In this document: positions 1 to 64,000 of the stretch, piece after piece
How positions within the stretch are numbered: position 1 is the stretch's first letter
Layout of the letters: each line of letters starts with the position of its first letter
Assembly (NCBI RefSeq): GCF_029784155.1
Contig: NC_073693.1
Location: forward strand, 154,539,442-154,603,441
Length of the DNA: 64,000 bases
DNA from: Uranotaenia lowii
Taxonomy: Eukaryota; Arthropoda; Insecta; Diptera; Culicidae
Reading direction: 5' to 3'
Notes under the pieces: model-generated
Seen by the model: the letters and a program-made list of their open reading frames with translations, nothing else
Database searches by the model: none
Told to the model about the DNA's origin: nothing
Program-made: the position numbers and the translations under genes

Positions 1-503
1 TTAAGATATGCTCCTTTCAAGATTATATCTCGTTCAGATAGCATAGTTTGATATTGGGCAGAACAAAACCTATCAAAATTATAACTTATCAAGATATGAG
101 TGCTTCGAGAAAATTTTAGAGTGGGATGTCAATAAACCACATTATTTGCTAAAACCATGCCCCATTCTTGGATTCCATAAAATTGGATTCAATTTTATGG
201 AACTGTTGAGCGAAACTCTTTAATGTACGGTTTGGGCCGTTGACTTCGATGTCCGTGTTTCAGAAAAAGTTGTACGTATACCAAAATAAGATATAATCAT
301 TTTATTTCAGGACAATCCGACAAAACCTTAATAATTGAAAATGAGCTCAACCCCATTCAAGTCTGTCAATCAGAATAAGATATAATTCGGATTGGAGAAA
401 CTTAAAATCGAAAATTTGGAGTACTTAATTATAACTGAATCAGATGTAAATATCTTGGTGAGATACGTTTGAGTTATAATTTTGATATGCTTTCCTGATC
501 GGG
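1..503 (-). mobile_element. CCCGATC-family MITE, cut by window start
   Basis: This segment matches 12241-12747 closely and, in reverse complement, 11382-11880. It ends in the same terminal sequence CCTGATCGGG seen at 12747. Complete copies at 11382-12042 and 12088-12747 are about 660 bp with terminal inverted repeats starting CCCGATCAGGAG, so about 160 bp lie outside the window. No protein is encoded. Strand is given relative to the copy at 11382. Confidence 0.8.
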
Positions 504-828
504 ATGCGCTTCTCTAGCTTTTCCAATCGGTAATGCCAAGTACGGCGCAAGAACAGCCTTTTCATTGAGTGTTTTGCACACTCAGTCCTGCAACACAAAG
601 TTGTTCGATCAAAGCAGTGCACTTTGACAATCCACCATTCTTTGCCAACATCCCTACAGAGATTCAGCCGCCAATAAAAACAAAGTATACAAAATTTAAT
701 AGTTCGTATTATATGCCCTGTGATTTTTCTCAAGTTACGATAAAAAATATCAGAGAGTTAGTTTATAGCTTTGCGTTGCATACGTCGCACTTTCAAAAGC
801 TTCGCAGAGCACGATCTGAAAACCCCTG
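504..828. other. Unassigned stretch with no recognisable gene
   Basis: Slightly richer in GC than its flanks. It carries overlapping open frames on both strands (569-838 plus, 440-733 minus), neither of which resembles a family I know. It may be older repeat or intron sequence. Confidence 0.4.
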
Positions 829-2015
829 CCATACGTAATCTTTTAAGAGTACATGTACTCTTTTTCGATCGAAATATGTGCGTAGTCTTCTTTTTGTGAA
901 ATTTGTACCAAATGTACTCTTTTTTGTTGAAAGACATTTGATCAGAAAAACCAACGAATTTCTTGCATTTTATGAAGTTGTTTCACATCTTATGCAAAAA
1001 CTACGAAAGGAATATACGGCAAATACGGCAGCTACGGCAGTTTAAATAACATGCATTTTAGTAGGGGAGCGTGGGGTAACGTGGGCCACTCTTAATATCT
1101 CAGCTGTGTGTTGAGATAAAAATCCCAAACCTACTGTCGTCGTCATCGCTTTGCGTAAGCATGTTTTTCTATACGCTGTTGACTTATGCTTCTTTTAGTT
1201 AACTAGCCTAGAAAAATGTACAAATCAAGAGTTAAGAAAAATGTTTAGTCCATCTTTTCTAATACGATAGAGACGCACATAAATCCTTTATATGGAATTT
1301 TGAGAAACGTTCGCGAGCTAGGTTTTAGGAACTATTTGATCATACACAACTCTCTTTTCTATTTCCTCATCTGAAATTGCTTTAAAATAACTAGGTAAAT
1401 GAATTATGAAATTTCAGTTTTGGGTCCACTCATAAACTTTGCACGTTTTCTAGTCAATTTGGATTTGGTGGCCCACGTCCATAGTTTTTCAAAATCGTAA
1501 AAAAAATTTTTTTTAAACAGTCAGAACGAGGATAATAAATGTATTTAAAAATAATAAAAAAATGCCAAATGATGCCTTAAAAATGCAGAAAATATTTCCT
1601 TTATTTTTTGTTTTTTTATCTTTTATATTTAAAGAGTTATCAATCAAAGAAAAAAATGGCCTAGTTATAAACAATGTGCACGATAAGCGCCTTTGAGTAT
1701 GCAAATATATTGTTAAGCTATGAAATTGATGTCTCTGGCAAGTTTAACATGTAAAATTAAGAAAAATTAAATCCATGTAAGAACCGAGCTACGCGCCTGG
1801 ATGATATGCAATAACAGAGCAAAAGGGTTTGTCAATGCATTTCGTTTAATCCGAGGTGGTCCCTCCCCCGACTACCTCGGGTAAGCGGGATTCTACTGTA
1901 CATAATTTTGCATATCATAAAGGCGTGAAGCTCGATAATATATGGACATTTTCCTGACTTTTTGGATAAATGATCTCAATGTACTCTTTTTGGTGTCACG
2001 GGATATGGTAATCCT
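829..2015 (+). mobile_element. Degraded hAT-type MITE of the TAGGGTTACC family
   Basis: The left end reads CCATACGTAATCTTTTAAGA, matching the left end of the element at 7114. The right end reads GGATATGGTAATCCTA, matching the right end at 13067-13082. The outermost bases of the left terminus are degraded and no target duplication can be read. Inside are fragments of other repeats: a segment starting TAGGGGAGCGTGGGGTAACG at 1063, and a pogo-like right half ending near 1902. No transposase frame is present. Confidence 0.6.
1776..1902 (+). repeat. Partial pogo-like MITE, right half
   Basis: Near-copy of 27766-27917, including the shared end GGTAAGCGGGATTCTACTG. Only the right terminus is kept here. 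Its sequence resembles pogo/Tigger-type termini (CAGTAGAACCCCGC on the other strand). Confidence 0.5.
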
Positions 2016-2039
2016 ATTCTACAGATGGCGGTGCAATGA

Positions 2040-2890
2040 TTGACAAAAATTCGATAAATATATTTCTGAAAATAAATCCAGAATATTTGCGCTAATGTTT
2101 GCTACGATTTGTCGAATGTCAGGTTTATTCAAGATAATCTTATATCATGACAAACATTTCTCCGGGAACTGTACCTCGACTAGAATTATAATATAAAAGT
2201 TAAAATGGTTTGGAAATTACCTATATTTTTAGTGTAACACGAAAATTTGCGCCTGAAAGATGCAAAATAAATACGAATTATTAAAACAAGCATACAATTT
2301 TAACAACAACACCATTTTCATTGCGTCACATCATTATATTTAACCCGTTGTAATATTCTTATATCTCAACCAATTCTTATTCTGTAAAAGCATTGAAAGT
2401 CGCTCCAAATGATTGGAGAGAATCCGTATTTTCGTTACATCATATCGCTAGAGTACGTTGTAAACATAAAAAAAACCCTCTAAATGTTGTTGCGTAGCAT
2501 TTATAAATATACTTCACTATAAAAAAAATAAGCTCCAAACGCCAAACGAAAGCAGTTGGCTTTTGTCATGTTTTTGACTTCAGAACACATTTTATTTTTT
2601 GAGTGTAACTCGTTTATTGAGTCAAGTTGTACGCATTCACAATAAGTATGTTTTTGTTTTTAAAAATGAACTTTGTATAATGGTTTGTATCTAATTTTTA
2701 ATAAGTCGAACTTGATTTTTTTTCATTCAAAACAAATATTTCAACAAATATTTTAACAATATTTCAATACAACACTATTTAAAATAAAAATTAACTTTGT
2801 GGTGGACAGGCGCGTGGAATGGGTCAAAGATAAAACATTGTTAGTTGTAATTTTTATCATTTGCTTCCTTTGTTGAGCTTATTTTTCGCT
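2040..2890 (+). repeat. Dispersed diverged repeat, copy 1
   Basis: Diverged direct copy of about 28390-29210. Shared landmarks in the same order are ATGACAAACATTTC, GTTAAAATGGTTTG, GTGTAACACGAA, AAGTCGAACTTGATTTTTTT and CAGGCGCGTGGAATGG. In both places a hAT-type right end lies shortly upstream. No coding frame is seen. It may be an older transposon or a segmental duplication. Confidence 0.6.
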
Positions 2891-4160
2891 TAAGCAACTG
2901 TTAGAATTTACCAACTGTGTAAAAACTGGCGCTTAAAGTTTAATGAAAAATCAAATTATCAACTCTTCTTACAGCTGTTAAGTGGTGCTTTGTCCGTGGT
3001 ATTAAACCGCCTTTAAGTAGATAAGCTAATCAAAGGGAATGAAAATATGTCTGCCAGCCAAATACTGAAACTTTTTATGTCGAAAACTAAAATTGACTGT
3101 TTCGACATCGAGATAGATCATGAAGAAAGTTTGTTAAAAAACCAAAACTTACTTAAACTTAGTTTGATGACTTTTGATGAATAAAAAAAGTCGAGATAAA
3201 GAACATCCTTCAAACTTTGTGCACGGTCGATGTTGTTCTTGAATGATTGATAACGCTGTAAATTTCGTTTATGCTTAAGTAGTCCGTTTTGCATCGTTTT
3301 CTCCTAATAGGTAAGCGTTTTTTCTTACGTTTACAATTATTCATCGGTACAAAAATATGGAATACATTTCAGTTTATTTTTCAAATATGGCAGCACTTGC
3401 TGCAGGTAATTCGCCACTCTTTCAGGTCAGAGTTACAATCAAGATAGGTACAATGTGGTAAAACGGATAGGAAACTAATGAATCGTTTATATGCAACAGG
3501 CGTTTTGCCTCGATCATAACCGGGTCGGAACTGTTTATTGCCAGTATTTTCTCATTTTTGGAAGCTCCTCTCTAGAGTGATTCCATCGGTATTCCATCTA
3601 TTGGTGGATAAACTAAAATGGTGTCTTTGTGTATGTTTTAGACTAAAGCAGACGGCAAATATTTTAAGACATATATCTTACTGTTTAACATGATTACCAT
3701 TCTTTTAAATTATAAAACTGCACTTCAGTGATCGGCACTGTGTCTTTAAATATTATCAACTTTTAAAATTTCGTAGTAAATCTACAATGCGAGTAAAAGC
3801 GAGCTGACAAGATCTTTGCTATCTAAGTCCTCGTCTCTTAACTGTTTTTTCGTAAACGGATGCTGATAAAAAATTAATGGCGAATTTCTTTTGTTGAATT
3901 TCAGACCTATTGATTACTACCAATCAAACGATAGTCGCCTGTTAGGCAATCGTTAATTCCTAACTAATTAACGATTTATCAACATCGATTTCGGCATTTA
4001 AGTTCAACAGAAACATTTTGCGAATAATTTTTCATCCCTTCCAAACGCTACACACTTTAAATAGTTGCCGTGTCTGGTTCTGCATTTGCTCAGATAAATT
4101 GTCGCAATAAATTTGAACCAAAATTAATTACAGAAAAACTTAAAATAATTAATTGTTGAT
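2891..4160. other. AT-rich stretch, nothing recognised
   Basis: No open frame of note and no repeat that I can match elsewhere in the window. Confidence 0.4.
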
Positions 4161-4174
4161 CTTTTCTCTTCCAG

Positions 4175-4444
4175 ATAACTTTCTTTGTTCAACTCGTCCA
4201 AACTGGCAAATAGACATCGTTTCTCCTGGTGTTTTATTTCCCAAAAATCTAGACAACAATCCGTTGCTGGCTGCGAACTGGAGGAAATCGGGGACGGATG
4301 TAAGGGTTGAGCTGCCGAATCTCCTTAGGCGACCATTATCCCGATTACTGCTTCCGGCACAATGCTTATTGTTTGGTCTGCAAATCTCGTTCATCGTCCG
4401 TTTTCCGTCCATTTCTTCTGCCCGACCGGAAGTTCGGCAAAAGA
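4175..4444 (+). other. Possible internal exon, unrecognised
   Basis: A 270-bp GC-richer block is preceded by a pyrimidine tract ending CTTTTCTCTTCCAG at 4161-4174. It is followed by a perfect splice donor, GTGAGT, at 4445-4450. One plus-strand frame is open throughout and extends from 4153 to 4485. A minus-strand frame (4149-4502) is also open, so openness alone proves little. I recognise no domain. The exon reading rests only on splice signals and composition; an old transposon fragment is equally possible. Confidence 0.3.
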
Positions 4445-4450
4445 GTGAGT

Positions 4451-5966
4451 GCAGTTTGGGAATTGGGCAGCAGCAATTGAAGTAAAGGCAAATGCTAAAC
4501 ACAACCCATTTGTCGGAGGAACATTTTACGCTACGAGGGTGAAAAATGCAGCCAGGTTTCGCAGTGGCTCAGAGCAGTCAAAAATTAATTTGCTTCTTTG
4601 GCGAGGAATGTCAGTACTCTTATTTGAAAGAAATTGGAATAGAGCATTAAATTCATTCTTCGAAACCCATTGTTCAGTACAAGGTGCTTTACTGCTAATT
4701 CTGACTGTCTGTTTTAGTAAAAATAAACTACTTAATTTCTTTCCCTAAGAGACGTTCTGATTTGGAATTTCTTTGTTTGAGAAAATTCTAATTGTGAAAT
4801 TTTTTATTCGGATACCAAAAGTCTAGAGCAAAACATATGTGAATTACATTTATTCCATTTTCCTTAAAAAAAAAAAAAAAGAACACTGAGAAGTATACAA
4901 GTTTGCAAAGTTCATTATCGTATCATGTTTTTGATTGATTTTTATTGATGAATAGTTGAAAATTGTAGTTTGCATTGCATTTTTTAAGGTTCGGTCTTCT
5001 ATTTGATTTTTCACCTTAAAAACATAAAAAAAACACGATTTTATAAGCAAAGTACTATGCAGAGTTTTCTATTAATTTCTCTATTAACCGAGTATAACCA
5101 ATCTAAAAAAAAATTTTTAAGAAATACCGTGACCAAAACAGTTCATGATAGTTCATTCTTGCATGTATGATGACACGTTTCTGTTATTTCCTCTTTCCCA
5201 GCCAAAAACAATCAACACACAATTTCAGATTTGACCAACGATGACACCCTTTCCACTTAACCAAAAAAAACCGAAATCCAATTTAACCCCAAAGATGGTA
5301 GGTTTTTGGTGGTCGCAGCTAAAAGTGACCATCAGCTTTGGAACAGACACCAACGAAAAAAAAAACGAAAAGATATCCAAAGCCAGCCATTTGCGAACGT
5401 GAGGAAGCACTTTTCCCCGGTTAAGTGAAGGTAATGAAAATGTCATTTTCAAGTTTCGTGACTTTTTTTTCCTCTCGAGTTCCTCGTGTTATATTCAGAA
5501 GGTCACTTGACCTATGCATGTGGTGAACAGGAAGAGCAGGTTTTCACTTAAAATACAATTAAGCAATTGCGAAGTTCAATGGATGAGAAGTGAGAGCTGT
5601 CTTTTAGGAAACAATATTTTCTAAAACGGAGTGTAAAAACAGTAATGAACAGGTTGAAACTTTTAGCAATACGGCAGTAAGATATTTGTAGAAATTATTT
5701 TTCAGAACGTCAGTCCGATGTCAAAAAATGGCATTGTCATGAGGAACCAACTATGTAATTGATATTTCGGAAAACCAATAGCCTAATTCCAACTCCAATC
5801 TTTTCATATATGAATTACCTTCCTTCGAATAACGTAGAGAGAGCAAGCTCAATAGTTTGCTCATGATGTGTAAAAATAATATAAAAATAAAATAAAAATA
5901 TTATTGAGTATACCTTTTTGAGTTACTTTTAGTTTGCTGTCGTAAATTTGACTTTTTAGATATGTA
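4451..5966. other. AT-rich stretch, nothing recognised
   Basis: Contains short unrecognised frames on both strands (for example 4449-4748 plus, 5225-5452 minus) and several A/T homopolymers. I see no domain, terminal repeat or RNA gene. Confidence 0.4.
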
Positions 5967-6922
5967 GGGAAGAATGAGGATACTTGATTCCTGGGGACTG
6001 GGGATACTTGATTCTTTCGCTATATCCTGAAACAGGAAAGTTTTTACAAATATCAAATGTTCTAGAAAAATGTGCCAAATAGAACAAAACAACAATGCTT
6101 TTAACTCAACAAAATTTTAAAAAAAAATTTTTTTTGAGTTATTCAACATTGTTTGAAAAATGTGATTTGAAGAACTTTTTTACTCACTTTAAAATGTTTC
6201 TCACAAGAAAAAATCGCAATTAAAATATTTATTCCAATTTGTCAATCGTTAGAGTATAATATAAACTTTATAATGCCATATTTTCAAAGCAATTGTAAAC
6301 TCTTAATTTTTTTTAAGAAGAAATTTTCCAAAATGTATGTTATGGGAATAATTGATCCCTAGAGTCGAAAAAGATATATTTTTCTTCTGAATGGATCGTG
6401 AACATTGGATATCATGAATTAGTAATTTCTGTTCAATAACTAATGTTTATCCAGTAATTATCTGTTAATACGGATTAAAATACTGTATTCATCTAAAAAC
6501 TAGAAAATTGCGCCTTAAAGTATGCAATAACTTTAGGGTAGAATACAAATTTTTAGAATTATCTTTGCCTGATACTCACAAACTGTGAAATGAGAACTAA
6601 TAAGGCAAAAAATAGACACCGGACCTTTTATTTTCGGATTTTACTAGATTTTTGCCTAGGGTAAGGGTACCTGGAATTAAGGATCAAGTCTCCTTTAGTA
6701 AATGATCAAATCTCCTGTAACTTAAAAAAAATACTACATTGTTTTAGTCTCACGAAAACTTTCAGTTCATCTACGAGTCCATATATCGTTCCAACTTTTG
6801 GAGTATATAAACTTGAAATTACACGTTATCAGAAAATGCAAAAGACGGTGAGTTGCTAAATTTTCCCAAAAAGATATGAAGAAAATAAGAAAAGGGAATC
6901 AAGTATCCCCATTCTCATCCCC
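5967..6922 (+). mobile_element. MITE with GGGAAGAATGAGG ends
   Basis: The left end GGGAAGAATGAGGATACTTG is matched in inverted form at the right end by CAAGTATCCCCATTCTCATC (6901-6920). A second internal copy of the end motif sits at 5993-6016. Related copies start at 31831 and at 63934. No open frame of transposase type is present, so this is a non-autonomous terminal-inverted-repeat element of about 956 bp. The superfamily is not assigned because no clean target duplication is visible. Confidence 0.65.
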
Positions 6923-7076
6923 ATCCCACGTTATATCCAGAGAACGAGGAGGCCAGCTCAAATAACCATTTTATTTTACTAACGATTATTTCGATTGGCA
7001 GGCACATTATTCACGACTGTACGTTCGTTTTCGATGTAAAGCTATTCAATTTCAGCGGGTTCTTTTGATCATATCG

Positions 7077-7113
7077 CCGTCAAACGGGGCATCATGCTAC
7101 AGCGAGGTTAGAT
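7077..7113 (+). mobile_element. Left end of CCGTCAA-family element, interrupted
   Basis: Begins CCGTCAAACGGGGCATCATG, the family terminus. It runs to GGTTAGAT, where the hAT-type element at 7114 is inserted; the sequence resumes at 13083 with the duplicated GGTTAGAT. Uninterrupted versions of this junction are seen in the copies at 10758 and 13488. Confidence 0.75.
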
Positions 7114-7175
7114 TAGGGTTACCATACGTACTCTTTTAAGAGTACATGTACTCTTTTTCGACCGAGAAATGAGCG

Positions 7176-7364
7176 TGTGCATCTCCTTCGGCTCTCTTTC
7201 GGATGCGAGCTCTCTCGGCAAACCGTCATTGTTTGGCCACATCGTGATCCTTTCGCAAGCGCCTTGTCGTCGCGGCTTCGTCAGACAAGAGCCGATCGCG
7301 GACCAGTCAAGTCGAGTCGCATTCTTATTCTTGCGCATCGTCGTGCTTAAAAGTGAGTCTCACA
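7176..7364 (+). repeat. 5' LTR of the 2.9-kb element
   Basis: 189 bp, TGTGCATCTCC...GTCTCACA, identical to 9911-10099. Confidence 0.88.
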
Positions 7365-7612
7365 TTTTGGTGAACCAGCCAGGAGCGGACATTTTTTTTT
7401 TCGAGCGGTTTGAGTGAAAGCGTGAATAGCTCCCAAGCAGAGCAAACATATATTTAAAATCACAATATCGTCTGATTTGGAAACGGTAAAGGCGGTTATG
7501 GAAAATTTGGATATTAGGAAGAATGTGATTCAAGTGATAAGAAAACTTGTTTTAATTGTTTCTTTAGTGGAAAGGCTGACGCGCCATTGTTTCTTCGAAC
7601 TATTCTAAATTT

Positions 7613-7995
7613 TCCGGCGGATACCGGATTTTTTAGCTGATGCTCAAAATTAACTTGATTATTCAATAGTGCGGCGGATACCGACTATGAATTCAAGGAA
7701 TTCCGGCGGATACCGGACAAATTGTTGAGCGGATACTCAACAATATGACATAGTTCGGCGGATACCGACTATGTATTAGCATCATTCCGGCGGATACCGG
7801 ATGAATTGTATAGCTCTGATTGAAATAGTTCGGCGGATACCGACTATAAATTCTAGAAATTCGGCGGATACCGGATGAATTGTTGAGCGGATACTCAACA
7901 ATATGTTCCTTTATAAAATAGTTCGGCGGATACCGACTATAAATTTTAGAAATTCCGGCGGATACCGGACGAATTGTTGAGCGGATACTCAACAA
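7613..7995. repeat. Array of 12 hairpins sharing the loop CGGATA
   Basis: The octamer GCGGATAC occurs 12 times, starting at 7617, 7674, 7706, 7729, 7758, 7790, 7833, 7864, 7887, 7926, 7958 and 7981. Each copy is the closing pair and loop of a hairpin, but the stems fall into three unrelated classes. P is TCCGG/CCGGA (5 copies, one with TCGG), A is ATAGT plus CGG paired to CCGACTAT (4 copies, with one bulged base), and L is TTGTTGAG/CTCAACAA (3 copies). The order is P-A-P-L-A-P-A-P-L-A-P-L. Decayed L units sit near 7635, 7808 and 8005, giving an underlying P-L-A period of about 75-95 bp. The same array gives an open minus-strand frame (7693-7995), which I treat as a by-product. Confidence 0.85.
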
Positions 7996-9910
7996 TATGA
8001 CAATTTGTTGGACGAAAATTCAACATTTTCCCCGATTCGGGATACGGTACAAAATACTGGGTGGATGTTCACTATTAAGATGAAACTAGAGACTTAGACA
8101 GAGAGCATTGTAGGAAAGCAATGAGAAATAAGAAAATTATAGAGAATATTCATAGAGGTGAAATCAATAAAAAAAAAAAGTTGAAATATAAATTTGAACA
8201 TTTTTCGGAGTTAAAAATGAATTTTTGAAATGTGATTCTAAGGTGAGAAACTGGAAGCCTGAAATTTGAATTTTAAATGTGAATGTGGAATCCGAAGTTT
8301 GAAGTCATAAACCAAGATTTGCAAAAAGGTTTTTATATGAAATCTTATGCTAAATTCAAATGAAAACTGTTTGCTAGAAACTGGATTATTTGATCTGAGT
8401 TGGATCTTGAAAATGAAATGTGATTCAATATCTATGTTCAGATTCCGAGCATGCGATCCGAATTTAAATGTTGAATTAAGGAGCTAAGTATAAGCAAAAT
8501 TCTGAAAAAAATTAATCAAGAATTGCGGAAATCATAGAGCGGTTGTCAAATCTAGAGAGAAATCTGAATCTGATATTCAAATCAAGAAGTCTGAGTTCTA
8601 TAAGATCTGAAAATGAAAATGAAAGTTTCGAAGGCAGTATTTTAATCTGAAATCTCATATTCACAGTCTGTGGTTTGATTGTCAAACGGAAATATGGAGT
8701 CTGAAGTTCAATTCTCTAAATCTCAATATTGTTAGTACATTAAGACTACATTTTGAGGTCGGAACCCAAAAAAATTGATTTAATAATTTGGAATTCGAGA
8801 TCCAAATCGGCATTTTGAAAACTGAATCCGAACTGAAAAGACGAAAAAATCTGACATACAAACTTCCAAGTAGATAAAAACCGAATTATAACATCAATGT
8901 CAAATATATGAATTGAATTTAGAAATTGAGATTTTGAAATATGTGTTGGCAGCCAATCTTGAAGCCTTGGTCAAATTTTAAAATCAGAGCAGAATCTCAA
9001 AGTGAAGTACTGCCAGTTATTCAAAAGAAGAATTAATGAATTATGAGTTTTACTGGCATAGAAGTCGTGAATATGTGTTCGAAAAGAATATGAAAAAGAA
9101 TAAGTAATTCAAGAGAAGGCATGGAGAGGAATGAAGATTTAAAAAGTTATAAAATACACTTTCAAAAAAACATTGAAAAACAAACATCTTGATTAAGCAA
9201 ATGGTATCGATGAAAAAAAGATAAAGATCATAAAAATTCGAATCACTCGATTTCTATGAATGTACACGTGTAGTCGTAACGAAAGTACATTCCCATATTG
9301 AGGTGACTGTTTTTGGAAAAAGTGGAAACTGGACATAAAGTGAAAATGATAGATTCACAGGATTTAACAATTTCACTTGAAATAGAATGATCGAAGTTTT
9401 GATCTGAAAATGGTGAAGAAATGAATAAACACATAAAATGTTTAGTAATTGATGAAACAAATATTGACAAAACTGATAAAATAACGACAGATAGTTAGCT
9501 AGGAAGAAAAGGAATAGTTGTAAACGAATTGTCGAGTAGAAGGTAGACGAGCTACATAGTTTTTTACATACTTGTATGTTTTGCCTCGATCGATTAAATT
9601 AATTATTGTCAAATACTTGATCAAATAAAGCAATATGCCAAAGAAAATTTTTTCAGTAGGTTATTATGTCATTTTATTGAAAAGACGTAGTAGAAATTAT
9701 CCTTTTATAACACGTTTTGTGGAGAGAAGGAGGAAGAAGTGAAACAGAAAATACCTCCTGTCGTTTATTTTCATTTTTTAAGGGAGAAGGAGGAAGATGT
9801 GAGATAGAAGAATATCTATCTTGGTTATTTCCCTAACGAGTCATACAATGTCAACTGGCAGCCCAGTTTGCCAGCCATCGAATATCTCCTTCCGTCGATA
9901 TATTTGCCTC

Positions 9911-10099
9911 TGTGCATCTCCTTCGGCTCTCTTTCGGATGCGAGCTCTCTCGGCAAACCGTCATTGTTTGGCCACATCGTGATCCTTTCGCAAGCGCCTT
10001 GTCGTCGCGGCTTCGTCAGACAAGAGCCGATCGCGGACCAGTCAAGTCGAGTCGCATTCTTATTCTTGCGCATCGTCGTGCTTAAAAGTGAGTCTCACA
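9911..10099 (+). repeat. 3' LTR of the 2.9-kb element
   Basis: Identical to 7176-7364; followed by the duplication GAGCG at 10100-10104. Confidence 0.88.
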
Positions 10100-11381
10100 G
10101 AGCGTACTCTTCTTTTCGTGAAATCTTGAAAGGAATTTTATCAGAGAAACGAACTTATTTTTTCCAGTTCTTAAATTTATGTTCCTATGTGTACAAGAAG
10201 TCTGAAAGAAAAGCAACACTTTATGCATTCGTGGCACGGTACTTCAGGTTTCTCTACTTTGTTGAGTTTTCTAAACAATGAATAAAAGGGGAAGCATAAC
10301 AAATCGATTAAAATCTAAATTTTTCGTAAAAATCATCATCAGCAAAACGTTTCTATAAAAAAAATACAACAACTTCGAAAATTTTAAAACCGCTTTTGTC
10401 AAAAGCTTCTCCCAGTCGTCGAAATAAACTGTGCAGATAATCAGCGCGTTTGAATATGTCATTAGCATCCAAACAGTTGGCAGAGAGCACAACAGTAATT
10501 TGAACTCTTTTTGAAATGCAACGTTTTCTCATGTTAGCGATGTTCTGATCTATATCACTTCGAATAATTCAACGTCCCTTTTCAGTAAAAATCTGCAAGA
10601 AAATGAACAAAAACTAAAAATGATAACTTTCAATTTGTGAAAGTATTTTCAGCCATTTTTGCCAGGTAAGCCACATAACTAGTAACTAATTGTCACTTTT
10701 TGAATAGCTTTAAATTTCCTGTTTCTTCTAAATATTTTGAAAAATAATTTCAACGTACCGTCAAATGGGGCATCATGCAAAAGCAGGGTTAGATGCAACA
10801 TTTGTATACCACAACACTCATTCAATTTTTATTTCAATATACTGTAATAAAGTTATCATTGAACGATAAAAAATCGATGATGACATAGTTTTTAACATCG
10901 TGAAAGAGTTTTTTAAGGTTTTTAATTCTCACAAAAAATTTAAAAAATCTAGCAATAGATATACAATTTTTTACATTTTTCGATGCCTTAAGAAACTTTA
11001 CTTAGTATGACGAATTGGCTTAACGATATCACCTACAAACTTTATATTGCTTTCATTATCCTATACCAACACTGTTGGTGTATAAAAAGTTTTCGGACAA
11101 TCTCCAATTTTTTTTAAATAAATAGTTTTATAATTCAGTAAGCCGTCTGTGGCAAAATGCAACAAAATGCAAATCAGAACTAAATACCATAAATTGCGTT
11201 TCTATATGCTGGGATATGATTGTTTTGCATCATGCGTTTGATAACATTAAAATTTCATCCATCCTAAGATTTATTTACATGATTTAAGATAATAGAATAT
11301 TTTGTAGTATTTTTGCCAAAAATGTATGCAGCAGATTAACACCCTTTGCTTAAAAACATTTTTGACAGAAAAAATGGGAAA

Positions 11382-12042
11382 CCCGATCAGGAGAGCATAT
11401 CAAAATAATAACTCAAACGTATCTCACCTAGATATTTACATCTGATTCAGTTATAATTAAGTACTCCAAATTTTTGATTTTAAGTTTCTCTAATCTGAAT
11501 TATATCTTATTCTGATTGACAAACTTGAATGGGGTTGAGCTCATGTTCAATGATCAAGATTTTTTTTCGGATTGTCCTAAAATAAAATGATTATATCTTA
11601 TTTTGATATACGTACAACTTTTTCTGAAACACGGACATCGAAGTCAACGGCTCAAACCTTACATAAACGAATTTCGCTCAACAAATTCATAAAATTGAAT
11701 CAAATTTTTGGGAAACCAAAAATGGGGCATGGTTTTATTAAATAATGTGGTTTATTGACTTTCCACTAGAAAATTTTCTCGAAGCACTCATATCTTGATA
11801 AGTTATAATTTTGATATAATTTGTTCTGTCCAATATCAAACTATGCTATCTGAACAAGATATAATCTTGATAGGAGCATATCAAAAACTGATATAATTTA
11901 GCTATGATCGTATAGATTTTTTGATATAATTTGAGATATTTTAACATCCTACGAGTACTGAATTATAACTCATTTAGATAGAAAAAAATAAGTATCAAAA
12001 TATCTCATTTTGATATAATTTTGTTTTTCCCTCCTGATCGGG
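11382..12042 (+). mobile_element. CCCGATC-family MITE, copy 1 of inverted pair
   Basis: 661 bp bounded by CCCGATCAGGAG and CTCCTGATCGGG. Aligning its flanks to the related sequence near 26930 (minus strand) shows that removing the element plus two bases restores a gap-free alignment, so the target duplication is AA. No coding capacity. Confidence 0.8.
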
Positions 12043-12087
12043 AATTCAATTCGAACAAAACCAAAACACTACTGCAATTGGTGCTTT

Positions 12088-12747
12088 CCCGATCAGGAGG
12101 GAAAAACAAAATTATATCAAAATGAGATATTTTGATACTTATTTTTTTTCTATCTAAATGAGTTATAATTCAGTACTCGTAGGATGTTAAAATATCTCAA
12201 ATTATATCAAAAAATCTATACGACCATAGCTAAATTATATCAGTTTTAGATATGTTCCTATCAAGATAATATCTCATTCAGATAGCATAGTTTGATATTG
12301 GACAGAACAAATTATATCAAAATTATAACTTATCAAGATATGAGTACTTCGAGAAAATTTTCTAGTGAAAGGTCAATAAACCACATTATTTGGTAAAACC
12401 ATGCCCCATTTCAGGTTTCCCAAAAATTTGATTCAATTTTATGAATCTGTTGAGCGAAACTCGTTAATGTAAGGTTTGAGCCGTTGACTTCGATGTCCGT
12501 GTTTCAGAAAAAGTTGTACGTATATCAAAATAAGATATAATCATTTTATTTCAGGACAATCCGAAAAAAATCTTGATCATTGAAAATGAGCTCAACCCCA
12601 TTCAAGTTTGTCAATCAGAATAAGATACAATTCAGAATGGAGAAACTTAAAACCGAAAATTTGGAGTACTTAATTATAACTGAATGAGATGTAAATATCT
12701 TGGTGAGATACGTTTGAGTTATTATTTTGATATGCTCTCCTGATCGG
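12088..12747 (-). mobile_element. CCCGATC-family MITE, copy 2 of inverted pair
   Basis: 660 bp, nearly the exact reverse complement of 11382-12042, with the same ends and TT flanking (AA on the element's own strand). The 45 bp between the copies (12043-12087) are host-element sequence, recognisable from 13279-13310 and from the minus strand near 26920. These are therefore two insertions, not one foldback element. Confidence 0.8.
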
Positions 12748-13082
12748 GTTATGCGTCATGACATCACAAATGTATCAAATACTATAAATTTTCAAACGTT
12801 TTCATTTGATTTTTTATTAATTACAGAGTTTGTTGCAACTTACCCCTTTTTCTTAGTAGGGTGAAAATCGCATGTTTTTGTAAATTTAAAATTAACTGGT
12901 TAAACCAATAATTTTTCTGACTACTTTAGTTTGGTGTCTCATCAACCTTAAACTTTTGATGTACAAGAGGTATGATTATCTGTAAGCATTAAGATTTTAG
13001 AAGCCTTCGAAGTTGAAAATTGGTGCATGTTGCCCCAGTTGACGGTATACTCTTTTTGGCGTTGAAGGATATGGTAACCCTA

Positions 13083-13480
13083 GGTTAGATGCAACATCTA
13101 TATATCACAGCACTCATTCAATTTTTATTTTATTGTAATGGAGGTATCATCTTATGATAACGAAATTTTAATAACATTAATTTTCATGATTTCGAATAGT
13201 AAAATATTTTATAGTATTTTTACCCCTATATGTATGCAACCCAATGTAAGAACTTAATTGACAGAAAAACTGCAAAATTTAGTGCGAACATAAAAAATTA
13301 CTGCAATTGGTGTTTTTTATCTGTCGAAATTTGCTTAAAACTGGCGAAGTTATTCGACGTTTATATCGGATACATCCTGATGGCTCACCCTGATGATATG
13401 AATTTACCATATTTTCAAAGCAAAAGTAAACTCTACATTTGTTTAAAGACAAAGTTTCCAAAATGTAGATTGTGGGTTCA
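13083..13480 (+). mobile_element. Continuation of CCGTCAA element from 7077
   Basis: Starts with the duplicated GGTTAGAT, then GCAACATCTATATATCACAG, matching the interior of the copies at 10780 and 13510. It continues with related AT-rich sequence until a second copy begins at 13488. Confidence 0.6.
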
Positions 13481-13487
13481 TTTGATA

Positions 13488-13950
13488 CCGTCACGCGGGG
13501 AATCATGCAAGAGCAGGGTTAGATGCAACATATGTATACTACCACACTTATTCAATTTTTATTTTAATATTATGTAGGTAATTATGAATTCATTCAATGA
13601 TAACAAAATGATGATGAAAAAGTTTCGCGCATAGATAGTGAGGTAGTTTTTTGAAGTTTTTGAATCTCATAGAAAATTAAAAAATCGAGCAATAGATACA
13701 ATGCAAATTTTTACATTTTTCGATGCAGTAAAAACATTACCCAGTATGACGGATCTTCATAATGAAATAACCTACAAACTGTATTTTGCTTTTAATTACC
13801 ATATACTGTTAGTGTAAAAATATTTTGTATGATTGTTTTGCAACACGTGTATGTTAATTTCAAAATTTCACCTATCCAAACATTAATTTTACTGATTTCA
13901 GCTAGTAGAGTTTTTTGTAGTTTTTTACGCCTAAATGTATGCAGCACCCA
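13488..13950 (+). mobile_element. Further CCGTCAA-family copy, right part missing
   Basis: Begins CCGTCACGCGGGGAATCATG and keeps GGGTTAGATGCAACAT uninterrupted, so it is an empty site for the hAT target. It aligns with the interior of the copy at 10758 as far as the words ATGTATGCAGCACCC at about 13935-13949, then stops against the candidate exon. Confidence 0.65.
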
Positions 13951-14078
13951 ATCGTTTTCTTCCATCGGTGCATAATTATTCATGACCTCTCCCAGCAACA
14001 CCAAGGATGAGTGAATATCGGAATCGAATTTAAGTATGACATCAATAATTTTGTTTTCCAAAAGTTCTGCTGGCATAA
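13951..14078 (-). other. Possible exon fragment, unrecognised protein
   Basis: On the minus strand, a splice-acceptor-like CAATTGTCAG at 14079-14088 precedes an open segment. Its translation starts V-M-P-A-E-L-L-E-N-K and ends in A-P-M-E-E-N-D-W at the edge of a transposon copy. The mixed hydrophobic and acidic composition looks more like real protein than the surrounding AT-rich frames. I cannot name a family. It may be an exon of a host gene on the minus strand, or a captured fragment. No matching upstream exon with the right phase was found; the fragment at 19678 does not fit in phase. Confidence 0.35.
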
Positions 14079-14092
14079 CTGACAATTGATTA

Positions 14093-14693
14093 CTACGAAT
14101 ATATTTATTCTAATATTGACAGAGATGGAAATGTTTTGGAATCTACCCCTGCATGAAACACAAACAAGAACGATTCGGATTTTTATTTCACAATTCCAAA
14201 CATATATTTCATCCCCGGTGTTTCAAATCCAATGACGGACAACTGATTTGAGATATAAAATTTAGGGTCAAAAGTCGTCTATGCCAGGATTTAACTGTTT
14301 TTGCCAAAGTGTTGTTATTATGAATTGAGCCGAAATGAAACTTTGTACTTGAAGGTTTTGGAAGACGGACACAAGATTTCAGGTTTCAAATTTAGGGTCC
14401 ATGGTGAAAATTGGCTATACGAGGTTTTTTAGGGACGAGCAAGTAATTTCAAGTACCGAAATCCGGGGTAAGATCTTATAAATACCAATATTAATTATTC
14501 AATATTTTTCGATTATTTTTTCTGTTAAGAGGAATGTGGCATGTTTATCTGGCACTTCGAGTATTCTATAAAACATTCATGTACTTGAAAAGATCAACGA
14601 TTTGATATTATCTTTATAACCATGCTTTGAATCTTTTTTGATGTATAAAAGCCATTTCAATCCTTTTTGTAGTATTTGAGTTCTTATACGATT
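14093..14693. repeat. Diverged repeat like the 23.4-24.4 kb array
   Basis: Phrases such as AAATTTAGGGTC, GTCGTCTATG, CTGTTTTTGCC and GAGCCGAAATGAAA recur in the order seen at 19990-20260 and 23390-24430. About two very diverged units. No gene. Confidence 0.5.
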
Positions 14694-15908
14694 ATTCCAA
14701 GTTGCTTAGGGGTTAAAACATGCACATAAATAACTTGTCGTGGCGTCTATAAGCCGTTTATAAAGAACAAAAACTTCTATAGACTAAATGGGTTTTACAA
14801 AAATTATTCGGTCGAATAATCAGTTTACAAAAGTAAGTCGTCACATAATCGATCAAAATATCAACAATAGAAAGTTTTCGATGGAAAATATGCAATAATC
14901 CATATATGTGCATCTTTTGGGAGCAACAGAGAAGGAAATTCAGCTTTGTAATCATCAGGAACGGCTTGCAGCATAATTTATAATCTTATGAAAGTGCGTT
15001 GTGTTGGGAATCTCAGGTGAAACTGTTTTGTACCGCAGAAAACGTTCCATTTTTGACAATCGGAAAATGAGCCGTCAAAATGAATATGTGGTGTAAGAAA
15101 AATAAATGTAACATTTTGACAAAATTATCAAGTCAATGAATAGATGATGTGAAAAAATCATTCAATTTATTATCCATCCCTTCTTCCGCCTACATGATTC
15201 CAATAAGAAAGGTTTTATAAGGTCAATGGAATGTTCCTTTAGGAATATTTTTCAAATTCTAAGTCCTCTTCCAACCTTTTGGTATTTATAAGATTTTTTA
15301 AAATGCTCCAATGAAACTTTTCAAGCCTATAGCAGGTTTATAGGAAAGATTACAAGAATGCTATACAACTTTGTCAGTTTATAGAATGCCGTTTAAGGTT
15401 CCTTTTAGAATTCCACATCCTTTTATAAATCCTAAAAGTTATTTAAAAGTGTATTCGTTCAATAATCAATTTTCAGAAAACAAAATCGTTTTTAAAGCGT
15501 TTATTAAGGGCTCTTATAATTTTCATGTTTCGGCGCCATTAGTTAGACAAATAATGGTGAACTTATAATTTTATATTTTAGATAGTTATCCTCATTCTTT
15601 TCATGTATTATTACTGGCTTTGCATCCTTATGGTTGGGATAATGTTAAAAAAAATTATTTCTCAACTACGAAAAAATGAATATTTGAAAAAAAATTCCGA
15701 TTTATTTCATCGGATTTTTATTGTTTAAAAAAACCATTTATCGTGGGCCCATTGTTTATTTTAAATTTTCTCATATACATTTACTATAAATTTAAAGGAA
15801 CATGCTAATTTTCAGTAGATAGGTATCGAACATTCAGGGCGAGAAAATAATGTTAGATTTCTTAACAGAATAGTGATATACTTTTGTTTTCTTTTTTTAT
15901 TTATGACT

Positions 15909-18900
15909 AGCTGACCCGGTGTGCATTGCTACACCTTGCGAAAATAAATGTAATTTGTAAAAATTTATTGAAATTTAGATTTTTTTTAAGCATATTTTTT
16001 TTAAATCAAACCTTATCATGGTTTAGAACCAACAACTTTCAAATGAGAGCTGCAGCTGGAGTACCGAATTGCAATTCAAAGATGGTATAAAATATTTACT
16101 GAAGCTTGATCTCGAAACTTGTTTTTCAAGATCTGAAATTTGCGCTCTGTTTTTAAACCTTCATAATTACTCAAATAATGTCAATATTTATGGATTTTCC
16201 ACCTTTTTTCCCAAAGTGGGAAGTTACGAACTTTCATAAAAACATTTGTCACGTTTTTTTTGAGTTATGCCAAATATCCGTACGCAAAAAACCCTCTTTT
16301 ACAATATGGACCCTTCTTTGAAAAGCTCTTTATTTAAAACTTAAATGGGAGTTCCACCCTCCTTTCCAATTTTGTCCCCCACTGCTTGAAGAAGGTAAGC
16401 TGATTTACCTGGCCCAAGTTTACATACATTTCTAATTAAAAGAAAAAGTTTCGCACATTGGAATTTATTGCACATTGTACTTTATGGAAATAGAATTTTG
16501 AAAACCGATCAATAGCTCGAATCGGGAAAGTTTTTTGAGTATGTATATTCCAATAATTCTGTATTATGAACACTTCCAGACCCTATTAGCTTTAGATGAT
16601 GTTTTTTTTTTTGGAGTTTAAAAAAAAGCTATCGAAATTTGAAGAAAAAAAACCAAGAAAAGGATTTTTAATAAACATTTTCAAAAAGCTTTTTTCACCA
16701 TCCTCGCCCTTCAAAGCAGTTTGAATATCTATCCTTTTTGCGCCAAAATTATGTTTAAAAAATGTTTAGCCATATGTCAAACTCGTGGATATGAGCCATT
16801 ATAGCTTGTAGTTTTCCCAAACAACACTTATCATGGTATGAAAATTATCGATTTTATACAGTGCAAATTTCTTTTTTTAATAAATTTATTAAAGCAAGAT
16901 ATTACAGTCTAAATAATTTCTCCACGTTTTTTATTTTCTCTTTAAAAGTCAAATATTCATAAATGTTGGCAAAAACAAATTTCTAAGTTAACATTTGTCT
17001 CGTATATTGGGGCAAGTGTAAATGCAAAACTTATTTTCAGATGCGTCAGAGTAATGGCTTAAAATGGATTTAAAACGCATATTTGTTTGTTTGTTTTATT
17101 AAGTTTCATTGATATATCTGCAGAATTCCAGGAGTAGAAATTTATGTTTGTTATTCCACTTTTAACGAATGCTGTTCAAAGCAAATGACCTTCATTTACA
17201 AAGACATTTAAGAATTTTAAATATCCGCTTTAGTTTCAACATTCGGAATACCCCTTCTGGTCTTTCCAACATATTGAATCGTTTTGAAGATGAATTTCTT
17301 AAAAGTTCGACGTTTGCCCTTGTCTTACCGTGTAAAATGACAGGAGGGAATATTGTTTTGAACACTTTAAAATTCTCATTAAATTTCTTATGAAAATTTT
17401 GCTTCCAGTTGAATATCAGTTCTAAAGTTTCATTTTTCAAAAAAGAAGCGGATCGAAAGTCTCTTTTATGCAGCCATGTAACACAAAAACACTTTTCATG
17501 TCAAGTACGTACTCGAACTGGTGTGTAAGCAAAAAGTACGATGTTTTTTTTTCAGAATTATTAAAAACAAAAAGCTCCCATTTTTATTTCTAAATTCGTT
17601 TCAGTTGTGTATTTGGGCCGAAGTATAAGTTTTAAGAAGAAAACAAATTTTATTTTTTAAATTTTTTGTAACAGAGAACAAAGTGTTCCTTGAATGAAAA
17701 TTCTTTCGGAAAATGAATTCCCTCACTTTTGGTCAATAAAAATCAGTTTATTTCGCTGATACCTTTCACTTATGAACCTGCCAGTAATATCTTATTTAAT
17801 TTATAGAAAAGGCTCTTGATCAATTCATGTGTCGGATCGGATTGTTTTATCTTCTTTTTCAGTTATGTACATTTTTACATGTTCAACAAAATGTTTCCGA
17901 TCTACCTCTGTAGAAAACATCTTATTCATATTTCTGTTGTCAATATGAATCAAAAATAATCTTGTAGGCAGAATGGGTTAAAAATTGTATGTAAATTCTT
18001 AACTTTCAGTATTTTTTTTTTCAATTGTCCGCAAAGTGTCATACCATTATTTCATTAGCATCAGAACTAAATTTATATTTTTTAGACAACAAATGCTATC
18101 TGGACAACAAATATGGAAGTATTTTTGCAAATCTTTCAATTGCTTTTGATTCGATTGATAAAATACCAATCCGTGTCACATCAAGGCGTCATTTATTTCC
18201 ACGTGCTGTGTACAATTAAGCAAGAAAAAACATATCTAGGTTGCATATCGCCGTGCAAACGAAATATATAGGTATTTGGTTGAGAAACAGGCGCCTAATT
18301 GTTAAATTTTTCCAGCGATCAATAAACAGTATGCTTTGGTTACTATCCACTTGCGACGACGTTTGCTTGGCCATAGAGACGAAAGACAAACCCCTCAAAG
18401 AAAAGAAAATCTCTAAAAATGAATGCCATGCCTTTTCAATTTCAGATTTTGGCAAAAAAAATGTATATGTTTTATTCGATCGGCAAAATGTCAATCTTGA
18501 TCACATCTAGGCGTCATTCATAACCATGTGAGCTAGGAATGAAGTTAAAAAAATAACATCGAGGCTTCATATCGCCACCCCTTGCATTGAAAATATGCTT
18601 GGTAGAGAAATTCGCGCCAAAATATTCCCACTGATCAGTATGCTATGCCATGGTTACTGTCCTTTTGCGACGTTGGCTCGCGACGCCTCGACCATGGAGA
18701 CGAAAAACAAACCGCCAAAAGGGGAAAAAATTTCGAGAAAATGGATGTCATGACTTTAATTTGTTTCGAAAAACTATAAATTTTGTATGAAAGCCCTCTC
18801 TCCCTTAAGTCTGAGCGGTTTGTAACTATCACAGAAACCATCTCCGGCCCCAAAAACCCTCAGATGCCAAGTTTCACGATCATCGGTTCAGTAGTTTCCG

Positions 18901-18957
18901 AGTCTATAGAGAACAGACAGACAGACAAACATTCATTTATATATATATATATAGATT
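15909..18957 (+). mobile_element. Repeat element with AGCTGACCCGG start and TATA tail
   Basis: Starts AGCTGACCCGGTGTGCATTG. It ends with a phrase including GTTCAGTAGTTTCCGAGTCT, then (CAGA)n and a TATATATA run before GATTCG. This start and tail combination is common in arthropod repeats, though I do not assign the family. The interior is AT-rich with no long frame. It carries a tandem duplication at 18177-18780. Confidence 0.5.
18177..18780 (+). repeat. Tandem duplication, about 325-bp unit
   Basis: Unit 1 (from 18177, CACATCAAGGCGTCATTTAT) and unit 2 (from 18502, CACATCTAGGCGTCATTCAT) share a series of landmarks: ATATCGCC, AGTATGCT, TGGTTACT, TTGCGACG, GAGACGAAA and ACAAACC. Diverged by many substitutions. 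No function proposed. Confidence 0.6.
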
Positions 18958-19287
18958 CGTTTGATTTTTTATTTTTTTGAATAATTATTATTGAAACCCC
19001 AATTTCGGACCAGAAATATTTGTAAATGAAAATAATAAAGTGAATAAGTTTCATAAGGGAAATTAATAAAGAACTTCAAAAGTTGATTTGACTTGCCAAG
19101 GGTTTATAATTTGCTCTACAGAACATACTGCAGAAAGGCCTTTTTGTGCTACTAACCGTCGTATTGGTGTTTTATAGATTCCTACATAACCGAACGCGGT
19201 TTTATAACAACAGTTTATAAATACATGAAGTGCTTTAAAAAACCTAAATTGTTACTTGGGATTGATCAATCTCTGTTTTGTTGGTTT

Positions 19288-19625
19288 AACGAGTTTTCGC
19301 GATCAAAAAGGATACAAAACACCTTTCTTATATTTACAAATGCTAGTTTATCAATTTTATCTTGCTTTTTAACGTTTTCTTTTAAAAACATTTATAATTG
19401 AAATAAGTAATATTATTTTGCATACATTTAGGGTCAAAAATTAAAACAATTGCTAAATAGTTTGAGCTATAAAATAGAAATGAAATTTTACCTTAACACA
19501 TTCCTTCTGGCCCACTCGCTACTTCCATTTTCATTTTTTCTTCAAAGTTAACCATTTGATAGGGTTCCTATCTTTTTGTCCAATAGGGGCTTACTCTTGG
19601 AAAATGTCCTCATTTTTTAAATATC
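19288..19625 (-). repeat. Dispersed repeat, inverted copy of 39288-39640
   Basis: The run from AACACATTCCTTCTGGCCCA to GGAAAATGTCCTCATTTTTT is the reverse complement of sequence at 39296-39430 with few changes. The homology extends leftward to TTAACGAGTTTTC here and rightward to AGCTCGTTAAAACC near 39620. No open frame. Confidence 0.65.
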
Positions 19626-19677
19626 AAAAATTGATCTCTAAAAGACTACAAAAATAGCACTATAACTAAACATATAC

Positions 19678-19766
19678 GAAGGAAAACAGTAGTTCTTTCG
19701 CATTCAACAACCCGTTTGCTTCTAAATGCTTTTTGGTGTCATCAATAGAGCTGTTTGTTTGCAAGC
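19678..19766 (-). other. Possible short exon, unrecognised
   Basis: On the minus strand, TTTTTCCAAG precedes a short open segment whose translation includes L-Q-T-N-S-S-I-D-D-T-K-K and L-N-A-K-E-L-L-F-S-F. It ends at a donor-like GTATATGT. If unspliced, it stops a few codons later. Composition is protein-like but no family is recognised, and the call rests on splice-like signals in an AT-rich background. Confidence 0.25.
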
Positions 19767-19989
19767 CTTGGAAAAAGTAGATATTTAGAGATTTTGAAAT
19801 TACATTTTTACAAACAGAAATAAAATTCAAATTCATACCAAATTTTATATATTTGATACTCAATTTATAGGCTTTCAAACATAGGAAACAGTTTTCAAAA
19901 ATTCAAACTATTGACTGAGTTATTGATGATAATGTGCAAAACTTTATTGTTGGTCAAAGATACCCCGCTGATCAAAGTTACCCCGTTTT

Positions 19990-20260
19990 GCGGTATCAAA
20001 TATTGTACACATGGTCGACAAAAGGGATCGCCAATATTACCTGTTCACTATTTTTGCGATATTACCGTTATTATGCACTGAATTAGAAAGAAAATTAGCA
20101 TACTTCAGTTCTTAAACCGGACAATATCAAGTTTTAAATTATCGGTAGGGGGTGGGCGAAAGAAGTCGTCCATATCACTGTTTTTGGAATGTTAACGTTA
20201 CTATGCATTGGATAAGAATGAAAATTGGCACACATGAGTTTTTAAGGAACTCTTTGGCGG
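19990..20260 (+). repeat. Two diverged units of the CGTCCATAT tandem family
   Basis: Each unit contains AAAGNNGTCGTCCATAT-like, TTTTTGCGATATT-like and TTATGCATTGNAT-like words in the order seen in the larger array at 23390-24430. The second unit runs into a 25-bp segment (20247-20271) that recurs exactly at 21718-21742. Confidence 0.55.
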
Positions 20261-20833
20261 CATGCAAGAGAGAGCTAAGTTGGCCTTGCTCGAGTACGGT
20301 CGCATGTTTTTCCGTGGTCGCGTTTTGCTTCGTGATTTTTCGAAATATATGTTTTTAATTACCTTCATGACCAAGTTTCAATAATTTTAACAGTACAGTG
20401 AATTCTTTTACATCAATCGAGTTTTTATCAGCCTTTTTGTTCAATGTGAATATATTTTTATACGGTTCACAGCTATGATTACAGCTGCTGGATTCTAACT
20501 TGCATTTGTGTAGATCTGAGAAGAAAATGCACGTTCTGCAATTGTGAAAAATATACAAATTTCAGTCGATTTGAATCGCGGATCCAGTTAAATTTCTTTT
20601 CAAACAGTGATAAAAAGGGAAATCTTCCAGTTATTATTGAAAAATTCCCTGATTGTGCGTTTTGTGACAGGAAGAAACATGTTGAAGGAGAGAAAAAAAA
20701 TCAAATTCTAGCGCCCGGTGGGAGTGGTTTTTTCTTTTGGTAGCCTGCTAAGCTTAACTGAAAAGGTGCTAGCGCTAACAATTTTTAAAATCCGGAAGAT
20801 TGAAATTGATCAAGTGATAGGTTAATCAGACGG
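20261..20833. other. AT-rich stretch, nothing recognised
   Basis: Short frames only; no repeat match noted beyond the 25-bp word ending at 20271. Confidence 0.35.
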
Positions 20834-20960
20834 ATGGAACCAGTTCAGTGGCCACCATCGCCTTCGGAGCTTCAGAAAGTGGACTACTTCGTGGATTCAA
20901 GGGCCAGTGTTTCCAGGAGGTCTTTCAGATCAACAATTAGCATCTTCTATAACATTTTTG
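20834..20960 (+). other. Possible first coding exon, unrecognised
   Basis: An ATG at 20834 opens 42 codons (starting M-E-P-V-Q-W-P-P-S-P) that run without a stop to a strong donor, GTGAGC, at 20961-20966. GC content is higher than in the flanks. The translation is Ser/Arg rich in the middle (R-A-S-V-S-R-R-S-F-R-S) and ends in a hydrophobic I-F-Y-N-I-F. No family is recognised and no partner exon could be joined with confidence. It could be exon 1 of a host gene reading into the repeat-rich region. Confidence 0.35.
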
Positions 20961-20966
20961 GTGAGC

Positions 20967-21641
20967 CCGTTCCATTTTTTACTTTCGTTTTTTATTGCTG
21001 TTTGACTTTTCAGTGTTAAGTGTTTCTTAAAGATTGCCTGATTATATTTTTAACTAACATTGTTGATACCTCAGTATCAAATTAAAGTTTTTAAAACACG
21101 GCTTCTCTAAGTTGATCCATGATGCAAAACTACTTTTTATTTTGAAATAATTTACTATGGAAATCAATAATATACAGTTGAAGTTGGGACACACAGAAAA
21201 AATAAAGGATGCATAAAAATGTATTAAAGTTTTGAATTTGAAAAAGTTGTTTGGTTAAATTTTAACTAAACTTAACTAGACCAAAAATGTTTTTTGAACA
21301 AGAAACATATTTTTTAAATTTGATTAACAGAAACCCAAATGTAATATTCTTTATTCTAATTCTAATTGCGGTGAGTATAATGTTGGTAAGTTTCGAAATT
21401 TCCTAATTCCTTAACACCATTTAATGTATAAATTTGCCATATATACTTCCCAAATGACATAAATTCATATTTAGGTCTTTCTGTATTCAAAATATTATAT
21501 GAAGCGTTTGGTAGGGATCTCCACGCTTTATTCCGCCCCTGTATCCTGTATCTTTCGCGATTTTCATAACATGGTTGGCCTGGCCTTAGTAATATCTGCA
21601 ATGCATATCAATATGTAACAGGTAATACGCTGAAAAGAAAA
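20967..21641. other. AT-rich stretch, nothing recognised
   Basis: Only short frames (for example 21362-21601 minus, unrecognised). Confidence 0.35.
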
Positions 21642-21995
21642 ATGAAAGACGCAAGTCTTCCATTTTCCAGGATGCTTACATGTTTTGGCCATGTTGATGT
21701 AAGAAGAAGAAGAAGAAGAACTCTTTGGCGGCATGCAAGAGAACGGAATGTGAAGGCGAAGGATGGACCACCAGCCCGTCGTAGAAACACAGTATCCAAA
21801 AGGTGGCGAATGCTATACCGATATGATTGGCAGGACATGATGCGAGATTGCCGGACGAATGTCCAGCAAAATAAGGGTTCGAATGCGCGATCTGGCGAAT
21901 TTGGGATGCCCGAGAAACTTGTCATAGACCATAAGAATTTTGTTCATGAGGTTATAGGGATGAAAAGTAGATTGAAAGTATCTAAATTCGTGTGA
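21642..21995 (+). other. Unrecognised basic open frame with AGA repeat
   Basis: An open plus-strand frame of about 117 codons, rich in Arg and Lys, containing a short (AGA)n run at 21702-21719. The middle (W-R-H-A-R-E-R-N-V-K) is strongly basic and includes the 25-bp word shared with 20247-20271. The opposite strand is also open (21608-21925). The frame may be residue of a mobile element; I recognise no domain. Confidence 0.25.
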
Positions 21996-22329
21996 AAGCC
22001 TGGCGAAAGGGGCATTCCATATTAACAGCTCAATGTTTTTCCAAGAACTATGTTGTTTGTAACGGATCCAGATATAGGAGTTTGTATGGGATCAGCTAGT
22101 TTACTGCCAAATTTACTCACCTCTTCTTGATGTTCCTTCTCCAGCATCACAAGGAGAAGAGGAAGTGACTCTTGTTGTTCATTTTCTTTCGCGATAGTTT
22201 CTGGATCGCTGAGCATTGGTTTTAGGTGCAGGTTTTCCGATGCGCCGAGAAAAATCGAAGAGTGATAACATATTAAAAGAACCTGTGATTAAGTCTCGCT
22301 TATAAGAAATTTCAATTCATAACTCTCAA
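21996..22329. other. Short-frame stretch, nothing recognised
   Basis: A minus frame (22022-22216), rich in Glu/Gln, is unrecognised. No repeat seen. Confidence 0.3.
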
Positions 22330-22336
22330 AAAAAAT

Positions 22337-22400
22337 TTTATGGCCCTGAAAAGTGCCCTTTCTCTGTGGCCCTGAAAAGGGCCATTTTTTGTGACCCTGA
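22337..22400 (-). promoter_or_regulatory. Three tandem histone-type 3' stem-loops
   Basis: Read on the minus strand, three 16-base hairpins follow one another. They are GGTTCTTTTCAGGGTC (three wobble pairs), GGCCCTTTTCAGGGCC (perfect six-bp stem, TTTC loop) and GGCACTTTTCAGGGCC (one mismatch). The middle one, flanked by AAT and ACA, fits the metazoan histone mRNA stem-loop consensus bound by SLBP. No histone coding sequence is visible upstream on the minus strand (22400-23300). The motif is clear; its function here is not. Confidence 0.6.
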
Positions 22401-22718
22401 AAAGAACCGTTTCTTATATTACAAAAATAAATAAAAAACACATCATAGCATCGGTGGTAGGTCACTATCAGACTATCGACCGTACCGTTTCGCAACTAAA
22501 CCCCGGCTGTAACGAACGCGACATCGATAGATGCGTTTCTGAATTAAAAAGGGAGCCTATCTGAGCAATCACATATTTCATTTTTATGTTCGTTCGCACT
22601 GCAAGTTTTCCCGCTTGAGGGGCGAACCACGCTTGGCCTACTAATGTGTGGTTGTAGATGCAACTCTATCTGTATCTACCACTACATAGTAGTTGGCCCG
22701 TGCGGAACTAAAATTTGA

Positions 22719-23053
22719 TATGCGATGCTTCTAAATAAATTCTACTCGCTCATTTTCACCATCTTTCATTTCATCTAACCTTCTATCCATCTATAAAATT
22801 TCATAATCTTTAGATGTGCCTACTATAAAGGACATCACTTTTCACCGATAAGGCCGATAAAGTAATGTTTATTTGATCTTCCTTAAGTACTGCCGTTCTG
22901 CTTAGGCAGTATTAAAGGCCTCATTGGTGAAAGGTGATGTCCTTTACAGAAGGGACATCTTAAGATTACGAAATTTTATAGATGGATCGAAAGTTCGATG
23001 AAATGAAAAATTGTGAAAATGAGCGGGTAGAATTTATTTAGAGACATCGCATG
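22719..23053. repeat. Long near-perfect palindrome (foldback MITE-like)
   Basis: The left arm, about 22719-22850, is inverted relative to about 22912-23053. Matching words include CTAAATAAATTCTAC with GTAGAATTTATTTAG, TATAAAATTTC with GAAATTTTATA, and AGGACATCAC with GTGATGTCCT. The arms are roughly 85-90% alike, and the spacer of about 60 bp has its own small stem (ACTGCC...GGCAGT). Transcribed RNA would fold into one long hairpin. No coding capacity. Confidence 0.7.
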
Positions 23054-23216
23054 AGAAGCAGTTAAGGCAGTACGGGTAGTCCATTAGCCATATTATGTTG
23101 GGATGCAAAGGACATATCCTTTGGACCCTTCCGCAATACTCGAAGCCACAACTAAAGCATAGAATGCCCGTCGCTGGCCGCACACATATAAACTTCGGAC
23201 TTAGGGGCGGAGTCAT
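23034..23216 (-). other. Cys-rich minus-strand frame, unrecognised
   Basis: A frame of 60 codons contains many cysteines (C-F-S-C-G-F-E-Y-C-G and Y-C-L-N-C-F-S-C-D), spacing that could bind zinc. Its 3' part overlaps the right arm of the palindrome and a weak inverted relative exists near 22690, so it may belong to the repeat. No family assigned. Confidence 0.25.
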
Positions 23217-23389
23217 CCTTGTTCGGAAATAGTTGAAGCAAGATTGATGAAATTTCCGACGAAAATTCCAGTTTTGTCAACTATTTACTCCTCGAGCTTG
23301 CTCCGTTCGAGCGAATAATAAAAGAGGTCTTTCATATTAAATGTTCTCTGTTTAGCGATATGGACTCTAAACATATTCTGTTTAAGTTA

Positions 23390-24430
23390 TATTGCTGTCA
23401 TTATACATCGCAATGAGATAAAAGATGGCACAGGGAAGTTTGAAGGAATGGAAAACCGATTTCAAGTGTCAAATTTGAGGTCAGGGATCAGCCAAAGAGG
23501 GCGTTGCCTATCAACAGTTTACTGTTTTTGCGAAATTGACGTATGTATAATAGGATTGAGATGGGTTTTGAAAGACGAGTAGTCGATTCCTGGTACCAAA
23601 TTCAGGGATAGGGTTCGGCCAAAGGGGTCGTCCATATAACTTTTTCCTATTCTAGGATACTAACACAAAAATACATTGCATTGAGATGGAAATTTGCGCA
23701 TGAAAGTTTTAAGGGACGGGTATAATTAATTTGAAAAATCAATCAAATTTTGGGTCAGGATGGGTCGGCGAAAGAAGCCGTTCATATCAACTTGATATCA
23801 ATCAAGCCCAAGAGTAAATATCGATCACAGTTGTACCGGATAAGTTTTTCAATGACTGTCCGCCAACTACATGGTTGATATAAGTCGCAAATGACATAAA
23901 GATGTCAAAACGACTTTAATCGAAACAAAAAATACAGGATCTCAATGAAACTTGATGTTTCCTCGAAGAGATTATTTTTTTCTTAACCCTAAGCGTACAT
24001 CTTTCGAGGATATGATGGCTAGCATCTTACAAATGCTAAAACCACCAACCCACAGAAAGTGTGATGGGATGAAAATTTGCACATGGGGTTTTTAGTCATG
24101 AGCAATTTATTTCAGTTTCGAATCTTAGGAAAGGGATCGTCCATATTATACAATCGTTGTTTTTGCTGTTTTGAAGTAATTGTACATCAGATTGAGATGA
24201 AAATTTACACATGGGGGTTAAAAGGGCGAAAAATGGATTTCAAGCATCAAACTTTTGGTCAGGGGTCGGCAAAAAGAGTCGTTTATATTCATTGTTCGCT
24301 GTTATAATAATAGTGTCGTGAATATGGATCAAATTTTGTTCACGAGATTTTAAAGGGCCGGGAAATTGATTTCAAATGTCTAATTTTGGATCGGGGTCAG
24401 AAAACAGGAGTCGTCAATAACTTTGGATCA
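23390..24430 (+). repeat. Diverged tandem array, units of about 120-160 bp
   Basis: The key phrase (variants of GTCGTCCATATNA) recurs at about 23502, 23626, 23786, 24137, 24287 and 24409. It is each time preceded by variants of AATTTNGGGTCAGGG and followed by TTTTTGC- and GAGATGAAAATTTGC-like words. Copies also occur near 14190-14480 and 19990-20260. Strongly diverged, hence old. No coding role apparent. Confidence 0.6.
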
Positions 24431-25475
24431 CAGGTCGAAGGTGCAGCGAGTGACGACGAAATTTGAAAGCTATTGTTGGAAAGAGTTTGGTATATAAATA
24501 CGTTTGTCTTGTCCAAGCTTTGGTACATAGCATAGATTTACCCTCCAAAAAATAAACACCTTGCTAAAATTAAGTCAATAATTGGACAATTTGTTTGGAA
24601 AAATAATATGTTTAGAGTAGAAAGGAAGCAACTATATTTAGACATAGATCGAGGAGGATTGGGATTGATTGATCCAGAAGAAAAATGCAAAGCATTGTTT
24701 TTAAAAAACATATTAGTTCCTCCTTCAAATGAAGATTATTTGCTAAAATTTAACCATCTAGGAAGACTGACGAGAAATGGTGAAGAATTGATTTTGCAAG
24801 CGCAGCATCTTAAAAACAGCCTTGAAATTGAAACTGCTAAACGATTATATAGATCACTTGTCTTTGGCGATACGATCAAGCTCAAAATTGAAGAAATTTT
24901 TCCCCTCATAAAATGGAGCTCATTTTGGAAAATCATTGGTTATTCTTTTTTTATGTCCACTGATCGATCAAGTTTATATTTATTGTTCAATAATCAAATA
25001 CTCAACAAAAAAAAACTTACTGAATACAATACTGGAAATCTGGATAATGAATTGTGCGATATTTGTTGTCAAATTGATACGAATGAACATCGATTGAGGT
25101 CGTGTTTTGCAAACGAAGATGTAAGATTATGGGTAGAAAGAATATTACGAACGAGGTAAAGAATTGTTTTTGTCAATATAGAAGATATATTAGGTATAGA
25201 GTATAGATTGCGAAGAACCTCTCCAAAAACGGCATTGTGGTTAGTAATACGTTATATGTAGCTTATTGCATGGAAAAAATTCCAAATTTAAATATGTATT
25301 TATTTCAAAAAAGTATCCGCGAATTTAGATGGAACAATAGAGAAATCGAGAAGAATTTTTTTGATTGTAACTTAAATATTTTGTAAGATAATGAAAAGTA
25401 GTAATGATTTTATAAATGTTAGTTAAGTTATTTTTTGTTCAATAAAAAAAGCCTGTCGGAGCACAGAGCGCTTCT
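24430..25475 (+). pseudogene. 3' end of a non-LTR retrotransposon (LINE), decayed
   Basis: An open frame of 183 codons (24608-25159) matches the region after the RT domain of insect LINEs. It carries a G-G-L-G-L-I-D block near residue 17 and a terminal Cys/His cluster, C-D-I-C-C-Q-I-D-T-N-E-H-R, near residue 150. Upstream, 24475-24600 encodes the preceding L-S-K-L-W-Y-I-A block in a shifted frame with a stop, so the copy is frameshifted. After the stop, 25160-25440 still resembles the usual C-terminus with further stops. The tail near 25441-25450 is A-rich. The 5' part, with endonuclease and the RT core, is missing, typical of 5'-truncated LINE copies. Confidence 0.7.
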
Positions 25476-25480
25476 TTTTA

Positions 25481-26598
25481 GGGGCCGTTCACTAATTACA
25501 TAAGCACGATTTTGGAAATTTTCAACCCTCCCTCCCCCCTGGTAAGACAAAGTAAGATTTTTCGAAATCCCCCCCTATCCTCCCCTATTAAGATCTTACG
25601 TTTTCAATTCTATAAGAAATTGACACGTTTTTTTTTCAAAAACCAGCTTGAAAATATTTAAAATGTATCATCCATGCTTCAAAGCAGAGCACTTTTTAAG
25701 TAAAACTTAATAACTGCATTTGAAAAGCATAATTTTTACAAAACATCTGATGAAATGTCTTAAACGATTATAGAAAACATTAAGTTTAAAGGACATAGCA
25801 TGTTCGGGATTACAATAATCTTCAATAAATTTCCACAATCGAATAAACAATATAAAATCTTAATTCCAATTTAAAAACAAGTGAGAGATCAGGTCAGCAC
25901 AAGGTTCCATAAAAAATGTTTTGTTTTTTAACTAAAAATCATAAAAATCTTATTCTTTGTCTGTGATTATTCTATGCTACTATAATTAGTGCGGAAATGT
26001 TTAACGTTGTTAATTAGCCTAAAAGCTTAGATTCACTTGAACGATAAGCGATAAAGTTTTACGATATTTTTTGGTAAACAGTTTGAAAATTTTGAGTTGT
26101 TAGTGACTTGGTTGGTATCATTGAAAAAACTGTCTAGAAATTCATTATCTAAACCCCCATATCGATTTTTAAAGACTACTTGATGAAGTCATTGTTTTCA
26201 AATGTTTTCAAATCGTTATGTCAGAACGCATCAATTCCCTTTTTGTTTCTATACATTTCTCAATTAAAAAGATTGTTATGATGAAAAGCGAGTAGCGACG
26301 ATCTTTTTAAATAATGTGATTCAGTGTTTCTGGTGACATGTTGGTTTGATTTGGTTCTCTATTAATTTTATAGAACCAGAACCTTTTTTTATTGATTAAA
26401 ACAGATTTAAAAATAGTGAGAAATAGAAATAAAACCTGAGTACATAATATGGTTCCGTATGGCTGTGACGAATAATCAATGTAACATTTCTTACGTAAGA
26501 TTTCTGGAAACCCCCCCTATCCCCCTAGTAAGAGATCGTAAGCAAATGTGAAACCCCCCCACCCCCCCTATGTGCTTACGTTATTAGTGAACGGCCCC
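25481..26598 (+). mobile_element. PIF/Harbinger-type MITE, TTA target
   Basis: The termini GGGGCCGTTCACTAATTACA and its inverted partner TATTAGTGAACGGCCCC are flanked by TTA on both sides (25478-25480, 26599-26601). A TTA duplication with GGG/GGC ends is typical of PIF/Harbinger. Subterminal C-runs (CCCCCCCTATCC and similar) occur inside both ends. The 1118 bp have no transposase frame. It lies directly after the LINE fragment. Confidence 0.78.
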
Positions 26599-26625
26599 TT
26601 ATACGTTCGTGAGACATATTTTCAG

Positions 26626-26798
26626 GTAATTCATATTTGCACTTCATCGGTATTGGTGTACCAACAAACAACCAATCCGAATAATTATTTGGAAAAGATG
26701 TCCTTCAATTGCAAAGTTTTCGTGACACGAGATCTGTTCGCCAATTTCAATTTGCACCCCTATAGTGTTGCCGTAAGACGTAATTCTACGTCAAAAAG
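26626..26798 (+). other. Possible exon-like segment, unrecognised
   Basis: It follows CATATTTTCAG and ends at AAAAAGG before the donor-like GTAAGT at 26799. One frame is open and includes V-F-V-T-R-D-L-F-A-N-F-N and V-A-V-R-R-N-S-T. Composition is protein-like; it could be remains of a retroelement polyprotein or an exon. No firm assignment. Confidence 0.3.
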
Positions 26799-27364
26799 GG
26801 TAAGTTGCAACAAACTTTGTTTTTTGGAAAAGTCATATGAAAACGTTTGGAAATTTATTTTTTGTGATATATTTGAAATGTCATAACGCATAAAACACTC
26901 ATTGCAGTAGTTAGAATTAAATTTTACATTTTTTTCTGTCATAAATGCTTTTAAAGAAAAAAAAACATAAGGGTGCTGCATACATTTAGGGGCAAAAAAC
27001 TACAAAAAATTTACTGTAACCATGCTGTAACCATAAAATATAATGTTTGGATGGATGAAATTAACAAACGCTTGATGTCAAACAATCATATTCCACCATA
27101 TAAAAACGAGATTTAAAAGGTAAATGTAAGTTTTGCATTTTGATGCATTTTAGCCCAGACTGGGCTAATTTATTAAAAAAAAAATTGGTGATTGTTCGAA
27201 AAATATTTTTACACCAACAGTGTTGATATAGGATAATAAAAGCAATATAAAGTTTGTAGCTGATATCATTAAGCCAATAAGTCATACTGCGGGTAAAGTT
27301 TTTAAAAATGTGTACATCTATGGCTCGACTTTAAATTTTCCATGAGAATCAAAACCTTGAAAAA

Positions 27365-28114
27365 ACTATCTTATGCCATCTTATGCCAACACTACGAAAG
27401 GAATGCAGCATACAACAAAATAGCCTAAATAGCGCCTTTGGCTATGCAAATAGTAATCATTATGCAATAAATTTAGGAATTGTACAAACATATTTTAAAA
27501 GGAAATTCATAATTGCCGTGTAAGTCACATAACCTCCAAGACATTGGCAGTATTTGATTGATTTGAAATATCTCGGTGCCATCTCAGATAACACGAAATG
27601 TGTAAAGCAGAACCCCGCTTATCCGGGCTCTGGTTATCCGAGTCACCATTTTTATACAAAATCCATGTAAAATGTATTTTAACATCGCGATATATTGTTG
27701 AGCTTTACAATCGTCGTTTTTTTTGCATGTTTGAATTTGCGAGAAACGTCAATTAATTAGAAAAAAAAATTCATGTAAGAACCGAACTATGCGCCTGGAT
27801 GATATGCAACACTACATCAAAAGAATAGGGTTTGTCAATGTATTTCGTTTAATCCGAGGATTCACTTATCCGAAGTGGTCCCTCCCCCGACTACCTCGGG
27901 TAAGCGGGGTTCTACTGTACACCTTTTTGCATACCTTCCGGGCGCATAGCTCGATTAATATATGGATCTTGTGGATCCTGATGGCTGGTATAACGTGGAA
28001 GCTTAGAAAAATAGTGTTCGTATAAGCGGGGTTCTACTGTTAAACGTTTCTCCTTACATTTGGATAAATGATCTCAATGTACTCTTCGTGGCGTTGCGGG
28101 ATATGGTAACCCTA
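27365..28114 (+). mobile_element. hAT-type fragment of the TAGGGTTACC family
   Basis: The right end ATATGGTAACCCTA at 28101-28114 is followed by ATCTAACC, the complement of GGTTAGAT, as target duplication. Interior words match 981-2015 (AAAACTACGAAAGGAAT, GCGCCTTTG, TATGCAAATA). The left terminus is missing. The pogo-like MITE 27608-27917 lies inside. Confidence 0.6.
27608..27917 (+). mobile_element. pogo/Tigger-like MITE
   Basis: Ends CAGAACCCCGCTTATCC and GGTAAGCGGGGTTCTACTG are inverted repeats, and TA follows the right end (27918-27919). Such ends are typical of pogo-like elements. A third terminus-like word, AAGCGGGGTTCTACTGTT, occurs at 28024, suggesting a second nested end. No transposase. 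Confidence 0.6.
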
Positions 28115-28389
28115 ATCTAACCATGCTGTTGCATGATGTTCCGTTTGACGGTATCGAAGATTTCTGCTCTATTTAAGGACGGAACTTAACGAAATTTTGG
28201 GAACACATTTAGGTACTATGAATAGGAAAACAAACTTGTTGTTTTTGGTTTTCATTGAAGTTTGTTTTGTTATTTTACGCAAGATCCACTTTCGTTGCAT
28301 CAAATCAAATGATTTTCTTGCAACGAGGTTTTGCAACTGATGCGAGGCAACGGAGATGGTAGCACTGGCTTTTTATCTCGAATTGTTCT

Positions 28390-29210
28390 TAATGTGAATT
28401 TCGTTAAAATTTATATTATGACAAACATTTCATTCATAACTGCACAACGACTAGAGTTATGATAAATAAAGTTAAAATGGTTTGAAAATTATTCAAAATT
28501 CGAAGTGCTTACTTATCAAAAGTATGCATTGTGTTGTCGTGATTTTACGAATCTCAATTCAGAGATTCACTTAAACGCGTCTGTCGCTCACAAGAATAGA
28601 TCAATGATTGACTTTGTTTTGTTTGTTTGCCTAGTGTTGCCAAAATAGCAAACTTTGCCAATGAAATTTATTATATTTTATTTATCTTCAGTGTTGCCGA
28701 ATAAAACTATTATTATAATTTTTTTTTAATTAAATTTGATTTCTTTCTTCATATCTCTTATCTCACCCCTACATGTGTGTAACACGAAGATTAACGCCTG
28801 AAATATGTAATTTGATAACGAATTCGTCAAACGATTCATTCCATTATCAAAATTATAAGAATTTGCTCCAAACGCCTTGACATTTTGAAAGCAGTTTGCA
28901 TTCACAATATTTTGGGTTAAGAACGTTAACTTTTTTTTTCGAACATAACCTTTATAGTGAGATGAATTATAAGCATTTATAAAAAGTCGTTTTTTGTTAT
29001 TTAAAAATTAACTTATGGAACTGTATGTACGTATCTCGTTTTATAAAAGTCGAACTTGATTTTTTTAAATGCATAACACACCTGAAGAATTAATCCTTTC
29101 AAATGGTGTATAAGAATTTAAGCGAATATGATAAATTAAAAATGATTTCGAGATGGGCAGGCGCGTGGAATGGTTCATTATGACATACTAATCACTTTTA
29201 TATTTTTCCT
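28390..29210 (+). repeat. Dispersed diverged repeat, copy 2
   Basis: Diverged copy of 2040-2890 in the same orientation, with shared landmarks ATGACAAACATTTC, GTTAAAATGGTTTG, GTGTAACACGAA and CAGGCGCGTGGAATGG. No coding frame. Confidence 0.6.
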
Positions 29211-29340
29211 GTCTCTATTCTATGTCGAATTTTCTCGATAAAACAGTTTTAAACAGTTTAATTTCATTGATAGGAGGATCCTAAATTACAAGAGACTTAA
29301 GAGACATTCGTTTAACGAATGTACTGATAACTAATACCGT

Positions 29341-30474
29341 ATTCGTTTTCACCACCCGAAAGTTTTGCACCATCCACGCTGAAAACGAGCATGAATCGAG
29401 TTTTGCACTCTCCTTTGTAGGTGTGCGTGAAATCGGCAGTGTCAACAAAAAACATCAAGCTGTCAAAAATCCATTACAGCTGGTATTTTGTTTTCGTTTT
29501 ACTTCGAAAATTGAAATGAAATTTACTTTAGTTGATCATTGTCTTTTAAACAATATGAAAATTTTAGCATGAATATATGTATTATGTTGAATTGTTAAGA
29601 TTTCAGATTTATTTTGCTTAGTAGATTCGCCTCTGGCTCTGATGAACTGCAATACCGGCTGATTCTGGGCGGTCTATGTTTGCTGCTGCTAGACTGCAGT
29701 TACCCCAGCTTGAAGGTTCCGGTATTTTGAACGTTTATTTCTCGCAAATCCTTCGTTCGAGTACCTATTTCCATTTAAGATTACAAAAAAAAAATCTTGG
29801 GTGCGGGTGTAGTATCGAACTACCGTTTTTGGAGGGCAACGGGTGGGAATCCGGGAATTGGCGCAACCGAGCATCGTCACTCTAAGGCACAGCTCGAAGC
29901 TTGCTGCTAGTAGAGTAGCTTCGATGCAGCTGAACGCTTCTTGCTGTGAAGACCAACTTATAGAACCCTCCCGAACAAAAATACTTTTCGGTTTGGGCGA
30001 TTCCACCAGATCTTTGGGTTGGCCTTTTTGCACTCTGATTTGCTGCTCTTTTTCGGCATCGCCTGGAACCGATTGCAGCAAGCCTTCTGGACACATTTCT
30101 TCTTGGGAGCGTTGTTTGCTTTGGAACGTGCCATCCAGGTGAAATTCTCTGCCTCTGTTGGAAACGACACTGGTATTGAATCCGGAACAAGTTTCCGTTC
30201 TTCGGGATAAAAAGAGAAAAAAACATCTCGAACGCAATTTTTGCGGTATAGAAATAAACCAACCAGCTGATATTTGTTTACATCGGGAAGCACGTGTTTT
30301 CAAAATTCATGATAGTATTGGTGAGAGCGCAAGCAACACCAAATATTTTCAGAGTGTTCCACCGTCCACTTTATGGTGCACTACCAGTGCACTACTTATC
30401 GTGAAAACGAGCATGAAAACGATAAAAAGTGCACTACCGGTAGTGCACCGGTGCACCACCACTTGAAAACGAAT
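29341..30474 (+). mobile_element. TIR element with ATTCGTTTTCA ends and GC-rich core
   Basis: The left end ATTCGTTTTCACCACC and right end ACTTGAAAACGAAT are inverted. Subterminal words (GAAAACGAGCATGAA, TTTTGCAC, and palindromic CACTACCGGTAGTG near the right end) recur in both halves. The core at 29640-30300 is much richer in GC than the ends and has open frames on both strands (29689-30303 minus, 29843-30142 plus), none recognised; it could be a captured host fragment. No clear target duplication. Confidence 0.5.
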
Positions 30475-31830
30475 TCTCTATAAGAAGGCCTCTAAATTCC
30501 ACCGGTTAATTTTTGTGGTTTAGCTAGTTGCTCAGCTTTCACCGCAACAATTTGTGTGACCCTCACCATTTTCTCTTCAGCTCAAATTCTGATGGGGTGA
30601 TTATTTTCCCGCCTTTTTGCCTGCGTTTTCAAAGGCTTGGCGGATCTGTTGCACTTTGGCCATTTCGCCGCAGCACTATTGCTGCTGAGACGGTGGAGAA
30701 ATGGAAGAAGTGCTTGGTGGGTTGTCCTGAGCTCTCCGTGCTATTCGCCAACTGCAAATATATGGATTGTCACGTACTGCAAATATTTGCAGAAAATTAA
30801 AAGCATGCTTCAGCGATTACTCTATGGAAACGTTCGGAATGCAAGCGATCAATTTGAGTGCGCTGCAAAATGAATTGGTGATTTGGGAGGGCGGGGAAAA
30901 AATATACAGCTCAATGTTTTCCCGTTCAGGACCAAGACCAAGACCAGGGGGCGGGATATTTCGCTGCTAGCTGGCAAGAGCTTTCCCAAAGTGGATGCCT
31001 TAATTGACGTGAGATTCTTCTTCACTGCCGACAATAGGTCAACTGCATTCCCAATCACAAAGTTTCACGAGGGCGGTTCGCTCTCAAATTAATTAGCCAA
31101 GATTAAAACTTAAATCCTTGGAAATCGGAAGTCCATAGTATACAAATTGCCGAGGCTTTGGCATTGAAACGGAAGCGCATTAAAATTTATCCTCTTCGAA
31201 ATGGGAGAAGCACTTTGAAAAGTTTCATCCTTATGCTGCTGCTGCTGCTGCCTGATACCTTACGGTGATGTTTGCAGTACAGGAATGTAAAACTCTTGAA
31301 AGATCTATTTGCACACCAGGAAGTTTTCATTTTCAACACCGACAATATTCCGAGAGAGAGGTTCTGGCAGATATCTTCTTGGACATTCCCTGCAGCAATC
31401 GCTCGATTGGAACACCCCGAGCACCTTATTTCGCAAAACATACACACACAATAATATTGGGAGGATTGGAGCTAATTACGGCGGTACATCTTGAACGATA
31501 ATTGCTTTGAATTTATATCCGATTAAACAAGCTGCAATTTCCCGTCGGTGGTTTCCGCACGGTTGTTGTTGATGTTTTGTTTGCCTTATTTGTCGTTGGC
31601 CTTGGGCCAAAGTCTATCGAGAGGGCTGCGTGGGTGAAGAACTGTTACACGACTCAGAGATGTAACAAGGCTGAGCCATTTTTTCAGTAAAAATGGTTCA
31701 AAAACATTCTACCGAACCGATTCGATTCTATGTGCACGTTTTGCCTTCCTTACAGAAAGATATAGCAACTGGTTAGTTGGGGATATCATTATTTAAGAGT
31801 CCAAGATTCCACACTATATACATTTATAGG
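30475..31830. other. GC-richer stretch with many short frames, no gene recognised
   Basis: Overlapping frames occur on both strands (for example 30528-30800, 30883-31092 and 31265-31501 plus). A minus-strand 20-codon frame starting M-A-K-V-Q-Q-I-R-Q lies near 30590-30655. A short (GCT)n run lies at 31232-31250. Composition suggests former coding or promoter DNA, but I find no domain and no consistent splice structure. Confidence 0.3.
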
Positions 31831-32400
31831 GAGAATGGGGATACATGATCCCCTTTTCTTATTTTAATCATATCTTTTAGGTAAAAAATAACAGCTCGCC
31901 GACTTCTGCATTTTCTGACAGCGTGTAATTTCAAGATTACATGTTCCAAAAGTTGGAACGATACATAATCCCGTAGATGAACTAGAAGCATTTTCGTGGA
32001 AGTAGAAAAATTGCGATATTTTTTAAGTTAAGGGAGACTTGATCCTTTATTGAAAGAGACTTGATCCTTCATTCCGGGGCCCTATTTCTTTGAAAAAATC
32101 AAACAAAATTTCAAAAAAGAATGTTAATTGACTATTTTGGTCATGATTTTCCCCATTTCAAAATTTATAAATGTCAGTAGAAGAAAATTCCAAAACTATG
32201 TCTCAACACTAACGTCATTGCATACTTTAAGGCGCTTTTTTCTGAATTAAAGTGAAAATCATCTTTCTTAGCCCTTTTTGCCAGATGATTATTGTATAAA
32301 TATCAGTGTTTGGTTAAATAATCGTATTCTTGTAATCAGCAATGATCAAGATCTTTTAAGAAGAAAAAAATACCTTTTGAACTCTTGGGATCAATTGAAC
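31831..32400 (+). mobile_element. Partial MITE related to 5967-6922
   Basis: Starts GGGAGAATGGGGATACATGA. The following about 550 bp are the inverted counterpart of 6360-6922 (shared CATTTTCTGA, CCAAAAGTTGGAACGATA, GATGAACTA, GACTTGATCC). The far terminus is missing. Confidence 0.6.
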
Positions 32401-32431
32401 ACATAAAGGTCCGAATTAATCATATTTTGAC

Positions 32432-32969
32432 CAGGATGACCAAAAACAAAATTGACAAAATTGATGAAATTGACAAGATTGACAAAATCGACAATAATAA
32501 CAAAATCGACAAAATTCACAAAACAGACAACATTGACAAAACTTAGAAAATGGCAAGATTGACAAAATTGACCAAATTAACAAAATTGAAATAATTGACA
32601 AAAATGACAAAATTCACAACATTGAATGGAAAAACTGACAAAATCGAAAAAATCACAAAATTCGCAAAATTGACGAAATTGACCAAACTGACAAAATTTA
32701 CAAGATTGACAAAATGGACAAAAATGACAAAATGACACAATTGACAATATTGACAAAATTAACAAAATCGACTAAAGCGACAAAATCGACGAAATTCACA
32801 AAGCTGACAAAAACGATAAAATTGACAAAACTGACAAAATTTAAAAAAAATGACTAAACTGAAAAAAATGGACAAAACTGACAAAATTAACGAAATTGTT
32901 AAAATGGACAGAATTGAAAAAATAGGCAAAATTGGCAAAATTGACATAACAAATTGACAAAACTTATAA
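32432..32969. repeat. Satellite of about 9-bp unit GACAAAATT, left part
   Basis: Variants of ACAAAATTG repeat about 55-60 times with substitutions, so translations show F-C-Q-F-C-Q patterns that are not genes. The array continues at 38305 after the LTR element. Confidence 0.9.
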
Positions 32970-33513
32970 TGTTCAGTCCGACAAGCGGACTGAGAAGAGA
33001 GCAAAAGGAACGAAAGTATAAAAACGCACGCTCCCGCGCGTTGCATCATCAGTCTTTATTCAACCACCATCGCGGCAACATCGATCCAGGGAGATCGAAA
33101 GAGAAGGAAGAGAAGAGTCAGCCAACAGTGGCCTTCTCCGAGGCCACCCGAAGAGGAACAAGAAAAATAATAAGAGTGAATAAGTGTAAATAGTTCGAGA
33201 AAGAAAATAAATCCAGAATGTTACACCGTGAGTAATATTTGTTGTTCCTCTGTGCTTCCTCCTCACTTGCTTCCGATCCAATCGGCTCTTATCAGAGCCC
33301 CCCCTTATAGAGTTTAGTTCGCGATCACTGTGGTGACGGTGATCGATCGGCCTTGGCCTCCAGGCAGCCAGTCCGAGGACCTGCCTCCACTGGTGAGACA
33401 ACCACCATCGGTTGTCTAGGAGAGGCTCACTCCTACGAGGGGAGTGAGTCCCATCAGTGGTTGTTTTGCCAAGCGCCTGCCCTACAGTCCAATGGCTTTT
33501 CATGGCCACAACA
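32970..33513 (+). repeat. 5' LTR of BEL-like element
   Basis: 544 bp. It lacks about 50 bp present in the 3' LTR just upstream of the TATA-like box (AAGTATAAAAACG at 33016). It contains a histone-type hairpin, GGCTCTTATCAGAGCC, around 33283-33298 and an AATAAA at 33207-33212. Confidence 0.85.
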
Positions 33514-33648
33514 TGAAATGGTCCTTCGAACCGGATAGAGTATCCGGTACCTTTTGACGAAAAATCTTCGTCATTCAGTTGAGAAAGAGGATCGTGAAGC
33601 AAAGTGTTGCGAGAGAGGCATAGAGGAAGCAAAAACCAACAAGAGAAG

Positions 33649-33966
33649 ATGAAACCGAATTCAGCGAATGAATACCAGAGGCTTGAAGCGCTCATCTACA
33701 TCCGTGGATTGGCGCAGCGAAACATCCATCGAATTAAGACGAATATCCAGCGACTAAAAAACGAGATGGTTGGGCTAACCGCAGCTCAACTGAGGGTGTA
33801 CCAACAAAGTGTAGAGGATTCCAAGGCAGCGTACACCAAGTATCACCAGGCATGGCAAAAACACCGAACCGTGCGGCACTGGTGCCTTGTCCCACTAAGA
33901 ACACGCCACCGAGTGCATACCATCAACCACTCGGTGGCAGTGCTCGATCGAGACGCTGCATTGTAG
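33649..33966 (+). pseudogene. gag N-terminal part of BEL-like element, cut by foldback
   Basis: An ATG at 33649, about 135 bp after the LTR, opens a frame of about 84 codons before it runs into foldback sequence at 33900 and stops at 33966. The translation is basic and helical (Q-R-L-E-A-L-I-Y-I-R-G-L-A-Q-R-N, then R-I-K-T-N-I-Q-R-L-K-N-E-M), as in the N-terminal region of insect BEL/Pao Gag proteins. The rest resumes after 37092 but is not a clean continuation. Gag forms the particle that packages element RNA; this piece would not. Confidence 0.55.
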
Positions 33967-36900
33967 CGATCAAAACACCGGTGTCAGTGGCGGTGCTTTG
34001 CTTATCGTTCGGCAAACACCGGAGCCGAGTGCTTTAACTTCGGAAAGGCACCGGAGCCGAGTGCCTTCTGGTTCGTGAAAGCACCGGAGCTACATGCTGC
34101 TTGCTAGCACTGAGTAGCAAATTCGAACGATCATGCCCAACAGCGCGGCGGTAGTAGATACCGTGTGGAGTTTGTTATTGGGATGGATTTGAATCATTTG
34201 GGGTGAAGTTTATTACTTCACTGTACAGTTGTCCATCAAGATAGAATGTTTATGTCTTCAGCAAAGTTGTTTGTATTGACATAATCTGTAACTTAACGAA
34301 AATATTAGTTTTCTATCTTGTTGGAGAACTGAATGGTAGAGTAATCATCTTCACTCCATTGATCAACTACACTCTGCTCTACGGTACCAATTTTTTTTAT
34401 TCCGCTTCAGATTCTTGTGCTTTCCCAAACGAAAATGGTAATGCGTTTGGGATAAAATTGTTCGGGTGGAGAAAAAGTTTGTATAGAATGATTTTGTTTT
34501 TCGACAGCGGATTTAATTTTTGCAATAAGGCTGGAACATTTTTTTTAAATGTTTCATTTGATCAATCTTATACATTTCTCGGGGGCCCCTATGATTCGAT
34601 TTTTTGTTCAAATGCTATCCCAGAGAACACAAAACATTTTAAACGTAAAAGAACTGGATATGAATGAAATTTTTGGTAGAAGAATAGTTTTAGTACCTTC
34701 AAATAAAAATTATCAATTAATCAGGTGCAAACATTGTGGAAGAGCTCAGACATTTTTAAGCAATGAAAGCTCTGATTTTAGCTTCAAAACTTTACATTTA
34801 GTTCTCAATTTTTGTTAATACCCTTATCACCAACTACAATTCTCTGATTTAGAAAAATGACCGGATTGATATTTTAAATGATTTTCATTTTATCATTGAT
34901 CGTCTGGTTTGTGATTCATCGAGAGATATTTACCTCATGACAACTGAGAAGTTTCATGTAGATTTGAAACATTGAATACAGAAAAATAAACAAAATAATG
35001 AAATTCAAATTTTATAGAGATACAGATATAAGAGTTTAAGAATTCAACACTAAAAATCAGATTAAATTCACAATTATCTGTGAAACACAAAAAAAAAACG
35101 TTTTCATAAAATGTTTATGAATGTGATTCTCATCAGATAAAAAAAATTGTTATCATATTGTTATTCTAAATGTGACAAAACTGGTATAAGTTACAAAGCC
35201 TTTTTTGTAAAATTATATAAAGCGCTCAGGGCCAAAAGGGTAAAAGTGCAAAAATGATTGATTTTTCGAAAAAAATGTCATACGAATCTCCACGTTTCAA
35301 ATTAAATTTGGTGACTTTTTTCAGATTTTTTAAATTATAATCGCATATTTGTACGTTCTAAATAAAATTGCAAATGTTCGAAAAATTTATGGAAAATGAC
35401 CAAACAAAAAAAAATTTAAAAACGCATTTTCTCGAAATTAGTGTTACACACTTTCATTTTTTTTACTCATATCAATGCACAGAGACTTTCAGATCTTTGT
35501 TTTGAATTCAGTTAGAGTAATTTCATTTATATTTATCCAAATAATACCTACATATGTATATCTATATAGACCAAAAACTAAGTTAAATTCTTAAAACATG
35601 GTTTTTCCAAAGAGAGCTTCGCGGGCCACAAAAAGTTGGTCACGGGCCACATGTGGCCCGCGGGCCATGGTTTGGCCACCCATGCTCTAGGGGGCCCCCT
35701 TAACTTATGCAAGAGAAAAACTATTCTAGATATTATTTCCCGGAGGCTTCTTTAGTTGTAATATTTCAAGTTTTCATTTCGATTTTCTAGTTTTGATTTA
35801 TTTTCAGAGATTTGTAGAAATTGAAGTAGGAGTATGATTAGAGGAATGTTAAAACTTTTTTTTCCCTGGGGGGGCCCCCCTTAATCCGGCCTTGATCTTA
35901 TACAAACTCTCAAGTATAATGAATAAAAAAAAGGAACGATTGATTAGTATTAAAAGGTTATTTCTCATGTGTAGTTAACAAGTACCATAGCAAATAGGTC
36001 ACTGTTCAACTTGAAAAACATCATGTTTGCCAAGTTTTTATTGCTTAGGCGCAAACGTTCATCGGTTGATCCAGAAAGAATTTTGTTATCTATGAGTTAT
36101 ATGAGCGAATAATGATGAGGACTGATTTGCGGTTGTTTTGAAATTTGAATGCCATCGAAAAGTTTTCATGAAACAATATTAAAAGTCAAAAAAGCCAATT
36201 GGCTTGATCTGTGTTACTTGGGATATGAAAAAAATCACCCATAACGAGAGATTCGTTTTGCAAACGAACTGTTGCAAAATACACTGGTTGGAATGGTTCA
36301 ACAAATTGGTGTATGAACTGCCAATCGAGGGTTTCCAACAAAAATTCCATATCAAATCTTATAAGTTTATTTCTAATTTTTTTTTCATTTTCCTCCCATT
36401 CCCTTCTTGATCATCCAAAGGGTCCATTGCCAAAAGAAGAAAAACAAATTTTGTTCCGGCCTTATTGCGAAAAATTAAATCCACTGTCGAAAAACAAAAT
36501 CATTCTATACCAACTTTTTCTGAACCCGAACAATTTTATCCCAAACGCATTACCATTTCCGCTTAGAAAAGCACAAGAATCTGAAGCGGAATAAAAAAAA
36601 TTGGTACCGTAGAGCAGAGTGTAGTTGATCAATAGAGTGAAGATGATTACTCTACCATTCAGTTCTCCAACAAGATAGAAAACTAATATTTTCGACAAAG
36701 TTACAGATTATGTCAATACAAACAACTTTGCTGAAGACATAAACTTTCTATCTTGATGGACAACTGTACAGTGAAGTAATAAACTTCACCCCAAATGATT
36801 CAAATCCATTCCAATAACAAACTCCACACGGTATCTACTACCGCCGCGCTGTTGGGCATGATCGTTCGAATTTGCTACTCAGTGCTAGCAAGCAGCATGT

Positions 36901-37092
36901 AGCTCCGGTGCTTTCACGAACCAGAAGGCACTCGGCTCCGGTGCCTTTCCGAAGTTAAAGCACTCGGCTCCGTTGTTTGCCGAACGATAAGCAAAGCACC
37001 GCCACTGACACCGGTGTTTTGATCGCTACAATGCAGCGTCTCGATCGAGCACTGCCACCGAGTGGTTGATGGTATGCACTCGGTGGCGTGTT
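33900..37092. mobile_element. Foldback element with arms of about 640 bp
   Basis: The left arm 33900-34536 and right arm 36453-37092 are inverted copies with few differences, beginning AACACGCCACCGAGTGCATA. Each arm carries imperfect tandem units such as GCACCGGAGCCGAGTGC. The 1.9-kb spacer holds no recognisable transposase. It includes a fragment resembling hAT termini (35600-35687) and C/G runs (GGGGGCCCCC near 35691 and 35869). The element is inserted in gag of the BEL-like element. The target duplication is not resolved. Confidence 0.75.
35600..35687 (+). mobile_element. hAT-like terminal fragment in foldback spacer
   Basis: The stretch containing GGGCCACATGTGGCCCGCGG and ending GGTTTGGCCACCCATG resembles the termini of Charlie-like hAT elements (start CAGGGGTGGCCAAACC on the other strand). 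The opposite terminus was not found. Confidence 0.4.
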
Positions 37093-37133
37093 TGAAACAG
37101 AGAACACAGTGCAGTGCGTGTTTTAGACATGCC

Positions 37134-37962
37134 TGAGTATCACCAAAAGATTATTGCCCTGTCGTCACCAGCCGACCGAGAGCAGTAAGACGACATTTAC
37201 TTTGAGTTCGTGGCGCTATACGAAGAGGTATCCGTGGCAATCGAGAGTCGGCTCGAATGGGTTCGAGCACTGCCAATTCAACAGCCACAGCCTGAGAGTT
37301 GCCAGCGACAATTGGTCCCCCGAGAAAAGGCGAGTCTTCCACCGCAGGATCGCAACAAGGTCGAGCGATCCAAGCAATTGGGTCCAGCAGAAGCGAAAGC
37401 CATACCAGGTTTAGCAGCCCGGGTTCACACTTCATCAAGTGAGCCATTTACAAGCAGTGTGTCGCCGAACATTGCTGATTCGAACGTTCCAGATAGTTCG
37501 TCGAAAGTTCCAGAAAGTTCGTCAAAGGTTCCAGAAGGTTCGACGACAACCACCAACCGCGGCTTCATGCCAGGTTCAGCAGCTCGGGTTCACATTCCAG
37601 CAAGCGAGCCACTGACAAGCGGTGTGTCGCCGAACACTGCTGATTCGAAGGTTCCAGAAAGTTCGACGACAACCACCAGCCGGGACAACTTCTCACTTTT
37701 CGGTGGGGAGTATGTTCAGTCCGACAAGCGGACTGAGAAGAGAGCGAGAGGGGATGAACGCGAGAGGAGCGCCAACCAATCAGCGAGCAGCAGCCGACGG
37801 AACGAAAGTATAAAAACGAGCTCTCCCGCGCGTTGCATCATCAGTCTTTATTCAACCACCATCGCGGCAACATCGATCCAGGGAGATCGAAAGAGAAGGA
37901 AGAGAAGAGTCAGCCAGCAGTGGCCTTCTCCGAGGCCACCCGAAGAGGAACAAGAAAGATAA
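37134..37962 (+). pseudogene. gag C-terminal part of BEL-like element
   Basis: One frame runs from about 37134 with a single in-frame TAA at 37186-37188, then stays open to 37962, 250 bp into the 3' LTR. It encodes an acidic/aromatic start (F-V-A-L-Y-E-E-V-S-V-A-I-E-S-R), then a Ser/Pro/Thr-rich region with two imperfect repeats (A-A-R-V-H-T/I, S-E-P, V-P-E-S-S). Reading directly from gag into the LTR without pol shows that pol was deleted before or during formation of this copy. The Y-H-Q motif near its start also occurs in the N-terminal piece, so the two pieces may overlap rather than join. Confidence 0.55.
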
Positions 37963-38304
37963 TAAGAGTGAATAAGTGTAAATAGTTCGAGAAAGAAAAT
38001 AAATCCAGAATGTTACACCGTGAGTAATATTTGTTGTTCCTCTGTGCTTCCTCCTCACTTGCTTCCGATCCAATCGGCTCTTATCAGAGCCCCCCCTTAT
38101 AGAGTTTAGTTCGCGATCACTGTGGTGACGGTGATCGATCGGCCTTGGCCTCCAGGCAGCCAGTCCGAGGACCTGCCTCCACTGGTGAGACAACCACCAT
38201 CGGTTGTCTAGGAGAGGCTCACTCCTACGAGGGGAGTGAGTCCCATCAGTGGTTGTTTTGCCAAGCGCCGCCCTACAGTCCAATGGCTTTTCATGGCCAC
38301 AACA
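37713..38304 (+). repeat. 3' LTR of BEL-like element
   Basis: 592 bp; otherwise very similar to the 5' LTR, with TATAAAAACG near 37810 and the hairpin GGCTCTTATCAGAGCC around 38075-38093. Confidence 0.85.
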
Positions 38305-38690
38305 TATAAAATTAACGATATTGACAATAATGACTAAATTGACAAAATTGACAAGATTGACAAAATTGACAAAACTAACAAAATTGACTAGATTTACTTA
38401 ATTTACAAAATGTACAAAATTTCCAAATTTCCAAAATTTACAAAACTCAGAAAATTTACAAAATTCATAAAATTCACAAAATTTTCAAAATCTACAAAAT
38501 TTACAAAATTTCCAAAATTTACAAAATTTATATAGTTGACAAAATTGACCAAATTGACAAACTTGAAAAAAATTGACAGTATTGACAAAATTTACAAAAT
38601 AACAAAATTGTCAAAATTTACAAGATTGAAAAAAATGGTGGAATTGTAAAAACTAACAAAAATGGCAAATTGAAATAATTAAATATATTG
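38305..38690. repeat. Satellite of about 9-bp unit, right part
   Basis: Continuation of the array at 32432-32969 after the BEL-like element, with units ACAAAATTG, ACAAAATTT and variants. Confidence 0.88.
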
Positions 38691-39287
38691 ACATGTCAAA
38701 TTGTCAATACTTTTTACTTTTAAAGTTAATACTACCGATTATGGTACCCTACTGTGCAACTAGCAATTGTAATTTTACCCAATAATGTTATCAATGTATT
38801 TGTTTCCGTTACTTGAGAGGATGAACTATTTGAAATATATGGTCAGGCATTTTTTTTTAAAATTGTATTCGTAATTTTTATACCCCTTCCATTTTAAAGT
38901 TACCTTTAACTCCAAAAAGAGTAAATTTAGTGAGATTATAATGTCATAAAAACGGAATCATACAAGATATTCCAGAATCCAGCCATCCAAGAATATCCTA
39001 TAAGTTGCAAATAATGTTATTTATATGAAAATTATGATTATATCAAAATACTTTTAACCTATAAAAAACATTGAATCTTAATTTTTTTAAACTACCTTTA
39101 AAATTCTATAATCATAATTCAGAAATTATAAATCTATCATTTTTTTATTATTTTGTGTCATAGGTTTCCAAATATAATTTACAGGCTGCATGTAAGAAAG
39201 GCTACAATCCACTGTTAAGTGTATTAAATCGGATTGTTTCTTTGTATATGAACAGTGCTATTATTACAGTGATTTCATGATAAATTT
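38691..39287. other. AT-rich stretch, nothing recognised
   Basis: No open frame or repeat match seen. Confidence 0.4.
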
Positions 39288-39670
39288 TTGATATTTAAAA
39301 AATAAGGACATTTTCCAAGAGTAAGCCCGTATTGGACAAATGGATAGGAACCCTATCAAATCGTTAACTTTGAAGAAAAAATGAAAATGGAAATAGTGGG
39401 AGGGCCTAGGGGAATGTGTGAAGGTAAAATTTCATTTGGATTTTGAAGCTCATGCTATTTAGCAATTATTATAACTTTTGCCCCTAAATATAGGCAGCAT
39501 CATAATTCTTTTTTCGATTATAAACATTTATAAAATAATACCTTAAAAATCAAGGTAAACTTGATGAACTTGCATATTGAAATATTATGAAGGTGTTTTG
39601 TATCCTTTATGATCTAGAAAGCTCGTTAAAACCGTCAAAACAGAGACTAATCAATGTTGCCTCAAAGCAT
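39288..39670 (+). repeat. Dispersed repeat, inverted copy of 19288-19625
   Basis: Contains AAAATAAGGACATTTTCC, GGATAGGAACCCTATCAAAT, TTTTGCCCCTAAATATAGGC and AGCTCGTTAAAACC, the reverse complement of words at 19290-19620 with few changes. Confidence 0.65.
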
Positions 39671-39827
39671 CAAATTCTGAACAGAGACGAAAACGATTTT
39701 TGTATTAAATTAAAATTAGTCTTATAAATTTCTGCATCCATGTTTTACGTTCATAGGAGTCCAGTACTGGTTATAAAAATATAAAACATGCCACATTCCC
39801 CTTAACAGAAAAAATATTCGATATTTA

Positions 39828-40390
39828 TTGAAAAATGTGATCAATCTTACCTCGGATTACGGTACTGACTTTTTTTATTTCTCCTTTTTTATAGGTTTTC
39901 AATACAGCAAATGGCGGCTTTGGCAAGTCAACAATAATCGCAGCTTTCCCTGTAAAAAACCGAGTGTCGACAAAACAGCACAGAAAAATATATCGAGGGG
40001 AACTGTAAAGAAGAATTTTTATAATCTCGAATTTTTTAACCGTTTTGAAGTATAATTTATGTAAAGTTATTCAAATAAACATAATGAGACAGAATTCAAG
40101 TTGAGAAAAAGTTTCAAATCAGAATCAAGGTTCAGAATTCAGATTCATAATTCAGTTTCAGAATTCAGATCTGAAATATTTTTTTTTCACCAAACTTTGC
40201 CGAGGTTGTTTTTAGTCACCATATGGCAGGGGTTGTTTCTAATAAGCATCCAGAGATCATGTGTACTGGAAAAAGCATACTGATAGTAGAAATCTGAAAT
40301 TTAAGCCAATTCTATTCTATTCGAAAAACGCGACACCGGCACGATGTTCTTGGATGTACCAATGAGCCTACCTTCAGGAGTGGAAAATGA
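39828..40390 (+). repeat. Repeat copy related to 48490-49680
   Basis: Shares ACCGTTTTGAAGTAT, GTTATTCAAAT, GCCGAGGTTGTTTTT, CACGATGTTCTTGGAT and CCAATGAGCCTACCTTCAGG, in order, with 48490-49660. That copy carries a MITE at the position of the CACCATATGG word here. Includes low-complexity TTCAGAATTCAGATTC-like runs (40110-40180). Confidence 0.6.
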
Positions 40391-41140
40391 GTCTCGAATG
40401 AATTAGCGAGAATAGAGTATTTCCTGAGACAGATTGTGGTAGGGTAACTTTTCTTTTTGTTTTGAAAAATGTAAACACCAACTGGTCACCATTTTGATCT
40501 TTGATGATAAGCACTGTTAAATGCTTTCTTTTAAAAACTTCTTTAATTGAAATCATCAACATACCTTCATGTCTTAACTTGTACTGAATTTACAATTATT
40601 CAAATAAAGAATTTCTATTCTCCACACCAAGGTGCGCTTGCAAAACCACCACAGTTACATTGCCAATTTTATTTCGTTACTATATGGTCATTGAATATGC
40701 GTAATGTTGTTGTTATGTTTACCCTACCACGATATGCCGACAAAATGTAAACATGTCAAATCAGCTGTCCGTTTGACAAGTGAGGAAATGCTTTATACGC
40801 TGTGTGTGAATTATGGATTTTACCATTGATTTTTTTTACTTAAATGATTTCTACAGCTGAGTTATTATTTCGAATGAGGATTCGAAATTAATAAATCTTT
40901 TTCAAAAATTCATATTTTTGGAAGCTTTCGAACTCAGAATTCTGTACAGACTTGACTTTCAGAATTAACATTAATATTCAAAGAAAAGGATTCCAAATAA
41001 GAATTGAGATTAGGAGTTCAGATTTAGGATTAAGAAACGAATTCAGAATTTAGTTCCAGGATTCAGATTCATATTGATTTTTTTTCATACGGGATTTTCA
41101 TCCTCTGGGATGATTCATTCCTAATTGATTCATAGATTCA
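40391..41140. other. AT-rich stretch with TTCAGAATTC-like low complexity
   Basis: No gene recognised. Low-complexity GAATTCAGATTC-type sequence lies at about 40980-41080, next to the LINE. Confidence 0.4.
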
Positions 41141-41423
41141 AAGTTAGAAGAAGTGCTAGTTCAGCAATGACGCGTTAATTTTTCGTCAGATATACAAACC
41201 TGAATAGTGAAGTGAAACGCCGCCTTTAATCCCTGGACGCATCGCCAGCGCAATCCGGAGCACTTATTTTCGTCCGTGAATCCGTGGAATCGTTCGGGTC
41301 TGGTTCCTGCGCCGTTGTTTTCCGAACGCTCGAAACTCTTAATTCGCCACTACCGAAGTTTATTTAGCCATTGTTTTTGCCACCACCGCCTTATCTGCAC
41401 CGGCTATACGCACACGAACGAAA

Positions 41424-42296
41424 ATGTCCAATAAAGGAAGACTCGCGAGAACACCGCCAGCTGTAAACAATAACATGTTTGCAAGCTTGTCCGGTAGAAA
41501 AACATCGCCGACTGACCAGCAAGAAAACAATCATCAAAACAAACGATTAAGATGTGATGATCCCGAGCAGCAAGAGATAACACTAAACTCTGCAGTTAAA
41601 ATGTTACTCGAGCAGTTCTCAGAAACGAATCGGAAGATCGAAAATTTGCGTTGTGACATTAACAATAAAATAGATAGCGTGAAGGCTGAGCTGGACGAAA
41701 AGCTGAAAAATGTGTCGGATGAAATTCATTCCCTCAAGGATGACTGCAATGCGAAGTTTCGTACGAACGAATCCACAATTAATTCGTTCAGTATGAGATT
41801 AGATGTTATCTCTCGAACAGTAGAGAGCTTTGATTGTCGCAACGATTTGGTCATCAGTGGTATCCCGTATTTGAGTGGTGAAAACTTGACGAATTATTTT
41901 AATTCGATCTGTAGCTATTTGGGTTGGAACGTCGATGGAATGCGCCCTGCTGTTGATATTCGACGTTTAAAACCTGGATTTGAAGACGACGGAAGGAAAA
42001 GCCTCATCGTAGTTCAATTCGCCCTAAGGAATTCCCGTGATGACTTCTACAAATCCTACTTGCGGAAATGTGATCTCCAGCTGAAACACATCGGTTTTGA
42101 TTCGGACAACAGAATATTCATCAACGAAAATCTATCGGTTGCTGCTCGCAAGGTGAAGGTCGCTGCTTTACGACTGAAGAGGTTGGGTAAGCTGACAACA
42201 GTTTTCTCTAAACTTGGAGTGGTGCATGTTATGCGCACTCTCGAAAGTGATGCCATCGCTATCTATGCTGAAGAAGAACTTAATCAATTTTTGTAA
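41424..42296 (+). CDS. Non-LTR ORF1 protein, RNA-binding (L1-ORF1-like layout)
   Basis: This 290-codon frame starts at an ATG about 280 bp into the element and is intact. Residues about 1-50 are polar and probably disordered. Residues about 50-135 form a predicted coiled coil with heptad-like leucines and charged residues (E-N-L-R-C-D-I-N-N-K, then V-K-A-E-L-D-E-K-L). From about 140 an RRM-like fold follows (N-D-L-V-I-S-G-I-P near 141, then S-L-I-V-V-Q-F near 190). A basic C-terminal domain comes last. In L1-type elements such proteins trimerise, bind element RNA and act as a chaperone in the ribonucleoprotein. No CCHC knuckles are seen, unlike classical Jockey ORF1. ORF2 follows after a 175-bp spacer. 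Confidence 0.7.
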   Translation: MSNKGRLARTPPAVNNNMFASLSGRKTSPTDQQENNHQNKRLRCDDPEQQEITLNSAVKMLLEQFSETNRKIENLRCDINNKIDSVKAELDEKLKNVSDEIHSLKDDCNAKFRTNESTINSFSMRLDVISRTVESFDCRNDLVISGIPYLSGENLTNYFNSICSYLGWNVDGMRPAVDIRRLKPGFEDDGRKSLIVVQFALRNSRDDFYKSYLRKCDLQLKHIGFDSDNRIFINENLSVAARKVKVAALRLKRLGKLTTVFSKLGVVHVMRTLESDAIAIYAEEELNQFL

Positions 42297-42471
42297 AAGT
42301 AAACTTGCTATTCTTTTCGAAATCTGTTCACTTTTTATGTTTGTATAACGATAATACGATTTGATTTTTTTTTTAATATTGTATGGAATTGTGGTGATTA
42401 TTGTTTTGTGATCTTATAATACAAAGCCACCGTTGGTTATATTGTAAAAAAAAAAGACTGCTGATTTCCTT

Positions 42472-43371
42472 ATGCCAATGCCTGTGCATCAAAATTCAAT
42501 ATCTGCTAATATCCCTGGTGCTGTTTTAAACGCTGTACTTCTTCCTAAAAAGTTAAACATATGTCATGGAAATGCCCAAAGTTTGTGCGCTCGTAATTTG
42601 AACAAACTTGATGAGCTACGCTTAGCGTTGGTAAACTCAAAAGTAGAAATAGCTTGTTTTACTGAGTCTTGGCTTACTGATAAAAACAATGACAGCGAGT
42701 TCATGATACAAGGCTATATAACACATCGTAATGATCGAAAGTATAAACGGGGGGGTGGAATTATCGTCTATTCAAAAGAACATCTTCAATTGAAAACAGT
42801 TTTCCAAACGCAGGTGACACGTGATTCTGTAGACAAGACCGAATGTTTGGCTTTAGAGATTCAGCTGAGATTTCAAAAAATATTGCTGTTAGTTATTTAC
42901 AACCCTCCAGACAACGATTGCGCACCGTTTTTTGAGCAGAAGCTTGCGGATTTTTCTGTTTTGTACGAACATGTGATCGTGATTGGCGACTTTAATACTG
43001 ATCTCTTGCGTCGAAGTAGGAAACGTACACTTTTAGAAACTGTTTTCCAAAACTTTTCTATGGCTGCTTTTAATAAAGAACCTACCTTTTTTCACGACAA
43101 CGGATGCTCCCAGTTAGATCTTCTACTGACAAATAAACTCGATAAAGTCATACGTTTTGGACAAGTTAGTTTCCCATGTTTATCGCAGCATGACCTGATT
43201 TTCTGTTCTCTTGATTTTAACGTTGTAGACGACATCGCGGTAAATGTGTTCAGAGACTATAAAAACTCTGATATAACTGGTATTCATAACGCGTTAACAT
43301 CACTTAATTGGTCTGATTTCTACGAGTCATCAAATCCAGATGACAAGACTGAGATTCTCAACAGAAACCTA
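42472..43371 (+). pseudogene. Non-LTR ORF2, endonuclease part (first of three pieces)
   Basis: ATG at 42472; 300 codons in frame up to the MITE insertion at 43372. It encodes an AP-endonuclease-like domain with these motifs in order: G-N-A-Q-S-L near residue 35, F-T-E-S-W-L near 63, G-G-G-I-I-V-Y near 90, V-I-G-D-F-N-T-D near 170 and a late S-Q-H-D-L-I near 240 in place of the usual S-D-H. The enzyme nicks the target DNA for target-primed reverse transcription. Removing the MITE and one TA joins this piece exactly in frame to the next at 44154. Confidence 0.75.
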
Positions 43372-44151
43372 CACTGTAAATTTTTGCCTCGATTTCCAGC
43401 AAAAAAAATTGCTGGAAACGTTCAGCAATCCAAATTTTTGCTGGATTTTTCAGCATTCGGTTATGTGCTTGTCATTTCTGCTGAAAAATCAGCAATCGGT
43501 TTTCAAATTGCTGGACTTTCCAGCAATTGATCTAGTTTGCTGGAAAATCAGCAATCGAGTTGTCAATTTGGAGTTTGTTTTGGTTTCGTACGCTGAAGTA
43601 AGGTGAGATTCTATTTTACGAATTTATGTTAAATTAATATAATTATTTTATTTTCCTCTATATTCTAGCAATCAGGCATCAAGTCAAGGGTAAGTTTTTA
43701 TTGTACAGGTAGATATTCCATTGAAGATACTAATCAAAACTATTTTTACAGGTGGCGGATGATCAACATTTTGGCACAAAGCGGCCACCCCAGAGCCGGT
43801 GTTAGAAAGTTGTGAAAAAAAAAAGTTTTTTTTGGAAAATAAATTAATCCCTAATTGAAAATGGGAGAAAATAATTGTTTTTATTGCTTTTTATATGCAC
43901 AGCCAATATTAAACTTTAATTTTATATTGAAATATAAATTTCATACTAAATACTGCCGGTTGTGTTGAAAGAAATAGCTGGTTTCCAGCAATCTGGATTG
44001 CTGATTTTCCAGCAATTTGAATTGCTGGAAACCAGCATTAACGTTTGCTGTTTTTTCCAGCAATTGAAATTGCTGGAAATTTTGCTGGAAAGTCAGCGGG
44101 ACAAAAACCAGCAAAATTTTGCTGGTTTCCAGCAAAAAAAAATTTGCTGTG
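43372..44151 (+). mobile_element. TA-target MITE, 780 bp, rich in GCTGG/CCAGC motifs
   Basis: Flanked by TA (43370-43371 and 44152-44153). Ends CACTGTAAATTTTTGC and (complement of right end) CACAGCAAATTTTTTTTTGC are inverted repeats. Excision restores the LINE frame and motif spacing precisely (L-N-R-N-L joined to C-M-I-H-E-N-F-V-P-L-R). At least 17 copies of GCTGG or CCAGC, usually within TTTCCAGCAA or TTGCTGGAAA, lie in the outer 190 bp at each side in both orientations; the middle (43570-43970) has none. No transposase. Confidence 0.82.
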
Positions 44152-44153
44152 TA

Positions 44154-44929
44154 TGTATGATACACGAGAATTTTGTGCCTTTACGAACATCTTCTACACC
44201 CAGAACAACGAACGCCTGGTTCAACCATGCCGTGCGACGATCTATATTGGAACGTAACTTAGCATACAATGACTGGCGTAGAGCTCCATCGCATCTGAAG
44301 GAATTAAAACGACGACATTATAAAACTCTACGAAATCGTACAAACTCTCTAATTACGAGAACCAAAGCACAACATTTGAATCGGTTTTTGTATGATCATT
44401 TGCCTGCTGCCGTTCTCTGGAAACGTGTGAAGAGTCTAGGAGTTGGTAAAGTCAAGACAACTGAGGCGTGTAAATTCGATCCAGATGACGTAAACCGGAT
44501 GTTCTCATCCTACTATTCGAGAGCGGATAGTCATGAGCCATACAGAGGTGGAACAGAACCATCGCAGCTGAACTTCTCTTTCCGGCCTGTACTCCATTGG
44601 GAGGTTGTCAACTCTATATGCGATATTCAATCAAATGCGGAAGGCCTGGATCGACTACCCATAAAATTTATCAAAATGGTACTGCCATTAATCGTTCACC
44701 ATGTAACTCACCTTTTTAACTCTATTATATGTACTTCGATATATCCCGCTTGTTGGAAACGCGCAAAAATCATTCCCTTGAAGAAGAAGTCTCAATCAAA
44801 CACGATTGAGAATCTTAGGCCTATAAGCATATTGTGCGCCTTATCAAAATCATTTGAAAAAGTGTTGAAAAATCAGATATCCGCATTCATAAATGACCAC
44901 AATTTGCTCACTGAGACTCAGGCAGGTTT
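44154..44929 (+). pseudogene. Non-LTR ORF2, linker and RT N-terminal part
   Basis: Continues the ORF2 frame after the MITE. It includes the linker (N-A-W-F-N-H-A-V, then R-R-H-Y-K-T-L-R-N-R) and RT blocks D-R-L-P-I-K-F, C-W-K-R-A-K-I-I-P-L-K-K, N-L-R-P-I-S-I-L and the E-T-Q-A-G-F motif, where minus-strand LINE sequence begins. All blocks are in the order expected for non-LTR RT. There is no in-frame stop before the junction. Confidence 0.75.
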
Positions 44930-45372
44930 TCATTTATTATTAAGTCAAACTATGTAGACTACAATACTTAAAACTACTTAAAACTAATGTAAGCTATTTT
45001 GTTGTTCTATGAAGTTGTTTTTGAATGCCTTTTTCAATTGTGTTTTGTTCATCGCTACGTCTATAATTTCACTTTGTAAATTGTATTTGTACATCATTTG
45101 ATTAATAGATTGATGTTTTGCATAGTCTTTCTTTGTCGTAAAGTTTAATGTAGAACAAATGTTTATTTCTTAATGGACGAGAGGGTGCGTAAAAATTTAG
45201 TTTTGAAAGTAATTCAAGACTGTCTATTCTTTGTGTAACAACATCATTTACAAATGCAATTTGGGAAAATTCTCTGCGTTTACTGAGAGGTTCTATATCT
45301 ATTTATTTGACGTCAATCATTTGCGTAGACCGTTTTACATGTTTGCCTTAAATCTATATAAGTATAATGTTA
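44930..45372 (-). pseudogene. 3' fragment of a LINE related to the neighbouring one
   Basis: Minus-strand translation matches the last about 90 residues of the frame at 45370-47040. Examples are R-R-E-F-S-Q-I-A-F-V-N-D-V against R-R-E-F-A-M-L-A-F-I-N-D-V, and A-M-N-K-T-Q-L-K-K against T-M-N-K-N-E-L-K-R. A frameshift lies near 45118 and further decay near 45310. It is a second, older 3' end lying directly downstream of the larger copy in the same orientation. Confidence 0.65.
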
Positions 45373-47080
45373 TGATAGAAGCACTCTCTTCAGTTCATTT
45401 TTGTTCATTGTTATATCAATTATGGTGCAGTATTTGTTATAGCAGATCATGATCTTATTTATAGGTCCATTTTGGGCATAGTTTGTTCTTTGTTTATTTA
45501 TGTAGAATAGATTCCTGTTTCTTAAATACCGAGTGGGAGAATAAAAGTTAAGTTTTTCTAAAATGTTTGCATCATTTACTCTTTGCCCAATAACATCATT
45601 TATAAAAGCTAACATTGCAAACTCACGTCGTTTATCAAGACTATCTATTTTAATTAACATACATCGAGATTCATACGAAGGTAGCTGATACGAGCTCCAA
45701 CCTAACCTGCGTAAAGCATATAATAAAAACTGTTTTTGTACTGACTCAATGCGGTCTTTATGTGTACCTTGATATGGAGCCCAGACAACACTGCAGTACT
45801 CAAGAAGGGGCCTAACATATGTTACATACAGTGTTTTGATGGTATAGGGATCATTGAATTGAAAACTAAACCTTTTTATAAACCCGAGCATATTACTTGC
45901 CTTGTAAATTATGTTATTGTAGTGTTCTACAAAGGTCAGTTCAGAATCAAGTATGACTCCTAAGTCTCTGACTTGATTGCATCTTTCAACAGATTTTTGA
46001 CCAATGGTGATGGTGTCCTGTCTTACATTTCGCTTTTTAGTAAATGAGATTGAGATGCATTTTTTTACGTTTATCTCTAGCAAGCTTTTTGTACACCATA
46101 CATAAAAATTATCAACTTCTCTTTGGAAGGATTCAATATCAGATGGTTTACGTATTTTCATGAAAAGTTTCATGTCGTCTGCATATATTAAAACATTTAA
46201 ATGATTTAAAATGTGTTCAACATCATTGACAAATAAAATAAATAGTAAAGGACCCAGATGGGATCCCTGTGGCACTCCTGATGTAACATGCACAACAGAC
46301 GACAAATTTCCTTCAAATCTTACTAGTTGCGTTCTTCCGTGCAGGTATGACTGAACCCACTTTAATAATTTATGATTGAAACCTATTCTAGATAATTTGA
46401 AAAGCAATAAAGGAATATCAACTCTATCAAATGCTTTGCTAAAATCAGTATATAATGTTTCAACATAATTCCCTTCATCTATGGCATTTATCGAGAAATT
46501 TACAAAATTTAGTAAATTGGTGGAAGTAGAACGTCCTCTAATAAAACCATGTTGTTTAGTAGTGATTGCATTTTTAACTTGAGAAAAAATGTGTTGATTA
46601 ATTATTGATTCAAATAACTTAGGGATGCAAGATAATATAGCAATTCCACGATAATTTTTAACATCTGACTTTTTGCCGGTTTTGAAAATTGGAACCAAAT
46701 ACGATTCTTTCCAAATGGGGGGTAGTATGCCGCTTTTTAAAGAGGAATTGAACAACCAAAACAAGGGTTTCACTAACTCATTTGATAATGATTTCAAAAA
46801 TATTGGCGGCAATCCATCAGGACCTGCCCCTTTAGAGGCGTCTAAGGTGTTTAAAGAATTCAAAATTTCATTGGGTGATACATTATCAACAGTGATATTT
46901 AATGAAGATTCAGGGAGATACGAGAAATAATCATAATCTCGATCCTCTTCATTACGGGTTGTGTAAACATCTTGAAAAAAATTAGCAAATAAGTTACTGA
47001 TTTCCGAAGGATTTTTGCTGATTTTGTCGTTGAACTGCATTTTTGTCGGAAAATTGCTAGACTTCTGTATATCTTTAACT
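45370..47080 (-). pseudogene. 5'-truncated non-LTR retrotransposon, RT frame intact
   Basis: A 556-codon open frame (47040 to 45370), which stays open upstream to the junction near 47080, encodes RT and the C-terminal part. Motifs in order: A-S-K-G-A-G-P-D-G-L-P near residue 70, Y-R-G-I-A-I-L near 130, Q-H-G-F-I-R-G-R-S-T near 165, D-F-S-K-A-F-D-R-V near 200, G-V-P-Q-G-S-H-L-G-P near 255, catalytic Y-A-D-D near 287, and a late R-P-L-L-E-Y-C-S-V-V-W block. The endonuclease is absent, consistent with 5' truncation during target-primed insertion. It interrupts the RT of the plus-strand LINE between Q-A-G-F and G-Q-S-V-K-T-A-V. Clade: CR1/Jockey-like. Confidence 0.8.
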
Positions 47081-47084
47081 AGGC

Positions 47085-48260
47085 CAAAGCGTGAAAACAG
47101 CAGTACTTCGGGTTTACGACTATCTTGTTTCTGCTGTGGATAAACAAAACTCTGGGGTCTTACTTTTGCTTGATTTTAGCAAGGCATTCGACACCATTTC
47201 ACACAAAAAGCTTTGCGAAAAACTAAACGAACAGTTCAACGTATCTTCCCCTGCTGTGAAGTTGATTTCGTCATACCTGACAAACAGAACACAAACAGTT
47301 TTTTGCGGCGATAAATCCTCTCGGAGCACACCTGTGACATCTGGCGTTCCGCAAGGGTCTATTCTCGGGCCTCTTCTTTTCACTTGCTACATAAACGATT
47401 TACCTAGTGTACTGCATCATTGTTCAATTCAATTGTACGCTGACGATGTTCAGCTCTACGCTGTTGACCGGAGTCAAAACTCACATGAACTGATCCGACG
47501 GGTGAATGAAGATGCCGAAAGAGTTGCTACATGGTGCTTTGGAAATGGACTTCTTGTGAATCAAAGCAAGAGCAAGGCTCTATATATTACGAAATCTAAG
47601 AGGCATGCTGCTTCTGGTGCTCTTCCTAATGTGATCATGAATGGCGAGCAAATTCTTTGGGTGAAATCGGCCAGTAACCTCGGTTACGTTTTCCATGAAA
47701 ACTTGCTATGGGATGACCTGGTCATGCAACAATGCGGTAAAGTCTACGGTTGCTTGCGCTCACTTTACACAAATACTTTTTCTGCATCAACTAATACGAA
47801 AATTCGTTTATTTAAAGCGCTGATCCTCCCACATTTTCTGTATGGAGATGTACTCCATGTTCGCCCTAGCGCTGCGACGTTACAAAGATTAAATGTTGCA
47901 TTAAATTGTTGTGTGCGGTATACCTACGGCCTAAACCGATACGATCGGGTGAGTCATCTACAAAGTAATCTTATCGGATGCCCTCTGAAAAATCTGTACG
48001 CCTATAGATCCTGTTTGTTCGTTAAAAAGCTTAGCTCAGCTCGTTACCCCCCCGCTCTATTCGAAAAGCTTACTAGTGCTCAAGGAAGCCGTTTACGAAA
48101 CTATGTTGTACCAGCCAATAGAACAGTGTTGTATGCGAACTCCCTTTTCGTCCGAGGTGTTGTGAACTACAATTCCTTACCACCTGAACTGAAGCGTTTA
48201 CAATCAGAAGCCTCTTTCAAGCGAGAATGTCTGAACTTCTGGAAACAGCACCAAAGTTAG
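47085..48260 (+). pseudogene. Non-LTR ORF2, RT catalytic and C-terminal part
   Basis: Third piece of ORF2, open to a stop at 48260. It includes L-L-D-F-S-K-A-F-D-T-I near 27, V-T-S-G-V-P-Q-G-S-I-L-G-P near 83, the catalytic Y-A-D-D-V-Q-L-Y near 117, and the thumb/C-terminal region ending F-W-K-Q-H-Q-S. It is followed by a 3' UTR of about 165 bp and the (CAAA)n tail. The catalytic core is intact but separated from the endonuclease and RT fingers by the minus-strand LINE. Confidence 0.75.
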
Positions 48261-48454
48261 CACTTTTTCTAAGTTTGTAACTAAGATAAAACCGGCATAT
48301 AAAATAGATTGTTAGATATAGGAAACCAAAATTAGTTATAGGAAACCGAAGTGAACGATAAATACAAATGTAAATCACGCAAGTAGTAATTTAAAAGAAT
48401 ATTGTATTCTTACTCTACTGGAATAATAAACAAACAAACAAACAAATAGATTCA

Positions 48455-49680
48455 TATTCAGATTCATTTGAATGTATTATAAATATGAATTCTGAATTTC
48501 TATTTGAATATTCTTTTTTACCGTTTTGAAGTATTATTTGAAGTATTATATGTAAGTTATTCAAATCAAAATGCTGATACAGAATTCGGATTAGCAAAAG
48601 ACTTCAATTCAGGATAATAATTCATGACACCCATTATTCCATCGATTTTTGTTTCCCTTGCCGAGGTTGTTTTTCATCACCCTATACTGCCGTTCTAAGC
48701 AAGAATGTCCCATGTGACTTTTGGGTCATTTTCACTTTTTTGCTGGAAACGATCTCTTTTAGTGTTAACTTTCGAATAAAAACACAAACAAGATTACTTT
48801 GTTCTGAACTTATACGAAATTTTCATCAAGGAGGTTGTCTCTATGTTGATAGTTCTACGCAAGAATGTCACACTAGAGAAAATTCTATGAAAAATGCAAA
48901 TTTTATCAAAACAATTGTCTTAAGATGAGTTCAAACTGTTGAATTTAACGTTATTTACTGAAAAGAATACTAAAATAGAGGGCAGAGGAGGAGCGAGAAG
49001 CATGAGTGTTTTATTCAGAGAAATTTTCACTAAACATTTTTCGGTAGGCACTTCTTACAGGATCCATACTCAACCATACATTTTTATAAACAAAGAGGAA
49101 CGTATTTATCAAATTACGGTTTAGCATGAGCTTTTGGGAAAAAAATAAACCACGCAAGCTTTTAAAATGATTGAAAAATTGTAGCCGTGTGACAGTTTTT
49201 CGTAGAACTAGCATCGGCATGCGTTCTGATTCTACGCAAAAGTGTCACACGGAGCAATTTTGGCTCTAATTTGCTGTTTTTTTATGTAGGAAATGTAATT
49301 TTTTTGGCAGAAAACATTGTAAAATGATTAACTTGAACTGTTCATTACGAAAAAACTGTCGGTGAATTTTTAATTTGAGAGAAAAATTGGAAATATAGCT
49401 GATATTTCAATCGCGTTTTTCTCGTTTGCATGTTTTTCCACATGGGACAATCTTGCTTAGAACGGCAGTATAGGACATCAGAAACAACCATCCAGAGTTC
49501 ATTTATTCCTACTTTACAAAGCACGCTGACCTTTCAAACATTTAATTTTTTTTACTATAGTAGAAAATTTTTAATGCTTAAAGGTTTTTTTTGTTCCTTC
49601 CTCTGTTCGAAGAATGCGGCACCTGCACGATGTTCTTGGATATACCAATGAGCCTACCTTCAGGAGTTAAAAATGGGTCA
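48455..49680 (+). repeat. Repeat copy related to 39828-40390, with nested MITE
   Basis: Shares ordered landmarks with 39828-40390 (ACCGTTTTGAAGTAT, GCCGAGGTTGTTTTT, CACGATGTTCTTGGAT, CTACCTTCAGGAGT). The MITE 48687-49468 sits inside. The plus-strand LINE lies between the two copies. Confidence 0.6.
48687..49468 (+). mobile_element. TA-target MITE with repeated TTCTACGCAAGAATGTCACA motif
   Basis: Ends CTGCCGTTCTAAGCAAGAAT and, inverted, TTGCTTAGAACGGCAG; the inverted repeat is about 30 bp and TA/TATA flanks both sides. A motif close to TTCTACGCAAGAATGTCACA occurs five times: in both termini, at about 48855 (plus), 49186-49210 (minus) and 49229 (plus). No transposase frame. Internal repeats of the terminus look like extra transposase-binding sites. 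Confidence 0.78.
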
Positions 49681-50697
49681 CTAATGTATTAAGCCGATGA
49701 CGGCGATGCGGCGAATGCGAACCAATGCGATGAACCACATTTGATGGAAATGTATGTGAATCGCGTAATGACATAGTGAAAACAATGCGAATTTGCGATC
49801 AGACGCGGCGAGCCTGTTTTGTGTTCGGTTTACCGCACGCTCCTTTAATTTAACTCCAATTTGAGAACGAACGAGGTTCAAAACATAGTTCGATTCTATG
49901 AACTAAAAGTTTTCCTCCTTGCGATGGTTCAAAACGGAGTTCGAACTGCTAACTCAAAATTGATCCCTTTTTTCCTTCGGCGAGGGATCAAAGCTGAGTT
50001 CGACACATATGAACTAAAAATTGAACTCTCTTTGTTGGACTGAAAATCACTTAGCGAGTTCACTTCGTACCGGAACAGCAACCCGAACACGACGCAAAAT
50101 TTTGTCGTTCCGGAACAATGACCGAATGACTATGAAGGAACTTCATAATGGAATGTCCACCGTGTCAGCGGAAAATTCTGTTCGTCATTGTCATCATATG
50201 GTGAGCGTTTTGGAATGTCCGGAAACTTCCGGATGTTGTTTGCTTCTCGTGGGAAGTAACATCCGGAAGTTTTCTTTGGTTGGGAGTGTCAAAACTTTCC
50301 ACTGCTCTGTAATTGCTATGCAATATACCGGAACAGGTATCAGAATGGGGGTAGGCTTAATAGCGGCACGTTATCCAAGCATACGGGAAAATTGTGCCGG
50401 AACAGTAACATCCGAGTACAAAAAATTTTAACCATCCTTTAATTCCCTGAAAATAAACAACCTTCGAATAAAAAGGATAAATTTGAGTTCGGCTGTGGAA
50501 CTTAGTATTGAGTATGCCTATCAGAACTTAGTTTTGCGATTGCCCAGTCAAACTCAAAGTTGAGGGCTGCCACTGAAGTGCTGTTTTGAACCAAAACTAC
50601 TTAATTTTAAGTTAAAAAAAAGGAGCGTTATTCAATTGACATTTTCATTTTTTGATCTAGTATTGCGTTGATTTTGTTTGGTTTTGAATTAAAAAAA
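49681..50697. other. GC-variable stretch, no gene recognised
   Basis: Contains repeated words such as GAGTTCGA (49870-50000) and TTCCGGATGTT/AACATCCGGAAG (50227-50265, a short palindrome). Open frames (50021-50431 plus) are unrecognised. Confidence 0.35.
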
Positions 50698-52154
50698 ATG
50701 AAGATCGATCACACAGAAAATTTGATAAATTGCGTGTTTGCGAAAAGGCCCTTGTGTTACAAACTACTAAGCTCTACCGGAACCGGCTCGAAGTGGAGAA
50801 GCTGTGGTGGCCACTGAGCTAGGAGGAGACACAACATGTAAGTTGAAATATTGTTTTATATTTGTGCACATCTGAACTATATATTTTTTCCAATTATAGC
50901 TGATTCGGCGAAGAAAAAGTGAAAAAATCTCCGTCACACTTTTTCGAAGGAGTTGCGGAAGATACCGGAATCTAGGTCAGAAGACGCTTCCAACTTAGAA
51001 GCGTATACCACCTGGCCTTATATGAGCCGATGGTGTTCCTTCGACATCAACTTAAACCCCGAAAGTCTGGAGGGAACCTTTCAAGAGCTTCGGGAGAATC
51101 TACGAATTCCGTTGACCATGGTTGGTCCGCACTTCACAAACCCGACAGTGCGCTGTGTAAATCGCTCCGTTATCTTCTATGATTTGTAGAGCACCACACT
51201 TCATTCCAAAATGCTCTACACTGTTTTCCGAGTACAGCCGAAGCCAAGTGCTGAGCAAAACCGGTGCCCCAATAGCAACACTACTGTGTGAGCAGGAGAA
51301 ATCCCGAAACACACAACTGAAATGCATTTTTTTCCTTCTCTTCCTACCGCAGTAGGCAAACAAACAGCACTAAACGATATTGCTTCTTCTTCTTCCTTTT
51401 CTTGTTGGGAAAATACCAATCCTACGTGAGTTGCTTTAGCGCTGCTCCCCTACACTTAATGTGATGATTTTTTTCTCTTGCTCTCACCCTGGGGAAGCGT
51501 TCTCTGCTCTTTGATTGGGTGTACGCCAGGCGTCTTAACAGAGCAGGGCAAGTGTTTCAGAACGAAAAGTTCACTGAGTTGCATTTTTCAAGCCGCTCGG
51601 GGAGAAATGGACAACCATGTCGTTGACGAAGACGATGTGGAAGACTTGGTCGAAGAAAGCTCGGAAGAAAGTGTTCCATATCCGGAAGCTTCCGGAACTT
51701 CAAAGCATACCGTTCGGAACGAGGACAGAATATCCACCAAGAGTGCGCAGCAGCAGCTAGTCGATATAGAGGCTAGAAAGCTAGAGCGTCTGGAAAAAAA
51801 GTGAACCGTAGGACGAATCCAGAAAATGAAGACGATGCGGATTTATTTCAAAGTTTGCTTCCGCATGTCCACCTCATGGAACCGGAAGACAAAATGGATA
51901 TCAGCATGGAAGTACAAGCCCTTGTAAAGAAATACGCATATGAAAAGAAAAAATCGCCACTCGTCCCAGTGCCCCACACGGAACCGGAAAACCAAAACAA
52001 ACGGAGTAAGACATCCCTTGCCGACATCTCCCCGTTGCACCAAAACACTCCAACAAGAGCCCATTCCGGAACCATTTATATGGAAGTAGAAGTTTTGAGT
52101 CAGCGCTCGGTAATCACTTCACAAACAAGCTCGAGCGTAGCTTCCAGGAAGTGA
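50698..52154 (+). pseudogene. Decayed MADF-BESS domain protein gene
   Basis: Exon 1 (50698-50837) starts with ATG and encodes the MADF start (E-N-L-I-N-C-V-F-A-K-R-P-L), then, one frame over, Y-R-N-R-L-E-V-E-K-L-W. A 62-bp intron follows (50838-50899, GTAAGT...TATAG). Exon 2 gives A-K-K-K, a TGA where families usually have Trp, then K-N-L-R-H-T-F-S-K-E-L-R-K and W-P-Y-M. Further on, 51607-51801 encodes an acidic linker and 51801-52154 (minus-one frame) a BESS motif (D-A-D-L-F-Q-S-L-L-P-H-V). MADF-BESS proteins are DNA-binding regulators expanded in insects, and MADF-like proteins also accompany PIF/Harbinger transposases. At least two lesions (a frameshift near 50755 and the TGA at 50920) indicate a pseudogene. 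Confidence 0.7.
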
Positions 52155-52229
52155 TTTTTATTTTTTTAGATTCAGATTTCGAGCACTTTTGCACCCTTCT
52201 AACACTGCGCGAAATTTTCGTGCACTTTT

Positions 52230-52515
52230 TGACACTAATCAATTTAGGCCCTCAGGATCAGAGGGGTGCAACCCCAAAATCATCAATTTTGAGTTAAGTA
52301 TAGCTAATGATTCTTCATGTTTCAATGTACATCTTGTGCTTAACTCGAAATTTTTATAATTTTTTGAACAATTTTTCGATATAATTAAAACTGCTCGAAT
52401 TTGAAAAATATATAAAAAGTAGAGCACCTTTACAACTTTGAAGCCCGTTTTTTCGAAACTAACATTTAGGCACTTGCACCCCTTTGGTCCCAAGCGCCTC
52501 AATTATGGTCCATAT
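52230..52515 (+). mobile_element. Short MITE with AGGGGTGCAA inverted ends
   Basis: The left part TTTAGGCCCTCAGGATCAGA, then GGGGTGCAAC, is inverted relative to TTGCACCCCTTTGGTCCCAA, then GCGCCTCAATT, at 52475-52506. The interior is AT-rich with no frame. About 285 bp. Confidence 0.55.
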
Positions 52516-53183
52516 TTTCTTTCTTCTCTTTCTCAATTTCACTCCCCGATTTCACTGCCAATTGCACTTCTCGAAACACTCGTTTGCCCTTCCCCGTTTC
52601 ACTGCCCGCGAGCTTGTTTTCCCAACCGGGTATCTTCAAAATCTAATCAAACTTTAGCTCAAAACACCTGCACAAACTACGCGTTCTTCCCTAGACTTCT
52701 AAAAATATGTTTTGCTCCTTCCGTCGAAAATTTACCCCTGCTAGCCACTTCGCACTAGTTAAACTCCAAAACTAAAAACATTTTTCTCGCTCACACCAAA
52801 TCGAAAAAGCACATCCGTCTCGAACGAAAGATGAATCGCTTTTCAAGTAGATACATTAATGAATGTATGCTAAAGCCTCAATGAAAAAGCAAATCGATCG
52901 GATCAAATTAGGAACTGACCAAATATAATGTGACGCAATTTTAACCTCTCTCTGCAAAAACAAGTTCTTTAACGGGTTGGAGCGCCGTGAATGTTTGGCC
53001 TATTCTCCGGGTTTTTTCTAACAGAAAACCTTTAGTTTGCGTTGAATTCCGCTAGTCTTCCCCTTGCTCTTCTGTTTTGTTGCAGCTATCTGAAGGGTCA
53101 ATCATCGTGGTTGTTTGGATCAGTGAATGAAAATGATCATTATTACATTATTATTTAAAAGTTTTAAAATACTTACCATGGAG
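52516..53183. other. Stretch without recognised gene
   Basis: 52438-52758 is open on plus but unrecognised. A splice-acceptor-like TTCTGTTTTGTTGCAG at 53070-53085 may precede an exon, but nothing confirms it. Confidence 0.3.
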
Positions 53184-53330
53184 TCACCCGAAAACAGTAG
53201 GTATAGCCAACTCGATAGCCCTGCTTTGTAGTTCCTCAGGCAGCAGTTTCTCATATCTGTCGCAGAACTTGTCCACAACGATGAGTAATTTCCCGTCGCT
53301 CCGTTTCCGACCAAGTTCGATCGTTTGCAT
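53184..53330 (-). other. Short protein-like frame, possible terminal exon
   Basis: A 48-codon minus-strand frame from ATG at 53330 to a stop at 53184 encodes a charged sequence of convincing composition (K-R-S-D-G-K-L-L-I-V-V-D-K-F, then L-P-E-E-L-Q-S-R-A-I-E-L-A-I-P). A donor-like CATGGTAAGTAT lies just downstream (53170-53180). It may be part of a host exon or of a decayed transposase. No family recognised. Confidence 0.35.
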
Positions 53331-53691
53331 ATATTTTTATAAAATATGCAAACCTTTTCCAGACTTTCATCAGAAACGTAGCTAAAATAAAGTATTTCCT
53401 ATTTATTTGACTGCTTCTGGTATGATTCCATGTTGATTTTATCGGATTTCAAGAATATTTAGTCATTTATCCAAATTGTATACCTACAGGAATATTATTA
53501 ATCATTGAATTAATTAATTATTTCAGATCATCTATTTATGCTTCTGAAATTAATTATTTGTACTGGCTCTGTATCCACGAAGATTTCTTCAAAGATCACT
53601 TCACAATAACTTTGATCGGCAAGCACCTCTTGTGTCGACAATTTGATTTTCCTCTTACAACTTTTTGCAACTTCCAACACTGATCAATTCC
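53331..53691. other. AT-rich stretch upstream of the gypsy element
   Basis: No gene or repeat recognised; it ends at the target site AGGA. Confidence 0.4.
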
Positions 53692-54151
53692 AGGATGTAG
53701 CAGTATGGATAAAATCAAATAATTTGTATTTTTTTTACTTGAACATCCCTGTGACGATAGAATGAACACCTAGCTGAAAATAGCCATCCCTGAAAAAGCC
53801 GATAATCATTCTATTTATAGAACTAATGAACCAAGAGCATAGCCGAGTAAAAGAGAAATATTTTGGAGAGTAAACAATACTCTCGACGCACCCCATCGAG
53901 AGCGTGACGTCACGGAAAAACTCTTTTTCTTCGTAAAGCGGATCTGGGTGTTTTAAAGGGATTTGGCGAAACTTTGCTAGAGATATCGCCACCAGCTGAT
54001 GCATGTCCGGGCGTTGACCCCACCAGATGATAGGTCTTATGGTTGTATTGGTAAGAATCGGGAATTAGAATCTACACCCGAGATCGGATATCAATATCTC
54101 GGGTTGATTACCAGAAAAACATATGAAAAAGAAGAGGGTTTTTCGTGAACA

Positions 54152-54179
54152 TTCGTAATCGTTCGCTAACGATTACGAA
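54152..54179. other. Perfect 12-bp hairpin in 5' LTR
   Basis: TTCGTAATCGTT, loop CGCT, AACGATTACGAA. Repeated in the 3' LTR at 61955-61982. Role unknown. Confidence 0.8.
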
Positions 54180-54815
54180 GTTCCGGTCAGGAAATTAGAT
54201 GACTGTTCTGATCTGAGGGCTGATGCAAGTACTCGATCACTTTTCCTTGGGCTGTGGAGTAGGCTGGACTGCTAGTATTTTTTATTTCGGGTCCGCATTT
54301 GTACCACAAGGTACTTTATAAAAAAAAACGTGGGTTTTAATTTTTTTATAAAAATGTCTTTTTTAAAACCTTCCCAAAATAGAGTGCGATTAAGAGTGTC
54401 CTAAGTGCGAGCAATACCGTTGGGTGATAGCTCAAAGAGCAGAACACGGTAATTTTTAATGGTTTTTTGAGTGCGTTTTTCCCTGTAACTAATGTTTGAA
54501 ACGGATCAGGTACGAAGCCCACGCGAGCCTACAAACATCATCACCACCTGGTCCAAGGAAATCCACTGCGGGTCGACGCAGACCGTTACCGCCGAAGCCA
54601 CGCATCACGGCAGCGACGCAGTTTTCCCGACAACACCCGGCGACGACCATACCAGCATCGACAGCAGCAGAAACGACGGTCTGGGGATCAACCGAAAGTT
54701 AATTGAGGTTTGATTGCCCAGCAACGTGAGTACTCAAAACCATTTCTATATCATGCGCATGATCGGAATCCCATTTTGATTCCCTTTTTGGAAATTAATC
54801 TCCCATATGAGCAAA

Positions 54816-54889
54816 TAGCTCACTCGGCTACGTTCCCAGCTGAGGACCTAGAGGGCCCGGGTTCAATTCCCCTTACGGTATATTTTTTT
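54816..54889 (+). promoter_or_regulatory. tRNA-like Pol III A and B boxes in 5' LTR
   Basis: TAGCTCACTCGG (54816-54827) fits the A box TRGCNNAGYNGG at 11 of 12 positions. GGTTCAATTCC (54860-54870) fits the B box GGTTCRANNCC. Spacing is tRNA-like (44 nt start to start) and a run of seven T follows at 54883-54889. A full cloverleaf does not fold well, so it is tRNA-derived or tRNA-like rather than a tRNA gene. The 3' LTR has the same at 62619-62692. Confidence 0.6.
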
Positions 54890-55725
54890 ATATACATAAA
54901 ATCCATGGTCCACCGATGAGGTTGGAATAACCTCCGGTGGTGTTAAAGAAAAACGCACCGTTTCCTGGTTAAGTAAAAGGAAACAAGAAAAGCACTCTCA
55001 GTTACCGACAGACAAATACCCCCATCCGGGGAAACTTTGGGAAGGTTTAGTATGCCTAGGCAGCGCTAGAGGCGCTAATGTAGAGTAGGAGAAATCTCTC
55101 AGAAGAAGCGTGTATGTAAACGGAAATTTATAAGCCCAAAACCACCCACCAAAAATGTAAACTTACACTCCCTACTAATCCAACAAACAACAAACCACCA
55201 CCAAGCAAATTAGGAAAATGTAAATAAATAATCAGTTGTTGCAACAAACGTTTTTCGAGCAAATAAACGATGTTTTTAATGAAAGGTTAAAGTTCACGTT
55301 TTTTTTTTCGGTTGTTCGGTAGTTTTTTTTGAGTAGGGTTGACTCTAGCTTATTCTTTTTCTTTTCCTTCCAACCCCTTTCCAGTTTCCGAAGCAATCCT
55401 GGGGAATTTGTTCGGGGAAAGTGGGTCCGCTGAAGATAATTCTGGAAATATAGTTTTTTCCAGTTAGTTGATATTTTTTGGCCAACCGAACAACCAGTCT
55501 TAGTTTTCGTGTATTTTTCGACCAATTAGTCTGGGATATTGTTGGATGGTCGACGGTTGAGGTCGGTAGGTTGAGTCTGATCTGGGCCAATACAATATAC
55601 ACCCACCCTATGTTGGGTCTCAAAAGCCGGGCAAGCTTTCAAAAGGTGGCTGGTCTCCTCGGAGTGGCGCTTAAATCATCCGCTAACAACCCAGATCCCA
55701 ATTCGCCCACTGCCTCCCGTTGCAG

Positions 55726-55738
55726 TGGCGCCCAACGT
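55726..55738 (+). other. Primer binding site, tRNA-Lys type
   Basis: TGGCGCCCAACGT, one base after the LTR end, is complementary to the 3' end of animal tRNA-Lys (CTT) including CCA, as in Osvaldo-like elements. This is where minus-strand DNA synthesis would start. Confidence 0.8.
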
Positions 55739-56131
55739 TTTAAAGGCACGAATAATCATAAGAGTTGGTATTTTTCTCATTTAGTTTTTTTTTCGGCTAA
55801 GGAAAATAGAATTTATTTTTCTTTTTGAACTTTTATTTTTGCATATTTTTTTTATCGTTGCCTTATTTAATACTAGCTAGTTCTTATTATTTTAAAAATA
55901 CAATTATCAGATTGTACAAACGGCTTGGGGAAATAGATCAATTTTTTTCCTTCAAATATTTTTTCCCATATTTACATTCTTTTTCATATTTTTGGCTATT
56001 TTTTTACTTTTACATATCTTTAGTTCATTCATTTCTTTAAATATACATTTTTTTTTTACACATATCCTTAAGTTTATTTTTACCATTTGCTACGTTTTTG
56101 TTAATCACAAGTTCTATTGATTTAATTAAAA
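55739..56131 (+). other. 5' leader of gypsy-type element
   Basis: AT-rich untranslated leader of about 390 bp between primer site and gag; no ORF of note. Confidence 0.6.
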
Positions 56132-57961
56132 ATGGATCGTTTTCCGTGTGCGGAACATTTAAACAATGAAGAGGTAAACTACGAGTTACAAATACGCGGT
56201 AGATTTGGGGATGTAACCAAGAGTCTCGATTTAGCAGGAAAGCAAAGGCTTTTAAGAATGATTTTTCGCGATGACTTGTCAAAAAAACAAAACTATCAGT
56301 CAAGTGAATCAGTGTCTGATTATTTTTGCCTCCTGGGGGAACAGTTGTCCAGCATCGAGAAATCTATTCATCGGAAGAAGATGGATGCAAAAAATGAGTC
56401 CAGGTTGCTGCATTATTGGTATCGAGCTAAACGACTGCAGGCAGCTTCTGAAGACCAGAAGAAGATGCGTAGGGATTTAGTTCGGCGTATCGAAAATGTG
56501 ATGAGCGCAAATAAAGTGGTCCTTCCAACAACGCCCATGAAAGAGCAGATCCGGGAGCTTCTCACTCAAAATATTACAGCTCCGGGAACCAGTAACCACG
56601 AACAAACCGGAAACCCAAGGAATAGTCTAGGGACGATTCCAAAACCGACTGCAACTCCTGCAAGGACCGAGGTAAAGGATCCTGTGGACCAACGTCTCAG
56701 TCATATGGAGGAAATGATAACCGCCATGTGGACATTGATGTCAGACTCACAAGGAAACCGTACCAACTCCCACGAAACTCCAAGCTCTAGCAAATGGACA
56801 CAACACCAATTTAACACTAGCCCAACGGTTCGGAAAGGACATCTAGAGGACGACGAAGACGAAAGTGAAGAAGACGATTCATTCTACGATGCCAAGAGGG
56901 ATAACAGAACCAGGGACAAAGACAGAGGATATGGCCAGAGCGATTCGGAATCGGAAAGCCATAGAGACTACAGGCCACGAACTCGGCATGGAGGTAGGGG
57001 GGATGATTCGCATCGCGTAGAAAAATGGAAGATCAAATTTTCGGGGGATTCTCGCTCACTTAGTGTGGAGGACTTTCTTTACAAAGTTGACAAACTATCC
57101 GAAATTGAAGGGGTTCCCAAAACTAGGTTGTTACGAGACATCCATTTGCTTCTAGAGGGATCGGCCTCCGACTGGTTTTTTACGTACATAGACAATTTCC
57201 ACTCATGGGACAATTTCGAGAAGCTGATGAGAACCAGGTTTGGTAACCCTAACAAGGACCAAGGGATTCGTCTAAAGATTCACAATCGAAAACAGCAAAG
57301 GGGCGAATCTTTTATCGCGTACGTTACCGAGATCGAAAAGCTGAATCGTATGTTGTCGAGGAGAATGTCTAAAAGAAGAAAATTCGAAGTCATTTGGGAC
57401 AACATGCGACATCACTATCATGGCAGAATTTCTGTGGTAGATGTTGAAAATTTGGACCATTTGATAAAGCTGAACCATAAGATCGATGCAACAGACCTAT
57501 CCCTACAAGCTTCTTGGGACCCTCAACCTCGGCGCGGAATCAATAACGTTGATGTGGGTTCAGATCCAGAGGAAAACGAGAAGTCAGCAGACGTGAATGT
57601 GATGAACAGCCGTTCATACCACCAAATTTCGAAGGGGACGAATCTGTATCATCAGCAGACACCACCGCCGAAGACTTATGGACCACAACAACAAGCTAAC
57701 CACGCACCCGTTTTCCAGCAGCAACAACAAGCTAACCAACCACCCGTTTTCCAACAGCAACAGCAATTTTCCAACAATCACCTTCCAACAAAAACCGCTT
57801 GTTGGAACTGTCAACAGGAAGGACACGGATGGAGAGATTGTTCGAGGCCAAGAGTAATATTCTGTTTTGGTTGCGGTAAACTTGGTCGCACCATTCGAAC
57901 ATGTGAGAGTTGTTCTGCGAAAAATTACGCAAGAACAAGTCGCCAACAACAGGGAAACTAA
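56132..57961 (+). CDS. gag: Gag protein of gypsy-type element
   Basis: 609 codons from a clear ATG. Residues 1-50 hold the insect-gypsy N-terminal pattern (E-V-N-Y-E-L-Q-I-R-G-R-F). Residues 60-150 are helical and charged, 230-300 are acidic and low-complexity, and a capsid-like block lies about 300-450 (K-I-K-F-S-G-D, then D-W-F-F-T-Y-I-D, then F-E-K-L-M-R-T-R-F). A Gln-rich run precedes two knuckles: C-W-N-C-Q-Q-E-G-H-G-W-R-D-C (about 557-570) is a proper CCHC, while C-F-G-C-G-K-L-G-R-T-I-R-T-C (about 578-591) has Arg in place of His. Gag assembles the particle and packages RNA. The frame overlaps pol by about 50 nt in the minus-one frame. Intact and recently inserted, so it may be functional. 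Confidence 0.85.
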   Translation: MDRFPCAEHLNNEEVNYELQIRGRFGDVTKSLDLAGKQRLLRMIFRDDLSKKQNYQSSESVSDYFCLLGEQLSSIEKSIHRKKMDAKNESRLLHYWYRAKRLQAASEDQKKMRRDLVRRIENVMSANKVVLPTTPMKEQIRELLTQNITAPGTSNHEQTGNPRNSLGTIPKPTATPARTEVKDPVDQRLSHMEEMITAMWTLMSDSQGNRTNSHETPSSSKWTQHQFNTSPTVRKGHLEDDEDESEEDDSFYDAKRDNRTRDKDRGYGQSDSESESHRDYRPRTRHGGRGDDSHRVEKWKIKFSGDSRSLSVEDFLYKVDKLSEIEGVPKTRLLRDIHLLLEGSASDWFFTYIDNFHSWDNFEKLMRTRFGNPNKDQGIRLKIHNRKQQRGESFIAYVTEIEKLNRMLSRRMSKRRKFEVIWDNMRHHYHGRISVVDVENLDHLIKLNHKIDATDLSLQASWDPQPRRGINNVDVGSDPEENEKSADVNVMNSRSYHQISKGTNLYHQQTPPPKTYGPQQQANHAPVFQQQQQANQPPVFQQQQQFSNNHLPTKTACWNCQQEGHGWRDCSRPRVIFCFGCGKLGRTIRTCESCSAKNYARTSRQQQGN

Positions 57962-59241
57962 AACAGGGGTTTGAAGTTGGGAGTTCAAACACCCCTGAGC
58001 AACATTGTGTTCCCAAAACTCCAGAATTCGACCCATTATTAAAAATTCATCATATTAGAATAAATACGAATAAATGTCCACATATCCGTGTTCAGGTTTT
58101 CGACACTGAGATCAACGCTCTTCTTGATTCAGGGGCTGGGATAAGCGTAACAAATTCAGCCGAATTTGCCGAAAAGTATGGCTTGGAAATCCAACCTGCA
58201 GCAGTAAGGGTAAGCACAGCGGACGGAACTGAATACCGATGTTTAGGGTACTTAAATTTACCTTTTCAGTACAAAAGCATAACTCGAGTTATACCTACAA
58301 TCATCGTTCCCCAAATCTCAAGAAAGCTGATTCTAGGAGCTGATTTTTGGGATAGTTTTGGAATCCATCCGATGATCGATGTCGGAAATGGACTCGAGAA
58401 GCTTGAAACCTCAGACACGGTACCAAACTCTCAAATTTGTTTCAACATCGAGCCATCAGATGAATTCCCTAACCTCACCAAAAATGACTCCGACAGCACA
58501 CTCGATATTCCAGCTTTCGATATACCAGAAGAACCAATTCCGGAAAATATAGAAACTGAACACGAATTACTCGAGCAGGAAAGAGCAGAATTAATCGAAG
58601 CAGTGAAGGAGTTTGCTTTCACAGCGCCCGGAAAACTCGGCCGAACACACTTGATTGAGCACGAAATTGTGCTCAAAGATGACGCCAAACCACGAAATCA
58701 ACCTGTTTACAAATGTTCACCGTACATACAAAAAGAGATCGACGCGGAAATCGAGAGGTTTAAGGAGCTGGGAGCTATAGAGGAATGTTATAGCGAATGG
58801 ACGAATCCACTCGTGCCTGTCCGGAAGTCGAATGGCAAGATCCGAGTTTGTCTCGACTCCAGGCGAATAAATGCAATGACGGTGAAGGATTCTTATCCGA
58901 TGCAGAACATGCAAAACATATTCCATCGTCTTGAGTCAGCCAAATACTTCTCTATTATCGACCTCAAGGACGCGTACTTCCAAATTCCACTGAAGAAAGA
59001 AAGCAGGAACTACACCGCCTTCAGGACCTCTAAGGGACTTTTCCGGTTTAAAGTTTGTCCCTTTGGGGTCACCAACGCGCCTTTTACGATGTGTCGGCTC
59101 ATGGGAGCAGCTCTAGGATTTGATTTGCAGCCCCAGGTCTTCGTCTACTTAGACGACATAGTCGTAGCCACGAAGGATCTAAGTGAACATCTGAGACTAT
59201 TAAGGGAAGTACCTCTCCCAGGATCGACGATTCCAGGGTGA
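57907..59241 (+). pseudogene. pol: pol, protease and truncated reverse transcriptase
   Basis: Open from 57907 (after TGA at 57904) in the minus-one frame relative to gag. No good ATG at the start, so expression needs frameshifting, possibly at the A5 run 57920-57924. Aspartic protease motif L-L-D-S-G-A-G near residue 73, and I-L-G-A-D-F-W near 145. The RT block follows: L-V-P-V-R-K-S-N-G-K-I-R-V-C near 295, F-S-I-I-D-L-K-D-A-Y near 340, and the catalytic F-V-Y-L-D-D-I-V-V-A near 411-420. The frame then runs into unrelated residues and stops at 59241. The usual thumb, RNase H and integrase are absent, so the product cannot replicate the element. Confidence 0.8.
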
Positions 59242-61430
59242 AAGAGCTCCTCTGCTTGCAAGAAAAATCACGCCGCGAAATCCGACGATTGTGGAGAAAT
59301 AGGGATATGCCAAGTCTGAGTGAGAGCTTTTCAAAATCGGTCGACTTAGTAGTAGAACAGTCTTCTACTAAATTGATGTATTTTGGAAAGTGTTCTTCTA
59401 ATTATAAAGAGCGAGTTGAGCCATGGATAGATGTCGCAAAGAAATGAAGCCAGGATGAGAAGCTATTTGATAACGGCTCAAGCAAAACCTTGACTGGGGT
59501 ATTTCATGAAAAAAGAAACAGCAGTTTCTCCTGACTAAAACCGGAAAACGACTCTTTCATATAAACCTTAAGATGCAAAGCAAACTGAAGTCCATCAGTC
59601 AGTCATCGTTGATTCCGAAAAAGTAATAAATTTTCTTGAAATCTGATGAGGCCAAGTTATGACCTGTAAAAGTAGTGAATTTGTTCACGAATAATGAAGC
59701 GAGCTAACCTCAGAAGAAATTAGACAAATCAATCGAAGCGAGGAGGAGATGCTGACCGAAACACGACCGAAGCGAGCGAGCATCGAACAACCACCATAAA
59801 CGACGATTGTCACGTCATGTAAATTTGTTTGTAAAAAGTTTTTTTTTCTTCGTAGAATTTTCTCCACGGCATGTAAATATTTTTGTAAATAGTAGAGTAG
59901 TTAGTTTTTTAGTTTTTTGATTCCTACGATCAGTCCTATTTTCTTATTTTAGTTTTAGTTTTCTTAATTTAGGGTTAGTACTTACAGCTGGAATTTTGAA
60001 AAACTCACTCAAATCTTCGGATAGAATTTGATTTTCGCTTTTAAGTTTCCATTTTTTAGTTTGCTTCGATTTTCCATAAATTCTCCTTCCATTTTCCGAT
60101 AATTTTCCTTTCATTTCCTTTGTATATAAATCCTTATTCCGGTTTTCCTTTTGGCGAACGTGCAGTCAAGCTAAAAGATTAAAAAATAGAATTAGTCGAT
60201 AAAGTAGAGCATGGTTATACTTTTTTGTTAATTGAATTTTAAGTTACCTGGTTTTGATGTTGTTCGGCTAACCACAGTAGGAAAACTTCTCCACAGCGGG
60301 GGTAAAACACAGAGTATGGCATCCAGTCGACTTCCGGTTCCGTATGGTTCAGTGCAGTGCAGATGGAAAGAACTCGGCAGATGGATCAACACAGTAAGGT
60401 TCCTTCTTCTTATTTTTCGTTCCATCACGACGGATAGCTGGAGGATTTGGTTTTTGCTAAAACGAGAAAAAAAGAACTTATCAACTTAAGGTTTCATTAC
60501 GGAACGATGTAGGAAACTCTCCTGCAACAGTTTATCACCATCGCCACGGATATATGCGGAGTTTCAGCTGGTTTTACGCGTTTTTCCTCGGAACAACTTT
60601 TGGGCAGCAGAAATAATCACACGCGATACACTTATGACGGTTTGTTTACATTTGGTTGGATTTGTGTTAGTGACAGATGTGTGGTTCATCAATCGTTCTG
60701 CTGGAGAGGAGAGCTCTGTACTAGGGGTGCTCATGTTTTGCATGAACACGGAGTATTTTGGGAAAATTTAATTGGATAATATTTCTTGAAAGTTTTTTCA
60801 AGGCAGATGTCCAAGCAAGTTTTTTTTATGAGATTGTAGATTGGGATGATTTGTTTTGCTCAAAACATTTTGAGGTTAAAATCAACAATTACATTCGAGT
60901 TTAGATTTGTCATTGTTTTTTTTTTCTTATCGAGAGCATTAGATTCGTTTTCTTGAAAGCTGCATTTTGAGGTTGAGTCTAGTTTGTCGGAAAGGAGTTT
61001 ACAGTGATAATCTTTTTTAGGGTTTCCATGGAGGAATTTTTTCTCATTGTTTTCTGTTTTAGCTGATTTGCTGAGTAAAGAAAACAGTGAATGAAGTTTT
61101 TATATGATTGGTGCAGCAGTTTAGGAGGAAGAAAATTGTCATCAGTCATTACACAAAGAAAGACCAAATGTAAATATTCAAGTTTTGTTCAGGAATAAGT
61201 TAATAGATCTTGTGTTGATGAAAGTGTTTCTTCAAGGTTACGTTAAGAATTTAATTTCATGAACTTTTTTTGTTTCTGCTGGAGACCGGAGTTCAACGAA
61301 CATTGATGGTCAGTTACAGGAGTAATAATTCTTTTACTACCTGGAAATAGAGGATGAGCCATTTAGTTGGTGATGAAAACATATGACCCCGGAAACATCA
61401 ATCGTTAATGAAATTATTTTCGATTTAACC
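59242..61430 (+). other. Non-coding 3' interior of gypsy-type element
   Basis: About 2.2 kb without RNase H, integrase or envelope motifs. A basic frame at 59238-59447 may be the tail of pol after an internal deletion near 59213. The rest is AT-rich with short unrecognised frames. Confidence 0.55.
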
Positions 61431-61481
61431 TTCGAAAATTTGATTGGAACAAACTACGTTAGTTCCAATCAAATTTTCGAA
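61431..61481. other. 20-bp perfect inverted repeat before 3' LTR
   Basis: Arm 61431-61450 (TTCGAAAATTTGATTGGAAC) is perfectly inverted at 61462-61481. The 11-nt loop can pair further (AAC with GTT). It ends 17 bp before the 3' LTR, near where the polypurine tract should be. Confidence 0.8.
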
Positions 61482-61498
61482 AATCTAGTGAGGAATGA

Positions 61499-63527
61499 TG
61501 TAGCAGTATGGATAAAATCAAATAATTTGTATTTTTTTTACTTGAACATCCCTGTGACGATAGAATGAACACCTAGCTGAAAATAGCCATCCCTGAAAAA
61601 GCCGATAATCATTCTATTTATAGAACTAATGAACCAAGAGCATAGCCGAGTAAAAGAGAAATATTTTGGAGAGTAAACAATACTCTCGACGCACCCCATC
61701 GAGAGCGTGACGTCACGGAAAAACTCTTTTTCTTCGTAAAGCGGATCTGGGTGTTTTAAAGGGATTTGGCGAAACTTTGCTAGAGATATCGCCACCAGCT
61801 GATGCATGTCCGGGCGTTGACCCCACCAGATGATAGGTCTTATGGTTGTATTGGTAAGAATCGGGAATTAGAATCTACACCCGAGATCGGATATCAATAT
61901 CTCGGGTTGATTACCAGAAAAACATATGAAAAAGAAGAGGGTTTTTCGTGAACATTCGTAATCGTTCGCTAACGATTACGAAGTTCCGGTCAGGAAATTA
62001 GATGACTGTTCTGATCTGAGGGCTGATGCAAGTACTCGATCACTTTTCCTTGGGCTGTGGAGTAGGCTGGACTGCTAGTATTTTTTATTTCGGGTCCGCA
62101 TTTGTACCACAAGGTACTTTATAAAAAAAAACGTGGGTTTTAATTTTTTTATAAAAATGTCTTTTTTAAAACCTTCCCAAAATAGAGTGCGATTAAGAGT
62201 GTCCTAACTGCGAGCAATACCGTTGGGTGATAGCTCAAAGAGCAGAACACGGTAATTTTTAATGGTTTTTTGAGTGCGTTTTTCCCTGTAACTAATGTTT
62301 GAAACGGATCAGGTACGAAGCCCACGCGAGCCTACAAACATCATCACCACCTGGTCCAAGGAAGTCCACTGCGGGTCGACGCAGACCGTTACCGCCGAAG
62401 CCACGCATCACGGCAGCGACGCAGTTTTCCCGACAACACCCGGCGACGACCATACCAGCATCGACAGCAGCAGAAACGACGGTCTGGGGATCAACCGAAA
62501 GTTAATTGAGGTTTGATTGCCCAGCAACGTGAGTACTCAAAACCATTTCTATATCATGCGCATGATCGGAATCCCATTTTGATTCCCTTTTTGGAAATTA
62601 ATCTCCCATATGAGCAAATAGCTCACTCGGCTACGTTCCCAGCTGAGGACCTAGAGGGCCCGGGTTCAATTCCCCTTACGGTATATTTTTTTATATACAT
62701 AAAATCCATGGTCCACCGATGAGGTTGGAATAACCTCCGGTGGTGTTAAAGAAAAACGCACCGTTTCCTGGTTAAGTAAAAGGAAACAAGAAAAGCACTC
62801 TCAGTTACCGACAGACAAATACCCCCATCCGGGGAAACTTTGGGAAGGTTTAGTATGCCTAGGCAGCGCTAGAGGCGCTAATGTAGAGTAGGAGAAATCT
62901 CTCAGAAGAAGCGTGTATGTAAACGGAAATTTATAAGCCCAAAACCACCCACCAAAAATGTAAACTTACACTCCCTACTAATCCAACAAACAACAAACCA
63001 CCACCAAGCAAATTAGGAAAATGTAAATAAATAATCAGTTGTTGCAACAAACGTTTTTCGAGCAAATAAACGATGTTTTTAATGAAAGGTTAAAGTTCAC
63101 GTTTTTTTTTTCGGTTGTTCGGTAGTTTTTTTTGAGTAGGGTTGACTCTAGCTTATTCTTTTTCTTTTCCTTCCAACCCCTTTCCAGTTTCCGAAGCAAT
63201 CCTGGGGAATTTGTTCGGGGAAAGTGGGTCCGCTGAAGATAATTCTGGAAATATAGTTTTTTCCAGTTAGTTGATATTTTTTGGCCAACCGAACAACCAG
63301 TCTTAGTTTTCGTGTATTTTTCGACCAATTAGTCTGGGATATTGTTGGATGGTCGACGGTTGAGGTCGGTAGGTTGAGTCTGATCTGGGCCAATACAATA
63401 TACACCCACCCTATGTTGGGTCTCAAAAGCCGGGCAAGCTTTCAAAAGGTGGCTGGTCTCCTCGGAGTGGCGCTTAAATCATCCGCTAACAACCCAGATC
63501 CCAATTCGCCCACTGCCTCCCGTTGCA
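61499..63527 (+). repeat. 3' LTR of gypsy-type element
   Basis: 2029 bp, nearly identical to 53696-55724; followed by AGGA at 63528-63531. The purine-rich GTGAGGAATGA before it is a weak polypurine tract candidate. Confidence 0.9.
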
Positions 63528-63531
63528 AGGA

Positions 63532-63933
63532 GATAGAGAAAAAAACTTCTTTCAAAGAACAATGTCAAAGAGCATATAAAAATTCTTTTTGTTTTGATAA
63601 AAATACCTAACATCTTTTGTTGCAAAGTACCTGTTTCTTTGAAACAAATACTTTCTTCTTGAAAATTTTGTTGAAATTCAGTTGACAAACATTTTTTGTT
63701 ATGTTCTTGAAGCTGAAAAAAATGTTTTAATATCAATAAAACGTATTTATAGAAGCAAATTTATATTTCTTTCGTTTTATTGGAACAAGTTTGCTCTGCG
63801 TGATTAAGCTAGAATTGCGAAGATAAACGTATGCAAACGGCAACACAATCCTCAAGTCCAAGTTAACCCTGTACTGCATACAAGCCTATAAATGTCCACG
63901 ATGTTTTTCACATTTTTTTTAGCATCATTCAGT
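63532..63933. other. AT-rich flank, nothing recognised
   Basis: Short frames only; no repeat match noted. Confidence 0.4.
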
Positions 63934-64000
63934 AGGGGAGAATGAGGATACTTGATCCCCTTTTCTTATTTTCATCATATCTTTTTGGAAAAATTTTGCA
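63934..64000 (+). mobile_element. Left end of MITE related to 5967-6922, cut by window end
   Basis: Starts GGGGAGAATGAGGATACTTG and continues CCTTTTCTTATTTTCATCAT, as at 31831 and on the minus strand at 6860-6922. Confidence 0.65.

Follow-up and report, generated by a model that had tools for sequence, protein, structure and literature searches.

In the present work, a window of 64,000 nucleotides of contig NC_073693.1 from Uranotaenia lowii (the whole stretch of DNA that was analysed, positions 154,539,442 to 154,603,441 of the forward strand) was followed up, and we asked what could make use of a cluster of twelve predicted hairpins that display the same CGGATA loop on different stems within an LTR element that has no evident gene.

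The carrier element and its surroundings

The window has a GC content of 36% and is rich in eukaryotic retroelements. The array is carried by an LTR element of 2.9 kb (7176-10099), whose LTRs, with the ends TGTG and CACA, are identical over 189 of 189 bp, and which has the 5-bp target-site duplication GAGCG on both flanks. The host repeat that is interrupted by the carrier was found unsplit at 829-902, with 67 of 74 positions identical over the junction. The insertion is recent, as can be seen from the identical LTRs, the duplication and the unsplit paralogue. The longest frame that lies fully within 7365-9910 has 114 amino acids, as determined from open frames alone, and a frame of 157 amino acids starts at 9808 and crosses the 3' LTR into the flank; there is no evident gene in the carrier. 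These observations align well with the initial, sequence-only reading of this locus, which described a protein-less but recently moved LTR element with the array about 250 bp after its 5' LTR, the distance being 248 bp. Among the properties by which LTR elements of this kind are recognised, near-identical LTRs, a target-site duplication, the lack of coding sequence and an internal tandem repeat were all found in the carrier. Its features are as follows.

7171-7175, no strand: 5' target-site duplication GAGCG, read from the sequence
7176-7364, + strand: 5' LTR of 189 bp, identical to 9911-10099
7368-7385, + strand: PBS-like site beginning with TGGTGAACC, three bases past the 5' LTR, read from the sequence
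9911-10099, + strand: 3' LTR, identical to the 5' LTR
10100-10104, no strand: 3' target-site duplication GAGCG, read from the sequence

The PBS-like sequence suggests that the carrier lies in the + orientation, and its letters may correspond to a tRNA-Arg primer site. The tRNA-Arg primer class was found in 11 of 38 gene-less elements of Culex, according to PMC3286476. No polypurine tract was found beside the 3' LTR, where only nine of the final 30 bases (9881-9910) are purines, and the nearest purine-rich stretch stops approximately 100 bases upstream of this LTR; the adjoining tract is missing although the carrier otherwise looks freshly inserted. Just before the 3' LTR, there is also a hairpin of seven pairs, one of which is G.U (CTGGCAG/TTGCCAG, 9855-9874).

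Several other repeats were observed in the window. An autonomous-looking gypsy-type LTR element (53692-63531) has LTRs of approximately 2.03 kb that are 99.9% identical, AGGA on both flanks, a gag frame (56126-57961) and a protease-RT frame (57907-59241), both of which were assigned using Pfam, as well as a PBS-like TGGCGCCCAACG, which is presumably of the tRNA-Lys type. The window also has a non-LTR reverse transcriptase frame (45370-47175); among the 120 matches listed for it, the closest were at 77% over 96% and 87% over 57%, and the list also contained Brugia timori (62-63% identity), Malaya genurostris (60%, with 62% of the query covered), Culex quinquefasciatus (59%) and Haematobia irritans (44%); those to Brugia timori are possibly due to vector DNA in the respective records. 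An inverted repeat at 11380-12750, which is a fold-back element, consists of three joined pieces that are 96-100% complementary, with arms of approximately 665 bp and a spacer of 41 bp, and one of its arms has a 91% copy at 1-508. A direct duplication of 508 bp (33007-33514 and 37799-38305) is 98.8% identical, and near it there are two arrays of a 9-bp repeat of the ACAAAATTG type (32446-32946 and 38308-38634). Finally, a dispersed repeat with a core resembling CCGTCA..GGGGCATCATG occurs at 7077-7113, 10758-10794, 13488-13524 and, on the minus strand, 28102-28151.

Hairpin classes and the conservation of stems and linkers

The motif GCGGATAC has 13 matches in the window against an expected 0.63, a number that was reached in none of 100 shuffles, and 12 of them lie on the + strand at 7617-7988. 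All 12 sit in inverted repeats that are closed by a Watson-Crick stem, which bears out the claim of twelve such hairpins in about 370 bp, and together the hairpins span 384 bp. Because they were found using the exact 8-mer, the invariance of the loop is partly definitional; in the same way, the closing G-C pair is identical in 12 of 12 hairpins but belongs to the search motif. The uninterrupted stem runs, the closing pair included, are 5, 3, 5, 9, 4, 5, 4, 3, 9, 4, 5 and 9 bp long. When one bulge was permitted, 5-10 Watson-Crick pairs were found in 11 of the 12 hairpins, the exception being the copy at 7864, which has three, or six when T.G is counted.

The stems belong to class A (TCCGG/CCGGA, five copies), class B (ATAGT-bulge-CGG/CCG-ACTAT, four copies) or class C (ATTGTTGAG/CTCAACAAT, three copies). 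The sequence-only reading had named the same three classes and called them unrelated, which is not the case for A and B; the inner three pairs CGG/CCG are common to both, and GAG/CTC is found only in C. The repeating order that it had described can be given as A0 followed by four B-A-C units, except that the C slot of unit 2 has decayed (A0, BAC, BA-, BAC, BAC), and the loop motif is retained at 12 of 13 hairpin positions. The units, each 84-94 bp long, follow one another in tandem with near-constant linker lengths (13, 13, 12 and 13 between B and A, and 3 between A and C). Copies of the same class are tandem duplicates, and so the array holds approximately three hairpin designs rather than 12 independent ones. 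The features of the array, all on the + strand, are listed below.

7613-7628, + strand: hairpin A0, TCCGG-CGGATA-CCGGA, an inverted repeat with a closing-pair probability of 0.37
7631-7649, + strand: X1, a possible degenerate hairpin with the loop CTGATG, pairing not above chance, own best fold differs
7666-7688, + strand: hairpin B1, inverted repeat
7702-7717, + strand: hairpin A1, inverted repeat
7721-7744, + strand: hairpin C1, ATTGTTGAG-CGGATA-CTCAACAAT, inverted repeat
7748-7774, + strand: hairpin B2, inverted repeat of ten pairs with one bulge
7782-7804, + strand: hairpin A2, inverted repeat of eight pairs with one bulge
7805-7828, + strand: C position of unit 2, decayed and without the motif
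7825-7847, + strand: hairpin B3, inverted repeat
7859-7876, + strand: hairpin A3, inverted repeat preserved via a T.G wobble
7879-7902, + strand: hairpin C3, inverted repeat
7918-7940, + strand: hairpin B4, inverted repeat
7954-7969, + strand: hairpin A4, inverted repeat
7973-7996, + strand: hairpin C4, inverted repeat
8006-8025, + strand: X2, a possible degenerate C-type hairpin with the loop CGAAAA and a G.U pair, P 0.16
8053-8076, + strand: X3, a possible degenerate B-type hairpin with the loop TGGATG, P 0.04, own best fold differs

Across the classes, two or three kinds of standard pair were seen at each of positions 2-8 from the loop, and pairing stops at pair 5 in A0, A1 and A4 and at pair 6 in A3. 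Copies of one class show no more change in the stem than in the loop. The earlier proposal that the stem sequence is free while pairing and loop are kept holds between the classes, where pairs 2-8 vary, but fails within them; between the units, the hairpins are variable in only 2 of 63 columns when the decayed C2 is left out, compared with 10 of 16 columns in the linkers (Fisher 3e-7), and in 13 of 63 columns when C2 is counted (P 0.002). The identity between the copies is 61-62% for the linkers and 97-100% for the hairpins with C2 left out; for class C with C2 included, it is 77%. Since the hairpins were kept while linkers of near-constant length drifted, this comparison of the units favours selection acting on the hairpins.

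As a control, we used the loci with a minimum of three consecutive copies of GCGGATAC (58 viral and at least 118 prokaryotic), which were not selected in any other way. These loci are tandem repeats, and the control is rough in that most of them appear GC-richer than the window. Among the matches listed for 176 loci, a stem of at least 3 bp was present in 47 of 718 copies, and 538 of the 718 had no pair past the closing one. Three of the loci with longer stems were examined, of which one lies in an Ala/Ser-rich frame of a viral contig (L075) and two are uniform tandem repeats (L048 and L049). The probability of three stem types around a given motif by chance is approximately 3e-10 if the classes are independent, an assumption that does not fully hold for A and B. 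The degenerate copies were considered as proof of covariation and rejected, their pairing being not clearly significant against random substitution (P 0.29 for X1, 0.16 for X2, 0.04 for X3 and 0.49 for C2). In their likeness to the classes, X1-X3 reach 18 and 17 of 24, and 15 of 22, which is borderline with respect to chance; among the random copies, at least 17 for C was reached in 3 of 200, and at least 15 for B in 3 of 200.

In the context of 7365-8200, the first hairpin had a predicted closing-pair probability of 0.37, and the other 11 reached at least 0.91. The fold z-score of the array was -5.6 for the plus strand versus -10.1 for the minus strand, and when folded singly, 11 of the 12 hairpins were favoured on the minus strand by 1.5 kcal/mol. 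The PBS-like site, the wobble pairs in A3, X2 and X3, and the better folding of A3 and X1-X3 on the + strand speak for the + strand as the RNA. X1 and X3 take other structures when folded singly. Judging by these predictions, folding alone does not settle which strand would be the RNA. A minus-strand frame of 108 amino acids (7693-8019) crosses the array, where the A and C hairpins shift its phase and the B hairpins do not; no relative of it was found among 5.8 billion proteins. A protein-coding repeat was rejected, the motif occurring in all three + frames.

In viral contigs, the exact B 17-mer and C 16-mer were found at 4 and 21 loci, respectively, none of which is an array; of these 25 loci, 22 hold one GCGGATAC and three hold two that are widely spaced. 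A 21-mer of the carrier LTR had no matches in the viral contigs. When compared with 5.8 billion proteins, the frames over the array yielded 133 candidates, none of which passed at E 0.1, and the frames over the carrier LTR yielded no candidate. No Rfam family reached the gathering score for the array, and no retroelement array of fixed-loop hairpins is described in the listed titles and abstract openings. LTR elements that lack genes and contain tandem repeats are already known (PMC3286476), and the part that looks new is only the array of hairpins with a fixed loop.

Candidate readers of the common loop

Packaging signals are usually located shortly after the 5' LTR. The predicted stem-loops are placed between the PBS-like site and the body of the element, as they are for packaging signals of the retroviral type, and a loop that is repeated twelve times, 248 bp past the LTR, is what a multivalent docking signal could look like. 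Our tentative answer, which we regard as a real possibility that falls short of probable, is that the array would serve, in RNA form, as a docking signal recognised by a protein that the element obtains in trans, most likely Gag from a helper LTR element, a choice that comes from position and logic. A trans-acting factor would be needed because the element has no evident gene and none of the three + frames is free of the motif or holds all of its copies, and helper Gag would be the first choice because a gene-less element cannot do without packaging. In such a mechanism, a + strand transcript of the element would carry the array, its inverted repeats are predicted to fold into twelve hairpins that display the common CGGAUA loop, and the trans-acting protein, foremost helper Gag, would bind these loops many times over; the bound RNA could then be packaged into the particles of another element and copied. 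Hairpins with a loop motif are known from parechovirus packaging, and GACG loops occur in retroviral leaders, as reported in PMC5431903 and PMC516450.

Several observations speak against the docking signal. Folding favours the minus strand, the 3' LTR has no polypurine tract next to it, and the tandem copies are not independent. The sequence-only reading had looked to an autonomous LTR element for the same hairpin; the window contains a single autonomous-looking LTR element, and it lacks the GCGGATAC motif. Moreover, the repeats of the gene-less Culex elements are reported in PMC3286476 not to be family-specific, which weakens a packaging role because a signal needed for packaging would be expected to be specific to its family. 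A dimerisation signal, which had also been suggested, is disfavoured as far as loop-loop contacts are concerned; the loop is not self-complementary and a loop-loop duplex reaches only -0.9 kcal/mol, and the kissing dimer was rejected on these grounds. Extended duplexes (A-A, B-B or C-C) gain 1.8 kcal/mol each over a pair of separate hairpins. The array is a compact, testable candidate for the handle by which gene-less LTR elements would enter helper particles, with a single six-base loop that is repeated at every site.

It is rather unlikely, though worth weighing, that the loops are instead bound as GAUAC by a host protein of the Spen family (Split ends or the Spenito/RBM15 type), in the manner of SPEN on the XIST A-repeat, either for export of the gene-less RNA, a task that the RTE has in mouse IAP, or for silencing. 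The RTE of mouse IAP elements is said to be essential for IAP mobility, going by a title cited in PMC2674570, and RBM15 is presumably a Spen-family protein. RBM15 links the IAP RTE to Nxf1 (PMC2674570) and ERV RNAs are bound by Spen (PMC7282817). The 9-mer GCGGAUACC is common to the array and the human XIST A-repeat and covers the GAUAC site that is affected by SPEN binding, and GCGGATACC is also shared with the A-repeat text (both from PMC10870365). In the XIST text from the same source, CGGAUAC occurs six times and GCGGAUAC three times, and only 23 of 65,536 8-mers occur at least three times, a proportion that is subject to a large post-hoc discount because the match came from searching papers for the loop; the string CGGAUA occurs 30 times in PMC10870365. 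A platform of the XIST type has GAUAC in at least four repeats, and the array has 12 copies. However, the CATCG/AUCG hairpin of the A-repeat is absent, with no ATCG on either strand of 7596-8010; the comparison crosses phyla, from mammal to insect; and a silencing signal would damage the element itself. The stronger proposal, that the array is an XIST-A-repeat-like platform in which GCGGAUACC/GAUAC in the common loop of twelve hairpins recruits a Spen-family protein, and that this RNA code stems from a retroelement signal which is older or has been invented repeatedly, and which here moves or restrains a parasite of parasites, appears distinctly improbable. If the likeness to XIST were true, it would tie the RNA of an insect retroelement to the Spen pathway of mammalian X inactivation.

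A neutral tandem repeat, in which a unit with three related quasi-palindromes was duplicated, the arms were matched by template switching and no function is served, is unlikely. It would agree with the tandem nature of the 84-94 bp units, with stems that do not drift freely, with an array that is known from one locus only and with repeats being common in the gene-less Culex LTR group (PMC3286476), but not with linkers that diverged while the hairpins, the decayed C2 apart, stayed nearly identical, or with three stem designs around one loop, which would be improbable by chance if they were independent.

We give still less credence to an array of zinc-finger sites that acts in DNA as an insulator or enhancer like that of gypsy, which, according to PMC2374998, has 12 Su(Hw) sites with AT-rich spacing in approximately 340 bp of the 5' leader; the number matches, span, position and spacing are similar, and the Culex authors proposed regulatory roles for such repeats (PMC3286476). 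On the minus strand, the three C copies and one further stretch of the array agree with the gypsy consensus at 10 of 12 positions, such matches averaging 1.2 per 404 nt over both strands of the whole window, but they lack the core TGCATA, which occurs zero times on either strand of the array; the + strand scores 8 of 12 against the YRYTGCATAYYY gypsy sites at the 12 motifs, and a protein site would leave the class-specific inverted arms unexplained. A Smaug-type loop was rejected, CNGG being absent.

Comparison with known systems

The closest likeness of the carrier as a whole is to the cqUNK group of Culex, of the LARD/TRIM class. According to PMC3286476, which reports 38 LTR elements of Culex that lack genes, contain tandem repeats and have no master copy, the two agree in the 2.9 kb size, the 189-bp LTRs, the 5-bp duplication, the PBS-like site, the lack of evident coding sequence and the internal tandem repeat. 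The LTR identity of cqUNK is over 98% and that of the carrier 100%. However, cqUNK has a polypurine tract beside the 3' LTR, which is absent from the carrier, and because this tract does not adjoin, we did not file the carrier as a member of cqUNK. The word “hairpin” does not occur in the main text of PMC3286476.

Among the RNA signals, the parechovirus GxU loops and the retroviral GACG loops likewise combine different stems with one loop motif and a contact of protein or dimer at the loop; the parechovirus hairpins are dispersed, whereas those of the array are near-identical copies clustered in 384 bp. The human XIST A-repeat resembles the array in its tandem short GC-rich units, AT- or U-rich spacers, GCGGAUACC and the conserved GAUAC, but has an AUCG hairpin that the array lacks, and GAUAC in the array, which belongs to a likely insect retroelement, spans the terminal hexaloop and its closing base. 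The Drosophila gypsy insulator, with 12 sites in approximately 340 bp, also lies in the leader of an LTR element and differs in that the array has no TGCATA core and its sites lie within inverted repeats. Finally, the mouse IAP RTE is, like the array, a structured cis element of an LTR element, one that is read by a host protein, but it is a single element of 226 nt, in contrast to the many hairpins of the array.
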